Source of the DNA: a virus
Direction: 5' to 3' (one strand)
Length of the DNA stretch: 64,000 nucleotides
Virus record (IMG/VR): IMGVR_UViG_3300021962_000021
Location: 1-64,000 of that record
In this document: positions 1-64,000 of the stretch, in pieces
Position numbering within the stretch: position 1 is the stretch's first letter
Layout of the letters: the number at the start of each line of letters is the position of its first letter
The notes under the pieces: generated by a model
Told to the model about the DNA's origin: nothing
What the model saw: the letters and a program-made list of their open reading frames with translations, nothing else
The model's database searches: none
Translations under genes and position numbers: made by a program

Positions 1-39
1 GTTGATGAAACAACGGATGTAGCAAATGAGTCAGATTAA
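1..39 (+). CDS. C-terminal tail of an upstream gene (partial)
   Basis: Frame 1 is open from the left edge to a TAA at 37-39 and encodes a short acidic tail ending DVANESD. It overlaps the start of the next gene by 14 bases, an arrangement seen repeatedly in this window. Nothing can be said about function because only twelve codons are present. Confidence 0.45.
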   Translation, partial: VDETTDVANESD

Positions 40-1081
40 TAAAAAGTATTTAGATATACTAAAACAAATAGATGAAGAACATAGAGGTTTTGGAGATTTA
101 CATAAAAACTCAAAAACCTTAGTTATTGATGGTCTTAATACCTTCATTCGTTCTTGGTCAACAGCACCAAATCTTTCAGATAATGGTGACCATATTGGAG
201 GAATAGTCGGCACTTTAAAAAGTATCGGTTACGCAATCCGTTTAATTAACCCTACCAGAGTTATTATTACATTTGATGGTAAGGGTGGTTCCAAAAGCAG
301 ACAAAATATTTACGCAGGATATAAGGCGGATAGAGCTAAAAACAAAATCCGTCTTAATCGTGCTATCACTGGTGGAGATATGAATCCTGAGGATGAACAA
401 ATCTCAATGAGAAGGCAGATGGTGGGATTGGCAGACTTATTAACTTATTTACCTGTTACCATTATGTTATATGATGGAATTGAGGCAGATGATGTTATGG
501 GTTATATCGCTACCCAATTAAGACAAGAAGGTGAGAAAGTAGTGTTAATGTCCTCAGATAAAGATTTCTTACAATTAGTAAATAAGGATGTAAGTGTTTA
601 CTCACCTACCAAAAAGAAAATATATACACCTGATGTAGTATTAGAAGAATTTGGTATTCATCCACACAATTTTATCAATTTCAGAATGATTGATGGTGAT
701 AAATCCGATAGTATTGAAGGTATCAATGGATTGGGTATCAAATCAATTATCAAAGCATTTCCAATTCTTGCAGAAGAAACTTATCATACAACTGAAAGTA
801 TGTTGGAATATTGTAAGAATGTAGATAAAAGAGTAAAAGCACACGAATTATTTGAAAATGGTTTGGCAATTTGCGAAAGAAATCGTAGATTAATGCAGTT
901 AGCGGAACCTGAATTTAGTGGTAATCTTCGTATGAAAATTATGGATAGATACGATGAACCAACTCCTAAATTTGATAAACAAGGTTTCTTAAAAACAGGA
1001 TTAAGACATGGTGTTGTGGATGCATTTAAAGATATTAATGATTGGTTACAATCCACATTTGGACATATTTCAAAATTTTAA
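26..1081 (+). CDS. T4 RNase H-like 5'-3' exonuclease / flap endonuclease
   Basis: This 351-residue protein has the order of acidic motifs of the FEN-1/T4 RNase H family: VIDGLNTF with D35, TFDG with D84, IEADD with E153, D155 and D156, SSDKD with D178 and D180, then DGDKSDSIEGINGLGIKS (about 223-240), the helix-3-turn-helix DNA-binding segment with two more metal ligands. In T4 the enzyme removes RNA primers and flaps during lagging-strand synthesis. The N-terminal 25 residues precede the first family motif. Its place beside GroES and the helicase fits a replication operon. The ATG at 26 overlaps the upstream tail and has no clear Shine-Dalgarno site. Confidence 0.88.
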   Translation: MSQINKKYLDILKQIDEEHRGFGDLHKNSKTLVIDGLNTFIRSWSTAPNLSDNGDHIGGIVGTLKSIGYAIRLINPTRVIITFDGKGGSKSRQNIYAGYKADRAKNKIRLNRAITGGDMNPEDEQISMRRQMVGLADLLTYLPVTIMLYDGIEADDVMGYIATQLRQEGEKVVLMSSDKDFLQLVNKDVSVYSPTKKKIYTPDVVLEEFGIHPHNFINFRMIDGDKSDSIEGINGLGIKSIIKAFPILAEETYHTTESMLEYCKNVDKRVKAHELFENGLAICERNRRLMQLAEPEFSGNLRMKIMDRYDEPTPKFDKQGFLKTGLRHGVVDAFKDINDWLQSTFGHISKF

Positions 1082-1093
1082 AAATAAAAAGTT

Positions 1094-1399
1094 ATGGCAG
1101 ACAAATTAGCAAAACCGTTGGGTGATAGAGTTCTTTTAACAGAAACGGATGCACCATCGGAAAAGACAGTAGGTGGTATTATTATACCGGATTCGGCAAG
1201 ACAAGAAGATGTTAAAAGAGCAAAAGTAGAAGCGGTTGGTGATGGATTATTTACACAAGCGGGCGTTCCAATCCCAATGAGTTTAAAAGTTGGTGATGAA
1301 GTTATTCTACCTGGATATCATCAAGGACAAGAAGTTAAGATAGGTGGAAACAAATATATCTTAATTAGAGAATCGGAAATATTAATGGTTATTAGATAA
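1094..1399 (+). CDS. groES: GroES-like co-chaperonin (gp31 role)
   Basis: A 101-residue Cpn10 protein. KPLGDRVLL at the N-terminus, the mobile-loop segment KTVGGIIIPD (about 24-33) that contacts GroEL, a VKVGDEVILPGY-like strand and the ending YILIRESEILMVI are classical GroES features. T4-like phages encode their own co-chaperonin (gp31) to fold the major capsid protein with host GroEL. No GroEL is seen here, so host GroEL is the inferred partner. It starts 12 bases after the exonuclease and lies in the same transcription unit. Confidence 0.92.
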   Translation: MADKLAKPLGDRVLLTETDAPSEKTVGGIIIPDSARQEDVKRAKVEAVGDGLFTQAGVPIPMSLKVGDEVILPGYHQGQEVKIGGNKYILIRESEILMVIR

Positions 1400-1424
1400 T
1401 AAAAAAACATGGAGGAAACAAACT

Positions 1425-1658
1425 ATGAAGTGTATTAAATGTATTAAACAAACTAAAAATTACGATTTAAACGAAATCCGTAGAACGGAAAATCAAGATG
1501 CGGAAGAAAAAGTAGCAAGTGGTGTTTGGATGTTTATTTCAAAATCAGAATGGAAACTTGCAACTAGAAAACCAAAAACCGAAGAGGTTATATCAACCGA
1601 AGTAGTTGAGAAGGTTAAATCAAAAAAGCAATTAAGAAAAGAAAAAATTAAAGAATAA
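1425..1658 (+). CDS. small CxxC protein of unknown function
   Basis: A 77-residue protein beginning MKCIKCIKQ (CxxC at residues 3-6) and ending in a lysine-rich tail. The first half resembles a small folded domain and the second is charged and probably disordered. I do not recognise the family. The start is well supported: GGAGG at 1411-1415 lies 9 bases before the ATG, a true Shine-Dalgarno site, which is rare in this window. Its stop overlaps the helicase start by one base (TAATG), so the two are probably translationally coupled. Confidence 0.6.
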   Translation: MKCIKCIKQTKNYDLNEIRRTENQDAEEKVASGVWMFISKSEWKLATRKPKTEEVISTEVVEKVKSKKQLRKEKIKE

Positions 1659-3016
1659 TGGAAGCAGTAGATACATTGGTGAAATATGGTCAATCGTATC
1701 AATCTAAAGTTGTTGCTTCATTTATTTCAGATGAAAAATTCTTAGAGCAGGTAAACGAAATTACTAAACCGGAATTCTTCGAATCTCAAGCAAACCAATG
1801 GATTGTAAAAGAAACTCAAAATTACTTTGATGAGTTTCGTGCAACACCGACCATGGAGGTTTTCAAAATCAAAGTGGGAGAGATTGAAGATAAGGTTTTG
1901 AAACAAACTGTCATTGAGCAGTTAAAGGGTGTTTATCAGCAAATAGGAACCGATGATTTACCTTATGTTAAGAAAGAGTATCTTACCTTCGCCAAAAATC
2001 AAAAGGTTAAGGAAGCCCTCTTAAAATCTGTTGATTTACTAAAATCAGGTCAATATGATAAGATTATAGACACAATGACAGCTGCATCTAAAGTAGGTGT
2101 AGAAAATGATTTGGGTTTAGATTTCATTGATGACTTTGAAAATATCTTAGAGGAAGTTAAAAGAGATTCGGTAGGAACCGGATGGGATGTTATTGATGAA
2201 CTAATGGATGGTGGTTTAGGACCAGGTGAGTTAGGAGTAGTTATGGCACCTTCTGGTATTGGTAAGAGTTGGTTTCTATCCAAAATTGCATGTGAGGCTT
2301 TAAAGAGAGGTGTTAATGTTCTTCATTACACTTTGGAATTATCGGAATCATATGTAGGACAAAGATACATTACAATTCTTACAAACATTGCTACCGCAGA
2401 CCAAAAGTTAAGAAAAGATGATATTGTTCGTAAAGTAAAACAAACACCGGGTAGAGTAAAAATCAAATACTATCCACCACAATTCGCATCGGCAAAAACA
2501 TTATCAGCACATATTGATAAAGTTAAAGCAAGTGGTTTCAATCCACAATTAATCATTATAGATTACGCCGATTTGTTAAAGAGTGGTAATAGAGCTAGTG
2601 ATGGTTTATACGCAGAATTAGGTGGTATTTATGAAGAATTGAGAGGATTGAGTGGTATGACAGGTATTCCTGTTTGGACAGCAACACAAACTAATAGAGC
2701 AGCAATTGACCACGAAGTTATCCAAGCCGATTCAGTTGGGGATTCATATAAAAAAGTTCAAACTGCCGATTTCATTATGAGTGTGAGTAGAAAGACCAAA
2801 GATAAGTTATCAAACACAGGCCGTATCCACATTGTAAAGAATAGATTTGGTCCCGATGGTATGACATTTCCTGCTAAGATAGATACTTTTCATGGTGTTA
2901 TGGATGTATTTGCAGCAACATCAGTAGATGGTATGGCAGCTACAAAAGAAAGTAAGAATGGTGAAGGATTGGAAAAGAAACTTTTACATAAGAAATATGT
3001 AGAAAATATGGGGTAA
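1658..3016 (+). CDS. DnaB/gp41-like replicative helicase
   Basis: A 452-residue RecA-fold helicase. The N-terminal 150 residues are helical, as in the DnaB collar domain. The C-terminal domain contains Walker A, APSGIGKS (about 197-204), LHYTLELSE after it (the DnaB H1a region), and a Walker B strand LIIIDYADLL (about 298-307). The TATQTNRAAID segment resembles the sensor/H3 region, and KNRFGPDG matches the helicase C-terminal arginine-finger region. It should unwind DNA ahead of the family-B polymerase encoded at 11.2 kb. No separate primase is visible in the window. The closing phase of the gene is followed by a 156-base gap with a promoter. Confidence 0.9.
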   Translation: MEAVDTLVKYGQSYQSKVVASFISDEKFLEQVNEITKPEFFESQANQWIVKETQNYFDEFRATPTMEVFKIKVGEIEDKVLKQTVIEQLKGVYQQIGTDDLPYVKKEYLTFAKNQKVKEALLKSVDLLKSGQYDKIIDTMTAASKVGVENDLGLDFIDDFENILEEVKRDSVGTGWDVIDELMDGGLGPGELGVVMAPSGIGKSWFLSKIACEALKRGVNVLHYTLELSESYVGQRYITILTNIATADQKLRKDDIVRKVKQTPGRVKIKYYPPQFASAKTLSAHIDKVKASGFNPQLIIIDYADLLKSGNRASDGLYAELGGIYEELRGLSGMTGIPVWTATQTNRAAIDHEVIQADSVGDSYKKVQTADFIMSVSRKTKDKLSNTGRIHIVKNRFGPDGMTFPAKIDTFHGVMDVFAATSVDGMAATKESKNGEGLEKKLLHKKYVENMG

Positions 3017-3083
3017 TAAGTATTAAAAAATAAAAAAATATTTTTTGAAAAAAACCTAAAATTTACTAAAGAAAATGGAACTA

Positions 3084-3112
3084 TTGTCCGTTAGAGTCCA
3101 TATTTATCTTTA
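3084..3112 (+). promoter_or_regulatory. promoter for the nrdJ-phoH-trx operon
   Basis: TTG at 3084-3086 is followed after 18 bases by TATCTTTA at 3105-3112, a good match to the Bacteroidota sigma consensus TTTG / TAnnTTTG. It lies in the 156-base gap between helicase and reductase genes, the only sizeable gap in the first 14 kb. The rest of the gap is AT-rich with a short CGGGTTTTTCCG palindrome near 3119-3130. Confidence 0.5.
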
Positions 3113-3172
3113 CATTTTCGGGTTTTTCCGAAAAAATTATTATTAATAAAAATAAAAAAAATTTACAAAACA

Positions 3173-5894
<2,722 letters not shown>

Positions 5895-5917
<23 letters not shown>

Positions 5918-6158
5918 CGCAGTATGGTGTGGACCTTGTAGAATGTTAGCACCTGTAATGAATGAAATCAAAGGTAAATATCCAAATGTAAAGTTTGAAG
6001 ATATTGATATAGATGAATATACATCTGAAGTAGAAAAATACGGAGTAACATCAGTTCCGACCGTAATCATTGAAAAGAATGGTGAATTGTTAGAAAGATT
6101 TACTGGTTTACAATCAAAGATAGCATATCAAAATGCAATTAATGAAGCTATAAAATAG
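5895..6158 (+). CDS. thioredoxin
   Basis: An 87-residue minimal thioredoxin with the active site WCGPC (residues 11-15), the DIDEYTSEVEKYGVTSVPTV stretch containing the cis-proline loop, and a GLQSK C-terminal segment. It is shorter than the usual 105 residues, as in phage and archaeal glutaredoxin-sized thioredoxins. In this operon its probable job is to regenerate the C-terminal cysteines of the NrdJ reductase. It overlaps the end of phoH and is followed immediately by an SGNH-family gene. Confidence 0.9.
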
Positions 6159-6159
6159 T

Positions 6160-6759
6160 ATGAGATTAGTAGCATTTGGCGATTCATTTACACATGGTTA
6201 TGGTGTTAGTGATAGTATAAAATGGAAAGGTTCAGCGCATCCAAATAAATTTGAAGATTTTTATAGAAGAATGAACTCTTGGCCAAGATATTTGGCAGAA
6301 AAATTAGATATACCATTTATCAATATGGGACAATGTGCGATAGGAAATAAAGAAATATATGAAATAATAAAAGAGAATGTTGATGAAATTTTGGATGATG
6401 ATTTAATAATTGTAGCATTTTCATTTCCATATAGAAATACAACTAGTCCAAATGATGATTATAAAAAAATAGATGAAATATTAAAAAATCACAACAGATA
6501 TTATTTTAATGCATTCTATCCAACGTTTAATGATGAAGAACCAATTAATATAGATTTTAGTAGATTTATAAGACCTGATTATAGTTTTGCATCATATTTA
6601 CAAAATGTTGAAAAAGCAATTCAAAAACCTCTTTTTGAAAATAATTGTTGGTATTCTCCTTTAAATATAGAAGGAAATCAACATCCAAATTTAGAAGGGT
6701 ATAAACATATTGCTCAATTTATCTATGATGAATTAAAAGAAAAATTGAATTTGTTATAA
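6160..6759 (+). CDS. SGNH/GDSL-like hydrolase, paralogue 1
   Basis: A 199-residue protein with block I VAFGDSFTHGYG (nucleophile Ser in GDSFT), FINMGQCAIGN (block II/III glycine and asparagine region) and a C-terminal NQHPNLEGYKHIA with the block V His. These are marks of SGNH esterases, which often remove or transfer acetyl groups on sugars. Three related proteins occur at 13.7, 17.6 and 39.5 kb. Substrate cannot be read from the sequence. It sits between thioredoxin and a small DNA-binding protein, away from the main sugar island. Confidence 0.7.
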   Translation: MRLVAFGDSFTHGYGVSDSIKWKGSAHPNKFEDFYRRMNSWPRYLAEKLDIPFINMGQCAIGNKEIYEIIKENVDEILDDDLIIVAFSFPYRNTTSPNDDYKKIDEILKNHNRYYFNAFYPTFNDEEPINIDFSRFIRPDYSFASYLQNVEKAIQKPLFENNCWYSPLNIEGNQHPNLEGYKHIAQFIYDELKEKLNLL

Positions 6760-6983
6760 TGAAAAAAATTCCGTATATTAGGGTTATGTTAAAAGGTGAA
6801 GCGCATCCGATGCACAAACTTACTGAAAAGCAAGTTGAAACGATTAGAGAACTATGGAAAGTTGGACATCGTAATATAAAAGTATTGGCTAGAAATAATG
6901 GTGTATCACCTGCTAATATTAAAAAAATAGTTACAAACCAAACATGGCAACATATGCTAAAGTGGCCGTATGAAAAAGCTTAA
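6759..6983 (+). CDS. free-standing HTH/NUMOD-like DNA-binding protein
   Basis: A 74-residue protein. HPMHKLTEKQVETIRELW followed by LARNNGVSPANIKKIVTNQTW looks like the helix-turn-helix module usually attached to the C-terminus of HNH homing endonucleases (NUMOD/HTH type), here without a nuclease domain. It may be the remnant of a homing endonuclease or a small regulator. It overlaps the SGNH stop by one base (TAATG) and the following gene by 14 bases. Confidence 0.55.
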   Translation: MKKIPYIRVMLKGEAHPMHKLTEKQVETIRELWKVGHRNIKVLARNNGVSPANIKKIVTNQTWQHMLKWPYEKA

Positions 6984-7725
6984 AATGTCATTTTTTGATT
7001 TTAGTAAAACATATGATTATCCAATATTTTTACAAGAATGTTTAAATAAAGAACAAAATTCTATTTTTAGAAACATAATAGATACACATCATTCTTATGT
7101 AAAATATAAAGATGTTCCACAGAGAAGAATTAATTATTTAATTTATAGAACATCAGATAGTAAACCCATCGGCGCAATAGGAATATCTTCTTGCGTTTTA
7201 GCAATCGGTGTAAGGGATAGGTGGATTGGTTGGGATAAAGAAATTAGATTAATAAATTCAAATAAGGTAGCAAATAATTATAGATTTTGTTTAGTGCCTG
7301 ATAATGGTATTAAAAATGTAGGAACAATGGCACTTAAACTATTAAGAGAAGATGGTGCTAAAAGATGGCAGGAAAAATATGGTGATGAATTAGTATTATT
7401 AGAAACATTTGTCCAACCGCTTATTGAAGGTTCTGAAAATAAAAGAAATGGTGCAGTATATCTGGCCGATAATTGGGTAATGATTGGTGAAACATTAGGA
7501 AATTCTATAAAAAAGGCACCACTATTGTTATGGCAAAAAGAAAATTCTGCAAGAGGTGAATTGGCTAGAACTAATCCAGAAGCAGCTATAGCAAAGTATG
7601 CAGTGGGGAGAGAACACTATGTTGTTACCGAATCGCCTATAAAAAAAGTTTTTGTAAAACCATTAGTAAAAAATTGGAAAGAAAGGTTATTAAATAATGA
7701 AAGAAGCAAACAAACAATATTGTGA
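6970..7725 (+). CDS. DUF4338 (DruA-like) protein
   Basis: A 251-residue protein with the DUF4338 pattern: GVRDRWIGWDKEIR, then NNYRFCLVPDNGIKNVGTMALKLL, then WQEKYGDELVLLETFVQP, then GAVYLADNWVMIGETLG. DUF4338 is the family of DruA in the Druantia defence system; it is also seen in mobile elements, and its biochemistry is not settled. The gene overlaps the Mom-like gene by 29 bases, and a second, longer relative lies at 9.9 kb, so I infer a joint role in DNA modification. An ATG at 6985 is an alternative start. Confidence 0.65.
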   Translation: MKKLKMSFFDFSKTYDYPIFLQECLNKEQNSIFRNIIDTHHSYVKYKDVPQRRINYLIYRTSDSKPIGAIGISSCVLAIGVRDRWIGWDKEIRLINSNKVANNYRFCLVPDNGIKNVGTMALKLLREDGAKRWQEKYGDELVLLETFVQPLIEGSENKRNGAVYLADNWVMIGETLGNSIKKAPLLLWQKENSARGELARTNPEAAIAKYAVGREHYVVTESPIKKVFVKPLVKNWKERLLNNERSKQTIL

Positions 7726-8500
7726 TGTATCCAGAGTTACAATTAGAGAAATAAGTCCATCAATTGCAAAAGAAATTATAGTTAAAAAACACTATACGCA
7801 TGCATGGACGGCTTGTAGATACTCTTTGGGTATATTTTATAGAACCGATGAATCAAACGCATTAGGAGATAACGAAAAGTTAATCGGATGTTTAGTTTAC
7901 GGATTTCCAGTAGGTGCAAGAGCAGCAAATTCTATTTCCGAATTACTTACAAAAGATAATGTATTAGAACTTACTCGTCTTTATTGTGATGATGGGTATG
8001 GTGCTAACATAGAAAGTTATGCAATCGGACAATCATTCAAATGGTTTAGAGAAAACGATAAAGCAATTAAGGTATTGATTTCCTACGCAGATAACGGACA
8101 GGAACATTTGGGTGGTATATACCAAGCAACGAACTGGATATATCAGGGAATGAACACAGAAATTGCTTTAATGCCCAATTACGGAATATCTTTATCAAAC
8201 AACCCATACGATTGGATTCATAGTAGGACAGTATTCTCAATGTGGGGTAGTGGTAATTTAGAACACCTTCGTAGAGAAATCGGAAAGCAAGGATATAAAG
8301 AGTTTTGGAGAAGGGAAGAACCACCAAAGCATAGATATGTGCAAGTAATTACAGGTGATAAAAAAGAAAAGAAAGCAATCTTAAAATCACTAAAACACGC
8401 AGTAAGAGAATATCCAAAGAACGCAAAAGAATTTAATAAGGATATAGAACATCACCTAACAATAGCACCCGAAACAGAATTAGCAAGTAAGTTTTGGTAA
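7697..8500 (+). CDS. mom: Mom-like GNAT-fold DNA modification protein
   Basis: A 267-residue protein resembling the Mu Mom family: KKHYTHAWTACRYSLGIFY near the N-terminus, LIGCLVYGFPVG, ELTRLYCDD, ESYAIGQSFKW, ISYADNGQEHLGGIYQATNWIYQG. The last segment (SYAD, GH/H-GGIYQA, W-YQG) is the most diagnostic. Mu Mom converts adenine in DNA to a carbamoylmethyl derivative and protects against restriction. The C-terminal 60 residues are basic (KKEKKAILKSLKHAVREYPK) and could bind DNA. Target base and chemistry here are inferred. It directly follows a DUF4338 gene. Confidence 0.72.
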   Translation: MKEANKQYCDVSRVTIREISPSIAKEIIVKKHYTHAWTACRYSLGIFYRTDESNALGDNEKLIGCLVYGFPVGARAANSISELLTKDNVLELTRLYCDDGYGANIESYAIGQSFKWFRENDKAIKVLISYADNGQEHLGGIYQATNWIYQGMNTEIALMPNYGISLSNNPYDWIHSRTVFSMWGSGNLEHLRREIGKQGYKEFWRREEPPKHRYVQVITGDKKEKKAILKSLKHAVREYPKNAKEFNKDIEHHLTIAPETELASKFW

Positions 8501-8524
8501 TGTGGTATATTTTCCGTATATTAG
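8493..8524 (+). promoter_or_regulatory. promoter before the GIY-YIG-like gene
   Basis: TTTG (8493-8496), a 20-base spacer and TATATTAG (8517-8524) match the phage promoter pattern used elsewhere in the window. It begins inside the last codons of the Mom-like gene and points at the gene starting at 8551, allowing separate expression. Confidence 0.6.
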
Positions 8525-8550
8525 ATTATAACAAAAATAAAATCTGAAAT

Positions 8551-9942
8551 ATGAAAAAAAATTCTAAAATTAAATTTATTGAATTATTACAACACGATTT
8601 ATTAAGACCTAAACAAATTATAAAAATAGATGGTGATATAATACCACAAAGCGGATTAACAAGTTGCGTTTACCAATATTATGATGTTATAAACAAAAAA
8701 TGGTATATTGGTATGCATTTAGATACCGGAAAAGTTTATTGGACATCTACTACAAACAAAGAATTTAAAAAAATTTTAACAAACCATAATTCTCAACTAA
8801 TTTTAACGATTATTAAATGGGGGTCTGTGCAAGAAATGTATCAGTTAGAGCATGAATTACTTTCCAAAGTAAATGCTAGGGATAATAAAGATTATTATAA
8901 TTTATCAAATGGTAAACCTGGTACAAAAGAAATTAATTATAAATTAATAAATCAAATTGCATTAGAGTTAGATTGGATAAGAGATGATAGAAATGATAAA
9001 ACTATCAATGATTTTCAAATTTTAAAATATACAGATAATTTAAACAATATAATCTTTGGATTTAATTTTCTTTTAGAAAAAAATTCAATTAGTGATTTAT
9101 ATAATCATCCAAAACTACAAGTAAGAGCGGAAACTCTTGATAGAGAAAATATGGATAAAATTAAAGGTAGATTATCAATACAGGGTAATTCCGAATTTAC
9201 ATCTCCGCCAATTTTTCTAAAAAATAGAACATATAAAGGTGTGTTTTATAATTATTTATTAATAAGTGGAAACCACACAATAACTTCATATTGGGAACTT
9301 GGGACTCCATTTGATGAAGCAGAAATAAATTGTATCTTTATACCAGAAGAAATACACCAAAAGTTTTCAGATATAGAATTGCATATATTAGGAAATGAAT
9401 TAAATTCTGAAAAACGTGCATCAAAACCGTTTTCAAAAGATGATGCTTTTCGTGAAGGTTTATTTTTACATGAAGAAGGCAATTCTTGGAAAACTAAAGA
9501 AGTTTATGCACAATGGATAAGACGTGGACTTACACCAGCAAATGTATACAATGTTTGGGATAGAATAGACCAAGAAATTATTAATATTAAAATGAGAAAA
9601 TCAAATATGATTGTTATGGATTATGAGGGTGACCACAAATATATTGTTGATGAATTAATTAAAAATACTCCAAATGATATTTTTGCATGTCATTACTCAA
9701 GTGGAGCACCAGCATTAGACCGTATATTAATAAGTTATTGGGATACTCAAGAAGATAGAGAAATAAATAAATTAAAAAAACAAAAATCTATAAGAGTTTA
9801 TATAACACATCCAAGCGAAACCGTTAAAAATAAAACATGGCCTAAATTAAAAAATAGATTTGAAAAAATTCAACGTAAAGAAAATGGAACGCATGTTGAA
9901 TATGTTGAATTAGAAATGTATACAGAAAAAGAAATACGATAA
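8551..9942 (+). CDS. GIY-YIG-like N-terminal domain protein, possible homing endonuclease
   Basis: A 463-residue protein. Residues about 38-120 (VYQYYDVINKKWYIGMHLDTGKVYW..., then a SVQEMYQLEHELLSK helix and YYNLSNG) resemble the GIY-YIG-type domain of phage homing endonucleases. The middle (about 190-330) contains YLLISGNHTITSYWELG, reminiscent of a ParB-like fold, followed by a helical DNA-binding-like segment. The C-terminal third is unassigned. Its own promoter and its insertion between two modification genes fit a selfish element. The AT content and Lys/Asn/Ile bias are stronger than in its neighbours. Confidence 0.45.
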   Translation: MKKNSKIKFIELLQHDLLRPKQIIKIDGDIIPQSGLTSCVYQYYDVINKKWYIGMHLDTGKVYWTSTTNKEFKKILTNHNSQLILTIIKWGSVQEMYQLEHELLSKVNARDNKDYYNLSNGKPGTKEINYKLINQIALELDWIRDDRNDKTINDFQILKYTDNLNNIIFGFNFLLEKNSISDLYNHPKLQVRAETLDRENMDKIKGRLSIQGNSEFTSPPIFLKNRTYKGVFYNYLLISGNHTITSYWELGTPFDEAEINCIFIPEEIHQKFSDIELHILGNELNSEKRASKPFSKDDAFREGLFLHEEGNSWKTKEVYAQWIRRGLTPANVYNVWDRIDQEIINIKMRKSNMIVMDYEGDHKYIVDELIKNTPNDIFACHYSSGAPALDRILISYWDTQEDREINKLKKQKSIRVYITHPSETVKNKTWPKLKNRFEKIQRKENGTHVEYVELEMYTEKEIR

Positions 9943-9943
9943 T

Positions 9944-11167
9944 ATGAAATTTTGGGACACAGGCGAAGAAACAAATACCGAAACATTTGATTTCGAAAGA
10001 GAGAAAAAAGCATTGATAGATAATTTAGATTACCTATTTGCAATGTCCGTTCAGGAACAAACTCTATACAAAAAATGGTTAGAGTGGAATGAAGATTTGC
10101 ATGGTAGTATGAAACTACTTCCTGCACTTCATGCACAATACGATAAGATTTGGAAACCGAAAGATATAAACGATAAAGAAGGAACTATTGCAGAAATTCA
10201 AAACATGCAACCTTATGTAGAAATCGTTGAAGAAGGTGAAGAAGCAACTAAGTGGACTTATATGAGAAAGTTAATTAGTTCAATGGAGTTCACACCAAAT
10301 CCGGGTAGAAATGTAAAAGCATTCGTAAAGGATAGAGTAAGTGGTAAAGTATTGGGTGTAATATCATTGGGTTCGGACGTTACTTCAATGGGTGTAAGAG
10401 ATAAGTATATTGGGTGGACTAAAGAAGATAAATTCGAAAAAGGTAAGTTAAACAATACCGCAATCGGAACATCTATTATCGCAACTCAACCTTTGGGTTA
10501 CAACTTTTTAGGTGGTAAATTGGTATCAGCATTAACAACATCCCCCGCATTTAGAGAGCATTGGAAACAAAAATATGAGAATGTTCTAATCGCAGTTGGA
10601 ACAACATCGCTCTATGGTATTCACTCACAATACAATGCTATTCCACATTTCAAAACATTAGGTGAAACAGCGGGTAAGATTAGTATTAAACCTGATGATA
10701 AGTTTTATGACCCTTGGCATCAATGGTTGAAGGTGAATAGAGCAGATTGGTATGCAGAAGAAATCACCGAAGAAAGAGCAAGAAATGGTGCAAATATGGG
10801 TTATGATAGAAACGGACCTGTAAGTGGTATTAAACAAAAGATAATTACAAAAATATTCAAAGAATTGGGTATTAAAGCAGACCAATATCATCACGGATTT
10901 CAAAGAGGTGTATACTTCGCAATGATGTATGAAAATGGAAATGAATTCCTTTGTGATAAAATTACTGAAGATAAATTAGTAATGAAGGATAAGTTTGTAG
11001 AAGGTGATGATTATACAATCCGTTGGTGGAAAAAACAAGCAATCAAACGATATTCAAAATTGCACGAAGAAGGTAGATTAAAACCAGAAACTCTGTTTTA
11101 CGCGGATGCAATCGGATTGACTTGGGAACAAATGAAAGACAAATTTTTAGCAGACGTAGGAAGATAA
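9944..11167 (+). CDS. DUF4338-like protein, long paralogue
   Basis: A 407-residue protein. Its centre repeats the DUF4338 layout of the 7.0-kb gene: GVISLGSDVTSMGVRDKYIGW, then IATQPLGYNFLGGKLVSAL, FREHWKQKYENVLIAVGTTS, and YNAIPHFKTLGETAG. The N-terminal 100 residues are helical and the C-terminal 110 contain HHGFQRGVYFAMMYENG and end with a helical segment. Similar proteins occur in T4-like phages, but the function is not known to me. Placed between the Mom-like gene and the DNA polymerase, it is likely to act on phage DNA. Confidence 0.5.
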   Translation: MKFWDTGEETNTETFDFEREKKALIDNLDYLFAMSVQEQTLYKKWLEWNEDLHGSMKLLPALHAQYDKIWKPKDINDKEGTIAEIQNMQPYVEIVEEGEEATKWTYMRKLISSMEFTPNPGRNVKAFVKDRVSGKVLGVISLGSDVTSMGVRDKYIGWTKEDKFEKGKLNNTAIGTSIIATQPLGYNFLGGKLVSALTTSPAFREHWKQKYENVLIAVGTTSLYGIHSQYNAIPHFKTLGETAGKISIKPDDKFYDPWHQWLKVNRADWYAEEITEERARNGANMGYDRNGPVSGIKQKIITKIFKELGIKADQYHHGFQRGVYFAMMYENGNEFLCDKITEDKLVMKDKFVEGDDYTIRWWKKQAIKRYSKLHEEGRLKPETLFYADAIGLTWEQMKDKFLADVGR

Positions 11168-11170
11168 AAT

Positions 11171-13726
11171 ATGTATCAAAACATTTATTACGAAAGAACA
11201 AAAAACACAATTCACATTTGGGATGATGCCCGTGGTTACTTTACAATGCCATATCGAAAGTATGCATACAAAAAAGACCCATACGGACAGTATCGTTCTA
11301 TGAATGGTGATAAACTGACACGAATTTCAAAGTGGGAAAAGGATGAGGCAGATGACCTTTTTGAAAGTGATGTGCCGGAAACTACAAGAGTATTGGTTGA
11401 TATGTATGATAGTGATATCCCATCCACAGGTCATAGAATAATGACGTTTGACATTGAGGTGGAAATGATATCAGGTCTACCAAACACAAAAGAAGCTCAA
11501 AACGAAATCACAGCAATTGCTGCACATGATAGTGCAACAAATTTATTTGATGTTTTCGTATTAGATAAACAAAGAAAAATTAAGAAAAATGAGAACAAGT
11601 TTACCAAAGATGGTAGAGAAGTTAGTGTTCACATTTTCGATAACGAGAAAAATCTCCTATTTGCTTTCCTTAATTACTACGAAGAAGTTAATGCAACTAT
11701 TCTTACGGGATGGAATATAGACTTTTTTGATATTCCATATTTGTATAATAGAATTAAAAATGTTTGTGGTGAAGGACATGCGAAAAGATTATCCCGTATC
11801 GGACAATGTTTTTACTCACCTTACAGAGACAAGTGGACTTTCGGTGGTGTATCTATTTTAGATTATATCAATTTGTATAAACAATACAACTTTGGTTTGG
11901 AAAGTAGTTACACCCTAAACCACATAGCAACAAAAGAGTTGGGTAGAGGTAAAGTAGAATATGAAGGTAGTTTGGATGATTTATTCGAAAACGATTTAGA
12001 AAAGTTTATTGAGTATAACATTGTGGACGTTGACCTTGTTGTGGCAATGGATGCAAAACTGAAATTCATTGAGTTATGTAGGGCAATTTGTCACGCCGGT
12101 TATGTTCCGTATGAAGATTACATCTATTCATCAAAGTGGTTAGAAGGAGCGTGTTTATCTTATCTTAAAAACAAAGGATTAGTAGCAACCAATAAACCAA
12201 AAGATAGAAAGGAGAGAATGCAAGCACTACGAGATAATGATGAAGAAAAATTCATTGGTGCATATGTAAAAGAACCTATCGTTGGAAAGTATGATTGGAT
12301 TTATGACTTGGACTTAACATCTCTATACCCATCAATCATTATGACTTTGAATATCAGTCCTGAAACAAAGATTGGTAAGATACAAAATTGGGATGCAGAA
12401 AGATGGATTAAAGGTGAAGATGTAGGAACTTATACAATCGTTGGAAAAGATGATACATACGAATATACAAAAGAGGAATTGGCAGATGTAATTAAAGATA
12501 GTAATTTGGGTGTTGCAGCAAATGGAGTTTTATATAACCAAGATAAGCCGGGTTTGATTGCAGATATTCTAAACGATTGGTTTCAAAAACGTGTGGAATA
12601 TCGTAAGTTAGAAAAGAAATATGGTGAGGAAAAAAATACCGAACAATATGAGTTTTATGGTAAAAGACAACACGTTCAAAAAATTCTACTAAACTCAATG
12701 TATGGTGTATTAGGTTTGCCGGCGTTTCGTTTCTATGATGTAGATAATGCAGAAGCAGTAACTCTGACAGGACAAGTTGTAATTAAAAAGACAGCTGAAA
12801 TGGCAAACATCAAATATTGGAAAGAGCTAGGAACAAAAGAAGATTACAATGTTTATATAGATACCGACTCAATTTATATGATGGCAGAACCTTTGGTAAA
12901 GCATAGATACCCTGATTATAAAAACTTTGATGAAGAAAGAATGGCACAAGAGGTAAACACTATTGCAGAGGAAACCCAAACATTCTTAAACAAATTCTAT
13001 GATATGTTGGCAGAGAGATTTTTCTTCATACCAAAAGAGAAGCATAGATTTGAAATTAAAAAAGAATATATCAGTAAAGCAGGATTTTGGGTAGCAAAGA
13101 AAAGATACGCACAATGGATGATTTTGAAGAATGGTATTCCGTGTGATAAGTTGGATGTGAAAGGATTGGATGTAGTTCGTTCTTCGTTTCCAAAAGCATT
13201 TCAGGAGTTTATGGCAAGAACTCTAAAAGATATTTTAATGGGTAAGGATAACGCATTTATAGATGATTCATTACTTACTTTCAAAAAGAGTATGGCAGGA
13301 TTGCCTGTAAACAAAATTGCAAAGGGTGGAGCAATTAAAGAATTGAGTAAGTATGACAACGGTAGTTGGGTTAAAGGTAAAGCAATAGCAGACTTTGAGA
13401 AAGGAACACCTGCACACGTTAAAGCCGGAATAGCATACAATAGATTATTAAAATTCTTCAACTGTCCATACAAACACGAACCAATCAGAGATGGTGATAA
13501 AGTAAAGTGGGTATATCTTAAAACAAACCCATTGGGATTGGAAGGATTGGCATTTAAAGATTATAATGACCCTAAAGAGGTTATGGATTTTATCGAAACT
13601 TATATTGATAGAGATGAAATTTACAAAGCAGAATTAGAAAATAAGATTGATGACTTTTACAACGCATTGAAGTGGGAGAAAGTATCAAATGAAACAAAAA
13701 CAGCACAGAAATTTTTCGCATTTTAA
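11171..13726 (+). CDS. family-B DNA polymerase (gp43-like)
   Basis: An 851-residue replicative polymerase with an intact proofreading exonuclease: FDIEVE (ExoI, D94/E96), TGWNIDFFDIPYL (ExoII) and YNIVDVDLV (ExoIII). The polymerase motifs are DLTSLYPSI (motif A, about residue 381), KILLNSMYGVLG (motif B, about 505) and YIDTDSIYM (motif C, about 564). Length and motif spacing fit T4 gp43 and cyanophage polymerases. It works with the clamp (14.5 kb) and the clamp loader (16.0 and 17.2 kb). The gene is uninterrupted, with no intein or intron. Confidence 0.97.
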   Translation: MYQNIYYERTKNTIHIWDDARGYFTMPYRKYAYKKDPYGQYRSMNGDKLTRISKWEKDEADDLFESDVPETTRVLVDMYDSDIPSTGHRIMTFDIEVEMISGLPNTKEAQNEITAIAAHDSATNLFDVFVLDKQRKIKKNENKFTKDGREVSVHIFDNEKNLLFAFLNYYEEVNATILTGWNIDFFDIPYLYNRIKNVCGEGHAKRLSRIGQCFYSPYRDKWTFGGVSILDYINLYKQYNFGLESSYTLNHIATKELGRGKVEYEGSLDDLFENDLEKFIEYNIVDVDLVVAMDAKLKFIELCRAICHAGYVPYEDYIYSSKWLEGACLSYLKNKGLVATNKPKDRKERMQALRDNDEEKFIGAYVKEPIVGKYDWIYDLDLTSLYPSIIMTLNISPETKIGKIQNWDAERWIKGEDVGTYTIVGKDDTYEYTKEELADVIKDSNLGVAANGVLYNQDKPGLIADILNDWFQKRVEYRKLEKKYGEEKNTEQYEFYGKRQHVQKILLNSMYGVLGLPAFRFYDVDNAEAVTLTGQVVIKKTAEMANIKYWKELGTKEDYNVYIDTDSIYMMAEPLVKHRYPDYKNFDEERMAQEVNTIAEETQTFLNKFYDMLAERFFFIPKEKHRFEIKKEYISKAGFWVAKKRYAQWMILKNGIPCDKLDVKGLDVVRSSFPKAFQEFMARTLKDILMGKDNAFIDDSLLTFKKSMAGLPVNKIAKGGAIKELSKYDNGSWVKGKAIADFEKGTPAHVKAGIAYNRLLKFFNCPYKHEPIRDGDKVKWVYLKTNPLGLEGLAFKDYNDPKEVMDFIETYIDRDEIYKAELENKIDDFYNALKWEKVSNETKTAQKFFAF

Positions 13727-13728
13727 TT

Positions 13729-14475
13729 ATGAAGGCACTTAAATTTTGGAATCCAGAAGAATTTGATATTGCATCCTACAAATGGTCAATAAAAGAAAGA
13801 GTAGACAAAGAAATATTGGGAAACGGTTCTGATGAAGGAAATTGTTATTATACATTTAACGAATTAGGATTTAGAGGAGATTCTCCAAAAAAGAAAGGTA
13901 TACGAATAATGTCCGTTGGATGTTCACATACCGAAGGTATAAATGTGCACAATCATCAAACTTGGCCACATCTTATATCAAAAAAAATTCCAAATGGTGT
14001 GGATTTAAATTTAGGAATAAGTGGTAGAAGTAATGATTATATAGCAAGAACAATATTGACATGGTCGGATACTTTAAAACCATCTTTAGTTTTGGTTATG
14101 TATACATACCCATATAGAAGAGAGTTTTACAAATCAGATGGTAGTATTGAACCATATCATCCAACTCCTTGGGGATATTTTGATGAAGATACATTTGGTA
14201 GACGTGATTGGGCAAAGATGATAGAATTACAAAATGAAGAAGAAGATTTTATAAATTGGTATAAAAACCACCAATTAATAACATATTATTTAAAATCAAA
14301 AGATATTCCTTTTATTTGGAATGGAACTTTTGTAGGAACTGATTACACCGATGAAAATAGATTTGATGGTGATTATCCTAATTTTCCAGATGAAAATTTA
14401 CATGCAACAGGCGGTGAAAATGAAATCTATGTTGCAAAATTATTTAAACATATAAAAGAAAAATTTGAATTTTAG
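13729..14475 (+). CDS. SGNH/GDSL-like hydrolase, paralogue 2
   Basis: A 248-residue protein with IMSVGCSHTEGINVHNHQTWPHLI (block I, here GCSHT rather than GDSFT, with Ser retained), LNLGISGRSNDYIARTIL (blocks II/III) and a C-terminal NLHATGGENEIYVAKLF with a candidate block V His. It is inserted between polymerase and clamp genes in an otherwise pure replication run. The presence of four such proteins in the window suggests a shared pathway. The acyl or sugar substrate is unknown. Confidence 0.65.
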   Translation: MKALKFWNPEEFDIASYKWSIKERVDKEILGNGSDEGNCYYTFNELGFRGDSPKKKGIRIMSVGCSHTEGINVHNHQTWPHLISKKIPNGVDLNLGISGRSNDYIARTILTWSDTLKPSLVLVMYTYPYRREFYKSDGSIEPYHPTPWGYFDEDTFGRRDWAKMIELQNEEEDFINWYKNHQLITYYLKSKDIPFIWNGTFVGTDYTDENRFDGDYPNFPDENLHATGGENEIYVAKLFKHIKEKFEF

Positions 14476-14495
14476 AAATATTTTTCGTATATTTA
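14464..14495 (+). promoter_or_regulatory. promoter of the sliding clamp operon
   Basis: TTTG (14464-14467), 20 bases and TATATTTA (14488-14495) precede the clamp ATG by 29 bases. The -33 part lies inside the last codons of the preceding gene. The leader is A-rich and has no Shine-Dalgarno site. Confidence 0.65.
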
Positions 14496-14524
14496 AAAAA
14501 CATAAAACTTAAAAAAACAAAATT

Positions 14525-15238
14525 ATGAACAAAGCAAATTTATTAAAATTTATTCAAAAGTATTCATTAGGTGGATTGATTGAATCAGTAGCATGGAATG
14601 CAGAAGGAACGAAATTATCAGTTAGATTTATATCAGATGATAAAACTCTTTTAGGTGAAGTAGAATTTAACGCATTTACATCAACTGGTTTTAATGTAGG
14701 TATCTATACAACATCATTATTGAAAAATATGATTGGTGTATTGGATAATGATATCGCATTAAAAGTTGATAAAGCAGGTGATAAAGCAGTTACTCTTAAG
14801 TTGAGTTCGGATGATACTGAAACATCTTATCAATTGGCCGACTTGGGTGTTATTCCTCCGGTTCCAGATTTGAAAGCATTGCCTGATTTCGGAATTACAA
14901 TTGATATGACATCTCAGATGGTAGACCGTTTCATTAAAGCAAAGGGTGCATTGAGTGATGTAGACACTTTCACAGTATTTACCGAAGGTGGTGATTTGAA
15001 GATGGCAATTGGTTATTCTTCAATCTCTACAAACAGAGTTACATTTACTGCAATTAAGGGATTCGATGGTGATGTAAAACCAATTTCTTTCTCATCAAAA
15101 TATTTGAAAGAAATTTTGACAGCAAACAAAGAAGCAACAAATGCAAAATTAAAAGTTTCAACAGATGGTTTATCAAATGTTGAATTTCAAATTGATGATT
15201 TTGTATGTAAATACTATTTAGTAGAAATTTCAAATTAA
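14525..15238 (+). CDS. DNA sliding clamp (gp45-like)
   Basis: A 237-residue protein with two-domain clamp character: beta-rich repeats, a linker around GVIPPVPDLKALPDF (about 115-130), and an acidic surface typical of T4 gp45. The last residues, FVCKYYLVEIS, resemble the final strand of PCNA-like folds. As in T4 it would form a trimeric ring tethering the polymerase to DNA. It has its own strong promoter, as expected for a subunit needed in excess. Identification rests on these features and on the immediately following clamp-loader genes. Confidence 0.85.
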   Translation: MNKANLLKFIQKYSLGGLIESVAWNAEGTKLSVRFISDDKTLLGEVEFNAFTSTGFNVGIYTTSLLKNMIGVLDNDIALKVDKAGDKAVTLKLSSDDTETSYQLADLGVIPPVPDLKALPDFGITIDMTSQMVDRFIKAKGALSDVDTFTVFTEGGDLKMAIGYSSISTNRVTFTAIKGFDGDVKPISFSSKYLKEILTANKEATNAKLKVSTDGLSNVEFQIDDFVCKYYLVEISN

Positions 15239-15242
15239 TAAA

Positions 15243-15617
15243 ATGACAGACGAACAAACAAAAGAAATGTTAGAATCAACATTAGGTCCAGAAATAGATA
15301 AAATGGCACAAGAAGTATTACAACCACAAGGTAGTGTTATAATGCCAGAACCACAACCAATTAAGGATGCAGAGTGGTGTTTTCAATTCTTCAATAATGA
15401 ACCAATTGTTTTTGGTTGGAGTACAGAAGGTGCGGAACCATCTCCATTGATATTACAAATTCAACCAAACCAAAATGATGTTTTAACATTTAAACAAAAT
15501 GGTATGGAATTTAAAATTTTCCCAAGAGCAATTAGTGAAGAAACTAAAAAACTAAGAAAAGAACAAGAAAATGAAAGTAAAAATCAAGAAGTTACATCCG
15601 AAAGCAGTAATTCCTAA
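15243..15617 (+). CDS. small acidic protein of unknown function
   Basis: A 124-residue protein with a short folded core (AEWCFQFFNNEPIVFGWSTEG, then LILQIQPNQNDVLTFKQNGMEFKIFPR) and a charged, Ser-rich tail. I do not recognise the family. It begins 4 bases after the clamp stop and its tail overlaps dUTPase by 47 bases in another frame, so the low-complexity C-terminus may be constrained by the overlapping gene rather than by function. Confidence 0.5.
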   Translation: MTDEQTKEMLESTLGPEIDKMAQEVLQPQGSVIMPEPQPIKDAEWCFQFFNNEPIVFGWSTEGAEPSPLILQIQPNQNDVLTFKQNGMEFKIFPRAISEETKKLRKEQENESKNQEVTSESSNS

Positions 15618-15987
15618 TTATGCAAAAGCCGGTGATGCCGGTATGGATTTAGTTATTACATCAATTATTGGTGAAAATAAAGAAGATATATCTTATGGAT
15701 TTGGAATATCTATGGAAATACCTGAAGGATTTTTAGGATTGGTATTCCCTCGTTCATCTATTAGAAAATATGATTTAATTTTGTCAAACGCAGTGGGTGT
15801 AATTGATAGTGGATATAGAGGTGAATTACAGGCGACATTTAAAAAAACAGGTCTACACAAATATGAAGTAGGAGATAGAGGTGCACAAATTATAATTTTA
15901 CCTTATCCCGATATTGAATTTGAAGAAGTAGAAGAATTATCTAACACCGAAAGAGGCGAAGGCGGATTCGGTTCAACAGGAAAGTAA
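15571..15987 (+). CDS. dut: dUTP diphosphatase
   Basis: A 138-residue trimeric-type dUTPase with all five motifs: AGDAGMDL (1), PRSSI (2), GVIDSGYRGE (3), GDRGAQIIILP (4) and RGEGGFGSTGK (5). It hydrolyses dUTP to dUMP, keeping uracil out of phage DNA and supplying thymidylate synthesis. The intact fifth motif means the active site can close over the nucleotide. The start overlaps the previous gene, but MKVKIKKLHPKA fits the usual N-terminus. Confidence 0.95.
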   Translation: MKVKIKKLHPKAVIPNYAKAGDAGMDLVITSIIGENKEDISYGFGISMEIPEGFLGLVFPRSSIRKYDLILSNAVGVIDSGYRGELQATFKKTGLHKYEVGDRGAQIIILPYPDIEFEEVEELSNTERGEGGFGSTGK

Positions 15988-15988
15988 T

Positions 15989-16936
15989 ATGAGTTTTTTC
16001 GCAAACGATATAAGCAAAAGAGAACATAGTTTATGGGTGGAGAAATACCGCCCACAAACTCTTGCAGATTATGTAGGAAATGAGCAAGTAAAAGAAACAA
16101 TCCAACAATATTTGGATACTAATGATATTCCACATTTATTATTTTATGGTAAAGCGGGTACGGGTAAAACTACACTTGCAAAACTTATTGTAAATACGAT
16201 TAAGTGTGACCATATGATTATCAACGCATCGGATGAAAACAATGTTGATACTGTGAGAACAAAGGTAAAGAACTTTGCATCTTCGGTAGGTTTCGCAGGA
16301 TTTAAGGTAATTATATTGGATGAGTTTGATTATATGACTCCAAACGCACAGGCAATCCTAAGAAACTTAATGGAAACATTTTCTAAACATTGTAGATTCA
16401 TTTTGACTTGTAATTACATTGAGAAAATTATTGACCCTATTCAAAGTAGATGTCAATCGTTTGCAATCACTCCACCAACTAAAAAAGATGTGGCAGTGCA
16501 AGTATCAAAAATATTAGATACTGAAAAGATTAAATACGATATTAAGAATGTGGCAGATATTATTAATTCATACTATCCGGACATTCGTAGAATCTTAAAC
16601 ACCTGTCAACTACAATCAGCTAAAGGTGAATTGAAAGTAGACCATAAAGTAATGGTTGAATCAAACTTTCAAACTAAATTGATTGATTTATTAAAATCAT
16701 CAAATGATAAAAGAAATTTATTTTTATCAATTAGACAGGCAGTTGCGGATAATCATCTAAACGATTATTCAGAAATGTATTCAATGTTATATGATAAAGT
16801 AGATGAATATGCGGCAGGAAATACCGCAAATGTAATCTTAACTATTGCAGATGGATTATCAAAAGATGCATTAGTAGTAGATAAAGAAATAGTGTTTATG
16901 AGCACAATTATTCAAATTTTAAATATTATAAAATAA
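15989..16936 (+). CDS. clamp loader ATPase subunit (gp44-like)
   Basis: A 315-residue AAA+ protein of the RFC/gp44 type. WVEKYRPQTLADYVGN is the RFC box near the N-terminus. Walker A is YGKAGTGKTT (about 53-62), Walker B is ILDEFDY (about 109-115), and the SRC motif IQSRCQSF (R154) provides the arginine finger in trans. Four copies plus one gp62 copy make the T4 loader. The gene shares its TAATG junction with the next small gene, and the gp62 homologue lies just beyond it. Confidence 0.95.
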   Translation: MSFFANDISKREHSLWVEKYRPQTLADYVGNEQVKETIQQYLDTNDIPHLLFYGKAGTGKTTLAKLIVNTIKCDHMIINASDENNVDTVRTKVKNFASSVGFAGFKVIILDEFDYMTPNAQAILRNLMETFSKHCRFILTCNYIEKIIDPIQSRCQSFAITPPTKKDVAVQVSKILDTEKIKYDIKNVADIINSYYPDIRRILNTCQLQSAKGELKVDHKVMVESNFQTKLIDLLKSSNDKRNLFLSIRQAVADNHLNDYSEMYSMLYDKVDEYAAGNTANVILTIADGLSKDALVVDKEIVFMSTIIQILNIIK

Positions 16937-17178
16937 TGGAACAAGGAATGAACCAATTACCGCCGAATTTTAATTTAAATGATGCGAGAGATATGGATTG
17001 TGAATGTGGTGGAAAAATTTTCCTACCAGGTTATAGATTCAAAAAGATTAGTAGATTATTAACAGGTGCACCAAAAGATTCGGTTATGCCTATTGAATTG
17101 TATGTGTGTGCAGCTTGTGGAAAACCACTACAAGAATTGTTACCACAAGAATTACAAGAATCTAAAATCATAGAATAA
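16936..17178 (+). CDS. small zinc-ribbon-like protein
   Basis: An 80-residue protein with two cysteine pairs, CECGGK (about 22-25) and CAACGK (about 59-62), spaced as in a zinc ribbon. It lies exactly between the two clamp-loader subunits and overlaps both by one base (TAATG at each end), so its expression is probably coupled to theirs. Proteins of this kind are seen in T4-like phages at this position, but the function is not known to me. Confidence 0.6.
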   Translation: MEQGMNQLPPNFNLNDARDMDCECGGKIFLPGYRFKKISRLLTGAPKDSVMPIELYVCAACGKPLQELLPQELQESKIIE

Positions 17179-17630
17179 TGGCTGCAAAAAAGTTATTTGA
17201 CCATTTAAATGCAATAACTGCGGAGCAAGACCCTAAGTATTTTGATAAACTTTCGGAAGAAGATTTAAAATCGTGGAGTAACTTTATGATTAATAGATTT
17301 CTTTCAATGAAACCAGAATGGGTAGAATTGATTGCAACTTTACTTCCTTTGACACAAACATTACAACCAAAGGAAATGTATAAGTTATATATCAGCGTTA
17401 TACCAAAAGGTAAACAATATCTTAAATATACAAAAGGAAAATCCGAAGATAAATACGAAGAATTTTTAATTGATTTAATCAAAAAAGATTTTCAATGTTC
17501 AGAAAAAGAAGCATTGGAATATATCGAAGTTCTATACTCAACAAGAGAAGGTAGAGAAAATATAAAATATATTTGCGAAAAATACGGAACTGATAAAAAA
17601 CAAATTACAAAACTGAAGTTGAAAATATAA
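17178..17630 (+). CDS. clamp loader small subunit (gp62-like)
   Basis: A 150-residue helical protein. SWSNFMINRFLSM, YKLYISVIPKGKQYLKYTKGK and KKDFQCSEKEALEYIEVL match the pattern of T4-like gp62, the subunit that joins the gp44 ATPases. It lacks a P-loop, as expected. Position directly after gp44 and the zinc-ribbon gene supports the assignment. It also ends in a TAATG junction with the following SGNH gene. Confidence 0.85.
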   Translation: MAAKKLFDHLNAITAEQDPKYFDKLSEEDLKSWSNFMINRFLSMKPEWVELIATLLPLTQTLQPKEMYKLYISVIPKGKQYLKYTKGKSEDKYEEFLIDLIKKDFQCSEKEALEYIEVLYSTREGRENIKYICEKYGTDKKQITKLKLKI

Positions 17631-18490
17631 TGCTTAATAAAAAATATTTGGTAGCTACAGGTTGTTCATTTACAGATGGGCATTTATTACAAGAGGAGGG
17701 TTCTTGGGCTACTTATTTTTCAAAAAGAAATAATTTAGAATGTATTAATTTGGGAGTCGGTGGTGCAGGAAATCAATTTTTAAGTTCAAATTTAATACAA
17801 TACGCAACTGTGAATAGAGATATAGCAGAAAATGCTATTTTTGGAATTCAATTAAGTGAGTGTTTAAGAACTTTGGTTTGTTTGGATTTTCCAGATGTAA
17901 ATGGTTTTCCAAAATATTGGCATATAACGCCCGCACAATTTATAAGAGAAAATGGATTTAATGGGTGGGATTTATCATCATTTCATACTAAATTTATTTA
18001 TGATAACAAATTTGCATTGGCACCATTTTATATGAATGTAACCAATTCGGTTTTAATATCAATAAATGCAATTATATCTTTGGTGGATTTTTTTAATAAA
18101 AATAATTATCCATTTTTTATATTTGATGGAATTACAAAAGTTATACCTGAAAAAGTAAATGATAAGTGGCAATTAATAAATCCAAATCAAAATAACGACT
18201 GTTGGGATGTTGATGTTATAGAGGAACAATCTCCTGATTGGATTTTTTATAAAAAAGAAGCAAAACCTGTTATACATAAATCTATTATAGATTATATAAA
18301 TTCAATTCCGAATTATATTTCAAAAGATAAAACTCTTAAAATTTATTTAGAAAATTTAGGACAAGAAAAATATAAAAATCCTAATTTTTTCTTTGAAGGA
18401 AATCAAGGACATCCAAATTCAGATGGGTGTAAAGAATGGGTAGAATACATTCAACATAATATTGAAAAATTATTTGGTGTTTACGAATAA
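17630..18490 (+). CDS. SGNH/GDSL-like hydrolase, paralogue 3
   Basis: A 286-residue protein with VATGCSFTDGHLLQEEGSWATYF (block I, Ser in GCSFT), INLGVGGAGNQFLSSNLI (blocks II/III with Gly and Asn) and a C-terminal EGNQGHPNSDGCKEWVEYI (His of block V). It is the clearest of the four paralogues. The coding sequence is more AT-rich than the preceding clamp-loader genes, suggesting a later arrival. Substrate is unknown. Confidence 0.7.
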   Translation: MLNKKYLVATGCSFTDGHLLQEEGSWATYFSKRNNLECINLGVGGAGNQFLSSNLIQYATVNRDIAENAIFGIQLSECLRTLVCLDFPDVNGFPKYWHITPAQFIRENGFNGWDLSSFHTKFIYDNKFALAPFYMNVTNSVLISINAIISLVDFFNKNNYPFFIFDGITKVIPEKVNDKWQLINPNQNNDCWDVDVIEEQSPDWIFYKKEAKPVIHKSIIDYINSIPNYISKDKTLKIYLENLGQEKYKNPNFFFEGNQGHPNSDGCKEWVEYIQHNIEKLFGVYE

Positions 18491-18511
18491 TTTTAGTATC
18501 TTAAAAGTATT

Positions 18512-19393
18512 ATGGCAAGAGTATCATTTTCACAATACAGCATGTGGAGTTCGTGTCCACAACAATATAAGTTAGCATACATAGATGGTTTATCAGAATC
18601 ATCTTCAAATATACATTCAATATTTGGAACAGCAATGCACGAAACTTTACAACACTATTTAGAAAAGTGTTTAAGGATTTCAAAATCACAAGCGGATAAG
18701 ATGATTGATTTGGGTGAGTTCTTAAAAGAAAGAATGAGAGAGACTTACTTAAAAGAAACTGGTGGTGAAATCGGTTCTAATATTTGCACTAAGGAAGAAA
18801 TGATAGAATTTTTATACGATGGACAAGTATTATTAGATTGGTTTCAAAAACCCAAAAACTTTAACAAATTCTTTTCGTTAAAACACGATGAGTTGGTAGC
18901 AATTGAACAACCCATAAACACAAAGATTTCAGAGAATGTAAACTTTATGGGTTTTATAGATTTGATTATCAGAGATACATTTAATGGTAGATATAGAATC
19001 ATTGACTTTAAAACTTCCACAAGAGGTTGGAGTAAATATCAAAAATCAGACCCAGTTAAAAATGCACAAATATTACTATACAAAAAATTCTATGCAGAAT
19101 TACTAAACATTTCCGAAGATGTAATTGATGTTGAATTTATCATATTAAAAAGAAAGGTAGAAGTAAGAGAGGATATCCCAACACATAGAATGAGCAAGCA
19201 TGTTCCTGCAAATGGTAAAGTATCGGTAAATAAAGCGTGGAAAGGATTTAAAGAGTTTGTGGATACTATTTTTGATAAAGATGGTAATTATAATCTAAAC
19301 ATAGAATATCCCAAAAAAGCAACCAAACTTTGCGAATGGTGCGAATTCTTTGAAAGAGGAATATGTGATAGAGGATTAAAAAATTTAAATTAA
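18512..19393 (+). CDS. Cas4/RecB-like PD-(D/E)XK nuclease
   Basis: A 293-residue protein. SQYSMWSSCPQQYKL starts the fold; GTAMHETLQ provides the RecB-family His; GFIDLIIRD and RIIDFKTS are the catalytic D and DxK motifs; a Gln in KNAQILLYKKF completes the motif. The C-terminal LCEWCEFFERGICDRG has three close cysteines which, with the N-terminal Cys, could hold an iron-sulfur cluster as in Cas4 and AddB. No CRISPR array is present, so DNA recombination or processing is more likely than adaptation. If a cluster is bound, the IscU/IscA genes at 38 kb gain a plausible client. Confidence 0.85.
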   Translation: MARVSFSQYSMWSSCPQQYKLAYIDGLSESSSNIHSIFGTAMHETLQHYLEKCLRISKSQADKMIDLGEFLKERMRETYLKETGGEIGSNICTKEEMIEFLYDGQVLLDWFQKPKNFNKFFSLKHDELVAIEQPINTKISENVNFMGFIDLIIRDTFNGRYRIIDFKTSTRGWSKYQKSDPVKNAQILLYKKFYAELLNISEDVIDVEFIILKRKVEVREDIPTHRMSKHVPANGKVSVNKAWKGFKEFVDTIFDKDGNYNLNIEYPKKATKLCEWCEFFERGICDRGLKNLN

Positions 19394-19418
19394 AAGCAAT
19401 ATATATTTAAAATTAGTT

Positions 19419-20798
19419 ATGGCAAAAAAGAAAATTCTGTTACTTTCGGATGATTTAAGAATGGCAAGTGGTATTGCCAATGTATCCAAACAATTGGTAT
19501 TAGGAACGGTTGATAAGTATGATTGGGTTCAACTAGGAGCTGCAATCAAACATCCAGAAGCTGGAAAGGTTTTAGACTTAAATGAAGATGTTAGAAAAAG
19601 AACAGGCGTAGAAGATGCAAATGTGAAAATATATCCATCAGACGGGTATGGTAATCCAGATGCAATCAGACAGTTATTGATGGTTGAAAAACCGGATGCT
19701 ATCTTACACTTTACAGACCCGAGATATTGGATTTGGTTATATGAAATGGCACATGAGATTAGACAAACTACACCACTATTCTTTTATCACATTTGGGATG
19801 ATTTACCAGACCCAAAATACAATAGAGATTATTATGAAAGTTGTGATTGGTTGGGGTGTATTTCCAAACAAACATATGGCATCGTAAAGAGAGTCGGTAC
19901 GTGGGATAAAGAACCATATTGGAATAAATTACAAGATTGGCAAGTAAGTTATGTTCCACACGGTATAAATTCGGAAGATTATAAACCTGTAGAAGTTCCT
20001 GAAGATTTTAAGAAAAGTATTTTTGGAGATAAAGATTACGATTTTGTATTGTATTGGTCAAATCGTAATATCAGAAGAAAACAACCAATTGATGCAATGC
20101 TGGCATTTGAGGAGTTTAGACAAACATTAAGACCAGAACAACAAGATAAAGTTTGTATGTTAATGCATACTACTCCTGTTGATGAAAATGGAACTGATTT
20201 ACCTAAAGTCGCAGAACATTTAATGCCTGATGCAAATATCATTTTTGCACCAAATAGATACACAGAAACGGAATTAAACTATCTTTATAATTTAGCAGAT
20301 GTTACGATTAACTTAGCATCAAACGAAGGGTTTGGATTAGCAACTGCAGAATCGGTAATGGCTGGAACACCAATTATTGTAACGGTAACGGGTGGTTTGC
20401 AAGACCAATGTGGATTTAGAGAGAAAGGAAGTGGTAAGTTATTAACCGCAGATGATTATGTTGAAATTGGTTCTCTACATGATAAGTATAAAAAGAATAC
20501 ACACGTTTGGGGTGATTGGGTAACACCAACGTGGCCAGTTCGTTCAACAACAGGTTCAGTTCCTACTCCATATATCTTTGATGATAGAGTTGATTTTCAG
20601 GATGTAGCACCATTAATTAGAGGATGGTATGATATGGGTAGAGAAGAAAGAAAGAAAATGGGATTAAAAGGTAGAAAACATTTTATGAGTGAAGGTAAGT
20701 TGAGTAGAGAAGCAATGTGTAATGCATTGGTTGAGGGTATGGAAGGTGCATTCGCAAATTGGAAACCAATTAAAAAATACAATCTAATTAAGTTATAA
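19419..20798 (+). CDS. GT4-type glycosyltransferase
   Basis: A 459-residue GT-B enzyme. The N-terminal ILLLSDDLRMASGIANVSKQL resembles the acceptor-binding domain, YVPHGINSEDYKP marks the interdomain linker, and the donor domain has YNLADVTINLASNEGFGLATAESVMAGTPIIV, the E-x7-E motif of GT4. It opens the sugar island that runs to 34 kb. A similar enzyme follows directly. No membrane segment is seen, so it acts in the cytoplasm on a soluble or membrane-surface acceptor. Confidence 0.85.
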   Translation: MAKKKILLLSDDLRMASGIANVSKQLVLGTVDKYDWVQLGAAIKHPEAGKVLDLNEDVRKRTGVEDANVKIYPSDGYGNPDAIRQLLMVEKPDAILHFTDPRYWIWLYEMAHEIRQTTPLFFYHIWDDLPDPKYNRDYYESCDWLGCISKQTYGIVKRVGTWDKEPYWNKLQDWQVSYVPHGINSEDYKPVEVPEDFKKSIFGDKDYDFVLYWSNRNIRRKQPIDAMLAFEEFRQTLRPEQQDKVCMLMHTTPVDENGTDLPKVAEHLMPDANIIFAPNRYTETELNYLYNLADVTINLASNEGFGLATAESVMAGTPIIVTVTGGLQDQCGFREKGSGKLLTADDYVEIGSLHDKYKKNTHVWGDWVTPTWPVRSTTGSVPTPYIFDDRVDFQDVAPLIRGWYDMGREERKKMGLKGRKHFMSEGKLSREAMCNALVEGMEGAFANWKPIKKYNLIKL

Positions 20799-20799
20799 T

Positions 20800-22065
20800 A
20801 TGAAACCAACATTAATATTTCAAGCACCAATAGCAACAAGAAGTGGATATGGTGACCACGCGAGAGACCTTTTACACTCTCTTTATAAATTAGATAAATT
20901 TAATATCAAAGTAATAAGCACTCGTTGGGGACAAACACCAATGGATGCATTAAATTATAATAATGAATTTCACAAATGGATTGTGGATAATATCATTCCA
21001 AAAATAACAGAAAAACCTGACATTTATATGCAAGTAACTGTTCCAAATGAATTTCAACAATTGGGGCATTACAATATTGGAATCACTGCAGGTATAGAAA
21101 CAACAGCATGTGCATTAGATTGGATACAGGGATGTAATAGAATGGATTTAATTATTACACCATCTGAGCATGCAAAACTTAGTTTAGTTGGAACAGTTTA
21201 TAATGAAGCAAACCAACAGGGGCAATTAATTCGTCAACACAAAATTGAGAAACCAGTTGAAGTTTTATTTGAGGGTTTTGATGAAAATGACTTTGGAACT
21301 AATGTTGTTACAAATATTAAAGAATTAGATGAAATTAAAGAAGATTTTGTTTTTCTATTTGTAGGACATTGGTTGAAGGGTGATTTAGGAGAAGATAGAA
21401 AGAATGTTGGTATGATGATTAAAACATTTGCTATGGCATTCAAAGATGAAAAAGTAAAGCCTGCATTAGTATTAAAAACATCATCAGCAACATTTAGTGT
21501 AATAGACAGAGAAAATACTATTGCTAAAATTAGAGCTGCATTGGGAAAAGATTATGGTAAAGTTCCAGTATATCTTATACATGGTGATATGAGTGTATCG
21601 GAAATGAATGGATTGTATGAACATCCAAAAGTAAAAGCAATGTTAAACTTCACAAAAGGTGAAGGATTTGGTAGACCTTTGTTAGAATTTAGTTTAACGG
21701 GTAAACCAGTAATCGTTTCTAATTGGAGTGGCCATTTGGATTTCTTAAAAGAGGGAGCAGTATTATTAGATGGTGAATTAAAAAATGTGCATGAATCGGC
21801 AGCAGACCAATTCTTATTAAAAGAATCACAATGGTTTAATGTAAACATTTCAAAAGCATTACAAAGTATTAAAGATGTTTATAAAAACTATGATAAATAC
21901 AAAGTAGCATCTTTTCAATTAGGCAAGCAAAACAAACAAAACTTTGGTTTAGAAAAAATGACTAAATTGTTCGATAGTATTTTAAATCAGTATGGTATTT
22001 ATACTAAGATACAACCGAAGTTTCAACAACTTCAACTACCTAAATTGAAAATGTTAAATAAATAA
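20800..22065 (+). CDS. GT4-type glycosyltransferase
   Basis: A 421-residue GT-B enzyme with IFQAPIATRSGYGDHARDLL at the N-terminus, ITAGIETTACALDW, EVLFEGFDENDF in the linker, and the donor-site MLNFTKGEGFGRPLLEFSLTGKPVIV. It is related in layout to its neighbour but not a recent duplicate. It begins one base after the neighbour's stop. Function is inferred: sequential addition of sugars to a glycan. Confidence 0.82.
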   Translation: MKPTLIFQAPIATRSGYGDHARDLLHSLYKLDKFNIKVISTRWGQTPMDALNYNNEFHKWIVDNIIPKITEKPDIYMQVTVPNEFQQLGHYNIGITAGIETTACALDWIQGCNRMDLIITPSEHAKLSLVGTVYNEANQQGQLIRQHKIEKPVEVLFEGFDENDFGTNVVTNIKELDEIKEDFVFLFVGHWLKGDLGEDRKNVGMMIKTFAMAFKDEKVKPALVLKTSSATFSVIDRENTIAKIRAALGKDYGKVPVYLIHGDMSVSEMNGLYEHPKVKAMLNFTKGEGFGRPLLEFSLTGKPVIVSNWSGHLDFLKEGAVLLDGELKNVHESAADQFLLKESQWFNVNISKALQSIKDVYKNYDKYKVASFQLGKQNKQNFGLEKMTKLFDSILNQYGIYTKIQPKFQQLQLPKLKMLNK

Positions 22066-22538
22066 TGAGCAATTACAATCCAATATATCGTAAATTTGTA
22101 GATGATAGAAATAATGTTGCGCCTAATAAAATGACTAGGGGTAAATTCTATTTAATAAAAGAATACGAATATGTCGACGGTGATAAGGGTAGATTTACAG
22201 AAACAACCGCCCCAATTGTATTTACGCTTTTTGTATCAAAAGCAAAAGATATAATCCATTGTATAAAGGTATCAAATGTAAATCCAAATTTAATTAAAAG
22301 ATTTTTTGGTAAATTTGTAAATGAAGAAACTGAAAGATTGCAAATGAGAGGAAATGCAAAACAAATTTACGAAAAAACAATAGTTAAAATGCCAACAATT
22401 ACAAAAGATTCATATAGAACTTATAAAATAAGTGGATTAAGAAAGGTGATTGAATTAAATATGGATGTAAATGAAATTACTCCAAAAAATAAAAATGTAA
22501 TAGGAATAGATGTAAAATCACAAAAAAGAAATACATAA
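22065..22538 (+). CDS. conserved phage-type protein of unknown function
   Basis: A 157-residue basic protein. MTRGKFYLIKEYEYVDGDKGRFTETTAPIVFTLF suggests a small beta-barrel with a binding loop, and the rest is helical with many Lys residues. I cannot assign it to a named family. It overlaps the glycosyltransferase stop by one base. It does not look like a sugar enzyme and may be a virion or DNA-associated protein displaced into the island. Confidence 0.5.
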   Translation: MSNYNPIYRKFVDDRNNVAPNKMTRGKFYLIKEYEYVDGDKGRFTETTAPIVFTLFVSKAKDIIHCIKVSNVNPNLIKRFFGKFVNEETERLQMRGNAKQIYEKTIVKMPTITKDSYRTYKISGLRKVIELNMDVNEITPKNKNVIGIDVKSQKRNT

Positions 22539-22541
22539 TTT

Positions 22542-23021
22542 ATGACATCAAAAGAGTTTACAATTTGGTTAAAAGGATTTATTACAGCATGTAATGAGTA
22601 TTCTCCTACACCAAAACAATGGGATATAATTAAAGAAGAATTGGAAAACGTAAAGGATGATACTTCAGCTCCATCATTTCCTTTTGGAACACCAAACACT
22701 ACACCATATCCGCTAGACACAACTCCAATAAACCCAGTGATAGACCCGTTTCCAAAATGGCAATATCCACATTATGTAGACCCATATAATCCATACAAAG
22801 TAACTTGTAAAGGAGAAGAAACGCCAACTGGAACTACAATTACAACAACACCTGGTACTGGATTTGTTACGATAGCAAATCCAAATTTAGTATCGTGGGG
22901 CAGTGGTTCGATTACAACAAATAATCCACCATTTGGATTCGGAGTAACATCAACCGCATACGGATACCCAAGTGGTTCTGCATGGCATTATACAAATGGT
23001 GGAAACGATATAAAAGATTAG
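22542..23021 (+). CDS. WLKGF-type small phage protein with Pro/Thr/Gly-rich tail
   Basis: The N-terminal 45 residues (MTSKEFTIWLKGF, then PTPKQWDIIKEELENV) match a small conserved domain frequent in phages. The rest is Pro/Thr/Gly/Asn-rich with motifs such as YVDPYNPY and a glycine-rich end, and is probably disordered. The N-terminal domain is usually found as a free-standing protein, so the long tail is an extension. Function unknown. Confidence 0.5.
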   Translation: MTSKEFTIWLKGFITACNEYSPTPKQWDIIKEELENVKDDTSAPSFPFGTPNTTPYPLDTTPINPVIDPFPKWQYPHYVDPYNPYKVTCKGEETPTGTTITTTPGTGFVTIANPNLVSWGSGSITTNNPPFGFGVTSTAYGYPSGSAWHYTNGGNDIKD

Positions 23022-23022
23022 A

Positions 23023-23895
23023 ATGAAAAAAGTATTAGTTACAGGTGGTTGTGGTTTTATAGGATACGCATTAACTTTGGAATTAATTAAAAGAGGTTAT
23101 GAAGTTGATGTTATAGATAATCTTTCAATTGGTAAAGAAGCAAAGATACCCGAAGCATGTAATTTCTTGGGTGGTGATATTAGAGCAATGGATAACATAG
23201 ATGATAAACCATATCTTTATATATTTCATTTAGCAGCATTGAGTAGAATACAACCATCATTTCAAAATCCAAATTTGACATTTTCAATAAATGTAGATGG
23301 AACAAAGCAAGTAATTGAATACGTTTATCATAACAAATCTAAATTGATTTATGCTGGTTCATCTTCTAGACATCATAATCCAATACTATCACCTTACGCT
23401 ATGAGTAAACATATGGGAGAAGAATGGATAAAGATGTTTAAGGGGGTATATGGATTGAATGCGGAGATAGTTAGATTTTATAATGTGTATGGACCTGGTG
23501 AGTTAGTGGATTCACATATGGCAGCGGTGATTGGAAAGTGGAGAAGTCAAATTGAAAAAAATTATCCAATATCAATAGTTGGTGACGGTGAACAACGAAG
23601 AGATTTTACGCATATTGATGATATAGTAGATGGTTTAATTAGAATAGCAGAAAGTGATGAAAAACACGAAGATGCTTGGGAATTAGGAACGGGTAAAAAC
23701 TATTCTATAAATGAAGTTGCAGATATGTTTGTTAAAAAATTTAATTGCACTAAATTAAACATTTTTGACCAAAAAGGAAATTATAGAGAAACATTGAGAA
23801 TTAATAATGATGCTATCGAAAGATTAGGATGGCAACCTACTGATAAATTAAAAAGTTACATAAATGAAATTAAGTTACGCAATAACGGCTTGTAA
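23023..23895 (+). CDS. NAD-dependent sugar epimerase/dehydratase (extended SDR)
   Basis: A 290-residue protein with the Rossmann motif VTGGCGFIG (residues 6-14), a DVIDNLSIG acidic loop, the ADH-like FHLAALSRI, the catalytic YAMSK (about Y125/K129) preceded by a Ser/Thr cluster, and the NDP-sugar-binding RFYNVYGPG and DFTHIDDIVDG. It converts nucleotide sugars, as in UDP-glucose 4-epimerases. Product cannot be predicted. It supplies donor sugar for the adjacent transferases. The 3' end overlaps the next gene by 32 bases. Confidence 0.88.
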   Translation: MKKVLVTGGCGFIGYALTLELIKRGYEVDVIDNLSIGKEAKIPEACNFLGGDIRAMDNIDDKPYLYIFHLAALSRIQPSFQNPNLTFSINVDGTKQVIEYVYHNKSKLIYAGSSSRHHNPILSPYAMSKHMGEEWIKMFKGVYGLNAEIVRFYNVYGPGELVDSHMAAVIGKWRSQIEKNYPISIVGDGEQRRDFTHIDDIVDGLIRIAESDEKHEDAWELGTGKNYSINEVADMFVKKFNCTKLNIFDQKGNYRETLRINNDAIERLGWQPTDKLKSYINEIKLRNNGL

Positions 23896-24487
23896 CGAAG
23901 TCGAAGAAACCCTTAGATTGGTTACACAGTTATTAAACTACAAAGGAGAAAATTCAGAAGTTGTAGTTTTATTAGATACACCAAAAGCACCTACCGAATT
24001 ATTAGAATATTTGGAATTACAAGGTGAAGCAAATCACATTAACCTAATTGAATCGGAATTTGATAATGATTTTGCACAATGGAAAAATCTTTTAAATTCA
24101 CAATGTAAAGGTGAATGGATATTTCAGTTAGATGCTGATGAATACTTAGACCCAAATCTTATTGTAAATTTAGAAGAAATATTAGATACTAATACTGATA
24201 AAGATTTGATATTAGTTCCTAGAATTAATACTGTTGAAGGATTAACCGAAACACATATTCAAAAATGGGGTTGGAATGTAAATGAAAAAGGTTGGGTAAA
24301 TTTTCCAGATGTTCAAACCCGTATCTATAAAAATTCAGATAAGATTGGATGGAGTGGAAAGGTGCACGAAAGAATTGTAGGATTTGAATCATATACTGCA
24401 TTTCCAACGGATGAAGTGTATTGTATTAAACATCCAAAGACAATAGAAAGACAAGAAAAACAAAACAACTATTACGAAACTTTATAA
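23864..24487 (+). CDS. GT2-family glycosyltransferase
   Basis: A 207-residue GT-A protein: YAITACNEVEETLRLV at the N-terminus, VVVLLDTPKAP, and the metal-binding DxD in FQLDADEYLDPN (about 87-98). A WSGKVHERIVG segment matches the late part of the catalytic domain (His of the acceptor site). It resembles small LPS-type GT2 enzymes that follow WaaE/KdtX patterns. It shares a TAATG junction with the next gene. Confidence 0.82.
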   Translation: MKLSYAITACNEVEETLRLVTQLLNYKGENSEVVVLLDTPKAPTELLEYLELQGEANHINLIESEFDNDFAQWKNLLNSQCKGEWIFQLDADEYLDPNLIVNLEEILDTNTDKDLILVPRINTVEGLTETHIQKWGWNVNEKGWVNFPDVQTRIYKNSDKIGWSGKVHERIVGFESYTAFPTDEVYCIKHPKTIERQEKQNNYYETL

Positions 24488-25149
24488 TGGTATACATTTA
24501 TTATCACATATATGCTATTGATGGTGTTGAATCTATAATAGATGAACAACTAAAACTGATACAAACTCATTTTAATTTTCCATTTATACTTAATGTTGGA
24601 ATATCAATTGCAAATGAAAATGTATCATCAAAGGAAATTATTGAAAAATTTTATAAATTTAATAAACCAAATTATAAAATAAGAGATATTAGATGTAAAG
24701 GTAATGAATTTGTTACATTAGATTTAATAGAAGAAGATAAAAATATTTTCAAAGATTCTGATTATATTTTGTATATTCATACAAAGGGTGCATCTAAACA
24801 AAAAGAAGCTGTTTATAAAAACATAAAAACTTGGAGAGAGTTGATGAACTATTTTAATATAGAAAAGGTAAAAAGTGTTATTAAAATATTTGAAAAAAGT
24901 GATTTTAACACATATGGTGTTTTATATAGTGAATTAGCAAATTGGAAATTATATTCAGGAAATTTTTGGTGGATGAAAGGTAGTTATGCAAAAACAATTT
25001 CATTGGACTCTGTAAAAAGAAATAATAGATTTTATGCAGAAACTCAATTTGTAAGTATGGGTGAAAATTGGAATCCATACTCACCATACAATAGAACAGG
25101 TGAAAATCATTATGATATAGAATTTAAAAAAGAAGAGTATGCAAAATAA
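24487..25149 (+). CDS. glycosyltransferase-like protein (HTKG type)
   Basis: A 220-residue protein. YILYIHTKGASK and FWWMKGSYAKTI, with a TWRELMNYF helix, resemble the rhamnan-synthesis/capsular GT-like family often found in phage and capsule loci. No classical DxD is obvious, but the HTKG motif is typical. The coding sequence is very AT-rich. It is fused by overlap to the next gene (11 bases). Confidence 0.55.
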   Translation: MVYIYYHIYAIDGVESIIDEQLKLIQTHFNFPFILNVGISIANENVSSKEIIEKFYKFNKPNYKIRDIRCKGNEFVTLDLIEEDKNIFKDSDYILYIHTKGASKQKEAVYKNIKTWRELMNYFNIEKVKSVIKIFEKSDFNTYGVLYSELANWKLYSGNFWWMKGSYAKTISLDSVKRNNRFYAETQFVSMGENWNPYSPYNRTGENHYDIEFKKEEYAK

Positions 25150-26014
25150 AATAACATTTATATATAATCACAAACCAAACGAAACCTGGTCAACTCCACT
25201 ATCTTTATTGAATGAATTTAAAGAAAGAGGTTGGGAAACTGAAATAGTTCCAATTACTGCAGATGATGATTCTGTATTACAATTGTGGATTCAACAAGAT
25301 ACACCAACCGATATAGTATTGTTTATGGATTGGGGTAGAATTGATTCACCATATTTGGATAAAAGTTTAAAACCATCGGCATGTTGGATACAGGAAAGTG
25401 GTGATGACCCACAAAATTTTGAAAGAAACTATCCAAAAGCAAGTCGTTTTCATTATACAATTACACCGGATAGAGTATCGGCAGCCGAATACAGAGAAAG
25501 AGGTATAGATGCAGAATGGATACCACATTGGGCAGATACTGCAGTTCAATTTCCAATGAATTTAGAACCCGAATATGTTGCGGTAACGAGCAGAGGACCT
25601 GGTGGTTCTCAATTTTTAGATTATCTCACCAATTGGGCAGAAGGTGTAATTGGAAATAAAAACGGAATGGAAGCAAAGGAGCATACTGAATTTTTGAATA
25701 AAGGTTTAATGATTATTCAAAATAGTAGATGGGGTGAAATTACAAGAAGAATATTTGAAGGAATGGCTTGTGGTAAAATGGTATTAACCGATAGATTGGA
25801 TGTGAGTAGGGGGTTAGAAGAATTATTCATTGATGGACAAGATATCGTATTATATAATGATATGTTTGATTGTATTGAAAAGATTAATTATTACAATGAA
25901 AACGAAGAAGAAAGAGAAAGAATTGCATATAATGGAATGGCAAAGGTTATAGCAAATCATACACAAATACAAAGAGTAGATAAATTAATAGAAAAATGGA
26001 AAGGTTACCGATAA
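25139..26014 (+). CDS. CgeB/GT1-like glycosyltransferase
   Basis: A 291-residue GT-B enzyme. IVLFMDWGRIDSPYLDKSLKPSACWIQESGDD is typical of the CgeB-type N-terminal half, AEWIPHWADTAV marks the hinge, and NSRWGEITRRIFEGMACGKMVLTDRL is the donor-binding segment with the conserved Glu. Such proteins occur in spore-coat and S-layer glycosylation loci. It overlaps both neighbours by 11 to 19 bases. Acceptor and sugar are unknown. Confidence 0.72.
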   Translation: MQNKITFIYNHKPNETWSTPLSLLNEFKERGWETEIVPITADDDSVLQLWIQQDTPTDIVLFMDWGRIDSPYLDKSLKPSACWIQESGDDPQNFERNYPKASRFHYTITPDRVSAAEYRERGIDAEWIPHWADTAVQFPMNLEPEYVAVTSRGPGGSQFLDYLTNWAEGVIGNKNGMEAKEHTEFLNKGLMIIQNSRWGEITRRIFEGMACGKMVLTDRLDVSRGLEELFIDGQDIVLYNDMFDCIEKINYYNENEEERERIAYNGMAKVIANHTQIQRVDKLIEKWKGYR

Positions 26015-26736
26015 GTATAGGAATATTATCCTGGCATAGTGGACAAGTATTAGTAGATACATTAACCACATATTATGAAAATGGTTTGTTTGATATGGTA
26101 AATGATGTTACTATTCTATTTCAGGAAGTAACACCACAAGATATTCAAATTGCAACTCATTTTGGATTAGATTTTATAGGATTACAAAAGAACATTGGAA
26201 TCGGACAAGCATTCATTAGATTAACTGAAAATGCACAATCCGATTATGTTTTAGTATTGGAGCATGATTGGAATCTGATAGAGGATAGAGAAACCACATA
26301 TAACACATTAAAGAGAAGTTATCAAGCAATTGAAATGGGATTGGATGTTGTTAGATTAAGACATAGGAAAAATCCAGGCCACCCACATTTTTCTTTTCAA
26401 TACCAAGGAAGAGAATTGGAATATTATGATAAAGAAATTGAATGCACATCGCCGCATTTATTGGATTCAGTTCATTGGTGTGAACCGGCTGAAAAGTTTC
26501 CGGAACACATTAAAAAGAGTGAAGATATGTTTCATACCACATCTCGATATGGTAATTGGACAAACAATCCATGTCTTTATAAAAAACAATTTTACTTAGA
26601 TGTGGTTAGACCATTTGCAGGAGAAGGTATCGGATTAGAAGGAAATATAAGTAAGTGGTGGGCACAGCAGAATTATAAAGTTGGTCACAATGAAGGTTTA
26701 TTTATGCACAACGATTGGCAAAAATACGGAAGATAA
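25996..26736 (+). CDS. GT2-type glycosyltransferase
   Basis: A 246-residue GT-A protein. ISIGILSWHSGQVLVDTL at the N-terminus, IGLQKNIGIGQAFIRL, and VLVLEHDWNLIEDRE (acidic EHDW in place of DxD) are consistent with GT2-like enzymes. NNPCLYKKQFYLDVV and a Trp-rich C-terminus complete a standard length. It starts inside the last codons of the previous gene. Confidence 0.65.
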   Translation: MERLPISIGILSWHSGQVLVDTLTTYYENGLFDMVNDVTILFQEVTPQDIQIATHFGLDFIGLQKNIGIGQAFIRLTENAQSDYVLVLEHDWNLIEDRETTYNTLKRSYQAIEMGLDVVRLRHRKNPGHPHFSFQYQGRELEYYDKEIECTSPHLLDSVHWCEPAEKFPEHIKKSEDMFHTTSRYGNWTNNPCLYKKQFYLDVVRPFAGEGIGLEGNISKWWAQQNYKVGHNEGLFMHNDWQKYGR

Positions 26737-28103
26737 TGATAAAATTAATTATATTTGATTTAGATGGTGTATTGGTTGAGGCCAAAGATATACACTTTAA
26801 AACACTAAACCAAGCTCTTTGGGAAATTGGTAAAAGTGATAAGTATGTAATTTCAGAAGCAGAACACCTTTCAATATATGATGGATTAAAAACGAATCAA
26901 AAATTAGAATTACTTACACAAAATAAAGGATTACACCCAAATACATACGAAACCGTTTGGAATAGAAAGCAACATCTTACGATTGATGCAATATCGGAAT
27001 TACAACCTGATTTAGATAAAATTGAATTGTTTAAAGAGCTTCGTAATAGAGGTTATAAATTAGCAGTTGCATCAAACTCAATTAGAAGGTCAGTATTGGT
27101 AATGTTGGCGAAGATTGGTATTATTGAGTATATGGATTTAATCATCTCTAATGAGGATGTAAAGAACTCTAAACCACATCCTGAAATGTATTGGAAGGCA
27201 ATGAGTATGATGGGTGTTTTGCCAGAACAAACTCTAATCGTAGAAGATTCACCACATGGTTTGTTAGCTGCGAGTAGAAGTAGAGCAAATGTATTAAGAG
27301 TAGATAATCCAAAAGATTTGGTATTATCGAAAATTATTAGTAAATTAGAACAAAGGACAAATATGAAAATACCAAAATGGCAAGGTGGTAAGATGAATGT
27401 TCTTATCCCAATGGCAGGAGCAGGAAGTAGATTTCAACAAGCAGGATATACATTTCCAAAACCCCTAATTGATGTTGAAGGTAAACCAATGATTCAAGTT
27501 GTTGTTGATAATTTGAACATTGATGCAACTTTCATTTATGTAGTTCAGAAAGAACATAGAGCAAAATATAATTTAGATACTCTATTAAACTTAATCACTC
27601 CAAATTGTAAGATTGTAGAAGTTGATGGAATTACAGAAGGTGCTGCATGCACAACTTTATTAGCAAAAGAATATATTGATAACGATGCACCATTAGTTAT
27701 GGCAAACTCTGACCAATTTTTAGAGTGGGATTCCAATGAGTTTATGTATAAGATGATTGAACAAAAAGTTGATGGTGGGATTGTTACATTTACAGCAACA
27801 CATCCAAAGTGGTCATTCGCTAAAGTGGATGAGTATGGGTATGTTACGGAAGTAGCTGAAAAGAATCCAATTTCAGATATAGCAACTGTTGGTGTTTATT
27901 ATTGGGCTAAAGGTTCTGATTATGTAAAATATGCAGAACAAATGATTGAAAAGAATATCAGAGTAAACAATGAGTTTTATGTTTGTCCTGTTTTCAATGA
28001 AGCAATTGGTGATGATAAAAAAATCAAAACATTTAACATTGATAAGATGTGGGGATTGGGAACACCTGAAGATTTAACATATTACTTAGAAAATCATAAA
28101 TAA
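26736..28103 (+). CDS. bifunctional HAD phosphatase - sugar nucleotidyltransferase
   Basis: A 455-residue fusion. Residues 1-205 form a HAD phosphatase: FDLDGVL with D8/D10, VASNS (motif II), KNSKPHPE (Lys motif III), VEDSPHG (motif IV). After a linker, MNVLIPMAGAGSRFQQAG, then TFPKPLIDVEGKPMI, begin a sugar-1-phosphate nucleotidyltransferase, with NSDQFLEW as the metal site and a GTPEDL end. I start at 26736, where TAATG overlaps the previous stop. Order fits dephosphorylation and activation of a sugar bisphosphate, as in the heptose pathway, but the substrate is inferred. Confidence 0.82.
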   Translation: MIKLIIFDLDGVLVEAKDIHFKTLNQALWEIGKSDKYVISEAEHLSIYDGLKTNQKLELLTQNKGLHPNTYETVWNRKQHLTIDAISELQPDLDKIELFKELRNRGYKLAVASNSIRRSVLVMLAKIGIIEYMDLIISNEDVKNSKPHPEMYWKAMSMMGVLPEQTLIVEDSPHGLLAASRSRANVLRVDNPKDLVLSKIISKLEQRTNMKIPKWQGGKMNVLIPMAGAGSRFQQAGYTFPKPLIDVEGKPMIQVVVDNLNIDATFIYVVQKEHRAKYNLDTLLNLITPNCKIVEVDGITEGAACTTLLAKEYIDNDAPLVMANSDQFLEWDSNEFMYKMIEQKVDGGIVTFTATHPKWSFAKVDEYGYVTEVAEKNPISDIATVGVYYWAKGSDYVKYAEQMIEKNIRVNNEFYVCPVFNEAIGDDKKIKTFNIDKMWGLGTPEDLTYYLENHK

Positions 28104-28798
28104 TGAAAGTAGCGTTGATGTTGACTGGCTTGGCCAGAAAAGTTGAAAAAGGTTATGATAGTTATTGGAAATATATTTTAAATAATAATGATGTAGACCT
28201 TTATTTGCATGCATGGTATAGTAAACCAGATGAACTAACAAATCACGAAGATAGTGATATAGTTTCTAAAGTATATCCAAATCACAAATATCTTTTTATA
28301 GAAAAACCATTCAAATTTACAGAATATAGAAAAGGAATTGACAATCCTGGAAATGATAATTCCAGACCTTTGGAAGATTTTGATGTAGCAGGTAATTTTA
28401 GAAGTTTTCCTATGTATTATGGTTGGCAATCAACATATCAGCAAATTTTAAATTCAGATACAAAATATGATTGTGTAATTAGAAGTAGATATGATTTGGG
28501 TGGGTTACCATTAAATTTATCTAAATTGGATTTAACAAAAATAAATGTAGCTGTAAATCATTGGAATGGTTGGGATAAAAATGATGATAATTTATGTGTA
28601 ACAAACAAAGAAACTGCAGATTTAATATTTCCAAATATATTCGATAATATAGTTGCACATCATAAAGTAACAGGCCAAATAGGTTGTGCAGAAGATAATT
28701 GGACAGATTTCTTAAAAAGAAAAGGATTACATCACTTATCATATAAAGACCCAAATATTAATTTTCATTTATTAAGAGATAATAAATTATGGTATTAA
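28103..28798 (+). CDS. glycosyltransferase-like protein
   Basis: A 231-residue protein. MKVALMLTGLARKVEKGYDSYW at the start and CVIRSRYDLGG (about 128-138) in the middle are typical of a GT-A-like phage family in which RSRYD replaces DxD. AEDNWTDFLKRKG resembles the acceptor-side helix. A distant relative with STRFDISF lies at 30.5 kb. No precise activity can be given. Confidence 0.5.
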   Translation: MKVALMLTGLARKVEKGYDSYWKYILNNNDVDLYLHAWYSKPDELTNHEDSDIVSKVYPNHKYLFIEKPFKFTEYRKGIDNPGNDNSRPLEDFDVAGNFRSFPMYYGWQSTYQQILNSDTKYDCVIRSRYDLGGLPLNLSKLDLTKINVAVNHWNGWDKNDDNLCVTNKETADLIFPNIFDNIVAHHKVTGQIGCAEDNWTDFLKRKGLHHLSYKDPNINFHLLRDNKLWY

Positions 28799-29232
28799 TA
28801 TCACATAGAGGAAATATTGACGGAAGAATTCCAAGTAGAGAAAATCATCCTGATTACATAGCAGAAGCAATAAAAGATGGATATGAAGTTGAAATTGATG
28901 TTTGGTTTACATCGGATGGTTGGTATTTAGGACACGATGAACCACAATATAAAATAAAAACGGAATATCTTTTTAATCAAAAATTGTGGATGCATTGTAA
29001 AAACGCCGCAGCGTTAGAAAAATTAAATAAATGGAATAATGTAAAATATTTTTGGCATGCAAATGATGATTATACTTTAGTTTCAAATGGGATGGTTTGG
29101 GTATATCCAGGAAAACAAGCATTGAAAAATTCAATATATTGTATGCCAGAATGGGGTTATAATGGTGATTTATCAATTTGTTATGGAATTTGCACGGATG
29201 AAATTTTAAAATATAAAGAATTATACAAATAA
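28789..29232 (+). CDS. GDPD-like phosphodiesterase domain
   Basis: A 147-residue protein that begins ISHRGNIDGRIPSRENHPDYI and continues YEVEIDVWFTSDGWYLGHDEPQY. This has the HR-G, EN, ExD and GHD pattern of glycerophosphodiester phosphodiesterases, with the two histidines and the metal-binding Glu/Asp. It is about half the usual length, so it is a minimal domain. It could cleave or transfer glycerophosphate groups on a glycan. It overlaps its upstream neighbour by 10 bases. Confidence 0.68.
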   Translation: MVLISHRGNIDGRIPSRENHPDYIAEAIKDGYEVEIDVWFTSDGWYLGHDEPQYKIKTEYLFNQKLWMHCKNAAALEKLNKWNNVKYFWHANDDYTLVSNGMVWVYPGKQALKNSIYCMPEWGYNGDLSICYGICTDEILKYKELYK

Positions 29233-30468
29233 ATGAAAGAAGTTAAACAGATTACAAATTGTCCGATTACAAATGATTCGGAAAGATTTACTTATATAGA
29301 TTTAGGCGATATGCCTTTGGTAAACAATTTATGTGATACAAAAGAAGAATCATTGAATTGTAAAAAATATCCATTATCAGTTCAATATTTTAAAAAGAGT
29401 AAATTATCGTGTTTAACTGAAAATGTAGACCCGAACTTAATGTTTTCACAATACTCATATAAATCGGGTGTAGTAAAAGTATATGCAGACCATTGCGAAG
29501 AAATGTTTAAATTTGTTGATACATATTTGAATTTAACAGAAAATGATAATGTATTGGATGTTGGTGGAAATGATGGAACTTTGTTAAAATCATTTCTAAA
29601 ACTAAAACCATATTTAAATGTATTAAATGTGGATGCATCAGAAAATCTTACAAAGTTAAGTGAACAAAAGGGTGTTCCAACTCATAATGCATTTTGGGGA
29701 ACTGAAACGGCAAAAAAGTTAAATAAAAAGTTTAAATTGATTACCTCTACAAATGTATTTCAACATACCCCACCTATTGTGGATTTTGTAGAAGCTATAT
29801 CAATGAGTTTAGAACCATATGGTATTTGGTGTTTGGAATTCCCATATTGGAAAACAAATATGGAAACAAAACAATATGACCAAATATATCACGAACATGT
29901 TTATTTTTATTTATTAGAACCATTGGCAGAACTATTTGCAAAATTTGGTTTAAGAATTATAAAGGTAACTCCGCAATCCATACATGGTGGTAGTTTAAGA
30001 TTATTAATATCTCATATTGGAAAATTGGGAGAAGCATGGCAACCATGTTCATATGTAGAAAAGTTCATTTCGGAAGAACAAGAAATAACGGAAGAATATT
30101 ATAAAAATTGGGGTAAAGAAATTGAATGGCATATTCAAACTTGTAGAGAATATTTAGGAATTACAAAATCAATTGGTGGAAAAATCGTAGGATTTGGGGC
30201 AGCTGCAAAGGGATGTATATTCTTAAATAGTGCAAAGATAGACCATAATATATTGGATGCAATAATAGATGATACCGATTTAAAGCAAGGTAAATTTGTT
30301 CCTGGAACAGGTATTCAAATTCATAGTAGAGAATATTTAAAAAACAATCATGTCGATGCTATTCTAATATTGGCACACAACTTTAAAGATGTTATTATCG
30401 AAAGTTTAAGAAATGATGGGTATAAAGGTCAGTTTATTGTTTTATTTCCAAATATAGAAGTTATATGA
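29233..30468 (+). CDS. sugar C-methyltransferase (NovU/TylC3-like)
   Basis: A 411-residue SAM-dependent enzyme. The N-terminal region resembles the small zinc-binding domain of sugar C-methyltransferases. VLDVGGNDGTLLKSF (about 108-122) binds SAM. YDQIYHEHVYFYLLEPLAELF is the characteristic active-site segment, followed by SIHGGSLRLLISH, and a C-terminal domain begins near IVGFGAAAKG. The family adds methyl groups to 4-keto-hexoses bound to TDP. It fits with the epimerase at 23.0 kb. The gene ends in an ATGA overlap. Confidence 0.88.
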   Translation: MKEVKQITNCPITNDSERFTYIDLGDMPLVNNLCDTKEESLNCKKYPLSVQYFKKSKLSCLTENVDPNLMFSQYSYKSGVVKVYADHCEEMFKFVDTYLNLTENDNVLDVGGNDGTLLKSFLKLKPYLNVLNVDASENLTKLSEQKGVPTHNAFWGTETAKKLNKKFKLITSTNVFQHTPPIVDFVEAISMSLEPYGIWCLEFPYWKTNMETKQYDQIYHEHVYFYLLEPLAELFAKFGLRIIKVTPQSIHGGSLRLLISHIGKLGEAWQPCSYVEKFISEEQEITEEYYKNWGKEIEWHIQTCREYLGITKSIGGKIVGFGAAAKGCIFLNSAKIDHNILDAIIDDTDLKQGKFVPGTGIQIHSREYLKNNHVDAILILAHNFKDVIIESLRNDGYKGQFIVLFPNIEVI

Positions 30469-31133
30469 GAATAGGAATTAATTTAGTTGGAGTTTCGTAT
30501 AACGATGGAAAGGTTGGTAGATATAGAAATTATGAAGATGCATTGGAAGGATTTATGACCAATGTTGTAAATCCGTTGATAGAAGAAGGACATGAACTAT
30601 TTTCATATCTATACACATATGATTCTCCAAAAAGAGAAGATATTATAAAAACTTACAATCCAGTTAAATCAACATTTTTAGACCCAAATTATAATAAAAT
30701 GGGTGGCGGCGATGTTATTGAAAATCAAATGAAAATAATATCTTTAACATACATCAATGCATTAAATGAATTAGTTGATGAAAAGTTGGATTTAGTTATT
30801 TCAACTAGATTTGATATTTCATTTAATATAAATCCATTTAAAGAATTTAATTTTGAAATTGATAAATTCAATTTTCTATTTAGAGAACCTATAATGAAAA
30901 CATTGCCATTAGTATGTGATACATTTTATGTTTTTCCACATTCAATGACAAATGATTTTATACAAGCAATTATAGATATGGAAACAAACCCATATCAAGG
31001 TGTAAATATTGCAATGCATAATATGTTGAGACCTATACAAAAAATAGTTGGAGAAGATAAAGTTAAATATGTTTGTGATGAATATTATTCTAGTTTAGAA
31101 AATCCATTTTATAAATTAACAAGACATGGCTAA
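30465..31133 (+). CDS. glycosyltransferase-like protein
   Basis: A 222-residue protein with LVISTRFDISFN (about 108-119) at the place where its relative at 28.1 kb has RSRYDLGG, so both are probably members of one GT-A-like family. NAMHNMLRPIQKIV-type helices follow. It overlaps the preceding methyltransferase (ATGA) and the following gene by 8 bases. Activity inferred from context only. Confidence 0.45.
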   Translation: MRIGINLVGVSYNDGKVGRYRNYEDALEGFMTNVVNPLIEEGHELFSYLYTYDSPKREDIIKTYNPVKSTFLDPNYNKMGGGDVIENQMKIISLTYINALNELVDEKLDLVISTRFDISFNINPFKEFNFEIDKFNFLFREPIMKTLPLVCDTFYVFPHSMTNDFIQAIIDMETNPYQGVNIAMHNMLRPIQKIVGEDKVKYVCDEYYSSLENPFYKLTRHG

Positions 31134-31917
31134 TTGGTTAAACGCATATTTGTGGGGATATAAAAATTGGGAAGCTGCTGACCATGCTTTTCGTAAATTT
31201 AAAGAATTTTATCCAGAAGGCGATATATTCATTAAAGTAGATGATGGTGGTGATTTTGAAAACTATAAAAAGGTTGCAGAAAAGTGGAATGCTGATATTT
31301 CAAAAAATCCATTTCAAATAGGTTATCCTGGAAATCATCAACAACATAATGTTGGTAGAGATTGTTGGCCAAAAGATAATGCATTTTTATGGTGCGACAA
31401 CATATATTGGACTTGTAAAAAATCGGACTCAAAATTTCTAATAGTATTGGAAGAAGATAGTTTTATTCTTAAACCAATCAGTATTATCAAACAATGTGAA
31501 TTTGGTATTGCTGGATTTGAATATAATACAAATGTTATTCCACAATATTTAATGGATATAGTTAATCAATTGGGTGGTAATACCGATATACCGTTAAATA
31601 TATTTGGTAGAAAAGGATATGGTGCAGGTGGAGGATTTATTATAGATTGTGATAAGTGGTGTAAGAGTTGGGAAAAATTTAGACCTGTATTAGAATTAAA
31701 TTACGATATGATTTCATCTTATGAAAAATTGATAGGATGGTCGGATTGTTTGGCACAACTTACTATAATGGTAGGTGGATATGAAGTTTTACAAAATCCA
31801 AATCATGTACAAGCTTGGTATCACGAAAGACCGGATTTATATCCAAACTATACACATTGGAGAGATTATGAGATTGCAGATTATGTAAAAGATATTGAAA
31901 TAATAAAAGGATTATAA
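31126..31917 (+). CDS. glycosyltransferase-like protein (GT-A)
   Basis: A 263-residue protein. FLIVLEEDSFILKPI (about 103-117) supplies the acidic metal-binding site, and GRKGYGAGGGFIIDCDKW plus the WSDCLAQLTIMVGG helix resemble the second half of GT-A enzymes acting on protein or capsule glycans. The N-terminus NAYLWGYKNWEAADHAF is a Rossmann-like start. It shares a TAATG junction with the next gene. Confidence 0.55.
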   Translation: MANWLNAYLWGYKNWEAADHAFRKFKEFYPEGDIFIKVDDGGDFENYKKVAEKWNADISKNPFQIGYPGNHQQHNVGRDCWPKDNAFLWCDNIYWTCKKSDSKFLIVLEEDSFILKPISIIKQCEFGIAGFEYNTNVIPQYLMDIVNQLGGNTDIPLNIFGRKGYGAGGGFIIDCDKWCKSWEKFRPVLELNYDMISSYEKLIGWSDCLAQLTIMVGGYEVLQNPNHVQAWYHERPDLYPNYTHWRDYEIADYVKDIEIIKGL

Positions 31918-32711
31918 TGAAATACACAATAGTAGGTTGTATAACAAAATATGGAGTAGATGATATCAAACCATATGTTGAGTCGATTAAACAAAGTGGA
32001 TTCAATGGTGATAAGATAATGTTGGTTTATGATGTTTCTGGAGAAGTATTAGATTACTTAATGGAAAATGATTGGTTAATTGCACAGGGACAATTACAAG
32101 AACATATCATTCTACAAAGATTTAGAGATATGTATGCACTTTTACACGCATCGAGAACGGATGTAATAATTTGGACTGATGTGAAAGATGTTATATTTCA
32201 AAAAGACCCAACGGAATGGTTGAATAAATGGATGAGACGAGATATACTTGCATTTAGTGAATGTGTTAGATTAAAAGATGACCCATGGGCTTGTGTAAAT
32301 AGTGGAACAACATTTCCAATGGAATGGGAATATGGAATAAAAGAAGAAATCAGCTATTGTGCAGGAACTATTGTTGGTAAAAGAGAAGCAATGAGAGATT
32401 TGTTTATTGACATTTATAGATGGAGTAAAACAACTGCAAACCCAGAACAACTTTCTGACCAAGCTGCATATAATGTTTTATTGAGATTAGACCATTATAA
32501 ACATAGTGTAGAGTTTGTAGAACAAGAAAGAGGATTTGCAACACAATTAGGAACGGTTTGGATAAATAAAGATAAGTTTTCATTAACCGAACCAACACCA
32601 ATGTTTAAAGATGGTAAATTCTACAATCAAAAAGGTGATGAATTTACAATAGTTCATCAATACGATAGAGACCCACAAATTAAAAAAGAAATTTATGAAA
32701 GGTATAATTAG
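31917..32711 (+). CDS. nucleotide-diphospho-sugar transferase-like protein
   Basis: A 264-residue protein with IIWTDVKDVIFQKDPTEWL (about 84-102), a DxxD-type metal site that defines a GT-A-like family, and SYCAGTIVGKREAM, then SDQAAYNVLL, for acceptor binding. Similar proteins are found in plant and bacterial glycan pathways. It overlaps the following gene by 17 bases. The target is unknown. Confidence 0.65.
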   Translation: MKYTIVGCITKYGVDDIKPYVESIKQSGFNGDKIMLVYDVSGEVLDYLMENDWLIAQGQLQEHIILQRFRDMYALLHASRTDVIIWTDVKDVIFQKDPTEWLNKWMRRDILAFSECVRLKDDPWACVNSGTTFPMEWEYGIKEEISYCAGTIVGKREAMRDLFIDIYRWSKTTANPEQLSDQAAYNVLLRLDHYKHSVEFVEQERGFATQLGTVWINKDKFSLTEPTPMFKDGKFYNQKGDEFTIVHQYDRDPQIKKEIYERYN

Positions 32712-33585
32712 TATATTTGCACTTCCACAAGAATTGGAAGATTTGGCATTAACATTGGAAAGATTAAAAAGAAATTCGGCTTACATAGATAAATCCGTAG
32801 AATACAAAATAGATTTAACACTATCTTTATCGGATGAATTAACCGATTGGGAAAATTCTAAATTACCGAAAGAGTATTTTAGAGATAGAGCAACGGAATT
32901 GTGTGATAAGTATTTAGATTGGGGTGAATATGTATTGAGATTTGATAACAACTCAACAATATTAGGATGTGTTTCTCAAAGAAGAATGAGCTTGAAAAAC
33001 TATTCAGATGCCGATTTTTTTATTTGGTTAGATACGGATATTGTATTTAAAGATACTACATTATATTACATAACATCCGCATATCAAATGATAAAGAGTT
33101 CTGGAATGGATATGTTTATAGTGACTCCACAATTTGTAAAACAATGGGATAATACTTGGGACATAATTACTAATAAAAATTATTGGAATAAACCAATTAA
33201 TTATCATTTAGAATGCGACATATATCAAGAAGGATTACCACAATTAGAAGAAGTGGAAATCACACAAATAAATCAATTAAAATTTGCCGGTGGTTGGTTT
33301 ACATTAATATCAAAACCTTTATTGGATAGAATTGGTATACCCGAATCATTTGGACACTATGGATTGGAAGATACATTTGTTATGGCATGTGGTATGGTTA
33401 TGGCGCAAAACGGAGAAAATGTAGGTCAATTTGTAATGGAAAATTTAATTGTAGGTGAAAATCATAAGAACAGACCAAATCAATCTATAAAACAATATTT
33501 ATCATTAAGGGATAGAAAAGATGAGTTTAAAAAAATAGCTCATTCAAATTGGGAATCGGAAATTAATAAATTTATTCAAAAATGA
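32695..33585 (+). CDS. GT2-like glycosyltransferase
   Basis: A 296-residue GT-A protein. FFIWLDTDIVFKDTTLYYI (about 104-122) contains the DxD site, and KFAGGWFTLISKPLL, with SFGHYGLEDTFVM, matches the acceptor-site part with the ED motif typical of GT2. It ends with a basic helix. It overlaps the next gene by 4 bases. Confidence 0.68.
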   Translation: MKGIISIFALPQELEDLALTLERLKRNSAYIDKSVEYKIDLTLSLSDELTDWENSKLPKEYFRDRATELCDKYLDWGEYVLRFDNNSTILGCVSQRRMSLKNYSDADFFIWLDTDIVFKDTTLYYITSAYQMIKSSGMDMFIVTPQFVKQWDNTWDIITNKNYWNKPINYHLECDIYQEGLPQLEEVEITQINQLKFAGGWFTLISKPLLDRIGIPESFGHYGLEDTFVMACGMVMAQNGENVGQFVMENLIVGENHKNRPNQSIKQYLSLRDRKDEFKKIAHSNWESEINKFIQK

Positions 33586-34289
33586 CAATAGAACAATCAA
33601 AGGAAAAATTAAAAAAAAGTGGTTTTACTTATTTTAATTTAAAAGATTTTGATGAAAACGAATATCAGAAATTGGAAGTATTAAAATGTAATGATACTAC
33701 CAATTTTCAAAAACATATGACATCTTTTAGAGGTGATGCGTTATATAATTCAAAACCTGATGGTAAAAATTCAATTTGTGTAAATGATGATTTTACAACA
33801 TTTGAAAATGCAAATCTTAAAAAAAATGAAATAATAGTAAATAGTAAAAAGTTTGCACAATTATGGTTTTTTAGAGGATTGAGTAGAGTATTAGAAGATG
33901 CAAATCTTAAATATTCTTTAAACGAATATGATTCATTGGTAAAAAAGATAATTGATTTTTATTTTGATATGAATCCTATGCAAGAATATTCATCACCAAG
34001 TAGTATAACATATTATAATAATAATTGTTTGTTAGAAAATCATTCTGATGGAACGGGTACCGGTAGAATATGTGCATTACTTATTTATTTAAATGAAACA
34101 TATAGTGAAGAAGATGGTGGAATTTTAATATTAAACAATACGGATAAAGTGATTCCAACATTTGGAACCGTTGCTATTATTGATTTACAATCATTCGATA
34201 TACCACATATGGTTACGGAAGTAGTGGGTGGAATTGGTAGATATGCAATATTATCTTTTGTGAGAAAAAAAGAAGATGAGTTTAAATAA
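33582..34289 (+). CDS. 2-oxoglutarate/Fe(II) oxygenase
   Basis: A 235-residue protein of the prolyl-hydroxylase type. LENHSDG (about 153-159) provides the HxD iron ligands, DIPHMV (about 206-211) the distal His, and RYAILSF (about 220) the 2-oxoglutarate-binding Arg. Such enzymes hydroxylate proteins, sugars or nucleobases. It closes the sugar island, so sugar or virion-protein hydroxylation is possible. T4-like cyanophages often carry several such oxygenases of unknown target. Confidence 0.8.
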   Translation: MTIEQSKEKLKKSGFTYFNLKDFDENEYQKLEVLKCNDTTNFQKHMTSFRGDALYNSKPDGKNSICVNDDFTTFENANLKKNEIIVNSKKFAQLWFFRGLSRVLEDANLKYSLNEYDSLVKKIIDFYFDMNPMQEYSSPSSITYYNNNCLLENHSDGTGTGRICALLIYLNETYSEEDGGILILNNTDKVIPTFGTVAIIDLQSFDIPHMVTEVVGGIGRYAILSFVRKKEDEFK

Positions 34290-34330
34290 AATTTTCAATA
34301 TTTATATCAGTATATACAACAAAATATAAT

Positions 34331-34714
34331 ATGAAATTTGAAGTAACTCATCCGAAAATTTGGAAAAAATTGGCAGAAAAACAAATGCCAATGAAAAATA
34401 AACTCAAAATTTACGAAAAACTTGGTGGAGCATATCGTTTGGGAGAAAATGGTGGAGAGCAAGTATTCAATAAAATGACCGAATTGCTTAAACACAAAGC
34501 AAACGAAGAAAATTCTGGTGGTGACCACGAAGTTGGTATGGCTATGGGTCAATTAGAAGATATAATGAAAAACGCAACCGAACTTAAAGGTAAAATCGGA
34601 ACACAAGAGAAAAATCTTCCAGGTTGGATTACAGACCATATTTCACAGGCAATGCAATTTATTAATCAAGCTAACACCGGCTATCACGAATTAGGTGATA
34701 AGGGAGAAAAATAA
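34331..34714 (+). CDS. phage protein of unknown function
   Basis: A 127-residue helical protein with VFNKMTELLKHKANEEN and a C-terminal segment LPGWITDHISQAMQFINQA. A WI-DHI-QA pattern is common in small proteins encoded beside virion genes of T4-like phages. I cannot name the family. A 41-base gap precedes it, and its stop overlaps the next gene (TAATG). Confidence 0.5.
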   Translation: MKFEVTHPKIWKKLAEKQMPMKNKLKIYEKLGGAYRLGENGGEQVFNKMTELLKHKANEENSGGDHEVGMAMGQLEDIMKNATELKGKIGTQEKNLPGWITDHISQAMQFINQANTGYHELGDKGEK

Positions 34715-35028
34715 TGGAAAATATATATTCAGTATTAATTACGGCAATTTCGGTATTAGGTGGAACAACCGCTTTTCGTTTTTATGAAAAGAGAGCAATG
34801 CGTAAAGAAAGAGATGATGAATTCATCAGACATGATTGTAAAGACCGTATCGCAAAGTTAGAAGCATTATTAGCTCAATCATCTAAAGAAAAGGATGAAA
34901 TGAGAAATATGATTTTAGATTTAACAAAGCAAGTAGCAGCTTTGACTGTTAAAGTAGAATTTCTTACAAGAGAAAATGAAGAACTTTCTAAAAAAGCTAA
35001 ACCAAAAAAGACATTATTGAATGGTTAA
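34714..35028 (+). CDS. membrane-anchored coiled-coil protein
   Basis: A 104-residue protein with one N-terminal membrane segment (YSVLITAISVLGGTTAF) followed by a long charged coiled coil (about 45-95) and a Lys-rich end. The layout resembles an inner-membrane spanin or a structural anchor, but there is no lipoprotein partner next to it. Function unresolved. It overlaps the next gene by 8 bases. Confidence 0.5.
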   Translation: MENIYSVLITAISVLGGTTAFRFYEKRAMRKERDDEFIRHDCKDRIAKLEALLAQSSKEKDEMRNMILDLTKQVAALTVKVEFLTRENEELSKKAKPKKTLLNG

Positions 35029-35866
35029 GAACGGATTTATAGAAGGATTATGGAATGGAATGAAAGTTGAATTTGGAAAAATTTACAACAATCCATTTGT
35101 TAATGCCTTTAAACCAATACAAGAAGCGGAAAGCAAAAAATTAAGAGTATTTGATTTTGATGATACTTTGGTAAAAACAAAATCTCACATATATGTTAAA
35201 CATGGTGATGGTAAAGAATCAAAATTAACACCGGGTGAATATGCCGTTTATGAACCAAAATCAGATGATAAGTTTGATTTTTCTGATTTTGAAAAAGTAA
35301 AACAACCACAAGAAATAAAAGGAATTACCAAATTATTAAAGACGGTAGCAAAATCCGAAGGAGAAAGAAAGGTTGTAATACTTACTGCAAGAAGTGCATA
35401 TAAACCAGTTAAAGATTACTTAAAAGATATTGGATTGGAAGGAATATATGTTATAGCATTGGGCGATTCTGACCCACAAAAGAAAGCAGATTGGATAGAG
35501 GATAAAATTAAAAAAGGATATGATGATGTTTTCTTCATTGATGATTCTCACAAAAACGTAACAGCTGTGAGTAAATTAAAAGAAAAATATCCTAATATAA
35601 AAATGAAAGTTCAGCACGTAAAGCACGAAACACCTGAACTTCCAAAAAATACATTTAAAAAATCAGAAAAAGATACTCCAATGCCAACCAAAAAATCAGA
35701 ACCAAAAGGAAATGATATGAGTTTAAAATCGTTATTACCAAAAGATTTGGATAAAAAGATTAAAAATCCAGATACTGATAAAATGATTAAAATAAGTTCA
35801 GCATTAAAATACGATAAAAATACAAAAGCATTTAAAGCAGCGCAATTCGCATTAAAAAAGAAATAA
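35021..35866 (+). CDS. HAD-like phosphatase with basic C-terminal tail
   Basis: A 281-residue protein. LRVFDFDDTLVKT (about 41-53) holds the catalytic aspartates, VILTARSAYKPV is motif II with Arg as in polynucleotide kinase phosphatases, and DVFFIDDSHKNVTAV is motif IV. The C-terminal 80 residues are Lys/Pro-rich and end with a small helical basic repeat. Nucleic-acid or nucleotide 5'/3'-phosphate is the likely substrate. The first 38 residues are an extra N-terminal segment. Confidence 0.68.
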   Translation: MVKNGFIEGLWNGMKVEFGKIYNNPFVNAFKPIQEAESKKLRVFDFDDTLVKTKSHIYVKHGDGKESKLTPGEYAVYEPKSDDKFDFSDFEKVKQPQEIKGITKLLKTVAKSEGERKVVILTARSAYKPVKDYLKDIGLEGIYVIALGDSDPQKKADWIEDKIKKGYDDVFFIDDSHKNVTAVSKLKEKYPNIKMKVQHVKHETPELPKNTFKKSEKDTPMPTKKSEPKGNDMSLKSLLPKDLDKKIKNPDTDKMIKISSALKYDKNTKAFKAAQFALKKK

Positions 35867-35869
35867 GTT

Positions 35870-36277
35870 ATGTCACATATTTTATTAAAAGAATTATTAT
35901 CAGACCTTTTTTCTGAAAAGGAAAAAAAAGGAATAATGCCAGAAGAAGAATGGAAAAATTTAGATGATGATAATAGTACTGAAAATATTCAAAAGAAAAT
36001 AAAATATGTTAGAGGATTATCCGATGAATGCAGAAAATATGCTATGGAAAATCATAGTGATTGGAAACATGATGTTGGTAGTGGTAGAGTTAGTGGATTA
36101 AAAATACATCCAGATTTACAAAAGAAAATTGAAGAAGAAGGATTACCATCCGGATTTAGTATGGGTGTAGATAAAAATGGATATTATATACATACGCATA
36201 GAGCAAGAAGTAAATCAAGAACAAATCCAGCTGGTTTCACACATAAAGAAATTAAATTTGTAGATAGTACCGGATAA
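35870..36277 (+). CDS. phage protein of unknown function
   Basis: A 135-residue protein. The N-terminus (MSHILLKELLSDLFSE) resembles the leader-like starts seen in two other proteins here. The remainder contains SGLKIHPDLQKKIEEEGLPSG and a basic C-terminus with YYIHTHRARSKSR. No family recognised. It follows the HAD gene by 3 bases. Confidence 0.45.
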   Translation: MSHILLKELLSDLFSEKEKKGIMPEEEWKNLDDDNSTENIQKKIKYVRGLSDECRKYAMENHSDWKHDVGSGRVSGLKIHPDLQKKIEEEGLPSGFSMGVDKNGYYIHTHRARSKSRTNPAGFTHKEIKFVDSTG

Positions 36278-36296
36278 TATAAAATAAAAATAAGTT

Positions 36297-36743
36297 ATGA
36301 TATACCTTTTTACAGGTCAGCCAGGAAGTGGTAAAACTACATTGGCAAAAAAATTACAAACGTGGTTACAAACCGATAAGAAGAATTGGAGAAAATCCGT
36401 ATTTCATATTGACGGAGACCAATTAAGAGAATTGTTTCCAAATACAGATTATTCAAAGGAAGGTAGATATAAAAACATCAATAAAGCATTTGATATTGCA
36501 AAATATTTGGATAGTTGTGGTAATGATGTTGTTATTAGTTTAGTTTCACCATATAGAGAGTTAAGAGAAAAATTCAAATCGGAATGCAAGGTGCAAGAAA
36601 TCTACTGTCACACAAAAAAGATGAGAGGTAGAGAAGATAAATTTGCATTAGATTACGAACCACCTATTGAATTTTTTGTAAATTTAGATACATCTGATAA
36701 TCCAGAAAACACATTTAATAAGCTAATAAAAATATTAGTTTGA
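36297..36743 (+). CDS. adenylylsulfate (APS) kinase-like protein
   Basis: A 148-residue P-loop kinase: FTGQPGSGKTTLA (Walker A), VFHIDGDQLRELF, YSKEGRYKNINKAFDIAKYL and VVISLVSPYRELRE are the successive APS-kinase motifs (the last contains the SPY-R substrate loop). APS kinase makes PAPS, the donor for sulfation. It is somewhat shorter than the bacterial CysC of about 200 residues. No sulfotransferase is recognised nearby, so another small substrate is possible. Confidence 0.75.
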   Translation: MIYLFTGQPGSGKTTLAKKLQTWLQTDKKNWRKSVFHIDGDQLRELFPNTDYSKEGRYKNINKAFDIAKYLDSCGNDVVISLVSPYRELREKFKSECKVQEIYCHTKKMRGREDKFALDYEPPIEFFVNLDTSDNPENTFNKLIKILV

Positions 36744-36775
36744 TATACTTATTAGTATAATTAAATGTTAATAGT

Positions 36776-37363
36776 ATGGAACAAATAGAAGAAAGTTTTT
36801 TTCCAAATCTGGAAGATAAACCAAAGGGGAAACGTGGTGTCGGTGCAAAACCACTACTAGAATCTCAAATAAAAGCAGCACAAGAAAAATCACAATCAGC
36901 ATTTGAAGCAGCAAGATTATTGGGTGTATCATATAACACTTATAAAAAATATGCGAAATTATATGGTATTTTTGAAGATTTAAAAAATCCATATGGAATT
37001 GGAATTCATAAAGCAAAAAAGATAAAAAATAAAAAATATCACATTGATGATTTAATTGCAGGAAAGCATTTAAGATATCCTCTTCACAAATTTAAAAATA
37101 AACTATTTGATAGTGGATATGTTCCAAAAGTTTGTGGAAGTTGTGGATTTAGTGAAGAAAGAATTACAGATGGTAAAATGCCATTACTTATAGATTTTTT
37201 AGATGGTAATTTAAATAATAGAAAATTAGATAATATTAGACCACTTTGTTACAATTGTTTTTTCCTATTAGTAGGTGAAAGAAATGTAAAAAATTGGTAT
37301 GAAGAAAACGGAATGCCAGATGAAGAAGAAAATATACAGGAGCAAAGTTCCATTCAGGATTAG
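36776..37363 (+). CDS. HNH-like zinc protein with degenerate active site
   Basis: A 195-residue protein. The N-terminal half has an HTH-like stretch (AFEAARLLGVSYNTYKKYAKLYG). The C-terminal half has CGSCGF, then LIDFLDGNLNNRKLDNIRPLCYNC, the frame of an HNH nuclease, but the first His is replaced by Asp and the last His after CYNC by Phe. It is probably a DNA-binding protein rather than an active nuclease. It overlaps the GHMP kinase gene by 44 bases. Confidence 0.6.
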   Translation: MEQIEESFFPNLEDKPKGKRGVGAKPLLESQIKAAQEKSQSAFEAARLLGVSYNTYKKYAKLYGIFEDLKNPYGIGIHKAKKIKNKKYHIDDLIAGKHLRYPLHKFKNKLFDSGYVPKVCGSCGFSEERITDGKMPLLIDFLDGNLNNRKLDNIRPLCYNCFFLLVGERNVKNWYEENGMPDEEENIQEQSSIQD

Positions 37364-38354
37364 TTTCGGTGGTGGTGGAACAGACATGCCCGATTATTGT
37401 AAATATCATACGGGTGCAGTAATCAATACTACCATTCGTTTATTTACACATACATCTCTACAATTACGAGATGATAATAAAGTTACATTTAAATGGGTAA
37501 ATAAGGATGAATATGAGGAGCATGAGTTTAGTAGTTGGTTGGATTGTTCTTATGGATTAAAACTCTTTAAAGCAACTCACAATCACATATTTACACGCTT
37601 TCAATTAGACCCAATTGGTTACGATATAGTGACCAATCAAGATGTTCCAACTGGTAGTGGATTGGGAACATCATCTACTCTAATTGTTTCTCTTATTGGA
37701 GTGTATATGGAATTATTCAATCTACCATTGGGAGAATATGATATTGCTGAAATGGCAATTCAAATTGAAAGAGTTGAATTAAAAGAAAATGGTGGTAAGC
37801 AAGACCAATACGCAGCTGCATTTGGCGGATTCAATTATATGGAATTCAAAGGAGATGATGTTATCGTAAATCCACTTCGTATCAAAGATAGTGTACAAGA
37901 TGAATTAGAAAACAATGTTGTTCTTTATTTTACAAACTTTACAAGGAAAAGTTCGGATGTGTTGGAAGAGCAAGTAAAGAAAATGAAAGAACAAAACAAA
38001 ACATCAACATTATCATTACATGCATTGGTAGAGCAAGCAAAGTTGATAAAAGATTGCTTAATCAAAGGAAACATAGATGACTTGGGTGAAATATTGGATT
38101 ACGGATTTCAGCAAAAGAAAATGTTGGCAAAAGGAATAAGCACTCCTGAAATAGAATTATTATATGAAACTGCACTAAAAGCAGGTGCAACCGGTGGGAA
38201 AATAAGTGGTGCCGGCGGTGGTGGATTTATGTTTTTCTATTGTCCTAATAATACAAAATATGATGTAATAAAAGCATTGGATAAATTAAAAATGGGTTAT
38301 CATCAACCATTTACTTGGAATAAATTTGGATTAAGAACTTGGCAAATTGGATAA
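37320..38354 (+). CDS. GHMP kinase, heptose-7-phosphate kinase (HddA)-like
   Basis: A 344-residue GHMP kinase. VPFRISFGGGGTDMPDY at the N-terminus is characteristic of the HddA type, which phosphorylates D-glycero-D-manno-heptose 7-phosphate. PTGSGLGTSSTL (about 109-120) is the ATP loop and KISGAGGGGFMFF (about 293-305) the third motif. I start at the ATG at 37320, where MKKKIYRSKVPFR aligns with family starts; an upstream ATG at 37299 is less likely. Together with the HAD-nucleotidyltransferase and the cytidylyltransferase it could build an activated heptose-like sugar. Confidence 0.82.
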   Translation: MKKKIYRSKVPFRISFGGGGTDMPDYCKYHTGAVINTTIRLFTHTSLQLRDDNKVTFKWVNKDEYEEHEFSSWLDCSYGLKLFKATHNHIFTRFQLDPIGYDIVTNQDVPTGSGLGTSSTLIVSLIGVYMELFNLPLGEYDIAEMAIQIERVELKENGGKQDQYAAAFGGFNYMEFKGDDVIVNPLRIKDSVQDELENNVVLYFTNFTRKSSDVLEEQVKKMKEQNKTSTLSLHALVEQAKLIKDCLIKGNIDDLGEILDYGFQQKKMLAKGISTPEIELLYETALKAGATGGKISGAGGGGFMFFYCPNNTKYDVIKALDKLKMGYHQPFTWNKFGLRTWQIG

Positions 38355-38369
38355 TTTTACTTATATTTA
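38338..38369 (+). promoter_or_regulatory. promoter of the iscU operon
   Basis: CTTG (38338-38341), a 20-base spacer and TATATTTA (38362-38369) precede iscU by about 20 bases. The -33 element lies within the last codons of the GHMP kinase gene. The -33 match is one base off TTTG. Confidence 0.5.
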
Positions 38370-38388
38370 TAAAAGTAAATAAGATAAT

Positions 38389-38799
38389 ATGGCATATAGT
38401 GACAAAGTTTTAGACCACTATTCAAATCCTAAAAATGTAGGAACTTTGGACAAATCTAAAAATAATGTAGGAACAGGATTGGTAGGTGCTCCAGAGTGTG
38501 GTGATGTAATGAGATTACAAATTGAAGTAAACAATAATATCATAACCGATGCAAAATTTAAAACATTTGGTTGTGGTTCAGCAATTGCAGCAAGTTCTTT
38601 AGCAACCGAATGGTTGAAAGGAAAAAGTTTGGATGAAGCCGTAACGATTGATAATATGGATTTGGTAGAAGAATTAAACCTACCACCAGTTAAGATACAT
38701 TGTTCGGTATTGGCAGAAGATGCAATCAAATCTGCAATCAATGATTATAGAAAAAAACAAGGATTAGAAGAATTAGTTTTTGAAGAATCACACATATGA
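38389..38799 (+). CDS. iscU: IscU-type Fe-S cluster scaffold
   Basis: A 136-residue protein with the three scaffold cysteines C37 (APECGD, with D39), C62 (FGCGSA) and C105 (KIHCSVLA), and the LPPVK motif (98-102) that binds the HscA chaperone in bacteria. IscU assembles 2Fe-2S and 4Fe-4S clusters using sulfur from a cysteine desulfurase, which is not encoded here and would have to be the host's. It is followed by iscA with a 4-base ATGA overlap. A complete scaffold in a phage is uncommon. Confidence 0.93.
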   Translation: MAYSDKVLDHYSNPKNVGTLDKSKNNVGTGLVGAPECGDVMRLQIEVNNNIITDAKFKTFGCGSAIAASSLATEWLKGKSLDEAVTIDNMDLVEELNLPPVKIHCSVLAEDAIKSAINDYRKKQGLEELVFEESHI

Positions 38800-39119
38800 T
38801 TACAGTCACAGAAACAGCAGCAAAAAAAGTAAAATCATTAATTGAAGAAAGTGGTTTTAAAACACCTTATTTAAGAGTATCCGTTAGGGGTGGTGGGTGT
38901 AGTGGATTATCTTATGACCTTTCATTTGATACCGAACAACAACCAAACGATACCCTTGCAGAAGATAAAGGTGTAAAAATTTTAGTAGATAATAAATCGT
39001 TACTATACTTATTCGGCACTGAATTGGAATTTTCAGATGGTTTAAATGGTAAGGGTTTTCAATTTATAAACCCCAACGCTAGCCGAACTTGTGGATGTGG
39101 GGAAAGTTTTGCAGTATGA
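38796..39119 (+). CDS. iscA: IscA/ErpA-type Fe-S carrier (HesB family)
   Basis: A 107-residue A-type carrier with C35 in GGGCSGLSY and the C-terminal pair C99/C101 in RTCGCGESF, exactly the conserved triad of IscA/ErpA. It accepts a cluster from IscU and passes it to client enzymes. Candidate clients encoded here are the two-cluster ferredoxin at 42.8 kb and possibly the Cas4-like nuclease at 18.5 kb. It overlaps iscU and the cupin gene as ATGA. Confidence 0.93.
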   Translation: MITVTETAAKKVKSLIEESGFKTPYLRVSVRGGGCSGLSYDLSFDTEQQPNDTLAEDKGVKILVDNKSLLYLFGTELEFSDGLNGKGFQFINPNASRTCGCGESFAV

Positions 39120-39487
39120 TAACTAAACCAGTAAGAGTAGAAAAAAAATGGGGTTACGAATTATGGATTCACAATGACCCTCAATATTGTGGAAAACTAT
39201 TAGTATTCCCACAATCGGGTAATCATTTTTCAATGCATTATCACATGATTAAAAACGAAACTTGGTATATCCAAAGTGGAAGTTTTGAATTTCATTACAT
39301 TGATACCGAACATGGAAAACGTGTTAGAAATATACTTAAAACGGGCGATGTTGTTTATATTGAAAAAGGTAAACCACACCAATTGGTCGCAATGGAAGAT
39401 AATTCGGTAGTATTTGAAGTATCTACGGAACACTTTGATAGTGATTCATATAGAATTTACAGAGAATCACATTATGATTTAAAATAA
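39116..39487 (+). CDS. cupin protein, mannose-6-phosphate isomerase C-terminal-like
   Basis: A 123-residue single-cupin protein. VRVEKKWGYELWIHN at the start, FSMHYHMIKNETWYI (metal His residues), then a GDVVYIEKGKPHQLVA strand, resemble the cupin of type II phosphomannose isomerases. WGYE in the N-terminus is typical of this sugar-linked group. I start at ATG 39116 (ATGA with the iscA stop). It may be an isomerase or epimerase for sugar phosphates; the substrate is inferred. Confidence 0.75.
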   Translation: MITKPVRVEKKWGYELWIHNDPQYCGKLLVFPQSGNHFSMHYHMIKNETWYIQSGSFEFHYIDTEHGKRVRNILKTGDVVYIEKGKPHQLVAMEDNSVVFEVSTEHFDSDSYRIYRESHYDLK

Positions 39488-39489
39488 TT

Positions 39490-40329
39490 ATGTCTACACT
39501 AAGAGCAAAAGAAAATGGTAGTGAGCAAAAGCTGTGGATATTTGGTGATTCATTCACAGGCCAATATTTTTTAGAAAATTCTTGGCAATGGATTTTATAT
39601 CAAAAATTTGTAGGAAAAAAAATATACATAAGTTCCAGAGGTAGTAGAGATACACAAACTATAATTGATATTTTCTTAAGAAACTTACACAAAATAAAAG
39701 CTACCGATTTAGTTATATTATTTTTACCAACAATGTGTAGATGGAGATTACCATTAAAAAATCCTGTATGGGATGTTGAATGGAGTTCCGATTTGTTAAA
39801 AAGTGAAGATTACGAAAAACAATCTTTATTGGATTATTTTATAGGAAGTTTAGGATACGCTGCGGCTCCCACACAAAGTGAGAGAGAACTGGAAGAACCA
39901 CTATCTTTACTACCATATACTATATTTGAACCAACAAAAAATTATGCAGATTTGTTGGATAATTTAGATGCTAGTGAATTTGATAAGATTAAAAAAAATA
40001 TATCCAACTTATCAATCGGTGATGTAAATTCAATGATTTCTGCTTCAAATGCAAATCTCAAAAATATGAATGAAATATTAAATTCATTTAAAAAATATTT
40101 TCCATTTGAACTTTATATAATAAGTTGGACAAACGAATATGATGAAAATATAGTTGAGGGTAGAAAGCATTTGGAAAATTCTTTAAAAGAATGGCATACG
40201 CAGCATATGGATTACATTGAAACAAATGGTGAATCTGGATCAATTCACGATTTTCATTGGTCTAAAAAAATGAATAAATTATTCGCAGATTATCTTATTG
40301 CTAAATTTCCACAATTTTTTAACTTATGA
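39490..40329 (+). CDS. SGNH/GDSL-like hydrolase, paralogue 4
   Basis: A 279-residue protein beginning LWIFGDSFTGQYF (block I with Ser) and containing ISSRGSRDTQTIID (block II-like). Its end (SIHDFHWSKKMNKLFADYL) keeps a D-xx-H-like pair for block V. It is the most diverged of the four SGNH proteins. It lies in the middle of the metabolic gene set, beside the sugar cupin. Confidence 0.6.
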   Translation: MSTLRAKENGSEQKLWIFGDSFTGQYFLENSWQWILYQKFVGKKIYISSRGSRDTQTIIDIFLRNLHKIKATDLVILFLPTMCRWRLPLKNPVWDVEWSSDLLKSEDYEKQSLLDYFIGSLGYAAAPTQSERELEEPLSLLPYTIFEPTKNYADLLDNLDASEFDKIKKNISNLSIGDVNSMISASNANLKNMNEILNSFKKYFPFELYIISWTNEYDENIVEGRKHLENSLKEWHTQHMDYIETNGESGSIHDFHWSKKMNKLFADYLIAKFPQFFNL

Positions 40330-40526
40330 GTATAAAGAGTTCTAAAGAAAACCTTAGTAAAACGGAAAAATCGCAAAAATTCGAATACATATTTGAAGAT
40401 GATGAATCTAAATCTATTTGGAAATATGACTTGAAGAAATTCCCGAATGGGCCCGTTTCGGTTGAATATCATTGGAAAGCACATTATCTAAAAGAATTAG
40501 AATTAAAAAGAAAAAGAGGAAGATAA
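40326..40526 (+). CDS. small charged protein
   Basis: A 66-residue Lys/Glu-rich protein with FEYIFEDDESKSIWKYDLKKFPNGPVSVEYHW in the centre. It overlaps the preceding stop (ATGA), which supports translation. No known family recognised. Confidence 0.5.
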   Translation: MSIKSSKENLSKTEKSQKFEYIFEDDESKSIWKYDLKKFPNGPVSVEYHWKAHYLKELELKRKRGR

Positions 40527-40558
40527 TTTGGTTGTATCAAATTTTTTCCTTATATTTA
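40527..40558 (+). promoter_or_regulatory. promoter of the histone-like gene
   Basis: TTTG (40527-40530), 20 bases and TATATTTA (40551-40558), a perfect example of the local promoter pattern. The transcript leader before the ATG at 40583 is A-rich. Confidence 0.68.
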
Positions 40559-40582
40559 CTTAACAAACAAAAAACAGCAATT

Positions 40583-40765
40583 ATGGCTAGTAAAAAAGAA
40601 GAATTATTCCAAACAATGAAAGAATTGTGGAATAAATTTGAAGAAGAACACAACAAGACAACAAAGGTATCACAAAAAAATGCAAGAACCTTAATCGGCG
40701 ACTTAAAAAAAGTAGTTACAGATTATCGTCAAGCATCGGTAGAAGAGACTAAAAGTAGTAATTAA
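40583..40765 (+). CDS. histone H1/Hc1-like small DNA-binding protein
   Basis: A 60-residue protein. ELFQTMKELWNKFEEEHNK, then KNARTLIGDLKKVVTDYRQASVEETK, resemble the Hc1-like histones of Bacteroidota and Chlamydia (pattern A-K-LxxLKKxxxxYRxxSxE). I start at the ATG at 40583 because the promoter and an A-rich leader precede it; the longer frame from 40472 runs through the upstream gene. It is a stand-alone gene between a promoter and a terminator. A role in packaging phage or host DNA is inferred. Confidence 0.6.
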   Translation: MASKKEELFQTMKELWNKFEEEHNKTTKVSQKNARTLIGDLKKVVTDYRQASVEETKSSN

Positions 40766-40792
40766 AATTTACGCAGTCAAATATACTCACAA

Positions 40793-40821
40793 TCCCTCAC
40801 CCTAAAAGTGGGGGATTTTTT
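40793..40821 (+). terminator. Rho-independent terminator
   Basis: An eight-pair stem TCCCTCAC / GTGGGGGA (one G-T pair) with a seven-base loop is followed by six T. It ends the histone-like gene and its T-run overlaps the -33 element of the next promoter. Confidence 0.85.
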
Positions 40822-40850
40822 GGTAATGTCAAAAATATTTCGTATATTTA
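40819..40850 (+). promoter_or_regulatory. promoter of the DUF4494 gene
   Basis: TTTG (40819-40822) shares bases with the T-run of the preceding terminator; 20 bases later TATATTTA (40843-40850). The leader AACAATTAAAAACAAAA before the ATG is nearly identical to that of the 52.2-kb gene. Confidence 0.68.
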
Positions 40851-40876
40851 TTTATTAACAATTAAAAACAAAAGTT

Positions 40877-41083
40877 ATGGCAAAGTATTATTCAGTATTA
40901 GTTGCAGTAGAAGTAGAAGATGCAAAAGGTAAAATTAAGAAAAACAAAGAGCAGTATTTGGTAGATGCAATGTCTTGCACAGAAGCAGAAGCTAAGTTGG
41001 TAAATAAATTTACTAAAGATGCTGTTAAGTTGGAATATGAAGTAGTAAAAGTATCAGAAACAAAAATCATCGAAGTATTTTAA
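40877..41083 (+). CDS. DUF4494 domain protein
   Basis: A 68-residue protein with KNKEQYLVDAMSCTEAEAKL, the YLVDA-S-TEAEA pattern of DUF4494, a small family frequent in Bacteroidota and their phages. The function is not known. It has its own promoter and an A-rich leader. The next gene begins at its stop with a TAATG overlap. Confidence 0.75.
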   Translation: MAKYYSVLVAVEVEDAKGKIKKNKEQYLVDAMSCTEAEAKLVNKFTKDAVKLEYEVVKVSETKIIEVF

Positions 41084-42174
41084 TGAAAATTGGAATTGAT
41101 TTTGGTTCTCTGGAAGATATTAGTAATATACTATGGTGTATAAAAAATCTAAATCTTCAAAAAATTCAAGATAAAAAAGAATTTATTTTGAATGATTCAA
41201 ATGATGAATTTATTTTTGTGCAAAATACAACCGATAGACCATCAGATACAATTCAAAATTGTGATATCAAAATTAGAGCATATCACACATTTCAGGAATG
41301 GAAAAATATGATTGGATATGATTTATTAATTCAATCACAAATTGTTGAAAATTATCATATTTACAATAATGATTTAAAAGAATTTTTAGATGCAGGAAAT
41401 ATAGCATTATCTTCTGCATCTATTTCTTTTAAACATCCTAATTTTTATTATGAACCGCTTTTCAACATAAACTATTTTTATTATTTTTATGGATTTAATT
41501 ATTTAAATTATTACAAAATAAAAACTGATAAGTTAGGTTTAATTGGTTGTTATCATAAAGGCGGTGGAAAATCGTGGAGAGATGAAATTTTTAATACTAT
41601 TAAAAATGATTTACAAAATGATTTAATTAGTTTTCAAAATAGAGATTACAACTATAAAAATTTATATCAACCATATTCGAATGAATATGAAATAGGATTT
41701 AATTTGTGGGGATTAAATCATATATCAGGATATATAGATTATAAAATGGCATCTTGCAATCTTATATTTGAAACAATGCAACACAATGGTAATAATGAAG
41801 AACATGATACCAGAATGTTTGATAGAAGATATATTACAGAAAAAACCACAAAAGCTTTAATTTACGGTCAGGAAGAAATATTTTTCATTTGGTATGGTCC
41901 ACAAGATATTTATGAATATTTGATGGATATGGGATTTTGGTTTTATAATTCGGAATTTTATAAAGGAGACATAATACAATCCGTATATGATGCATCAAAT
42001 GAGTTGAAAAAATTAAAAATAGAATTAGGAAATAACAATGCGGTTTATGATTATCTAAAAGAAAATTATGGGCATAAATTAAAAAACAATGTAGATTTGT
42101 TTTATAAAATGTTGGATTGTTATTACAAAAAAGATGAGGTTTTAAATTTAATAAAAAATGGAAAAAGAAATTAA
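41083..42174 (+). CDS. glycosyltransferase-like protein (phage type)
   Basis: A 363-residue protein, unusually rich in Asn, Tyr and Ile. The C-terminal part (RRYITEKTTKALIYGQEEIFFIWYGPQDIYEYLMDMGFWFYNSEF) matches a recurrent phage family in which ITEK/FTEK and a following G-P-Y-L-GF pattern form the donor-binding half. The N-terminal half is unassigned. The coding sequence is even more AT-rich than its surroundings, suggesting recent acquisition. Confidence 0.5.
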   Translation: MKIGIDFGSLEDISNILWCIKNLNLQKIQDKKEFILNDSNDEFIFVQNTTDRPSDTIQNCDIKIRAYHTFQEWKNMIGYDLLIQSQIVENYHIYNNDLKEFLDAGNIALSSASISFKHPNFYYEPLFNINYFYYFYGFNYLNYYKIKTDKLGLIGCYHKGGGKSWRDEIFNTIKNDLQNDLISFQNRDYNYKNLYQPYSNEYEIGFNLWGLNHISGYIDYKMASCNLIFETMQHNGNNEEHDTRMFDRRYITEKTTKALIYGQEEIFFIWYGPQDIYEYLMDMGFWFYNSEFYKGDIIQSVYDASNELKKLKIELGNNNAVYDYLKENYGHKLKNNVDLFYKMLDCYYKKDEVLNLIKNGKRN

Positions 42175-42406
42175 AGAACAAAAAGAGCTTGTATTAAAAA
42201 GAGTTCCACCGGGAGACAGATGGGTGTTTGCTACAACTCCAAAGGGAACAATTTATTCATCTCTAACCGATGCATTGGAAGCTTGGTATCAAAACACAGG
42301 CGATACTAATTTTTATATCGAAGCAAGAAAAGGAACGGTTGAAATTATTAAGCAAGAAGAAGTAGAAATACCTGTTAAGAGATTTTCATTATATGGGGAA
42401 GATTAA
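42158..42406 (+). CDS. small protein of unknown function
   Basis: An 82-residue protein with PPGDRWVFATTPKGTIYSSLTDALEAWYQNTGDTNFYIEARKGTVEII, a compact alpha/beta pattern. It overlaps both neighbours (17 and 14 bases), consistent with translation. No family recognised. Confidence 0.5.
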   Translation: MEKEIKEQKELVLKRVPPGDRWVFATTPKGTIYSSLTDALEAWYQNTGDTNFYIEARKGTVEIIKQEEVEIPVKRFSLYGED

Positions 42407-42827
42407 AACTTTAGTAATAGTGAGTGGTTATTTTAATCCAATACATGAAGGACATTTGGAATATCTTAATCGTTCTAAAGCACTTGGGGATTTTCTATAT
42501 GTAATAGTTAATAATGATTTACAAAGAGAATTGAAAGGTTCAAAACCATTCTTAACAGAACAACAAAGAAGAATAATTGTAAAAAATATAAAAGCAGTTG
42601 ATGATGTAATTATATCAATTGATAAAAATAAATTTGTAGATAAAACAATAGAATTTATACATAGACACGAGTCTCACAAATATGATAGAATTTTATTTAC
42701 AAATGGTGGAGACCAAACAGCCGAAACAATTGGTGAAAAATCAATTTGTGAAAAACTAGGTATAGAAATGATTTTCGGTTTAGGAGATAAAATTCAATCA
42801 TCATCGTGGTTATTAAATAAACTATGA
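42393..42827 (+). CDS. cytidylyltransferase-like nucleotidyltransferase
   Basis: A 144-residue protein with SGYFNPIHEGHLEYL (HxGH motif, here HEGH), LGDFLYVIVNND, and QSSSWLL near the end, which replaces the usual ISSTxxR motif. It resembles glycerol-3-phosphate cytidylyltransferase and the second domain of HldE. It would activate a sugar phosphate or alcohol phosphate with a nucleotide. It overlaps the ferredoxin gene by 4 bases. Confidence 0.8.
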   Translation: MGKIKTLVIVSGYFNPIHEGHLEYLNRSKALGDFLYVIVNNDLQRELKGSKPFLTEQQRRIIVKNIKAVDDVIISIDKNKFVDKTIEFIHRHESHKYDRILFTNGGDQTAETIGEKSICEKLGIEMIFGLGDKIQSSSWLLNKL

Positions 42828-43132
42828 GTTATATTATAGGAAAAGAGTGTGTTGGTTGTATTGATATGGGATGTTTAAAGGTATGTCCTGTCGATTGTAT
42901 ACATGGCCCAATAAAAAATGATGATAATGGTTTAGGTGCAAAAAACTTATTAGAAGAAGAAAAGCAAGGGAAGCAATTGTATATAAATCCAAATGATTGT
43001 ATAAATTGTGGTGCCTGTATATCCGAATGTCCTGTAGATGCAATATATAGAACAGAAAAAGAAGCAATTGAATTGGGAGATATTGACTCCGTGCATAAAA
43101 ATTATGAATTCTTCGGACTTAAATTTAACTAA
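42824..43132 (+). CDS. ferredoxin with two [4Fe-4S] motifs
   Basis: A 102-residue protein. C9, C12, C17 and C21 (CxxCxxxxCxxxCP) and C59, C62, C65 and C69 (CxxCxxCxxxCP) form two cluster sites. The wider spacing of the first set and a C25 resemble 7Fe/8Fe ferredoxins. It transfers electrons, and could serve the IscU/IscA system or an oxygenase. No dedicated reductase is encoded. Translation is coupled to the previous gene by ATGA. Confidence 0.9.
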   Translation: MSYIIGKECVGCIDMGCLKVCPVDCIHGPIKNDDNGLGAKNLLEEEKQGKQLYINPNDCINCGACISECPVDAIYRTEKEAIELGDIDSVHKNYEFFGLKFN

Positions 43133-43183
43133 AAATTTTTTATATTTATATTTAACTAAAACGTTCACTAAAACAAAAAACAA

Positions 43184-43450
43184 ATGAGCACAGTAGCATT
43201 AGTAGTAATTGTATTGGCCGTTGCCGGTGGGGTTACTTACCTTTTAATGAAAAAAGGAAAAATTCAAGACGCAAACAACAACAACATTCCTGACGTGGTT
43301 GAAAAACCAATTGAGGAAGTAAAAGAGGTTGTTAAAAAAACAGCAGCAAAAGCTAAAAAAGTAGCAAAGGTTGTTGAAGAAGTTGCAAAAGAAGTAAAGG
43401 TTAAAAAGCCAGCAACTAAAAAAGCAGAAAGTAAGAAATCAGCAAAGTAA
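43184..43450 (+). CDS. single-pass membrane protein with Lys/Ala-rich tail
   Basis: An 88-residue protein. Residues 3-21 are a hydrophobic membrane segment, followed by a short Asn-rich stretch and a C-terminal VEEVKEVVKKTAAKAKKVAK repeat-like basic tail similar to histone H1 C-termini. It might tether DNA to the membrane, which is inference. A TATATTTA box at 43141-43148 lacks a clear -33 element. Confidence 0.5.
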   Translation: MSTVALVVIVLAVAGGVTYLLMKKGKIQDANNNNIPDVVEKPIEEVKEVVKKTAAKAKKVAKVVEEVAKEVKVKKPATKKAESKKSAK

Positions 43451-43479
43451 GTAAAGTAAAATCGGAGAAATAACCAATT

Positions 43480-43614
43480 ATGGCAAAAGCAAAAGGCGGA
43501 AACTCTTCTCAAAAAACAACATTTGGCAAGAGAAAAACTGGTCCAGGTTCTGGTACAAAGAGTTATAACAAACATACTCCAAAACCAAAACAATATAGAG
43601 GACAGGGTAGATAA
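43480..43614 (+). CDS. small basic phage protein (YRGQGR tail)
   Basis: A 44-residue, strongly basic protein (MAKAKGGNSSQKTTFGKRK, ending KQYRGQGR). Gly/Lys-rich proteins of this form ending in YRGQGR are frequent in Bacteroidota phages and prophages. The gene is too short for routine ORF calling. The ATG follows an A-rich leader, and the stop lies directly before the next ATG. Confidence 0.55.
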   Translation: MAKAKGGNSSQKTTFGKRKTGPGSGTKSYNKHTPKPKQYRGQGR

Positions 43615-43615
43615 T

Positions 43616-44620
43616 ATGATAAAGTTAAGAGACCTTTTAAAGGAAGAGGTTGTTGTAAAAAACAAAAAAACAGGTAATGTTTATGTGGTTAAGAATTTTG
43701 ACCCATCTAAACATGACAAACCTACTCCTGCCGAAGTTGATAAAGCCAAAGCAGCAAATGGTGGAAAACTTCCAAAAGGTGAACAACCATCTCAAAAACC
43801 TACCCCACAACAACCACAAGGGCAACCACAAAAAGGGCAAAAGGTAGCAGCATCGGATTTCAAAACAGCAGCTGAAAAACCTACGAATGGAAAAACCGAT
43901 ATTCCAATGTTAAAGGATTTAATGCCAAACGCAGACTTTAACAGAAAACCATTATCAGCCGTTGCACCTATTGAAAGACAACAAATTTCCACTATTATAG
44001 ATAAACTTGCCGATTTAGGTAAGCAAGCAAAAGAGAAAGGTGAAAAAGCACCTAACTTTAATTTGTGTCAAGTAACTGTTCCAGGTACTAACCTATATTG
44101 TGATGGAAACAAAGGAATTCCAAGAGAGGATATGCCACAATTCAAAGGAACACCTGAACCAGGATCACCTGCGGATAAACTACCAAAGGATGAAAATGGT
44201 GAAGCAGATACCGAAGAATTTTTTAAAGAAATGTTGAATAAACAAGGTATCAAAGTTTCAGAACCAGCAGCAGTTCCACCAGACCGTTTAAAAGCAACAC
44301 AAAGTGAGCTTGTCGGCGTTAAGGTAGCAGGAATGAGTAAAGTATTAGCAGACCCTAATCATCCTGCATATGAAAAAATTACAGCACCTATATATGTTTC
44401 CAATGATGGATATGTATTAGATGGTCACCACAGATGGGCGGCAGTTGTAGCACATAATGCAGCAAACCCAGATAATCAAATCCCAATGAATGTTAGAGTA
44501 ATTGATGAACCAATTGAACCATTGGTAAAACGCTCAAATGCATTCGCAGAAGCAATCGGTATTAGAGCTAAAAAAGCAGATACTGGAGCAGGTGGAGGAC
44601 CACAACCGATTACTAAATAG
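43616..44620 (+). CDS. ParB/Srx-like nuclease-fold protein
   Basis: A 334-residue protein. I start at ATG 43616 (MIKLRDLLKEEVVVKNK), one base after the previous stop. The N-terminal 95 residues are Pro/Gln/Lys-rich and disordered. The C-terminal third contains APIYVSNDGYVLDGHHRWAAVVAH, the DGHHR motif of ParB/Srx-fold proteins that bind or hydrolyse nucleotides. The first 11 residues resemble the start of the 54.8-kb protein. Role unknown; possibly a virion-internal protein. Confidence 0.6.
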   Translation: MIKLRDLLKEEVVVKNKKTGNVYVVKNFDPSKHDKPTPAEVDKAKAANGGKLPKGEQPSQKPTPQQPQGQPQKGQKVAASDFKTAAEKPTNGKTDIPMLKDLMPNADFNRKPLSAVAPIERQQISTIIDKLADLGKQAKEKGEKAPNFNLCQVTVPGTNLYCDGNKGIPREDMPQFKGTPEPGSPADKLPKDENGEADTEEFFKEMLNKQGIKVSEPAAVPPDRLKATQSELVGVKVAGMSKVLADPNHPAYEKITAPIYVSNDGYVLDGHHRWAAVVAHNAANPDNQIPMNVRVIDEPIEPLVKRSNAFAEAIGIRAKKADTGAGGGPQPITK

Positions 44621-44648
44621 TTTTATATTTATAAGAAACTATATAATC

Positions 44649-45482
44649 ATGCTACTTAAAAAAGGAGATAACAACGAGAACGTAAAATTAATGCAAGAGA
44701 AGTTAGGAATTTCTCCTGCAGTAACTAACTTTGGTCCAAAAACCGAAGCAGCAGTAAAAGAATTTCAAGCAAAGCACGGATTAACTGCCGATGGTATTGT
44801 TGGTGATAAAACGTGGGCGATGATTATGGGAGAGAATACTCCACCACCGCCACCACCTGCACCGATTGTACCTGTTGGTGGTTTGAAATTGGATGCATTA
44901 AAAGGACATGTTCCTGATGCAGTTATCCAAATGATTCCCGATACAGCGGCCAAATTCCAAATCAACACTCCATTAAGATTAGCACACTTCTTAGCACAAT
45001 GTGGACATGAAAGTGGTGGATTTAGAGTAACACAAGAGAATTTAAACTATTCAGCAAAAGGTTTGAATGGTATATTTAAGAAATATTTCCCAACTGAAGC
45101 TGCAGCAGCATCCTACGCTAGACAACCACAAAAGATTGCAAACAAAGTATATGCAAATCGTATGAGTAATGGTGATGAGGCTAGTGGGGATGGCTTTAAG
45201 TTTCGTGGTAGAGGATATATCCAATTAACAGGTAGAGCAAACTATACTGAATTTGGTAAAGCAATCGGAGAAGATATTGCAAATAACCCTGATATAGTTA
45301 GTGGAAAGCACGCATTATTATCGGCAGCATGGTTCTGGTCTAAAAATGGATTGAACAAAATGGCTGATGGTGGTGCAAGTGATGTAGTAGTAACATCTAT
45401 TACTAAGAGAGTAAATGGTGGAACTATTGGATTAGCAGACCGTATCAAACACTTTAAAGAATACTATCATTTATTAGCATAA
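44649..45482 (+). CDS. endolysin: peptidoglycan-binding domain + GH19 chitinase/lysozyme
   Basis: A 277-residue protein starting MLLKKGDNNENVKLMQEKLG. Residues 1-58 are a PG_binding_1 domain (GPKTEAAVKEFQAKHGLTADGIVG, then TWAMI). A Pro-rich linker (about 60-72) leads to a GH19 domain with AHFLAQCGHESGGF (catalytic Glu), GRGYIQLTGRANYTEF and a WFWSKNGLN segment. It should cut the host cell wall at lysis. No signal peptide is present, so export needs a holin. A terminator follows 4 bases after the stop. Confidence 0.9.
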   Translation: MLLKKGDNNENVKLMQEKLGISPAVTNFGPKTEAAVKEFQAKHGLTADGIVGDKTWAMIMGENTPPPPPPAPIVPVGGLKLDALKGHVPDAVIQMIPDTAAKFQINTPLRLAHFLAQCGHESGGFRVTQENLNYSAKGLNGIFKKYFPTEAAAASYARQPQKIANKVYANRMSNGDEASGDGFKFRGRGYIQLTGRANYTEFGKAIGEDIANNPDIVSGKHALLSAAWFWSKNGLNKMADGGASDVVVTSITKRVNGGTIGLADRIKHFKEYYHLLA

Positions 45483-45485
45483 AAG

Positions 45486-45511
45486 AAAGGGAGTTAAATA
45501 CTCCCTTTTTT
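45486..45511 (+). terminator. Rho-independent terminator after endolysin
   Basis: A nine-pair stem AAAGGGAGT / ACTCCCTTT with a five-base loop and a T-rich tail closes the endolysin transcript. Confidence 0.85.
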
Positions 45512-45512
45512 A

Positions 45513-45544
45513 TTTGGTTTATTCAAAAAATATTCTTATATTAG
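45513..45544 (+). promoter_or_regulatory. promoter of a small membrane protein gene
   Basis: TTTG (45513-45516), 20 bases and TATATTAG (45537-45544) stand immediately after the endolysin terminator and before the ATG at 45549. The very short or absent leader is unusual. Confidence 0.55.
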
Positions 45545-45548
45545 ATTT

Positions 45549-45725
45549 ATGGAAAAATTTAAAATATTATTAAACATTTTATTAGTTACTTGTATTGTTG
45601 GATTGGCGATATCATATGTAACACAATTAATAAACTTACCATTTAAACTGAATTTTTTAGAAGCAGTTGGGGTTTATTGTTTGTGGACACCTATACACCA
45701 TACTTTTACTAGAAAAGAAAACTAA
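45549..45725 (+). CDS. small two-helix membrane protein, holin candidate
   Basis: A 58-residue protein. KILLNILLVTCIVGLAISYV (about 5-24) is a strong membrane segment, and FLEAVGVYCLWTPIHH (about 38-53) a second, weaker one, with a short basic C-terminus (TRKEN). The size, topology and position next to endolysin fit a small holin or pinholin, but a better-supported holin-like gene lies at 52.2 kb. It is too short for routine ORF calling and has its own promoter. Confidence 0.5.
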   Translation: MEKFKILLNILLVTCIVGLAISYVTQLINLPFKLNFLEAVGVYCLWTPIHHTFTRKEN

Positions 45726-45780
45726 CTTTAATCATAGGTTTTGGTTATAATCTTATATTTATGTAAGAGAATAACCATTT

Positions 45781-46434
45781 ATGAGACAAAAAGTAACAGC
45801 ACTGGCATTAGGCCTTAAGGAAAGAGCTATATATTTTATACTAGCTCCATTTTTAGCATTCATTGGACTTGCGTTTTTATTCCAAGTCTTTTTTGTAATC
45901 CTTCAATTTAGTGGAAATGAAAATCTTGCAACAGATATTGCAAATGAAATTTCATGGAGAATTGATGGAACATTTAAAAATTCACCAGAAAACATTTGGT
46001 ATAACGCAGATGAACACATTTGGGTTGAAAGTGTAGAAAACAAAGTAAAGATTGGTAAATTGGCGGGAAACCGTAATTTGGAATTTGGTGTTAAGAATGT
46101 ATTAGAAGAATATTTACAGGATAAAAATTATAATTTATCTCCTGATGCTACGCAAAAACTTAAAGTAGAAATTGTATATTTAGATGTCTTAACTACAAAG
46201 ACAAACATTTCAGTATTTCATAAAGGGGAAGAAGAAGTTGTTATCAGAATGAAGGGTATCCTTTATAAAGATGGCAAAAAAGAAAAAGAGGTAATGGTTG
46301 AAGAATCATCATCAGAAATTTCCATGTCTACACTTATTGTTGACCAGGGTGGTAAATTCAATCAAACTTCGTTATCAAACGCACTTAAAAAAGCAGCAGA
46401 TAAACTAATAACAAAACTTTTTGAAAAAAAATAA
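45781..46434 (+). CDS. inner-membrane-anchored protein of unknown function
   Basis: A 217-residue protein with a hydrophobic N-terminal segment (about 17-42, ERAIYFILAPFLAFIGLAF) and a soluble domain of mixed alpha/beta character that contains ISWRIDGTFKNSPENIWYN and a long ENKVKIGKLAGN strand pattern. It may be the start of the exported-protein module. I recognise no family. It lacks a cleavage-type signal, so an anchored topology is more likely than secretion. Confidence 0.5.
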   Translation: MRQKVTALALGLKERAIYFILAPFLAFIGLAFLFQVFFVILQFSGNENLATDIANEISWRIDGTFKNSPENIWYNADEHIWVESVENKVKIGKLAGNRNLEFGVKNVLEEYLQDKNYNLSPDATQKLKVEIVYLDVLTTKTNISVFHKGEEEVVIRMKGILYKDGKKEKEVMVEESSSEISMSTLIVDQGGKFNQTSLSNALKKAADKLITKLFEKK

Positions 46435-46435
46435 T

Positions 46436-48103
46436 ATGAAAAAATTATTAAGTATTTTAGGGGTATTATTGATGGTATCCCTTTCGTCTTTTGGACAAAT
46501 CATAGTTAATCAATCAATTTCTACTGGACCTTATAAAGTTGGTGATACCATCACAGTAACTTATAATGTAGATAAAGGAACAACTAAACCACGTTATTTT
46601 TGGTTGAGATATCAATATAATAATAAGGCGTTGACTTACCTTTCTACCACATTTTCACAAGGTAATCAATCTCAAACATATTATACAAGTTGGAATAACT
46701 ATAAGTTTACTGCAGCTGCAAACATATCAGATACTTCATTATATGCACAATATAGTGCAACTCCTTGGGGATATGCAGTAAATGCAGATTGGAATGTTGG
46801 CCAATTGGCAATTCAAAGAGCAGACCAAAGTGTGAATGGTGTAATAGCAACCCAAAAATATATTCTTAAAGACCAAAATGTTTATGAAAATTTTCACAAA
46901 TTAGATTTATCATACGCATTAGATAGTGCAACGGGTAATAACATTCCGTTTGTAAAAACAACATCTGGACCATTATCCATTACAGGGGTTACGGGTAATA
47001 CTTCTTTCTTTAAGGTGAGAGTTTTATTTCCAAATGGATATACAATTACAGACCACAATGTTCAATTAATGAGATTGAAAAATGATGGAACCGGTGATAT
47101 TGATTGGTCACAACAACCGATTGCACAAAGAGCATTGGATGCAAGTGGCGAAGCTCTATTCACTTCGGGTATTAAAGTTGGTGATTCGTTGGGTGTATTT
47201 GTATCACCCGCTTCACAAAAGACTTGGATGAATAATGTAATAACCGTATCGGATGCATATAAATCATTTTTGGGTGTTTCTCAAACTGATTTAAGTGGTG
47301 TTCCTACATTTTTCACTCGTCCAAATTTTGAAAAGAAAATAGGTAATATTACAAAAAATGATATGACATTTACCGAAGCAGATGCATACTATTCATTTGC
47401 ATATGTGATGGGGCAAGACGTATCGGCAAATGCATTTGTTCCAACATCAACAGCAACTTCGTGGAGATGGCATAGTGGTTTGTTAAACCAGAGTTGGTTA
47501 GATGGAACTTCTAAATATAGAGTATATGTAACACAACCTGCACAGACTGTAAATGCTGTATTTGCATGGGGTGGTGATTTAGATTGGTCACATTCATCTC
47601 ATCCTGATACGGTAGCAGCTAGAATAGCAAGTGGTATTTACACAAATGCAGCTAATCCTGGATCATCTGATGTTGCTACTATTAAAACTATGGCAATGAC
47701 TTCATATTCTACTAATGTTTATGAAAATAAAACAGCGGAGACTGCAAAATTATCTATCGTTTCTAAATTAGAGGGTGGTAAGGTTGTATTAACCGGTGCA
47801 TTGACAAAAGAAGGATTGGCGGGTTTACAGGTTGTAATGAATTATGATTCTACGAAATTAGAATTAGAAAATGTAATATTTGATGCGGGTTCAACAATTA
47901 CCAACTTCTCAACAAAAGAAAATGGTAGATTGACATTTGGTTCAATTGACCAATTAAAAACGGCTAGAATCAAAACGGGTATACCATATAAATTAGTATT
48001 TGCACCAAAGGGAGAATTAACAAATACGGCTGGTTTATTCTTCTTTGTATTGGCAGATGCAGTAGATGGTGCCGGTAAAAAAGTTGAATTAACCATAGAA
48101 TAA
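46436..48103 (+). CDS. exported protein with C-terminal cohesin-like domain
   Basis: A 555-residue protein with a signal peptide (about 1-20, cleavage near SSFGQ). The N-terminal half has a beta-sandwich-like segment starting YKVGDTITVTYNVDKGTTKPRYFWLRYQY, and the C-terminal 115 residues (SIVSKLEGGKVVLTGAL, then GLAGLQVVMNYDSTKLEL, ending FFFVLADAVDGAGKKVELTIE) follow the cohesin-type jelly-roll pattern. FTEADAYYSFAYVMGQDVSAN resembles part of a dockerin. Phage virion proteins rarely carry signal peptides, so this protein probably goes to the host periplasm or cell surface. Confidence 0.65.
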   Translation: MKKLLSILGVLLMVSLSSFGQIIVNQSISTGPYKVGDTITVTYNVDKGTTKPRYFWLRYQYNNKALTYLSTTFSQGNQSQTYYTSWNNYKFTAAANISDTSLYAQYSATPWGYAVNADWNVGQLAIQRADQSVNGVIATQKYILKDQNVYENFHKLDLSYALDSATGNNIPFVKTTSGPLSITGVTGNTSFFKVRVLFPNGYTITDHNVQLMRLKNDGTGDIDWSQQPIAQRALDASGEALFTSGIKVGDSLGVFVSPASQKTWMNNVITVSDAYKSFLGVSQTDLSGVPTFFTRPNFEKKIGNITKNDMTFTEADAYYSFAYVMGQDVSANAFVPTSTATSWRWHSGLLNQSWLDGTSKYRVYVTQPAQTVNAVFAWGGDLDWSHSSHPDTVAARIASGIYTNAANPGSSDVATIKTMAMTSYSTNVYENKTAETAKLSIVSKLEGGKVVLTGALTKEGLAGLQVVMNYDSTKLELENVIFDAGSTITNFSTKENGRLTFGSIDQLKTARIKTGIPYKLVFAPKGELTNTAGLFFFVLADAVDGAGKKVELTIE

Positions 48104-48104
48104 T

Positions 48105-50396
48105 ATGAAAAGATTATTAGTTACTTTATTACTTTTATTAACATCATTTTTAGGGTTCGGACAGAGTGTATCTGCTCCGGACTCTAAATCATTTTTACCA
48201 TCTACAGCAGGACAGGATGCTAGTGGATTTAGTTTGAGTGGTTTTAGTTCAACAGCAACCCTTTTAGCATCAATCAGTTTAGTAAACCCACCATCGGGTA
48301 CAACCTTTTATCTCAATACAACAGCAGGTTTAACCGCAGCAAGTGGATTCACTTTAGCAGGTAATAAGACTCGTTTAGTGGTAACGGGTACAATGGCTAA
48401 TATCAATACGGCATTAGCATCTCTTAAAGTAAATACTGGTTCGGTAAGAGGTAATGTTGCATTATCCGTAGCAGCAACTGTAAATCCAACCGGATACTAT
48501 TACAATGGTGTAAACGGACATTTTTATAGACCAATATCAACAACTGCAACTTATATAAATGCTAGAACATTAGCATCACAACAAACATTCAAAGGACAAC
48601 AAGGATATTTAGTAACAATAACTTCAGCCGATGAAGATGCTTTCATTTTTAATAATGTACCACAAGGTAATATTTGGTTTGCATTAACAGATGAAGTAAG
48701 TGAAGCAAGATGGACAATTGATGCGGGACCTGAAGCAGGAACTTTAATTAAAATCAATAATGGACAATTAAATGGAAACATACCAGGTCAATACAACAAC
48801 TGGGCACCCGGTGAACCAAACAATAGTGGTAATGAAGATTATGCAGTAACTAAATGGGGTGGTGGTTCTCAATGGAATGATTTACCAAACCATTTTTCAA
48901 ATCCTTATGTAATTGAATTTGGAACTTGGACTAACCCTGATAATGCAACATTTACAGAGTTTTACACCAATTCAGTAACACATACAAACGGAGAAGTTCT
49001 AACCGCAAGATTCAATATTGATTTTGGTAATAATGTAGATGAAACTAAATTTTCAGCAAAAGCAAACACTTTTGTAAATAATGTGTGGGGTGTAACAACA
49101 AACACATCGAGAGTATTAAGTGGGTTGGGTAAAGCAGATTTAACAAATGATTTAGATACGATAAAAGTAAATGGTAATGGTGTTAGAGCAACAACAACGG
49201 GAGGACAAGTAGAATGGTGTGTAGTATATGATTATGAACCATCAAATCAAAGATACCAAATTTTAATAGATAAAAGAGAATTTCCACAAGGCATTTCAGC
49301 AAGTGGTGTTACAACTTTACAATTATTTGATTTGTGGAATGGACCCGTGACGTATCAATGGGATGATGGAACATGGGCTGCTTATTGGATTTATACACCA
49401 ACAGAATTTAATTTTGCAGGTTCATCATTTACATCTAATATAAGACGAGCTGGATTTTTTTGGGGATTAAGTGCAGAATTTACATTTACGCCCATTCAAA
49501 TATACAAACAACATGGAGTAGATTTATCATACATCAACCAAACTGATTTAAATACTTTGTATAATAGTATTGTGACCGTATCAGATGTGTATTTAGCATT
49601 TAAGGAATTGGCTAATGGTGGGATATTTGGAAACGAAACAGGTAATGAATTTGGATATGGTATACAATTTATGAATGCTGATGTAGATGGTAATGGTGTA
49701 TTTAATGAAGCAGATACTTACAAATTATTACAACATTTAACAGGTATACAATCAATAAACGAATATCAAACATTAACATATTTGATGAAGTTATATGGTA
49801 AATCGGAATATGATGGGATTACAAAATCAAATTGGAATACACAATTTAACTCAACGAGGAGTTTATATCCATTCAGTTTAAATACCGGAACACTTAACAA
49901 CACATATAATGTTAGTGTAAGTTGGAAAGGTGATGTAAATCTTTCACATTCGGCAATACCTGTAGTTAATACCACACCTAATTCAATTACAGGTATGAGT
50001 ATTAGAACAATGAGTATTCCTACATCAAATCAAATAAACGCATCAATTATAACCGAAATGGTTGGTGATAGTGTTTATGCATATATCACAATAGACCCAT
50101 TACAACAAGAATTAGTAGGAACACAATTTCAAATAAATTACGATAATACTTTATTGAAATTTGGAAATGTATCCTATAAAACAAAAGGTTCACCAACTAA
50201 CTATGGAACCGATAAATCAACATATGTAAATTTGGGTTCTTTAATTACGGATGGTGGAACTTTGGATAATACTACGGAATATAAAGTATCATTCACAACA
50301 AAATCAAAATTGAATAATGTATTAGGATTAATTTCAATTGGATTTATGGATGCGGTAAATAAAGCAGGAACAACATTAAAAATTAGAATGCAATAA
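48105..50396 (+). CDS. exported C-type lectin protein with dockerin-like and cohesin-like parts
   Basis: A 763-residue protein with a signal peptide (about 1-19). Residues about 125-278 form a C-type lectin domain: GYLVTITSADEDAFIF, then NIWFALTD, then NNWAPGEPNNSGNEDYA and WND, ending YVIEFG. MNADVDGNGVFNEADTYKLL (about 522-541) is a dockerin-like calcium loop with helix. The last 120 residues (ITIDPLQQELVGTQFQINYDN, then LISIGFMDAVNKAGTTLKI) are cohesin-like. It directly follows the 46.4-kb protein and shares its C-terminal type. Carbohydrate binding at the host surface is inferred. Confidence 0.75.
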   Translation: MKRLLVTLLLLLTSFLGFGQSVSAPDSKSFLPSTAGQDASGFSLSGFSSTATLLASISLVNPPSGTTFYLNTTAGLTAASGFTLAGNKTRLVVTGTMANINTALASLKVNTGSVRGNVALSVAATVNPTGYYYNGVNGHFYRPISTTATYINARTLASQQTFKGQQGYLVTITSADEDAFIFNNVPQGNIWFALTDEVSEARWTIDAGPEAGTLIKINNGQLNGNIPGQYNNWAPGEPNNSGNEDYAVTKWGGGSQWNDLPNHFSNPYVIEFGTWTNPDNATFTEFYTNSVTHTNGEVLTARFNIDFGNNVDETKFSAKANTFVNNVWGVTTNTSRVLSGLGKADLTNDLDTIKVNGNGVRATTTGGQVEWCVVYDYEPSNQRYQILIDKREFPQGISASGVTTLQLFDLWNGPVTYQWDDGTWAAYWIYTPTEFNFAGSSFTSNIRRAGFFWGLSAEFTFTPIQIYKQHGVDLSYINQTDLNTLYNSIVTVSDVYLAFKELANGGIFGNETGNEFGYGIQFMNADVDGNGVFNEADTYKLLQHLTGIQSINEYQTLTYLMKLYGKSEYDGITKSNWNTQFNSTRSLYPFSLNTGTLNNTYNVSVSWKGDVNLSHSAIPVVNTTPNSITGMSIRTMSIPTSNQINASIITEMVGDSVYAYITIDPLQQELVGTQFQINYDNTLLKFGNVSYKTKGSPTNYGTDKSTYVNLGSLITDGGTLDNTTEYKVSFTTKSKLNNVLGLISIGFMDAVNKAGTTLKIRMQ

Positions 50397-50740
50397 TGAA
50401 GAAGATATTATTTATATTATTTTTATCGTTGGTAGCTTGTAAAAAGGTAGAAGTTATACCACAACCAGAACCAACACCTATTGATATTTTTTCAGTAAAT
50501 GAAGTAACTCTTACAAACGGACAAGATTTTAATTTTACTTTAAAAAGTGGTGGAGTTCATATAATTACATTATTTGATTCAACCACCCAACAGGTTGTAA
50601 CTAAAGAAAAAATTAACGGAATTGTAGGTAATAACACAAAAAAAATATATACTAAATCATTATCACAAAAAAGTTTATATTTATACATAGTTAATGAGAA
50701 TAACCAAGAAATAGGCAGAACTTTAATTAAAATCCAGTAA
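50396..50740 (+). CDS. lipoprotein with small beta-sandwich
   Basis: A 114-residue protein with a lipoprotein signal: LSLVAC, lipobox Cys at residue 15, followed by KK. The mature part (about 40-114) has the strand pattern of a small T9SS-tail-like or fibronectin-like sandwich ending TLIKIQ. It overlaps the lectin gene stop by one base (TAATG). It is anchored in a membrane of the host, the outer leaflet side being unclear. Confidence 0.7.
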   Translation: MKKILFILFLSLVACKKVEVIPQPEPTPIDIFSVNEVTLTNGQDFNFTLKSGGVHIITLFDSTTQQVVTKEKINGIVGNNTKKIYTKSLSQKSLYLYIVNENNQEIGRTLIKIQ

Positions 50741-50742
50741 CA

Positions 50743-51108
50743 ATGAAAAAACTTTTATTTGTATTATTTACAATTGTAATGGTTGGTTGTACAAAAACAC
50801 CAATAGCACCATTGCCACCACAAGTTGACAATTCTTTAAAAATTGAAAAAGTTGCAGGTATCAAATTGCAATCACCATTTGTGACTTCAGAAGTTGCAAT
50901 GAATGTGAAAGTAGAAACCTCACAAACTGTTACTGTAAAAATCATTGATATTGCAAACAGAGTAGTATCAAAAGAAGAAATGTATTTAAATTCCGGAGAT
51001 AACATCTTAAAAGTATATACCACCGCTTTACCAGCATCGGCATATAGAATAGGATTATATGATAAAAACGGAAATTTATTAGGAATCACAGATTTTAACA
51101 AACTATAA
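50743..51108 (+). CDS. lipoprotein with T9SS-tail-like domain
   Basis: A 121-residue protein with lipobox IVMVGC (Cys 16). The C-terminal half, SQTVTVKIIDIANRVVSKEEMYLNSGDN, then YRIGLYDKNGNLLGITDF, closely resembles the Por secretion-tail sandwich (v-v-vyDl-Grvv..., Yxvrl...G). It is a tandem relative of the preceding lipoprotein. A tail-type domain on a lipoprotein is unusual and suggests mimicry of host surface proteins. Confidence 0.65.
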   Translation: MKKLLFVLFTIVMVGCTKTPIAPLPPQVDNSLKIEKVAGIKLQSPFVTSEVAMNVKVETSQTVTVKIIDIANRVVSKEEMYLNSGDNILKVYTTALPASAYRIGLYDKNGNLLGITDFNKL

Positions 51109-51120
51109 AAACAAAAATTT

Positions 51121-51426
51121 ATGTCAGAAGAACAAAAAGAATCAGGTGGAACTTCATTGAAAAACATTATTTTGGGATTGGTATCGACTATAACTTTAGG
51201 TGTTGGTGGTTGGTTCACAACTAAATTAACAGGTGGAGATGAAAAAGAAGCAGCTCCAGTTCAACAAGCAGCTCCTGTAATTAACATCCAAAACACCAAT
51301 CAACAATCTCAAGCGGCAGGTGGTGGAAAAACTGTAATCGTTAAAGAAAAAACAGTAGAAAAACCGGCAGCTCCAGTTAAGAAGAAAGAAGGTGATGAGT
51401 TCAAAGAGAAACCGGCAGAATGGTAA
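51121..51426 (+). CDS. membrane-anchored low-complexity protein
   Basis: A 101-residue protein with one membrane segment (about 13-32, KNIILGLVSTITLGVGGWF) and an Ala/Pro/Lys/Gln-rich tail that includes NQQSQAAGGGKT. It is likely disordered after the membrane. Unknown function. A tiny membrane gene overlaps its end. Confidence 0.5.
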   Translation: MSEEQKESGGTSLKNIILGLVSTITLGVGGWFTTKLTGGDEKEAAPVQQAAPVINIQNTNQQSQAAGGGKTVIVKEKTVEKPAAPVKKKEGDEFKEKPAEW

Positions 51427-51518
51427 TATGGTATCAAATAGGGACAGTTCTATTTTTTATAGTAGGACTTTCGTTATTAATTAATTGGTCATTTAAAATA
51501 AAGAAAAAAGATGAGTAA
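51420..51518 (+). CDS. 32-residue single-pass membrane peptide
   Basis: MVIWYQIGTVLFFIVGLSLL begins a single hydrophobic helix, followed by NWSFKIKKKDE and a TAA at 51516-51518. It overlaps the previous stop and the next start (ATG at 51511), an arrangement suggesting real translation. Small membrane peptides often sit by lysis genes, and the next gene is holin-like. Confidence 0.45.
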   Translation: MVIWYQIGTVLFFIVGLSLLINWSFKIKKKDE

Positions 51519-52176
51519 TCAACAACCGCCAAGCGGATTTAGGGATTTATTAAACGCAATGATGAAACGTAGATGGTATATTACTGCGTTGGTATTGGGT
51601 GGATTTATGTTTATAATGGCCGGAATGTTCGCCGCTATCGGTATAGGAACAAAAATGGCAGCAGAGTGGAAGGAACTTCTATTATTGTTATTAGGTGCGT
51701 TTATTGGTAGCTATGGTAAAATCATAGATTACTGGTTTAGTGATACCGATAAGGATAAGATGTTAGTTCAGAAAATGGATGAAGAAGATGGTGTTTCGAT
51801 GTCGCATACAAACGATATGAAAGAAACTAATAAACCAGTAACTCCAATCATTCCAGATGCATTTGTAGCAGGAGCAGCTGCAGCAAGAGAATTAGCAGTA
51901 GTAGAAAACAAACAAAATTTTGAATTGGCTAAAATCGAAGCAAGTCAACCAAAACCGGTAGAAACTCCAAAATCACAACCAAGAACAGGTGTTGAAGTTG
52001 ATGAAGATGGTGATGGTGTAATGGATGGTATTGATTTTGATGGTGATGGTAAGATTGATATGTATTTCGCACATAGACAATGTGAACACATTTGGGGTGA
52101 TACTGACCATAATGGTGAAGAAGAATGTCAGAAATGTGGAAAGATAAAAGATGAAGATGCTGAAATGGCAGGATAA
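51511..52176 (+). CDS. two-helix membrane protein with EF-hand-like calcium loops
   Basis: A 221-residue protein. Two membrane segments (about 26-46 and 53-70) precede a charged linker with YWFSDTDKDK. Near the C-terminus VDEDGDGVMDGIDFDGDGKIDM carries two D-D-DG-type calcium-binding loops of the dockerin/thrombospondin-3 class. The last part has HRQCEHIWGDTDHNG and CQKCGK, a possible metal site. The N-terminal half looks like a holin-family membrane protein. Confidence 0.6.
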   Translation: MSNQQPPSGFRDLLNAMMKRRWYITALVLGGFMFIMAGMFAAIGIGTKMAAEWKELLLLLLGAFIGSYGKIIDYWFSDTDKDKMLVQKMDEEDGVSMSHTNDMKETNKPVTPIIPDAFVAGAAAARELAVVENKQNFELAKIEASQPKPVETPKSQPRTGVEVDEDGDGVMDGIDFDGDGKIDMYFAHRQCEHIWGDTDHNGEEECQKCGKIKDEDAEMAG

Positions 52177-52215
52177 AATGGGTTATTTAATTAATAACAA
52201 TTAAAAACAAAAACT

Positions 52216-52488
52216 ATGGGATTTTGGAAAGAATTATTTAAAGACAACAATGATATCAACGAAAAATCAGTAGTTGGTTTCTTATCATTCGCATGTATGG
52301 TAATTGCATTATTCGTAGACTTGGTAACAGGTTGGATGGGTAAAGAATTATTAATTAACGAATATATTTTTAACGGATTTTTAGTAATCACATTGGGTGC
52401 ATTTGGTATCGCATCGGTTGATAAATACATCAACAGAAAAGCGGAGCATGATAAAAACAAACTGGACGCCGGTGTAGAAGAAGGATAA
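52216..52488 (+). CDS. putative holin
   Basis: A 90-residue protein with two strong membrane helices (about 18-38 and 47-67), a charged N-terminus and a hydrophilic C-terminus (RKAEHDKNKLDAGVEEG). It matches the class II holin layout. Its leader (ATTAAAAACAAAAACT) is the A-rich type seen before other well-expressed genes. A terminator follows 18 bases after its stop. The endolysin is 6.7 kb upstream. Confidence 0.6.
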   Translation: MGFWKELFKDNNDINEKSVVGFLSFACMVIALFVDLVTGWMGKELLINEYIFNGFLVITLGAFGIASVDKYINRKAEHDKNKLDAGVEEG

Positions 52489-52506
52489 TAATTTGGTAAT
52501 ATTGAA

Positions 52507-52533
52507 AACCCTCACTTTTAGTGGGGGTTTTTT
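52507..52533 (+). terminator. Rho-independent terminator after the holin-like gene
   Basis: Nine pairs AACCCTCAC / GTGGGGGTT with a TTTTA loop and a run of T. The stem core resembles the 40.8-kb terminator. Confidence 0.88.
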
Positions 52534-52543
52534 ATTTATAGGT

Positions 52544-53239
52544 ATGAAAGATTTATTAACAATTGTAATTCCTTGTAAAAATGAAAAAGATAACATATAT
52601 GAGTGTATTTCATTTATTGCAAAACAAGTGGGAAGCACAGGACTTAAAATTATTATTGCAGATAATTCCGATGAAGGTGATAGTTTAGATTTTTTATATT
52701 ATGTTCAGAGAGATTTTAAATATTCTTTAGATATTCAATTTATACAAGGTGGATTTCCAGCAAAAGCAAGATTGGAAGGTAGTAAATTAGTAGAAACACC
52801 TTATATTCTATTCTTAGATGCAGATATAATGTTACAAGATAAATTTGTATTGGGTGAATGTTTAGCATATAATACAGATTTAGTAACTGTCCCATTTCAA
52901 ACCGAAAAAGGATTCAATTGGATATTCCGATTATTTGATATTCAACAAAGAATGAGTAATTGGTTAGGAACTCCATTTGCTATTGGTGGGTTTCAATTGT
53001 GGAAAACCGAATCATATTGGAAAACTGGAGGATATGATGAAACCCATTTATTTGCAGAAGATTATTGGGTTTCACAAAAAACAGAAGTGATGAAAATACA
53101 CAATACAAAAGGTATTTGGACATCGGCTAGAAGATTTAAAAATAAAGGTTTCTTTTATATGTTTTGGTTGAGTATAAAATGTTATTTTAATAGAAATAAT
53201 TCGGAATTTTTTAAACAACATCACAATTATTGGATATGA
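52544..53239 (+). CDS. GT2-family glycosyltransferase
   Basis: A 231-residue GT-A protein: LTIVIPCKNEKDNIYECI at the start, IIIADNSDEGDS, and ILFLDADIML with the DxD site, then SNWLGTPFAIGGFQLWKTESYWKTGG. A C-terminal FYMFWLSIKCYFNRN stretch is hydrophobic and may attach to the membrane. I start at ATG 52544, just after the terminator, because the longer frame would read through it. Confidence 0.85.
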   Translation: MKDLLTIVIPCKNEKDNIYECISFIAKQVGSTGLKIIIADNSDEGDSLDFLYYVQRDFKYSLDIQFIQGGFPAKARLEGSKLVETPYILFLDADIMLQDKFVLGECLAYNTDLVTVPFQTEKGFNWIFRLFDIQQRMSNWLGTPFAIGGFQLWKTESYWKTGGYDETHLFAEDYWVSQKTEVMKIHNTKGIWTSARRFKNKGFFYMFWLSIKCYFNRNNSEFFKQHHNYWI

Positions 53240-53319
53240 AAAAAAAGATTTATTTTAAAGAAATTTTAATTGGAACAACCATTTTAATGATAATCCTTAT
53301 TAAACTATGCACTCTATAA
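53236..53319 (+). CDS. 27-residue membrane peptide
   Basis: MKKKIYFKEILIGTTILMII followed by LIKLCTL and TAA. It is a basic start and one hydrophobic helix. Its ATG overlaps the previous stop (ATGA) and its end overlaps the next gene by 13 bases, so it is probably translated. No function can be assigned. Confidence 0.4.
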   Translation: MKKKIYFKEILIGTTILMIILIKLCTL

Positions 53320-54038
53320 AATACAAAGCAATTATAGTATCCGACTTACATTTAGGAACAAAAGATAGTAAAGCAGAAGAGTTTATTGAATTTTTAGAAG
53401 AACATCCAACCGAACTATTGGTGTTAAATGGTGATATAATTGATGGTTGGGCAATCAATAGAGGAAGTAAGTGGAAAAAACAACACACAAAAGTAATAGG
53501 TAAATTACTTAAACTTTCAAATAAAACACAAATCATTTGGATAAGAGGAAACCATGACGAATTTATACAAGAATTTATGGGAAACCATTTTGGCGGAATT
53601 GAAATTAGAGAAGATTATATTATCGACTTACCTAATTCTAACAAAAGTTATTATATTTTCCACGGAGATGTTATTGATGTTTTTATAACAAAATATAAAT
53701 GGTTAGCAAAAATAGGTTCAGTAGGATATGATTTTGCACTTTGGTTAAATAGATGGTATAATCGTTATAGAAAATGGAGAAACTTACCATACCAATCAAT
53801 ATCACAAAAAATTAAAAGTGGAGTAAAAGCTGCCACAAATTACATAAACGATTTTGAAACAACTGCTCTATCAATGGCATCTAAAAAAAGATGTGATGGG
53901 GTTATGTGTGGACATATTCATCAACCAGAAGATAGAATGATAAATGGACATCATTATCTTAATTCAGGAGATTGGGTTGAAAATATGACTGCTATTTGTA
54001 TAGATAAAGAGGAAACTCTATATTTATATAAAAAATAG
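53307..54038 (+). CDS. LpxH-like metallophosphoesterase
   Basis: A 243-residue enzyme with the calcineurin-fold metal motifs VSDLHLG, LNGDIIDGW, IRGNHDEF, YIFHGDVID and CGHIHQPE. The order and a basic, Trp-rich insert (NRWYNRYRKWRNLPYQS) match the UDP-2,3-diacylglucosamine diphosphatase (LpxH) family, which makes lipid X for lipid A. A phage copy could alter lipid A or another glycolipid. The motif set is complete. Confidence 0.82.
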   Translation: MHSIKYKAIIVSDLHLGTKDSKAEEFIEFLEEHPTELLVLNGDIIDGWAINRGSKWKKQHTKVIGKLLKLSNKTQIIWIRGNHDEFIQEFMGNHFGGIEIREDYIIDLPNSNKSYYIFHGDVIDVFITKYKWLAKIGSVGYDFALWLNRWYNRYRKWRNLPYQSISQKIKSGVKAATNYINDFETTALSMASKKRCDGVMCGHIHQPEDRMINGHHYLNSGDWVENMTAICIDKEETLYLYKK

Positions 54039-54043
54039 TATGT

Positions 54044-54763
54044 ATGAAAAAATTATTCGTATTATTCGTTGGCTTTTTGTTAAGCAATGTTGTAGTTGCC
54101 CAAACTGTGGGAAGCACAAAAACTGAACAATATAAAGCATCATTTGAAACCGCAATTGATATTTCTAACTTTTTAGATTATGATGGACCACAAATTCCAA
54201 TCCAAATCTTAAAGTGTGGTATTTCCGATGAGATGTATGAAATGTATCCTGAACTAAAAGAGAAAAGAGTAGGATTGGGTGTAGCAAATATTTCAATGGA
54301 ATATTTGGAAAACCTTAATCGTTTCAAATTTACCGAAGATAAAACTGAAATTAAAAACAGAATGGTGCAACAATTCAAAGCATCAAACGCTGGTATTTCT
54401 GAAAACAAAATTGAAGGTAGAGGTAAAATCAATTTAGCAAAATACTTCGTAACAATCGAATGTTATGATTATTCGGTATCAGAAGATGAGACAGTGAATT
54501 TAAAAGATGGTGTTAAAAACCTAATGGTGACTCGTATCGGTTTACAGGTTAGATTTACCGATGCAGAAACAGGTGTAGTATTCGGAGCAAGTGGTTTGGG
54601 TGAGGCCAAAACTACAAGAGAATTAACTTTATTATCAGATGCAACCATTGATCCTGTTAAGTTTAACCAATCTACTATTTCTATCGCAACAAAGAAAGCA
54701 TTGGATATTGCTTGTGCTAGAATTTTAGATAGAATGATTAAAAAACAAATCTTTACTAAATAA
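54044..54763 (+). CDS. CsgG-like secretion protein
   Basis: A 239-residue exported protein (signal peptide about 1-19, VVVAQ). KRVGLGVANISMEYLENLNRF, LAKYFVTIECYDYSVSED, and TRIGLQVRFTDAETGVVFGASG, then IATKKALDIACARILDRM, follow the CsgG fold (the outer-membrane pore of curli export). CsgG is usually a lipoprotein; here no lipobox is present, so a soluble periplasmic or alternative role is possible. It begins the second half of the surface module. Confidence 0.65.
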   Translation: MKKLFVLFVGFLLSNVVVAQTVGSTKTEQYKASFETAIDISNFLDYDGPQIPIQILKCGISDEMYEMYPELKEKRVGLGVANISMEYLENLNRFKFTEDKTEIKNRMVQQFKASNAGISENKIEGRGKINLAKYFVTIECYDYSVSEDETVNLKDGVKNLMVTRIGLQVRFTDAETGVVFGASGLGEAKTTRELTLLSDATIDPVKFNQSTISIATKKALDIACARILDRMIKKQIFTK

Positions 54764-54966
54764 TGATAAGATTAAGTAATTTAATTAAAGAAACAAGTGC
54801 AGACCATTCTAACGATAGGGATATGGTGGTAGGAGTTACGGAAATAATTAAAATGGTAAAAGATTTAGACAATAGAAAAGATATAGCAGTTTCAATGATG
54901 GCAAAATTCAGAAATGAAGATGTTATATTTGATAAAGATGAATTTTTAAAAATGTGTCAAATATGA
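54763..54966 (+). CDS. small protein with capsid-tag-like N-terminus
   Basis: A 67-residue protein. The start MIRLSNLIKETS resembles the start of the 43.6-kb protein (MIKLRDLLKEEV). The rest is helical and acidic with DRDMVVGVTEIIKMVKDLDNRKDIA. It overlaps its neighbours by one base upstream (TAATG) and ATGA downstream. It is neither exported nor lipid-anchored, unlike its neighbours. Confidence 0.5.
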   Translation: MIRLSNLIKETSADHSNDRDMVVGVTEIIKMVKDLDNRKDIAVSMMAKFRNEDVIFDKDEFLKMCQI

Positions 54967-55247
54967 AAAACTTACTATTAGCAGCAATATTGTTATTAGG
55001 AATAGCAAGTTGCACTCCGGTTAAATATGTAATGATTGACCCTAAAGATTCTACAAAATTGGTAGAGGTTAGAAAGAGAATTGTATATGATGATTATTAT
55101 ATGCAATCTCCATTGTTTTATAATTATTGGATAACACCACATTATAGAACACCTATTATTATACAACAACCAATTAGAGTTCCTCAACCACCGGTTAGAT
55201 ATAAACAATCAGCACCTATAAGAAAATTTGAACCACGTAAAAGATAA
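54963..55247 (+). CDS. small lipoprotein
   Basis: A 94-residue protein with a lipobox LGIASC (Cys 17) after a hydrophobic start. The mature part is short, basic and Pro/Tyr-rich: YYMQSPLFYNYW, PQPPVRYKQSAPIRKFEPRKR. It may anchor a partner at the outer membrane. I use ATG 54963 because it overlaps the previous stop and leaves a standard lipoprotein signal. Confidence 0.65.
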   Translation: MKNLLLAAILLLGIASCTPVKYVMIDPKDSTKLVEVRKRIVYDDYYMQSPLFYNYWITPHYRTPIIIQQPIRVPQPPVRYKQSAPIRKFEPRKR

Positions 55248-56662
55248 TGAAAAAGTGGTTAATAGGTCTTATTGTTGTTTTATTATTTGCTTTAAAAGCC
55301 AATGGACAAACCTATACCCAAACTTATGTTGATAAGTGTACCGGAGAAATTAAGATAGTTACAACATCCTATGTAAATGGTAATGCAATAGTTTCTTTTT
55401 ATAATCAAGTAAAGATATTCACACCATCGGAAGTTGCAACCGGTGTAGTTCAGGGGTGGTTAAACTCAGTTTATGCACAATATAATTCGATGGCATGCCC
55501 AACGAATCAGGTAGTAACACAGACTGTTCAAAATACAGTTACACAAGCTGCTTCACAAGCCGCATCTTCTGCAGCAAGTGCAGCTGCAAGTTCAGCGGCA
55601 TCTTCATCGGCAAGTTCGGCAGCAAGTAGTTCAGCATCATCTGCGGCATCATCATCTGCAAGTTCGGCAGGTAGTTCTGCAGCAAGTAGTGGGGCATCGG
55701 CTTCTTCATCAACACCGCCGGCAAGTAGTAGTTCATCTAGTAGCTCATCTTCATCTAGCTCAAGCAGTTCATCTTCTTCATCATCTTCGGAAAGTAAAAC
55801 TGAAACAAAGAGTGAGGGTAGTTCTTCATCATCCGAGTCAAAGAGTGAGAGTAAATCGGAAAGCAAATCGGAAGAATCAAAATCCGAAAGTAAGAGTGAA
55901 GAAAAGAAAGAAGAATCTAAATCCGAATCCAAAGAAGAAAAGAAAGAGGAAAAAAAGGAAGAGAAGAAAGAATCCAAAAAAGAAGAAAAGAAAAAATCAG
56001 GTGGATTAAACCCAATGATATTGGCATCAGATTTAACAGCGGCACAAAATCCTGATAAAAAAATGAATGCAATTTTGGGATTGGGTTGGAGTAGAGCAAG
56101 TATGGCCGGTGATGAATCATTCTCTGCAAATGCAATGATATGGAGTAATTTAAAACAATTTGCATTAGGTGGTGGTTATACTAAAATGGAATTTGATGAA
56201 GGACAATTAAAAGCAATCCATTCATATGGAACTACTGTCGCATATTTGGATGGTAACTATATGAATTTAATGAGTTACACTTATATTAAACCACATCCAA
56301 AACACGGAACATATGGTTATAATTTGGGTGTTGTGAATTTATTTATTAAAAATCCAGAAAAAGATAGATGGGAATATAATATGATTTCATCGGGTGTAGC
56401 ATTTTGGACTAAACCATACGCATATAGTAAAAAATTGACAATATCACCACAAACATTTATTTTACTATCACCAATTAGTTATAATTCTACAACAGGAAAC
56501 ACATTGGTAAATAGACATATGGGATTTTTAGTAGGAAGTTCATTTGACTATAAAATCAGTAAAAGATTTGGATTCAGCATAAACTATAAGATAGCAGGAA
56601 ACACTATGCCTGGATCTCCTATATTACATAATGTATTAATTGGAAGCAGATTAATATTATAA
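55247..56662 (+). CDS. exported protein: Ala/Ser and Lys/Glu low-complexity spacer plus outer-membrane barrel
   Basis: A 471-residue protein. A signal peptide (about 1-20, KANGQ) is followed by a short domain with two cysteines (DKCTG and MACPT). Residues about 100-185 are almost only Ala and Ser, and about 185-252 are Ser/Glu/Lys repeats. The C-terminal 215 residues alternate hydrophobic and polar strands (ILGLGWSRASMAGDESFSANAMIW..., ending ILHNVLIGSRLIL) as an outer-membrane beta-barrel. It lies beside the CsgG-like and lipoprotein genes. An export or surface display role is inferred. Confidence 0.65.
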   Translation: MKKWLIGLIVVLLFALKANGQTYTQTYVDKCTGEIKIVTTSYVNGNAIVSFYNQVKIFTPSEVATGVVQGWLNSVYAQYNSMACPTNQVVTQTVQNTVTQAASQAASSAASAAASSAASSSASSAASSSASSAASSSASSAGSSAASSGASASSSTPPASSSSSSSSSSSSSSSSSSSSSSESKTETKSEGSSSSSESKSESKSESKSEESKSESKSEEKKEESKSESKEEKKEEKKEEKKESKKEEKKKSGGLNPMILASDLTAAQNPDKKMNAILGLGWSRASMAGDESFSANAMIWSNLKQFALGGGYTKMEFDEGQLKAIHSYGTTVAYLDGNYMNLMSYTYIKPHPKHGTYGYNLGVVNLFIKNPEKDRWEYNMISSGVAFWTKPYAYSKKLTISPQTFILLSPISYNSTTGNTLVNRHMGFLVGSSFDYKISKRFGFSINYKIAGNTMPGSPILHNVLIGSRLIL

Positions 56663-56686
56663 CTTATATTTATTTTAAAATTATAG

Positions 56687-57289
56687 ATGAAAAAATTATT
56701 TACGTTATTTACACTTTTAGTTATTGGTGTTATAACATTCGCACAAGATACCGTTAGAGTTAAAAACAATGTATTCGAAGTTCTTTATTCACAATCATTG
56801 GAACAACCATTGATGATTAAATATCATTCAACAAATAGACCTACAAAGGTTAATAGAGGTGCTATGGATTTTTACAAAGAACCAAATATCAAAACATCCG
56901 ATGCTGATGATTACAAAGCAAACATATATGATAAAGGACATGGTGCACCCGCTGCAACATTCTCTGATAATATCGAAAATCTTAAACAAACATTTTCGTA
57001 TTTGAATTGTATTCTACAAGACCAATATCTTAATAGAGGTGAGTGGAGATTGTTAGAGGAACAAGAAAGAAAGTGGGATGATACTGAAAATTTAACAGTA
57101 GTAATTAAAGTTTTATTTGATAAGCCTGTTAAAAGAATACCAACAAATGCTGCAATACCAATTGTTTTACAAAAGCATATTTATTTTGAAAACCAAAAGA
57201 AATGGAAGTGTTATGTATTTTTAAATGAAAGACCTAAATATAAGTGGGAAGAATTAGAAATGATTTGCCCACCATCTGACCATAAATAA
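56687..57289 (+). CDS. secreted DNA/RNA non-specific endonuclease
   Basis: A 200-residue protein with a signal peptide (about 1-19, TFAQ). YDKGHGAPAA (about 84-93) matches the DRGH catalytic His site of the NUC family with Lys for Arg, and FSYLNCILQDQYLNRGEWRLLE (about 107-128) is the second conserved segment with metal-binding Asn. The reaction would be periplasmic or extracellular digestion of nucleic acid. A secreted nuclease could destroy incoming DNA from competitors or feed nucleotides. Length is typical of the minimal family. Confidence 0.78.
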   Translation: MKKLFTLFTLLVIGVITFAQDTVRVKNNVFEVLYSQSLEQPLMIKYHSTNRPTKVNRGAMDFYKEPNIKTSDADDYKANIYDKGHGAPAATFSDNIENLKQTFSYLNCILQDQYLNRGEWRLLEEQERKWDDTENLTVVIKVLFDKPVKRIPTNAAIPIVLQKHIYFENQKKWKCYVFLNERPKYKWEELEMICPPSDHK

Positions 57290-57305
57290 AACAAAAATTT
57301 AAGTA

Positions 57306-57719
57306 GTGTTTAAACCAAATCATTTACACTTATTAGTGAAGGGATATATGAGCACCCCACCAAAAGAAGAAGCTCATTTGAATGAATTTTTTAAGAAATT
57401 AGTAGAGAAAGTAAGAATGGTAGTAGTTGCCGGACCAACATCCGTTTATGTTAATGAACCGGGTAATGAAGGAATAACAGGAACGGTGACATTAGCAACA
57501 TCGCATGCTAGTATTCACGTTTGGGATGCGGAAAGACCTGCAATGTTCCAATTTGATTTATATAGTTGTTCGGAATTTACAGCAGAAGAAGTATTAGAAG
57601 AATTAGATAATTGGTTTGGATTAGAATCAGCAAATTGGATAATGTTAGATAGAAATGGTGATGATTTTGATTCTATTGTATCCGGAAAATGGGAAGGGGC
57701 TGGGGTAACCACGTCGTAA
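57306..57719 (+). CDS. speD: S-adenosylmethionine decarboxylase (AdoMetDC)
   Basis: A 137-residue protein. NHLHLLVKGY at the start, ATSHASIHVWD (autocleavage Ser and catalytic His), and FQFDLYSCSEFTAEEVLEEL (catalytic Cys) match the prokaryotic SpeD family, which makes the aminopropyl donor for spermidine. The GTG at 57306 gives the usual N-terminus; an ATG at 57348 would remove the HLHLL strand. Polyamines neutralise DNA for packaging, so a phage role is plausible. The 3' end reaches the next gene's frame but does not overlap its likely start. Confidence 0.82.
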   Translation: MFKPNHLHLLVKGYMSTPPKEEAHLNEFFKKLVEKVRMVVVAGPTSVYVNEPGNEGITGTVTLATSHASIHVWDAERPAMFQFDLYSCSEFTAEEVLEELDNWFGLESANWIMLDRNGDDFDSIVSGKWEGAGVTTS

Positions 57720-57739
57720 ACCCAAAAATTTTTGATAGC

Positions 57740-58399
57740 ATGAGTTATTTAGTTGCGAACATACCACCAATCGAAGTGCTCATAGATAAACGATTTCTAT
57801 ACGATTTTCAAAAAGATGAGAAAGGAAACCTATTGGGAGAAGGGGAATGGGAAAAAGGGCATTGGGTAAGTGTTAAATCAATTCCTAATCGTGCACTCTT
57901 ATTTGAAACCCACATTGATAAATTCGGCGCGGTATATGATAAACTACCTATTCATGCATTTCGTTGGAGACCTCTGGACGCAAATGATAGGGTGTTTCCT
58001 TTGGATTTTCTACAACTTTGGGATTGTTTATCATACAATATATCGGTTATCGAAAAAAGGGTTTTAAGGGGTGTTAAAACCTATACCACAATGAAAGACC
58101 ATACCGTTGTCGGTGGTGATTATCTCTTTACAATTGATACAACACATTCTGACCCAAATGAAATAGATTGTGGGTGGAGTGAAACACCAAACGAACATAA
58201 GTGTTATAATATATCGAAGTTAGAAAACGGTCAATTTTGTGCACAACCAAATAATAGAACTAAATTTTATCAACCAAGTAGAACTGCTGATATAAATGAG
58301 ATACCTTATTTTAGACATTCTACAAAGATATGGTCATGTGAAGATTACGGAAAATGGCGACCTTCGGATGAAAATTGGAACTACGATACGTCTATTTAA
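57740..58399 (+). CDS. conserved T4-like phage protein of unknown function
   Basis: A 219-residue protein beginning MSYLVANIPPIEVLIDKRFLYDF. Starts of the type ANIPP-EV---K-YLYD are conserved in a cyanophage and T4-like protein family of unknown function. FHAFRW-type and LQLWDCLSYNISVIEK segments follow. I start at 57740; the longer frame from 57689 overlaps speD and lacks support. Not exported. Confidence 0.6.
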   Translation: MSYLVANIPPIEVLIDKRFLYDFQKDEKGNLLGEGEWEKGHWVSVKSIPNRALLFETHIDKFGAVYDKLPIHAFRWRPLDANDRVFPLDFLQLWDCLSYNISVIEKRVLRGVKTYTTMKDHTVVGGDYLFTIDTTHSDPNEIDCGWSETPNEHKCYNISKLENGQFCAQPNNRTKFYQPSRTADINEIPYFRHSTKIWSCEDYGKWRPSDENWNYDTSI

Positions 58400-58440
58400 A
58401 AAAACTTATATTTATATAGGTAATAATTAAAACAATTAAA

Positions 58441-58620
58441 ATGGAAGAAATATTATACAAAATAACATTTTCTGGAAATGAAACTCCTGTAGAAGGTTGC
58501 GAATCTATGACAGATGAACAAGCTACTGCATGGTTGAATGAAAATCAAGAATATTTCGAAGAACCGAATGAGTCAGGCGATACTGCAAAATATATTCGTG
58601 TTCCTTTAACGGCTGAATAA
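58441..58620 (+). CDS. small acidic protein
   Basis: A 59-residue acidic protein (MEEILYKITFSGNETPVEG, ending KYIRVPLTAE). It follows a TATATTTA box (58407-58414) and an A-rich leader, and stops just before the RNA island. No family recognised. It is too short for routine ORF calling. Confidence 0.55.
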   Translation: MEEILYKITFSGNETPVEGCESMTDEQATAWLNENQEYFEEPNESGDTAKYIRVPLTAE

Positions 58621-58653
58621 TTTCACATCTAAATTTATTCTATTTATAATTTG

Positions 58654-58665
58654 TTGATAATCAAT
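58654..58665 (+). repeat. palindromic repeat copy A (TTGATAATCAAT)
   Basis: A 12-base perfect palindrome with the shared core TTGAT-NN-TCAAT. The following 9 bases (GAGTTATAA) are the same as after copy C at 59164, so the two copies repeat over 21 bases with one mismatch. It lies 15 bases before the tmRNA promoter. Confidence 0.7.
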
Positions 58666-58679
58666 GAGTTATAAATAAA

Positions 58680-58711
58680 TTTGGCGATTTCAAAAATTCT
58701 TCGTATATTTG
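58680..58711 (+). promoter_or_regulatory. tmRNA promoter
   Basis: TTTG (58680-58683), 20 bases and TATATTTG (58704-58711), the best match in the window to the Bacteroidota consensus TAnnTTTG. A boxA-like motif TTAGTTCTTTAAAA follows at 58736-58749, just before the tmRNA. Confidence 0.75.
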
Positions 58712-58735
58712 ATATTCAAATCGGTAATACTGATT

Positions 58736-58749
58736 TTAGTTCTTTAAAA
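58736..58749 (+). promoter_or_regulatory. boxA-like antitermination motif, copy 1
   Basis: TTAGTTCTTTAAAA resembles the boxA RNA of rRNA operons (E. coli TGCTCTTTAACA), which binds NusB-NusE and prevents early termination. It lies between the promoter and the tmRNA 5' end. Copies occur at 59296 and 59681. Confidence 0.5.
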
Positions 58750-58752
58750 TAT

Positions 58753-59124
58753 GGGGATGTTTGGTATTGATTGCCATGCGAATGATAATATCACAAGTAG
58801 AGAAATGATACTATCTCTTAATATCGTATCGAAACAATAAATGACGAAAAGTCAACAATGACTTACGATGACCTTATGGCATTCGTAGGTATGGATTACG
58901 CTGTAGCAGCCTAATCCTACTCGGGTCGGAATACATATAACCTAGGAACAGAAGTATCTATAAAGGTGGAAAATTGACTGAACCCAAAATCGAGTCAAAA
59001 CATTGATTATGATAAAATGTAAAAACTCATATATTTGTCAGTTGTGAATAACTGAATAAACTTGTGAGACGTTGGTATTATGATTACTCGGTAAGACACG
59101 GGTTCGACTCCCGTCATCTCCACA
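58753..59124 (+). ncRNA. ssrA: transfer-messenger RNA (ribosome rescue)
   Basis: About 372 bases. The 5' end GGGGATG pairs with CATCTCC (59115-59121) as acceptor stem. The T-arm is ACGGG-TTCGACT-CCCGT. TCACAAGT (58791-58798) pairs with ACTTGTGA (59060-59067) as helix P2, extended by ATAATA/TATTAT. Inside is a tag frame beginning near 58840 (NDEKSTMTY) and ending MDYAVAA at a TAA at 58912-58914. Tags ending in A-L/V-A-A are recognised by ClpXP. CCA is not encoded (ACA follows). The tag, about 24 codons, is longer than the typical 10. The resume codon is uncertain (probably just before 58840). Confidence 0.92.
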
Positions 59125-59145
59125 AAAACGCTAATATGTAAAGTA

Positions 59146-59157
59146 TTGATTGTCAAT
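59146..59157 (+). repeat. palindromic repeat copy B (TTGATTGTCAAT)
   Basis: Second member of the TTGAT-NN-TCAAT family, 21 bases after the tmRNA end. One central base departs from perfect symmetry. Confidence 0.6.
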
Positions 59158-59163
59158 AAGGCG

Positions 59164-59175
59164 TTGATTATCAAT
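59164..59175 (+). repeat. palindromic repeat copy C (TTGATTATCAAT)
   Basis: Third member; followed by GAGTTATAA as in copy A. Together copies A and C flank the tmRNA gene as direct repeats 510 bases apart. Confidence 0.7.
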
Positions 59176-59188
59176 GAGTTATAACTTA

Positions 59189-59200
59189 TTGATTTTCAAT
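59189..59200 (+). repeat. palindromic repeat copy D (TTGATTTTCAAT)
   Basis: Fourth member, 13 bases after copy C. Copies B, C and D lie within 55 bases, just before the initiator-tRNA promoter. Confidence 0.6.
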
Positions 59201-59212
59201 GACTTAAGAAAG

Positions 59213-59221
59213 TTATCCACA
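59213..59221 (+). other. perfect DnaA box (TTATCCACA)
   Basis: The nine-base sequence is the high-affinity DnaA box. It lies 12 bases after palindrome D and before an AT-rich stretch. A single box can occur by chance, but with the four palindromes it could mark a replication or regulatory site. Confidence 0.35.
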
Positions 59222-59235
59222 TTTTTTAAAAAATA

Positions 59236-59267
59236 TTTGGTAGTTTAAAAAACTTTTCGTATATTTG
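59236..59267 (+). promoter_or_regulatory. promoter of the initiator tRNA
   Basis: TTTG (59236-59239), 20 bases and TATATTTG (59260-59267). The flanks TAGTTTAAAAAACTTT are nearly the same as at the 59485 promoter, suggesting duplication. Confidence 0.75.
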
Positions 59268-59295
59268 ATATTCAAATGTGAAAAACATATTTAGT

Positions 59296-59306
59296 TTAGT
59301 TCTTTA
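59296..59306 (+). promoter_or_regulatory. boxA-like motif, copy 2
   Basis: TTAGTTCTTTA between the promoter and the initiator tRNA, the same core as before the tmRNA and the giant RNA. Confidence 0.5.
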
Positions 59307-59321
59307 TTTATATTATTATAT

Positions 59322-59394
59322 CGTGGGGTAGTAGCAGCGGTAGCTCGTTAGGCTCATAACCTAAAGGTCGGTGGTTCGAATCCATCCCCCGCAA
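59322..59394 (+). tRNA. initiator tRNA-fMet (CAT)
   Basis: Anticodon CAT at 59355-59357. The acceptor stem CGTGGGG / CCCCGCA has the C1-A72 mismatch that marks bacterial initiator tRNAs for formylation, and the D-arm region (GCAGCGGTAGCTCGT) and anticodon loop CTCATAA match E. coli fMet closely. The three G-C pairs of the anticodon stem are reduced to two here (TTAGG/CCTAA). Discriminator A; CCA not encoded. Confidence 0.93.
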
Positions 59395-59401
59395 CAAAGT
59401 A

Positions 59402-59466
59402 ATTAAGGTTGAAGCCAATAGTAATAAAACCGACTATGTGAAAAAAATAAAGCCGGATACCTTAAT
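59402..59466 (+). ncRNA. small structured element, possible pseudoknot
   Basis: ATTAAGGT (59402-59409) pairs with ACCTTAAT (59459-59466), enclosing a hairpin ATAGT/ACTAT whose loop contains ACCG able to pair with CGGA-side bases near 59454-59456. It lies downstream of the initiator tRNA and could be its 3' element or a separate small RNA. Confidence 0.35.
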
Positions 59467-59484
59467 AACTTATTTTAAAAAATA

Positions 59485-59516
59485 TTTGGTAGTTTAAAAA
59501 ACTTTCCTTATATTTA
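59485..59516 (+). promoter_or_regulatory. promoter of a short unassigned transcript
   Basis: TTTG (59485-59488), 20 bases and TATATTTA (59509-59516). The 70 bases that follow (to the next promoter) contain no frame or tRNA that I recognise. They include GATACTCGGGTAG, which also resembles the post-tag region of the tmRNA (CTACTCGGGT). Confidence 0.6.
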
Positions 59517-59593
59517 CAATGTTCAAATGATATATGACCTTATAGGCGATGAAAGATACTCGGGTAGTTGATTTTGAATAAAAAATAAATAAA

Positions 59594-59625
59594 TTTGGTA
59601 GATTAATTTTTTTTTACTATATTTA
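59594..59625 (+). promoter_or_regulatory. promoter of the giant structured RNA
   Basis: TTTG (59594-59597), 20 bases and TATATTTA (59618-59625). Transcription should start near 59632, just before GGGG, and the third boxA-like motif follows at 59681. Confidence 0.72.
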
Positions 59626-59631
59626 TTAAAC

Positions 59632-60570
59632 ATTGGGGTTGTAAATATTCTTACTAATGTAAGTTGTAAAGATTCCCCGATTAGTTCTTTAAAAGATTGA
59701 AAATATTTTACATAGTAGGCTCGTCCTACATAGTAAACAACCGCCGCCTATGGTGGTTAAATAAACTACGAAAGTAGGATAAAGTGAGAATGCTTGGTTT
59801 AGTATTCTTGCGGCATCAGCAATGGTGCTTGAGTAGGCAAGTGGGATATCATCTGAGCCTTGTACGAAAGGGTAACACTATATCGGAAGGGTTTGGGTGA
59901 CTGGGGATATGTAGAATCTCTAGTTGAGTTCGGAAGAACAATAAGAATAACCCATAGAATATCAGTAAGAAGTATGTGGCTAATCACTATATATCATTGC
60001 GGTATTCAATTTCAAAGTGGTCTTAAAACCAAGCTATCCGAAAGGACGTAAGGTATGTTAATGTACAAGTGGTGTTGTTATTAACCTTTAATGTGGGACA
60101 CCAATCCCTATTAATGAAGATGACTTAAAAAATGGTGTTGACGATAACACATTGGGTAGTTTAGTATTCTCTCGTTCAAAAGATGGGGGAGCTGGTTGGC
60201 AAGCCACTACCTGAACAATCTACAAACCAAACTCAAATTTGCTTTAGGTGCAAACTATAAATCAATTTTAAGCTTAAGTGCTTGCCAGTTACGGACGAAA
60301 GGTGTCTACATAGTAATGGGTTGTCCATTGCCACGATACCACCGCAAGTGGTCTGTGATTCTTACGAAAAGTTTCTAGTTCCGCAAGAATGAATTTGCTC
60401 GGCAGGGTAGAAGAAATAGAGTAATGAGAGAGTAGTCAGTAACTCAATGAGTGGTTAGCATTACTAACCGACACTGAACGGATACATCTCAAAAGGGTGT
60501 GGATAAGAAAGGAAAAAAATAATCTTTCTAAAGGACGTTCTTCCCAAATGTGTAATCTCAGCATTTTATA
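59632..60570 (+). ncRNA. giant structured non-coding RNA (GOLLD/ROOL-like candidate)
   Basis: About 940 bases with no gene-like frame but dense hairpins. Examples: AACCGCC/GGTGGTT (59739-59758), CTAC-GAAA-GTAG (59766-59777), AGAATGC/GTATTCT (59787-59808), GTTC-GGAA-GAAC (59928-59939), TGGTGT/ACACCA (60070-60103), GTGTT/AACAC (60135-60150), AATGG/CCATT (60315-60329), ACCAC/GTGGT (60338-60352), GGTTAG/CTAACC (60453-60469). Several loops are GNRA. It has a promoter and a boxA-like motif, and leads into tRNA-Gly. Position beside phage tRNAs and size recall GOLLD and ROOL RNAs, but I cannot confirm family membership. Confidence 0.72.
59681..59694 (+). promoter_or_regulatory. boxA-like motif, copy 3
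   Basis: TTAGTTCTTTAAAA, identical to copy 1, in the leader of the giant RNA. A GGGG...CCCC-closed leader stem (59635-59678) precedes it. Confidence 0.5.
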
Positions 60571-60571
60571 A

Positions 60572-60665
60572 GCGGAGTTAGTGTAATGGTCCACGCGGGT
60601 TCGCCCACGGGTTAGCACACCCCTCTTCCAGGGGGGAAGATGTAGTTCGATTCTATGGCCCCGCT
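60572..60665 (+). tRNA. tRNA-Gly (TCC) with a D-loop insertion
   Basis: Anticodon TCC at 60627-60629 in loop CTTCCAG. Acceptor GCGGAGT / GCCCCGC (one A-C mismatch), T-arm TGTAG-TTCGATT-CTATG. The D-loop is about 30 bases instead of 8, with an extra 21 bases (60591-60611) that include GGG-TTCG-CCC and two CCACG copies. Otherwise it matches bacterial tRNA-Gly very well. Discriminator T; CCA not encoded. Confidence 0.75.
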
Positions 60666-60721
60666 CAATTACGATTTTCGTAGTCTTTTTCCAATGTTGT
60701 TCTGGCAGGTGAGTGGACAAG

Positions 60722-60945
60722 TAGGTTAGGACTTTAAATATCAAACCTAAAAGTTGTAAGACTGTCAGTTTTTGTGGGGGAAGTTTTTTACTATAAACAA
60801 ACGTAATCTAACACGATATGATTACCGAATAAAAGTAGTAGGCCGCTACATTGAGAGTATTCGTTCCCCTTATTACTCTCTTTATTAAAGGCTAAATGGT
60901 AATTTGATGAGGCTAGTATTAACCGGAGCATGACTTGACGTGGCG
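60722..60945 (+). ncRNA. structured region downstream of tRNA-Gly, possibly the 3' part of the giant RNA
   Basis: No supported frame. TAGGTT/AACCTA (60722-60749), then GATTACC (60820-60826) pairing with GGTAATT (60898-60904) around two hairpins, GTAG/CTAC (60835-60849) and GAGAGT/ACTCTC (60853-60880). If continuous with the upstream RNA, the tRNA-Gly would be embedded in a molecule of about 1.3 kb. Confidence 0.4.
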
Positions 60946-60996
60946 TATTTTGAAATCGAATTACTTTTATTTAAAAAAATATTATATATATTAGAG

Positions 60997-61155
60997 ATGA
61001 AAACTTTAACATTACATACAAATTGTTCTAACCAATCATTGAGAAATGAGTGGCAGGGGATTAGTATGTTTAATGCTATATCAAATCCGGCAACGCTTAA
61101 TTTAGGCAAGGTGGATTATATTAGCAAGATGTTAGAGGACACTGATGTAGGATAA
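60997..61155 (+). CDS. small protein of unknown function
   Basis: A 52-residue frame (MKTLTLHTNCSNQSLRNEWQ, then GISMFNAISNPATLNLG) with an AT-rich upstream region containing TATATATT. A terminator follows. Codon use is like that of neighbouring genes. No family recognised, and it could be part of the RNA region instead. Confidence 0.4.
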   Translation: MKTLTLHTNCSNQSLRNEWQGISMFNAISNPATLNLGKVDYISKMLEDTDVG

Positions 61156-61183
61156 AATGTAAAAATTTTAGAACAATATTTGA

Positions 61184-61214
61184 AACCTCTAACTCACAAA
61201 GTTAGGGGTTTTTT
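61184..61214 (+). terminator. Rho-independent terminator before the tRNA array
   Basis: Ten pairs AACCTCTAAC / GTTAGGGGTT with a 7-base loop, then a T-run. It separates the small gene from the following tRNA block. Confidence 0.85.
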
Positions 61215-61219
61215 GTTTT

Positions 61220-61291
61220 GGGGATATAGCTCAGCGGTAGAGCGGGTCACTGTTAATGACTAGGTCATAGGTTCGAATCCTTTTATCCCCG
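61220..61291 (+). tRNA. tRNA-Asn (GTT)
   Basis: Acceptor GGGGATA/TATCCCC, anticodon stem GGTCA/TGACT with loop CTGTTAA, T-arm ATAGG-TTCGAAT-CCTTT. Discriminator G followed by CCA in the DNA (61292-61294), one of only two tRNAs here with an encoded CCA. Confidence 0.92.
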
Positions 61292-61298
61292 CCAAATA

Positions 61299-61373
61299 GG
61301 GAAATTAGCTCAGTTGGTTTAGAGCATCTCGTTTACACCGAGAGGGTCATTGGTTCGAATCCAGTATTTCCCA
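61299..61373 (+). tRNA. tRNA-Val (TAC)
   Basis: Acceptor GGGAAAT/ATTTCCC, anticodon stem TCTCG/CGAGA with loop TTTACAC, T-arm ATTGG-TTCGAAT-CCAGT. CCA not encoded. Separated from tRNA-Asn by a few bases. Confidence 0.92.
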
Positions 61374-61378
61374 CAAAC

Positions 61379-61460
61379 TGGGGTATCGCATAGTGGCAAT
61401 TGCGGCTGACTGTAAATCAGCTCTCATTTGAGTTCGGCGGTTCGAGTCCGTCTACCCCAA
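61379..61460 (+). tRNA. tRNA-Tyr (GTA)
   Basis: Acceptor TGGGGTA/TACCCCA, anticodon loop CTGTAAA, a class II variable arm with CTCA/TGAG, T-arm GGCGG-TTCGAGT-CCGTC. The long variable arm is normal for bacterial tRNA-Tyr. Confidence 0.9.
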
Positions 61461-61469
61461 CAAACAATA

Positions 61470-61542
61470 GGTGATGTAGCTCAGTTGGTAGAGCACCGCA
61501 CTGAAGATGCGGGTGTCAGCAGTTCAAGTCTGTTTATCACCA
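61470..61542 (+). tRNA. tRNA-Phe (GAA)
   Basis: Acceptor GGTGATG/TATCACC (one G-T), anticodon loop CTGAAGA, T-arm AGCAG-TTCAAGT-CTGTT. CCA not encoded (ACA follows). Confidence 0.92.
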
Positions 61543-61548
61543 CAAAAT

Positions 61549-61622
61549 GACTTCTTAGCTCAATTGGTTAGAGCACTACACTTTTAATGTAGGGGTTTTG
61601 AGTTCGAGTCTCAAAGGGGTCA
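61549..61622 (+). tRNA. tRNA-Lys (TTT)
   Basis: Acceptor GACTTCT/AGGGGTC with two G-T pairs, anticodon loop CTTTTAA, T-arm TTGAG-TTCGAGT-CTCAA. CCA not encoded. Confidence 0.92.
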
Positions 61623-61632
61623 CTTTGAATAA

Positions 61633-61708
61633 CGGAATATAGAGGAGTCCGGTCTATCTCGCTTCGTTTGGGACGAAGAGCACGCAGGTTCGAATCCTGC
61701 TATTCCGA
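61633..61708 (+). tRNA. tRNA-Pro (TGG)
   Basis: Acceptor CGGAATA/TATTCCG, anticodon stem CTTCG/CGAAG with loop TTTGGGA, T-arm GCAGG-TTCGAAT-CCTGC. All stems are fully paired. Confidence 0.92.
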
Positions 61709-61756
61709 CAGATATGGTTCGCACTAGACAATGCGTGAAAATAGGAAGTGCAAAAT

Positions 61757-61830
61757 TGGAATATAGCTCAATTGGTTAGAGCATTCGCCTGATACGCGAA
61801 AGGTTGTAGGTTCGAGTCCCACTATTCCAA
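61757..61830 (+). tRNA. tRNA-Ile (GAT)
   Basis: Acceptor TGGAATA/TATTCCA, anticodon stem TTCGC/GCGAA with loop CTGATAC, T-arm GTAGG/CCCAC with one mismatch. A 48-base spacer with a possible short hairpin precedes it. Confidence 0.9.
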
Positions 61831-61835
61831 CATAC

Positions 61836-61906
61836 ATCCGCATGGTGAAATGGTATCATAACGGTCTCCAAAACCGCTGTTCCGAGTTCGAATCTTGGTG
61901 TGGGTG
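61836..61906 (+). tRNA. tRNA-Trp (CCA)
   Basis: Acceptor ATCCGCA/TGTGGGT, anticodon loop CTCCAAA, T-arm CCGAG-TTCGAAT-CTTGG. Discriminator G, as in bacterial tRNA-Trp. Confidence 0.9.
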
Positions 61907-61911
61907 CAATT

Positions 61912-61984
61912 GGCTCTTTGGTGTAATGGATTAGCACATAACACTACGGATGTTAGAGTAAGGGTTCGAATCCTTTAGGAGCTA
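61912..61984 (+). tRNA. tRNA-Arg (ACG)
   Basis: Acceptor GGCTCTT/AGGAGCT (two G-T pairs), anticodon loop CTACGGA, T-arm AAGGG-TTCGAAT-CCTTT. A34 would need host TadA to become inosine. Confidence 0.9.
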
Positions 61985-61999
61985 CTAAAACAAAATGAT

Positions 62000-62335
62000 A
62001 TGAAAACATTTAAAGATTTGGAATTTAATGCACATCCAACTCATATGTTGGGTGGAGTTCAAGCTCGTATGGATTTTGATAATGGGTATGGAGTGAGTGT
62101 AGTGAAAAGTCCATATACATATGGTGGTGATAAAGGATTATACGAATTAGCAGTATTCAAAGATGGTCATATTCATTATGATAATCCAATTGCTAAAGGT
62201 GATGTTGTTGGTTATTTAAGACCAGAAGATGTAACCGATGCAATGTTAATAATTCAGAAATTTGAAAAAGAAAATGAAATAAAAAATGATCCTGATTTTA
62301 TGTATAATTGGATTAGGAATAAAAGTGGAAAATAA
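62000..62335 (+). CDS. conserved phage protein of unknown function
   Basis: A 111-residue protein. MKTFKDLEFNAHP, then MDFDNGYGVSVV, YELAVFKDGHIHYDNPI and GDVVGYLRPEDVTDAMLIIQ, is a pattern of a small conserved phage protein of unknown role. Placed inside the tRNA array, 15 bases after tRNA-Arg. Confidence 0.6.
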   Translation: MKTFKDLEFNAHPTHMLGGVQARMDFDNGYGVSVVKSPYTYGGDKGLYELAVFKDGHIHYDNPIAKGDVVGYLRPEDVTDAMLIIQKFEKENEIKNDPDFMYNWIRNKSGK

Positions 62336-62338
62336 GAT

Positions 62339-62602
62339 ATGGCACATTTAATACCAAATAATTCCACTCCATCGGTAACACAAATTAAACCCAAACCAAT
62401 ATTCGTAATGAGGTTTAGTAATTCAATGAGTGATGAAGATGCGAGACAAACTTGTGAAACGATATACAAATCCGATATGAATAATGAGTATCATATAATT
62501 GTAATTCGTAATGACAAAGATAGAGATGAGTTTGAATTATATAACGCAGATAAGATTGAAAGACAAGAGTGGAATGAAATAGTTAAAAAATTAAAGTTAT
62601 GA
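62339..62602 (+). CDS. small protein of unknown function
   Basis: An 87-residue protein. FVMRFSNSMSDEDARQTCETIYKSDMNNEYHIIVI suggests a small alpha/beta domain. It overlaps the next gene by 4 bases (ATGA). No family recognised. Confidence 0.5.
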   Translation: MAHLIPNNSTPSVTQIKPKPIFVMRFSNSMSDEDARQTCETIYKSDMNNEYHIIVIRNDKDRDEFELYNADKIERQEWNEIVKKLKL

Positions 62603-63123
62603 GACGTAAGATAATATTCATAGATGTAGATGGCCCGTTGGCGTGGGGAACGTGGGGTGATGGTAGAGTTGAAATGAGTTTAGGTTCATCATCAACATTT
62701 AAAATACCATACGCTTGGGTTGAAGAAGATTGTCAGGCTCTTAAAAAGATTTTGGATGAGAGTAATGCAAAGATGGTATTAAGTTCAGATTGGAGAAAAC
62801 ATTTTAGTTTCTTACAAATGAAAAGAATATTTGAATACTACGGAATTGCAGGACACAATTTGATTGATATAACTACACATCAGGACCTATGGATGAAGTT
62901 GAGTAGACCTGCAATTGAGTGGGAGAGAGCAGCTGAAATCAAAAAGTGGGTAAAGGATAATAAAATTAGTAATTGGATTTCAATTGATGATATGCAGTTG
63001 AATAAACAATTCAAATGGATGAAAGTTCCACAATGGAGACATGTTCAGGTTGATGGTGATTTTGGAGTAGGTGGTAGATTAAGAGATAAGATTGATGAAT
63101 GTATCATCAAACTAAATAGATAA
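62599..63123 (+). CDS. HAD-like protein (RNA-repair HAD type)
   Basis: A 174-residue protein. IIFIDVDGPLA (D-x-D with the second Asp in DGPL), VLSSDWRK (motif II with Trp-Arg, typical of the HAD domain linked to RNA repair) and WISIDDMQL (motif IV). Such proteins dephosphorylate nucleic-acid ends. Its location in the tRNA array fits a tRNA-repair role, which is inferred. Confidence 0.68.
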   Translation: MRRKIIFIDVDGPLAWGTWGDGRVEMSLGSSSTFKIPYAWVEEDCQALKKILDESNAKMVLSSDWRKHFSFLQMKRIFEYYGIAGHNLIDITTHQDLWMKLSRPAIEWERAAEIKKWVKDNKISNWISIDDMQLNKQFKWMKVPQWRHVQVDGDFGVGGRLRDKIDECIIKLNR

Positions 63124-63132
63124 AATAGTTGA

Positions 63133-63205
63133 GGCGGATTGGCCGAGGGAAGTGAGGTGAAGCTCTGCAAAAGCTTTTAGGTAGGTTTGAATCCTACATC
63201 CGCCT
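63133..63205 (+). tRNA. tRNA-Cys (GCA)
   Basis: Acceptor GGCGGAT/ATCCGCC, anticodon loop CTGCAAA, T-arm GTAGG-TTTGAAT-CCTAC (T-loop has TTT rather than the usual TTC). Discriminator T as expected for tRNA-Cys. Confidence 0.9.
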
Positions 63206-63214
63206 CAACTATAT

Positions 63215-63283
63215 TGTGGGAAGGTTAGGTAACCCGTTTGGTCTCATAAGCCAGATATTCAGGTTCGATTCCTGGTCCCGCAA
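63215..63283 (+). tRNA. tRNA-Met (CAT), elongator (or Ile2)
   Basis: Acceptor TGTGGGA/TCCCGCA with a normal first pair (T-A), so not an initiator. Anticodon stem TTGGT/GCCAG with loop CTCATAA, T-arm TCAGG-TTCGATT-CCTGG. Short D-arm, total 69 bases. A lysidine-modified Ile2 role cannot be excluded. Confidence 0.85.
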
Positions 63284-63290
63284 CAACATG

Positions 63291-63361
63291 GTGGCCGTAG
63301 CCTAATGGTAGGGCGAAAGTTTGTGGCACTTTATGTAAGAGTTCGATTCTCTTCGGTCACA
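63291..63361 (+). tRNA. tRNA-His (GTG)
   Basis: Acceptor GTGGCCG/CGGTCAC, anticodon stem AAAGT/ACTTT with loop TTGTGGC, T-arm AAGAG-TTCGATT-CTCTT. The base at -1 is G (63290), but the discriminator is A instead of the usual C. CCA is encoded (63362-63364). Confidence 0.88.
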
Positions 63362-63423
63362 CCACCCCGGGTTTTGGAGCTGGTATCTCTTTTTCCCGAT
63401 ATAAATGAAAAAACTACCAAAAA

Positions 63424-63507
63424 GGAAAGATGGGTGAGTGGTTTAAACCAGCAGTTTACTAAACTGCCGATTCAAAAGGTCCGTGAGTTCGAATCTCACT
63501 CTTTCCG
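63424..63507 (+). tRNA. tRNA-Ser (ACT)
   Basis: Acceptor GGAAAGA/TCTTTCC, anticodon stem GCAGT/ACTGC with loop TTACTAA (anticodon ACT at 63458-63460), a 15-base variable arm, T-arm GTGAG-TTCGAAT-CTCAC. Discriminator G. Bacteria normally use GCT for this box. Confidence 0.85.
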
Positions 63508-63508
63508 C

Positions 63509-63649
63509 ATGAAAAATGATAAATTTGAAACTAACAAAAGAGTAAATCGTATTGTTAGAATAAGAAAAATTATTAGAGAAAATGGAGCTTGTTTAATATG
63601 TGTGAGAAGATGGAATGGTGGAGTGAAAAAATATAGAACAAACTGTTAA
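63509..63649 (+). CDS. small basic CxxC protein
   Basis: A 46-residue protein (MKNDKFETNKRVNRIVRIRK, then IIRENGACLICVRRWNGGVKKYRTNC) starting 2 bases after tRNA-Ser. Basic with CLIC and a final Cys. The longer upstream frame crosses tRNA genes and is not credible. Confidence 0.4.
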   Translation: MKNDKFETNKRVNRIVRIRKIIRENGACLICVRRWNGGVKKYRTNC

Positions 63650-63652
63650 AAT

Positions 63653-63726
63653 GCCCGTATGGCGTAATTGGCAACCGCACTGGTCTTAGAAACCAGTTTG
63701 TGAAAGTTCGAGTCTTTCTACGGGTA
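63653..63726 (+). tRNA. tRNA-Leu (TAG) with short variable loop
   Basis: Acceptor GCCCGTA/TACGGGT, anticodon stem CTGGT/ACCAG with loop CTTAGAA, five-base variable loop TTTGT, T-arm GAAAG-TTCGAGT-CTTTC. Bacterial tRNA-Leu normally has a long variable arm. Discriminator A. Confidence 0.85.
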
Positions 63727-63755
63727 CAAAAAATAAATTATCAATATGTAATATT

Positions 63756-64000
63756 ATGGAATACAAACGGCTATATGATGGAGTAAAAATTGACATGATT
63801 GAATATGTCAGAGAGTATTTAAGTGGAAAAGAAAATGTAGAAATACTAATTGGTTGTGATTCACAAAACTTTTCCGATAAAACTATTTACGCAATCGTTG
63901 TAGCTTTGTATCATAAAGGTAAAGGAGCACATGTTCTTTATAGTAAATGGAAAACCCAAAGAGAACCAACACGTTCAGTAAGATTGTTGAGTGAAGTATG
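63756..64000 (+). CDS. YkuK/DUF458 RNase H-like protein (partial)
   Basis: The first 81 codons of a gene that runs off the right edge. MEYKRLYDGVKIDMIEYV leads to VEILIGCDSQNFS, which matches the I-GxDSQ start of the DUF458/YkuK RNase H-like fold, and TIYAIVVALYHKGKGA follows as the second strand. The C-terminal part is missing. Function in RNA metabolism is suspected for the family. Confidence 0.65.
   Translation, partial: MEYKRLYDGVKIDMIEYVREYLSGKENVEILIGCDSQNFSDKTIYAIVVALYHKGKGAHVLYSKWKTQREPTRSVRLLSEV

Follow-up and report, generated by a model that had tools for sequence, protein, structure and literature searches.

A Mom gene and two DUF4338 genes upstream of a phage DNA polymerase

Does the co-location of a Mom-like GNAT gene with two DUF4338/DruA-like genes reflect a viral DNA-modification system in which the DUF4338 proteins act with Mom? 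The locus in question lies in the window analyzed here, the first 64,000 nucleotides of IMG/VR virus record IMGVR_UViG_3300021962_000021. The complete record comprises 238,219 bp, may be a fragment, and carries T4-like replication genes encoding a DnaB-type helicase, PhoH, a clamp loader and a family B polymerase. The source of the cassette is a large T4-like bacterial virus. The genes of the region are as follows.

6759..6983, + strand: small HTH protein of 74 aa, first gene of the cassette (PHROG 517 HTH, E 2e-4)
6970..7725, + strand: sDru, short DUF4338/DruA protein (DruA PF14236, E 7e-23; 81.7 bits against a curated cut-off of 27)
7697..8500, + strand: Mom (PF25680, E 1e-41; 143 bits against a Pfam cut-off of 27.1; PHROG 1384 'Mom-like DNA modification protein', E 2e-44)
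8551..9942, + strand: GIY-YIG homing-endonuclease-like ORF of 463 aa (N-terminal match to PHROG 7504, E 1e-5)
9944..11167, + strand: lDru, long DUF4338/DruA protein of 407 aa (PF14236, E 2e-21; 77.0 bits against a curated cut-off of 27; PADLOC DruA, E 5e-21)
11171..13726, + strand: family B DNA polymerase (PHROG 262, E 4e-180; context only)

The sequence-only reading had recognized a short DUF4338 protein, Mom and a long DUF4338 protein upstream of the polymerase, and Pfam and PHROG scans confirmed these assignments with scores far beyond chance. Its description of Mom as lying between the two DUF4338 proteins is right as to order, although the GIY-YIG-like ORF separates Mom from lDru. This ORF has no Pfam match and is missing from most relatives, where the spacing between Mom and lDru is about 28 nt; it probably stands outside the modification machinery. 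The HTH and sDru genes overlap by 14 bp and the sDru and Mom genes by 29 bp, suggesting that these three genes are probably co-translated. In most relatives the HTH gene is kept at the same site, and the polymerase is the usual right-hand neighbor of the cassette. Values of dN/dS between 0.06 and 0.15 against relatives indicate that sDru, Mom and lDru are protein genes under purifying selection. The whole virus record contains one Mom gene and exactly two DUF4338 genes, sDru and lDru.

Several other features of the window were recorded. Two SGNH/GDSL-like hydrolase candidates lie either side of the cassette region, one at 13729-14475 with a weak GDSL match and one at 6160-6759 called by eye from sequence. 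Genes for glycosyltransferases, an epimerase, a HAD/nucleotidyltransferase and a sugar C-methyltransferase at 19419-28103 and 29233-30468 apparently constitute a phage-borne glycan cluster. A full-length GOLLD RNA (RF02032, 278.6 bits) is present at 60152-60564 (+), its neighbors in the same phage being a tmRNA gene at 58753-59125 and about 15 tRNAs.

Mom retains the active-site residues of phage Mu Mom

The Mom profile matched the structure of Mu Mom (8bv8) with an E value of 7e-34. Residues H32-Y33, R94, N104, E106-S107, S129, D132, Y142, N146 and H175 are kept; H32, Y33, S107 and D132 are invariant in the Mom alignment and align with 8bv8. The active-site set of Mu Mom, consisting of the H-Y pair, the equivalent of Ser124 and the Asp of SxAD, is thus intact in the window protein. 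Since 8bv8 is titled as an S124A mutant and has Ala at that Ser column in the alignment, the column would correspond to the mutated site. Mom has been described as an enzyme that places an acyl-type group on adenine N6 (PMC7824862), and homology together with the intact active-site residues makes it most likely that the window Mom would transfer such a group onto adenine N6 of phage DNA.

The closest sequenced-phage relative of this Mom is in Polaribacter phage P12002L (43%), with no DUF4338 gene among the Mom-flanking genes listed. DUF4338 is likewise absent from most Mom phages, and no DUF4338 gene was found within the flanks examined of 19 Mom loci in bacterial genome contigs. Two Mom-bearing contigs of one MAG probably represent phage contamination.

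Linkage of Mom and DUF4338 recurs among related phages

Co-occurrence in other genomes, which the sequence-only reading had named as a check, was examined by a neighborhood survey of 171 IMG/VR loci gathered with Mom, sDru and lDru as seeds. lDru was located downstream of Mom, on the same strand and within 8 kb, in 62 of the 63 loci with enough downstream sequence, and Mom was located upstream of lDru in 23 of the 28 with enough upstream sequence. The intervening gap was 66 nt or less at 46 of the 63 testable loci, 28 nt being the commonest value. Gaps above 66 nt contain inserts, the two inspected being ParB-like and HNH genes, and the mobile-looking genes found in this position differ between loci: DGQHR plus HNH (L035:8988-10511), ParB-like (L004:8855-10021) and GIY-YIG (window 8551-9942), domain labels other than HNH and GIY-YIG having been read by eye. 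Among 66 loci, the slot directly before Mom held Mom2, a Mom paralogue, in 53, sDru in two, both in two and neither in nine, an alternation indicating that sDru occupies the Mom2 slot. Linkage between Mom and DUF4338 genes therefore recurs, and it persists in rearranged loci: L087 has the order Mom2, Mom, sDru, GT, Pol, Mom3, lDru and L093 the order sDru, Pol, Mom, lDru; three Mom and three DUF4338 (DruA) genes are present in a phage record of 365 kb.

These counts do not represent independent events, since the linked loci are relatives of one another and include near-duplicates; most of the linkage evidence stems from one group of related phages, and beyond that group Mom and DUF4338 occur apart. 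Many cyanophages and pelagiphages carry lDru homologues, and no Mom was detected in any of the four such genomes tested, indicating that Mom is not required by lDru in every phage.

The supply of most linked loci by one phage group, and the mobile-looking inserts (GIY-YIG, ParB-like and HNH) in the gap, would fit an explanation in which co-location is synteny inherited near the polymerase combined with homing endonuclease traffic, the genes being functionally unlinked. We consider this quite improbable, as a 28 nt spacing is maintained across Mom proteins 70-100% identical to one another, the genes remain within a few kb despite reordering (L087, L093 and G635), and Mom2 and sDru are swapped in a single slot.

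sDru and lDru have a predicted GNAT fold

The sequence-only reading held that DUF4338 proteins have no settled chemistry and proposed structure prediction as a test of a shared GNAT fold. The family is not wholly obscure, DUF4338 having been called a GNAT domain in 2024 (PMC10853773), and the fold itself is therefore not new. By AlphaFold (AF2) models of sDru (pLDDT 81.5) and lDru (pLDDT 84.5), both proteins have a GNAT fold, and the nearest solved structure in VIA was Mom in each case, although plain Foldseek put other GNATs first for both models and placed 8bv8 outside the 50 best E-values. For sDru the VIA match to 8bv8 covered 172 residues at 4.1 A with a Z score of 14.8, above the Z of 12-13.6 given by other GNATs. 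In lDru the GNAT core spans about residues 85-353; 8bv8 was first with a Z of 10.3 over 181 residues, a match tied with ordinary GNATs such as AAC(6')-Ib (Z 10.1) and SpeG, which was about as good. A fold search of a viral library with sDru returned mostly unnamed GNATs and nothing named Mom, and sDru had no close relative in the sequenced-phage collection.

The two proteins also behaved differently in profile comparisons. The sDru family profile aligned with the Mom family profile by hhalign over 224 collinear columns with a score of 49.5 (probability 90%), the best of 21 decoy families taken from the same loci scoring 23.8. The equivalent comparison of lDru with Mom gave a probability below 1% and no similarity at the sequence level, leaving fold comparison as the basis of lDru-Mom kinship. 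When sDru and lDru were merged into a joint profile the Mom signal was lost, a first pointer to the existence of two DUF4338 classes. Profiles divide the family cleanly into these classes, termed here M and D. Class M consists of sDru, short bacterial forms and transposase-fused forms, and Mom-type residues are found in most members examined; in sDru they are H41, Y43, R105, N116, T119, T146, Y164 and N168-W169. sDru thereby shares with Mom most of the active-site set, namely the H-Y pair, the Arg, a Ser/Thr and a GxxYxAxNW motif. An alignment of 14 representatives of Mom and class M has in common the H-Y pair, the fourth-strand Arg, a Ser/Thr preceded by a position that is mostly Asn, and GxxYxAxN[WF]xxxG. 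The conserved Asp of Mom is replaced by Gln, or by Leu, in phage sDru (Gln in most) and is Asp or Glu in bacterial class M proteins.

DUF4338 domains of the Mom-like class are fused to a transposase in bacterial genomes (L194, L196 and L227), the transposase part, Tnp_DNA_bind (PF14706), being identified by Pfam in L194 and by sequence resemblance in the other two. The L194 fusion matched the Pfam Mom model with an E value of 1.8e-4, below the Pfam cut-off.

The GNAT fold is common to protein, polyamine and small-molecule acetyltransferases. Mom alone might thus modify DNA, the DUF4338 proteins being GNATs with protein or small-molecule substrates (host defense proteins, for example, which they would inactivate) and linked to Mom as fellow counter-defense genes. 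The generic nature of the fold, with lDru fitting Mom, AAC(6')-Ib and SpeG about equally well, is compatible with such a role, as are the occurrence of cyanophage lDru without Mom and the reading of DUF4338 fused to DndF as a protein-targeting GNAT co-effector (PMC10853773). We nonetheless regard this division of labor as unlikely, albeit a serious possibility, given that sDru has most of the Mom-specific residues, obtains its best structural score with Mom and sits in the Mom2 slot, and that a class M domain is also attached to a DNA-handling protein, the transposase. The Mom2 slot and the nearly identical residues suggest instead that sDru acts similarly to Mom, and on these sequence features modification of DNA bases is its most likely activity.

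lDru groups with DruA of Druantia type I

Class D comprises lDru, its cyanophage and pelagiphage homologues, DruA of Druantia type I and DruA of DruA-NurA-HerA operons. Its invariant positions, in lDru numbering, are G121, G138, R152, P183, G191-K192-L193, T220, G225, S228, Y230, G240 and R369. The Mom-type His is missing from the class and Gly stands at the Ser position; lDru also has no NW, these positions having been placed by eye on the alignment. Class D may use different chemistry or represent a partner subunit. Druantia DruA (L207/L218) scored 88 bits against the lDru profile and 37.5 against that of sDru, and lDru matches DruA of Druantia type I in class and in full-length architecture, L218 lying in a type I operon whose identity DruD and DruE confirm. 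A search of the 238 kb virus record, possibly a fragment, gave no DruE or DruD match at E <= 1, so that the phage cassette is not Druantia, and a phage-borne Druantia system was ruled out as a candidate.

In gammaproteobacterial contigs L219, L220, L221 and L222 a DruA gene is followed by genes for a NurA nuclease and a HerA ATPase. PADLOC detects DruA in these contigs, with no Druantia partner where neighbors were scanned, and this arrangement is possibly an undescribed defense operon.

The disordered N terminus of lDru carries a short FWDT motif. A GT-B glycosyltransferase-like gene is often present between lDru and the polymerase (L030:1690-4033 and many relatives), and an N-terminal M..FW[D/E][S/T] peptide is common to lDru and nearly all of those GT-B copies (33 of 37 homologues), FW[DEN] being rare in other ORFs of the window. 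The shared peptide is perhaps a common docking signal.

The resemblance of lDru to type I DruA of L218, the loss of Mom-type catalytic residues and the presence of DruA-like proteins in Synechococcus phages (PMC12774648) would also be expected of a non-enzymatic decoy, a mimic of host DruA that binds and blocks Druantia-type complexes. This we judge improbable: the GNAT pocket motifs GGKL and T..G..S.Y hardly vary between phages and Druantia, suggesting that activity is retained, and a decoy would not need a fixed linkage to Mom.

A proposed multi-enzyme modification cassette

The reading that we favor, with some confidence, is that the locus is a DNA-modification (anti-restriction) cassette of two or three diverged Mom-superfamily GNATs, with Mom, sDru and lDru all acting on phage DNA. 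sDru would provide a second Mom-like GNAT, perhaps modifying bases in another sequence context or from another donor than Mom. lDru, the phage form of Druantia-type DruA, would most likely act on the same DNA, whether as partner, specificity factor or second-step subunit. The modified phage DNA would then resist host restriction-like defenses. Modifying their DNA is a recognized way for phages to escape defenses; according to PMC12904381, citing Ojima et al. (2024), type I Druantia is evaded when Druad1 promotes methylation of the phage DNA. The evidence consists of gene content, modeled folds, conserved residues, linkage and purifying selection; from it we infer that DNA is the substrate of sDru and lDru, that they cooperate with Mom and that protection results. 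The interpretation of the sequence-only reading is supported in part, through the recurrent co-location and the GNAT fold of DUF4338.

A broader and rather doubtful extension is that DUF4338/DruA constitutes a second Mom-related family of DNA-base acyltransferases, phage DruA being an orphan self-marking enzyme that writes the self/non-self mark of Druantia type I. In that case modification and restriction by Druantia type I would depend on an acyl base mark, not methylation, and DruA-NurA-HerA operons would use the same mark. The findings bear on what DruA does in Druantia type I and on the role of transposase-fused DUF4338 domains. Part of DUF4338 is placed near Mom in fold, residues and genome position, giving a direct hypothesis of DNA base acylation in which the residues are named, and a widespread group of large phages brings Mom-superfamily proteins together in one cassette, in numbers reaching three or more.

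Comparison with known systems

Judged by the papers searched, three points appear to be new: the closeness of DUF4338 to Mom, its division into two classes, and the phage cassette. A limited literature search, which is no proof of absence, found no paper pairing Mom with DUF4338 or DruA with GNAT. One GenBank record names a cyanophage lDru homologue 'methylcarbamoylase mom', indicating that its annotator met the same resemblance.

The DUF4338-DndF proteins (PMC10853773) belong to the same Pfam family and received the GNAT label there. They were proposed to be protein-targeting co-effectors of a restriction ATPase, whereas the phage DUF4338 proteins are free-standing and one has Mom-like residues. 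The DruA-like proteins of Synechococcus phages (PMC12774648) are lDru homologues in T4-like marine phages, although the cyanophage and pelagiphage genomes tested here lacked Mom. With DruA of Druantia type I (PF14236; PADLOC PDLC00002) lDru shares its class and architecture, but in the phage it is linked to Mom and not to DruE or DruD. Group 2 jumbo phages (PMC7824862) are likewise large and carry Mom-type GNATs for which adenine modification is predicted; their Mom domains are described as fused to restriction-endonuclease domains, whereas the window Mom stands alone beside DUF4338. The window Mom is a clear homologue of phage Mu Mom (PF25680; PDB 8BV8, methylcarbamoylase Mom) with active-site residues kept. 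Relative to Mu, the cassette adds two Mom-superfamily partners beside a replicative polymerase, one (sDru) with Gln in place of the Asp and the other (lDru) without the Mom-type His and Ser/Thr.

Follow-up and report, generated by a model that had tools for sequence, protein, structure and literature searches.

A T4-like jumbo phage was found to carry a complete one-piece tmRNA gene whose tag joins a C-terminal end of the ClpXP type to a conserved internal module. The RNA fold is upheld by covariation, the tag is maintained by selection at the peptide level, and the tag architecture was found in phages and in no cellular tmRNA sought. We consider it probable that the gene gives a functional phage tmRNA, and that a protease or adaptor most likely reads the internal module as a second recognition element.

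In the window, the 64,000-nucleotide stretch of viral DNA that was analysed, ARAGORN called a one-piece tmRNA gene (ssrA) with the tag DEKSTMTYDDLMAFVGMDYAVAA*, and the Rfam covariance model RF00023 gave a full-length match at 58753-59125 (77.5 bits, E 2.3e-28, against a gathering score of 47 bits). An earlier note on this DNA had proposed a phage tmRNA with acceptor stem, T-arm, P2 helix and tag frame all present, and had named ARAGORN and RF00023 as ways to check it. Both scans were positive, the covariance model did not fail, and all four parts were located (Table 1). The acceptor stem (GGGGATG/CATCTCC) carries a G3.U70 pair, the mark of alanine acceptors, and all seven pairs of the P2 core are formed. 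The CCA end is not encoded in the gene (CTCCA-C-AA), so that CCA addition by the host would be needed. RF00023 also aligns the region in which several pseudoknots (PK1-PK4) are expected. The part following the tag, where pseudoknots would lie, varies more than any other in the family and looks mosaic.

Table 1. Features of the tmRNA gene and its upstream region (window coordinates)
Feature	Position	Strand	Basis or remark
Bacteroidota-type promoter-like TTTG...TATATTTG	58680..58711	+	−7 region repeated exactly before tRNA-Met
boxA-like leader GTTCTTTAAAATAT, abutting RNA 5' end	58739..58752	+	recurs before many homologous tmRNAs
One-piece tmRNA gene (ssrA)	58753..59123	+	ARAGORN; RF00023
Acceptor stem 5' strand GGGGATG, G3 = 58755	58753..58759	+	paired, with covariation, in 38 relatives
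P2 helix core 5' strand CACAAGT	58792..58798	+	covariation
Tag frame DEKSTMTYDDLMAFVGMDYAVAA + stop, resume codon GAC	58843..58914	+	ARAGORN; register kept in relatives
Conserved internal module STMTYDDLMAFVGM	58852..58893	+	family comparison, codon selection
C-terminal degron-like DYAVAA	58894..58911	+	family comparison, codon selection
P2 helix core 3' strand ACTTGTG	59060..59066	+	covariation
T arm ACGGG-TTCGACT-CCCGT	59098..59114	+	stem alignment
Acceptor stem 3' strand CATCTCC, U70 = 59119; discriminator A = 59122	59115..59121	+	stem alignment

A promoter-like sequence (TTTG-N-TATATTTG, of the TTTG-TAnnTTTG type) sits 40 bases upstream of the tmRNA; −33/−7 promoters of the type TTTG/TAnnTTTG are typical of Bacteroidota. 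Among 50 distinct homologous tmRNAs, 12 were preceded by the strict motif. Across the whole window the motif was not enriched (11 found versus 7.05 expected), so that it counts as evidence only by its position before stable RNAs, by being repeated exactly and by recurring in relatives. The boxA-like leader, GTTCTTTA, occurs at 58739-58752 and again ahead of the tRNA-Met at 59322. Such leaders before stable RNAs of the phage suggest that a host-style antitermination may operate on them.

The stems were analysed in 38 aligned relatives; the P2 core was scored in the 22 that matched a simple motif, the P2 of VEL-type tags being left out of scoring. None of the 38 had an unpaired position in the acceptor or T stem, although compensatory changes were numerous, and neither G3.U70 nor A73 varied in any of them. 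The P2 core was paired in 22 of 22, with covarying forms (CACAAGT/ACTTGTG, CACACGT/ACGTGTG and CACATGC/GCATGTG). Because ARAGORN itself demands paired stems, it is the covariation, and not the pairing, that provides independent evidence. Nearly all aligned relatives kept the register of the resume codon (AATAA-NN-codon).

The tag is 23 residues long, about twice the usual length, and ends in YAVAA. The earlier estimate of about 24 codons was therefore correct (23 residues plus the stop), and the tag is unusually long as had been claimed, the commonest bacterial tag length being 10 aa in a tmRNA database of 97,179 sequences (PMC11915505). The earlier note had also contrasted the YAVAA end with ALAA. 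The end is itself ALAA-like and ClpXP-compatible, so it alone is not the unusual part, and the oddity lies in the conserved internal module.

When viral DNA was searched with the degenerate pattern STMT[FY]xDxMA, at least 119 stretches matched. Among these, the tag architecture seen in the window, D/A-E/V-x-STMT[FY]xDxMAFVGA-(D)YA[VLI]AA with 23-26 residues, was present at no fewer than 99 viral loci (at least 52 distinct sequences), examples being DEMSTMTFDDLMAFVGADYAVAA, DVELSTMTFEDAMAFVGADYAVAA and ADVELSTMTFGDAMAWMESFDYAVAA; the C-terminal variants included YAVAA, YALAA, YAIAA, LAVAA, EATFA, EYAYAA and VLMAA. This number of distinct sequences with the peptide, together with paired stems that covary, excludes chance. 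Because most members were fetched by a pattern within the tag, codons 1-10 owe part of their conservation to data selection. A scan of viral contigs for the conserved tmRNA 3' end made no use of the tag; it yielded a number of phages whose long tag is nearly identical, and recovered family members L015, L016, L085, L113 and L115. A diverged tag outside the degenerate pattern, STWNFEDAMAFVGAYDYAVAA (L059), was recovered with a profile, independently of the tag pattern.

In 84,980 genomes of bacteria and archaea the same DNA pattern matched 16 times, never within a tmRNA; all 16 matches were ordinary protein sequence or unrelated DNA. That the module stays nearly invariant in dozens of related viruses, and turned up in none of the bacterial genomes searched, indicates that it is probably a functional signal. 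A tblastn search of 50,697 phage records with the tag gave no match, a weak negative given the insensitivity of a 23-aa query, and a PDB sequence search with the tag likewise gave none, the core being like no solved structure. Further candidates were rejected. The N-termini of phage GroES (TMTYEDAMA) were found only through the pattern match, among several unrelated protein hits. The best likeness to proteins of the same phage, DELSTMTYAD in a 462-aa protein (G000, L342:1708-3093), scored 39 against 37 for the next and is thus at about chance level. An amphipathic helix in the tag core was not indicated, its hydrophobic moment not exceeding that of shuffles.

Tag lengths in the one-piece sample of phage tmRNAs ranged from 8 to 31 aa, and long tags such as ADEEYRDLLAEAEQIFNNADAYVPEEALLAA and G(E/N/K)TFAK...VVAA were seen in other phages. 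Long tags unrelated to the family (21-31 aa) occurred at L004, L026, L041 and L042, at L012, L040, L092 and L099, and at L117. Extended tags may accordingly be more widespread among phages.

The tag evolves as a protein, under purifying selection. For 41 distinct 20-codon tag bodies, pN/pS was 0.20 overall, compared with 1.08 in a column-shuffled control, and 0 of 200 shuffles were as low as the observed value. The segment FVGAD, which lies outside the search pattern, gave 0.12, whereas the last five codons gave 0.46, so that the internal module is under stricter conservation than the usual degron part. Heterozygosity of the insert's DNA was 0.34 in the third phase versus 0.11 and 0.06 in the others. 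These values bear on the alternative of a plain ClpXP degron that happens to be long, its extra residues being a neutral spacer inherited in one phage clade. Every tag does retain a hydrophobic, mostly Ala-Ala end, and the wide range of tag lengths in the one-piece sample would agree with a spacer. The insert, however, is under purifying selection, stricter than that on the degron end, and its DNA changes mainly at third positions; we regard a neutral spacer as rather unlikely.

A role other than rapid degradation, in which the tag delays ClpXP or serves localisation or binding useful to the phage, seems more improbable still. It would accommodate a C-terminus that is looser (DEATFA, DLAVAA, DEYAYAA and GEVLMAA also occur) beside a strict module, but all the variants end in hydrophobic residues and alanine and so are degron-like. 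Conservation of the module as RNA, for tmRNA structure or spacing, could be imagined because the tag lies within a structured RNA, with frame and downstream pseudoknots in one molecule. It is largely refuted and very improbable, as the changes fall at synonymous sites, and tag lengths vary by whole codons (23-26 aa) with the frame kept. That the phage acquired a fragment of a host ssrA gene, or that the gene is a remnant without function, is refuted by the covariation and selection: phages are described as picking up ssrA pieces at integration sites (PMC9004378), but this tmRNA is full length, covaries and has its own promoter-like site, and its tag was in no cellular tmRNA among the genomes searched.

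The virus record comprises 238,219 bases and encodes the Gp23 capsid, the Gp20 portal and a tail sheath; 15 tRNAs and a GOLLD RNA accompany the tmRNA. The GOLLD RNA (RF02032, 278.6 bits) is at 60152-60564 (+), 1 kb downstream of the tmRNA. Of 11 related viral-contig records that were searched, 7 also had GOLLD; one record of this set, G010, has no tmRNA. The host is likely a member of Bacteroidota. This link, made earlier, holds by the promoter type, the near absence of Shine-Dalgarno sequences (a similar site precedes 1 of 41 genes) and the kinship of capsid and portal. Gp23 and portal were closest to those of Microcystis phage Mel-JY01. An uncultured huge phage and Flavobacterium phage immuto came second and, among isolates, Rhodothermus phage RM378 followed; immuto is the nearest by capsid and portal among phages with a clear host. 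The recorded host of Mel-JY01, a cyanobacterium, is at odds with the other host evidence. In Mel-JY01, the closest GenBank relative, ARAGORN found no tmRNA and RF00023 gave a T-arm fragment only, and no tmRNA was found with RF00023 in immuto or RM378.

No SmpB, ClpP or Lon was found in the window's 238-kb record, which may be incomplete, and Lon_C had no match in 15 phage records. A phage-owned SmpB was found only in one relative, a 294-kb record with Gp23 and the same tag core as the window (G002, IMGVR_UViG_3300044568_003163, 45458-45868 (-)). There a complete 147-aa SmpB is encoded about 4.8 kb from the long-tag tmRNA; a ClpP reading in this relative contains an internal stop. Two further relatives have ClpP-like genes (G009 32436-32939 (-); G013 81397-81900 (+)) on the same strand as the tmRNA and some 3.6-3.8 kb upstream of it, with tRNAs in between. 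The S, H and D motifs of these genes are visible by eye, and they score better against head-maturation protease families than against ATP-dependent ones. The SmpB and the two ClpP-like genes agree with a second recognition element in the tag without proving it. The possibility raised in the earlier note, that tagged proteins are directed to another protease, is a reasonable hypothesis in that selection on the tag acts at the protein level and its core is tighter than its end; neither ClpP nor Lon was found in the record itself.

Bacteroidota possess ClpXP, and their canonical tmRNA tags are of about 9 aa and of the type G-E-x-N-Y-A-L-A-A. The phage tag is like these in its acidic start and YA[LV]AA end, and unlike them in the roughly 14 additional conserved residues that separate the two. 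Like the phage tags (23-26 aa), extended ssrA tags of Mollicutes exceed 20 residues and have a normal-type end plus an upstream extension, which in Mollicutes is read by a protease; that of Mesoplasma florum, AANKNEENTNEVPTFMLNAGQANYAFA, is degraded by Lon (PMC9097571, PMC8138137). Apart from this end, the phage tag does not resemble the M. florum tag in sequence (P from 0.15 to 1.0 in a shuffle test), so the likeness is one of design. It also differs from the Lon-read tags in that the 15 phage records are without Lon and the likely Bacteroidota hosts have ClpXP. By analogy with the Lon-degraded Mycoplasma tag, the module probably adds or changes a protease or adaptor contact.

Published accounts describe phage tmRNAs in mycobacteriophages Bxz1, Cali and Wildcat, Bacillus phage G, methylophage Melnitz and huge phages (PMC4131195, PMC9004378, PMC7162821), with tmRNA in about 2% of phages in an earlier survey (PMC9004378) and with both tmRNA and SmpB encoded in huge phages (PMC7162821). 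What the present gene shares with those is a complete tmRNA gene carried by a lytic phage, in many cases in the company of tRNAs and usually without a phage SmpB (PMC4131195, PMC9004378). It differs in its long tag with an internal module conserved clade-wide, a feature not described in the portions available. In the papers searched we found no description of a conserved internal module common to a whole phage clade. Phage tmRNAs are thus known, but a conserved extended-tag family appears to be undescribed.

Two huge phages have, besides a full-length tmRNA, a short RNA of 112 or 137 nt that scores above the tmRNA cut-off (L350:1501-1612, LR756508.1 414804-414915; L351:1501-1637, LR756511.1 2250-2386). 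These RNAs retain the tRNA-like domain with G3.U70, almost without an mRNA-like part, and resemble the TLD-only RNA of mycobacteriophage DS6A, which is reported to inhibit host tmRNA (PMC4131195). The full-length tmRNA at LR756508.1 92434-92880 (L348) has an apparent long tag, ...NNADYESAGFTAEDFAQMDGESLYHGSERKPAAV, in a frame missed by ARAGORN.

On the favoured reading, the tmRNA would be transcribed from its own promoter, trimmed and given its CCA by host enzymes, and charged with alanine by host AlaRS through G3.U70. Host EF-Tu and SmpB would then deliver it wherever a cut or truncated mRNA has stalled a ribosome, and translation from the GAC resume codon would add Ala and DEKSTMTYDDLMAFVGMDYAVAA; the intact tRNA-like domain and G3.U70 are compatible with ribosome rescue being kept working, as the earlier note had suggested. 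The tag added would have two parts: a C-terminal (D)YA[VLI]AA of a type that ClpXP can read, and an internal module of about 14 residues, STMT[FY]xDxMAFVGA, which is absent from canonical tags and kept by peptide selection. The module could be recognised by a host protease or adaptor, or by one that the phage supplies, and may alter the removal rate or the choice of protease for rescued products during infection. A broader proposal, which we offer only tentatively from the sequences, is that a clade of T4-like phages of Bacteroidota re-programs the rescue tag. The module would then act as an address for a partner dedicated to it, whether a host AAA+ adaptor or a factor of the phage, products of stalled ribosomes would leave by a route other than that of the host tag, and some members would bring their own SmpB or ClpP-like protease.

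tmRNA tags are usually viewed as short C-terminal degrons that depend above all on their last residues, whereas in this phage clade an internal module of the tag is under stricter conservation than the degron end. It would thereby offer a natural, testable case of a virus altering the fate of ribosome-rescue products, and the tag is a candidate degron sequence for Bacteroidota, in which few degrons have been characterised.

Follow-up and report, generated by a model that had tools for sequence, protein, structure and literature searches.

A complete GOLLD RNA gene with a boxA leader, an adjoining tRNA-Gly, and a nearby small CAUGA-loop RNA in a phage genome

Results

Organization of the locus

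The window, that is, the whole 64,000-nt stretch of DNA analyzed here, belongs to a 238,219-bp virus record containing one GOLLD copy. ARAGORN places a tmRNA (58753–59123), tRNA-Met (59322–59395), and a tRNA array (from 61220 on) around this gene; such flanking on both sides, in a 238-kb virus record, is the setting expected of GOLLD members. Several long open reading frames of the window resemble T4-type replication genes by eye, suggesting that the phage is probably T4-like; its host is probably a member of Bacteroidota. The features of the locus are as follows.

59594–59625, plus strand: predicted Bacteroidota-type promoter (pattern match), TTTG (-33), N19, TATATTTA (-7)
59632–59682, plus strand: leader hairpin AUUGGGG/CCCCGAU immediately 5' of boxA (fold, by inspection)
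59683–59691, plus strand: boxA-like site AGTTCTTTA in the GOLLD leader; motif conserved in GOLLD leaders
about 59707–60151, plus strand: GOLLD 5' region; 142 pairs in the consensus of 25 relatives, 78 with compensatory changes, 97.4% paired
60152–60564, plus strand: GOLLD 3' region (RF02032); 107 pairs, 43 with compensatory changes
60215–60279, plus strand: A/U-rich variable linker within the 3' region; unpaired in the Rfam alignment, its columns variable in length and sequence among relatives
60572–60664, plus strand: tRNA-Gly (UCC) directly 3' of GOLLD (alignment with relatives)
60899–60964, plus strand: 66-nt structured RNA with a CAUGA loop, outside Rfam 15 (R1 and R2 covariance models, 85.7 and 76.3 bits)
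60997–61155, plus strand: small ORF of 52 aa (MKTLTLHTN...) located 3' of the small RNA and 5' of the terminator (listed from 60940; by inspection)
61182–61212, plus strand: intrinsic terminator-like hairpin at the end of the unit, 8 nt upstream of tRNA-Asn; counterparts in relatives L012, L054, and L056

The phage-encoded tmRNA (about 58753–59125) has the tag DEKSTMTYDDLMAFVGMDYAVAA and its own predicted promoter and boxA, and a tmRNA with a different tag is kept in each of the relatives L026, L118, and L100. Short ORFs similar to that at 60997–61155 occupy the same place in L054, L056, and L012 (position 7939, 24 aa). Since the terminator lies so close to tRNA-Asn and no Bacteroidota-type promoter was found between it and the tRNA array, the array may depend on read-through. 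The layout of a terminator followed by the array is repeated in L012, L054, and L056.

Identity and fold of the giant RNA

An Rfam scan revealed a match to GOLLD (RF02032) on the plus strand at 60152–60564 (278.6 bits against a gathering threshold of 150; E = 1.8e-78), and the alignment spans model positions 1–416, i.e., end to end. The less conserved, separate structured 5' region of GOLLD is present at 59707–60151. The RNA at about 59707–60564 is GOLLD, and its 5' and 3' regions together are complete, with a length of approximately 860 nt. The ROOL model found no match in the window, either at gathering threshold or at E up to 5, and no giant RNA family of Rfam other than GOLLD matched the window up to E 5. 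The first-pass annotation had proposed a giant structured RNA between the tmRNA and the tRNA array and left GOLLD, ROOL, and a new class as its possible identities; the proposal was sound, and the identity is GOLLD.

The minimum free energy of 59632–60564, folded as a single strand, was -259.7 kcal/mol, compared with -221.9 ± 6.1 kcal/mol for 20 dinucleotide-preserving shuffles (z = -6.2), none of which was as good as the native sequence. Relatives were gathered from IMG/VR by DNA patterns and GOLLD model searches, and 25 complete GOLLDs were aligned. Where the first-pass annotation had counted more than ten hairpins, the resulting consensus contains 256 pairs in 41 helices; two of the GNRA loops that it had noted are GAAA at 59770–59773 and 60040–60043. 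Standard pairs occupy 97.5% of cells, a percentage biased upward because the consensus structure was predicted on the same alignment, and the compensatory changes are the stronger evidence. Changes on both sides occurred in 121 of the 256 pairs, in both regions, compared with a shuffle mean of 77.6 (0/500 shuffles as high), and sliding the partner by 1–3 columns left just 26–38 pairs changing on both sides. This covariation, which had been named as the way to check the stems, shows that the 5' and 3' regions fold separately.

Open reading frames in the stretch reach at most 63 aa on the plus strand and 102 aa, the longest, on the minus strand, and no conserved long reading frame was found in the GOLLD stretch, as anticipated from the earlier failure to see a credible coding frame. 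The compensatory changes refute a coding explanation of the stretch. The loop CCGCAAG (60382–60388), mapped by position only, retains the GC dinucleotide that one self-kissing loop would be expected to have. The 25-relative alignment gave no clear signal of a covarying loop pair between the 5' and 3' regions, and one candidate kissing interaction of this kind, UUGCG/CGCAA, was rejected by inspection: L050 and L051 alter one side, and L056, L171, and L188 alter the other, without compensation. Neither ARAGORN nor locus comparison revealed a tRNA in the 65-nt linker of the window GOLLD; a linker tRNA is an optional trait that is not required of members.

Promoter and boxA leader

Transcription from the predicted promoter would start at approximately 59632, coinciding with the start given by the first-pass annotation, which had also assigned the RNA its own promoter and a boxA-like motif. 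Similar Bacteroidota-type promoters precede the tmRNA (58680) and tRNA-Met (59236), and only four plus-strand promoters of this type occur between 58 and 64 kb: one each for the tmRNA and tRNA-Met and two for GOLLD. The promoter pattern was present in 30 of 48 GOLLD leaders (expected, 0.09 per leader).

The boxA motif was found in 44/48 GOLLD leaders (expected, 0.05 each), mostly 470–483 nt upstream of the 3' region; it and the predicted promoter keep a fixed position ahead of GOLLD. In the window, AGTTCTTTA is present in all three leaders, those of the tmRNA (58738), tRNA-Met (59298), and GOLLD (59683). The region within 500 nt of the 16S rRNA gene was scanned in 117 Bacteroidota contigs, and the same motif occurred in 50 of them (expected, 0.07), mostly 80–150 nt upstream. 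These motif matches suggest that the phage may borrow the host rRNA antitermination system for its long untranslated RNAs.

The 3' end of GOLLD

The first-pass annotation had suggested that a tRNA-Gly is embedded between two parts of the giant RNA. The tRNA-Gly exists, but its place is outside the RNA, immediately beyond the GOLLD 3' end. An approximately 21-nt hairpin is inserted in its D loop (about 60591–60612), and because of this hairpin the gene was missed by both ARAGORN and Rfam. The insert is common to L174, L176, and L181 and occurs once in the genome; the notions of a hairpin unique to the window phage and of a mobile hairpin were therefore rejected. A second, canonical tRNA-Gly(UCC) is encoded at 65273–65347, so the GOLLD-adjacent copy is not needed for decoding.

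A 3'-end-forming unit was located at most about 20 nt from the GOLLD 3' end in 47/50 loci; some of the following classes, namely, the degenerate tRNA-Gly and the second type of mini-tRNA, were assigned by eye. Twelve loci have an ARAGORN-visible tRNA within approximately 20 nt (Gly, Met, or Asp; one without a type call), six a tRNA-Gly that is degenerate or missed by ARAGORN, and four, including the window, the tRNA-Gly with the D-loop hairpin. Another 12 have an anticodon-less mini-tRNA consisting of an acceptor stem, a short connector, and a T arm, and six (L062–L064 and L067–L069) a second type of mini-tRNA. An intrinsic terminator at equal distance takes the place of the tRNA in seven loci, and three (L166, L047, and L048) lack a clear unit. 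In GOLLD-bearing Acinetobacter phages such as Ab15, GOLLD is followed at a distance of 13 nt by tRNA-Asp.

Among 13 distinct sequences of the first type of mini-tRNA, pairing in the acceptor stem was 100%, and four of its six pairs varied on both sides. A pattern scan of 1.39 Mb found the first type only at GOLLD ends, the remaining matches mostly resembling parts of ordinary tRNAs. RNase P accepts substrates composed of an acceptor stem and a T arm; hence, on the most straightforward view, GOLLD owes its 3' end to the tRNA or what is left of it, and a terminator can act instead. The exchange of 3'-end forms across GOLLD loci is observed directly, and RNase P is the likely enzyme. We found no report of tRNA-directed GOLLD 3' maturation or of mini-tRNAs in the part of the literature that was covered.

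A small CAUGA-loop RNA

The downstream structured part described by the first-pass annotation held up in one portion: 60899–60964, reaching 19 nt past the end that had been given, is well supported, whereas 60668–60810 has no significant fold of its own. It had been regarded as a second part of the giant RNA, and this view has to be given up, because it belongs to a different, small RNA family. Within this stable-RNA region, the small RNA stands as an element of its own and not as the second half of GOLLD.

The first sign of this family was a conserved block between tRNA-Gly and the terminator in L054 and L056. A query with the core AACCNGAGCATGACTTG retrieved about 80 IMG/VR stretches, in most of which the core is flanked by complementary arms of dissimilar sequence. 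A covariance model built on 12 copies then found 50 copies from 50 sources at E below 0.3, and the RNA is present in about 60 phage contigs overall. Both sides vary in all ten outer-stem pairs, and an inner pair is found as A-U, U-A, and G-C. Pairing reached 96.5%, compared with 77.2% in shuffles, in an alignment that was fitted to the model, the complementary arms having been found independently beforehand. The copy at L012:10087–10149 (UACGCAUGACGUGG) lacks the core and keeps the CAUGA loop; its inner stem changes from GAG/CUU to ACG/CGU, which supports this stem.

Each phage record carries one copy, including records of 118–287 kb, and the idea of a dispersed mobile element was dropped for this reason. 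GOLLD was matched in 33/50 records bearing the small RNA (31 above the cut-off). The small RNA takes one of three positions: 3' of GOLLD plus the adjoining tRNA unit, immediately 3' of tRNA-Met, or in the interval separating boxA from tRNA-Met. It is on the tRNA strand wherever tRNAs were seen; in the window, it lies approximately 330 nt past GOLLD, and it is closer in many relatives. In L071 (5550–5700) and L091, copies of approximately 36 nt come right after a tRNA without a type call and are followed by another tRNA-like element with a strongly altered middle. Weak model matches in the distant GOLLD phages L015 and L016 were dropped as apparent coding sequence.

Rfam (4227 families) gave no match at 60899–60964 in the window at E up to 5, none at the small RNA in nine loci at E up to 1, and none in 15 loci at gathering threshold. 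Core forms with G after CUUG, a pattern that excludes the A form of the window, had no match in 84,980 prokaryote genomes (GTDB species genomes), and a host or prophage origin was rejected for the forms so covered. BLAST gave no convincing match among the sequenced isolates of INPHARED, and partial literature coverage yielded no description of this RNA.

Other structured RNAs among the tRNA genes

A tRNA-Leu-like RNA of approximately 115 nt is encoded at 64941–65054 of the record (L312:941–1054), with the acceptor GCCGGAG/CTCCGGC and an unusual middle (GAGACGT, GTGCAGT..CCGAAA.GG.CTGCGTG). ARAGORN and Rfam see no tRNA in it, and counterparts occur in L070, L090, L100, L101, L103, L105, L106, L111, and L118 (6253); it could represent one more structured RNA in these phages. 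Modular hairpin units, GGTTGATTGGG...GCCAATCRTAAAAGNAGATGTCCAC...CATCTTCTNCTTTCC, lie between tRNA genes in L070, L090, L101, L111, and L012 (9914–10006), in some phages in tandem, and had no Rfam match in the loci scanned.

Discussion

The explanation that we hold with good confidence combines the complete GOLLD, its own promoter, a boxA leader, a 3' end made by RNase P, a cage, and a separate small RNA. GOLLD would be transcribed from its own Bacteroidota-type promoter, and a leader that copies the host rRNA boxA may allow the polymerase to complete the long untranslated RNA without premature termination. The GOLLD 3' end is most likely produced by RNase P, whose cut would fall 7 nt beyond GOLLD, where tRNA-Gly begins; this position is taken in other lineages by an ordinary tRNA, a mini-tRNA that lacks an anticodon, or an intrinsic terminator. 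As a family member, the mature RNA presumably forms the 14-subunit cage known for another GOLLD, which may hold or sequester something late in infection.

GOLLD genes sit in tRNA islands anyway (PMC12286853), and a neighboring tRNA is therefore expected. The adjacent tRNA could thus be a mere neighbor, with the 3' end trimmed by exonucleases to the last stable hairpin, and the three loci without a clear 3'-end unit agree with this. We regard it as unlikely, since mini-tRNAs with covarying acceptors and no anticodon are kept solely at GOLLD ends in the 1.39 Mb scanned, lineages without the tRNA have an intrinsic terminator at equal distance, and the window genome retains a second canonical tRNA-Gly(UCC). 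The mini-tRNAs and their exchange with terminators, rather than mere tRNA proximity, argue for processing. Still less probable is a tRNA-shaped tail that remains part of the functional GOLLD and of its cage, where it might be cargo or offer a binding handle to the ribosome or a synthetase. The tRNA-like shape is indeed more conserved than the decoding parts, and tRNAs sometimes found within the GOLLD linker have been proposed as cargo (PMC12286853); however, the terminator lineages have nothing tRNA-like at all, and host RNase P is expected to cleave any good tRNA-like structure.

That the small RNA is a 3' extension of GOLLD and no independent element would fit its position downstream of GOLLD, but it is very improbable: in L076, L082, and L086 it precedes tRNA-Met and GOLLD, directly after boxA; it also occurs in contigs in which GOLLD was not matched, the 174-kb record of L070 being one; and its core is identical in all contexts, an invariance that holds by construction because the search fixed the core. 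Nothing beyond the general look of the sequence speaks for ROOL, another giant RNA class, or a coding region with chance hairpins, and the strength of the RF02032 match, the lack of any further giant RNA family up to E 5, the 121 pairs with compensatory changes, and the lack of a conserved long frame reduce this reading to a negligible one. As to what the small RNA does, we favor, at roughly even confidence, a candidate hairpin in the stable-RNA operon of the phage that would bind a protein or act in cis; a trans-acting small RNA is a more doubtful candidate, and a ribozyme a rather improbable one.

In the description by Kretsch et al., GOLLD is encoded by phages close to tRNA islands, its function is unknown, and its 5' and 3' regions are separate (PMC12286853). 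The linker sometimes holds tRNAs, GOLLD forms a 14-mer cage, and a cryo-EM structure is available for GOLLD env-38 (PMC12286853). The mycobacterial GOLLD is part of a tRNA cluster: it is flanked by tRNAs on either side and contains a pseudo-tRNA (PMC6582537). The window copy resembles known GOLLDs in its full 3' region, its separate 5' region, and its A/U-rich variable linker in the 3' region, and in being a phage-encoded RNA of more than 800 nt beside tRNAs and a tmRNA. It is unlike them in its probable Bacteroidota host, its tRNA-free linker, the D-loop-expanded tRNA-Gly right after its 3' end, and its rRNA-type boxA leader. ROOL is likewise a giant, cage-forming phage RNA near tRNA islands (PMC12286853), but the window lacks any ROOL match up to E 5.

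Theta ribozymes are HDV-like and lie beside phage tRNAs (PMC10879173). The small RNA is similarly small and located beside tRNAs, often tRNA-Met, of large phages, many of them of Bacteroidota. In contrast, its shortest copies are approximately 36 nt, it has one simple outer stem with a CAUGA loop and no apparent HDV-like double pseudoknot, and, in most loci, the start of its outer stem does not coincide precisely with the tRNA 3' end; its size and layout do not fit a theta ribozyme. As with rRNA leaders and phage nut and put sites, boxA here precedes a long RNA that is not translated, and several phages have boxA, then a small hairpin RNA, then a tRNA. It differs from rRNA boxA and nut/put sites in that boxA is here recognized from sequence and antitermination is a presumed function; the small RNA is also found 3' of GOLLD and 3' of tRNA-Met with no boxA.

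The giant RNA is already known as a class; the gene architecture and the adjoining small RNA merit follow-up. Taken jointly, the data suggest, with somewhat more than even confidence, a dedicated GOLLD cassette that would begin with an rRNA-like boxA leader and end with an RNase P signal derived from a tRNA, a mini-tRNA in some lineages serving solely to set the 3' end. The same region would encode a small RNA family, present as a single copy and not described before, that accompanies GOLLD and phage tRNAs. GOLLD is among the largest structured RNAs known. The 50-locus comparison leads to a cheap and concrete test of GOLLD 3'-end formation, for which GOLLD plus a mini-tRNA is the natural construct. 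With its boxA leader, GOLLD seems to be handled by phages in the manner of rRNA. The small CAUGA-loop RNA, which is well supported as a family, has no Rfam entry, and occurs alongside GOLLD, is a candidate for a partner or regulator of this RNA.
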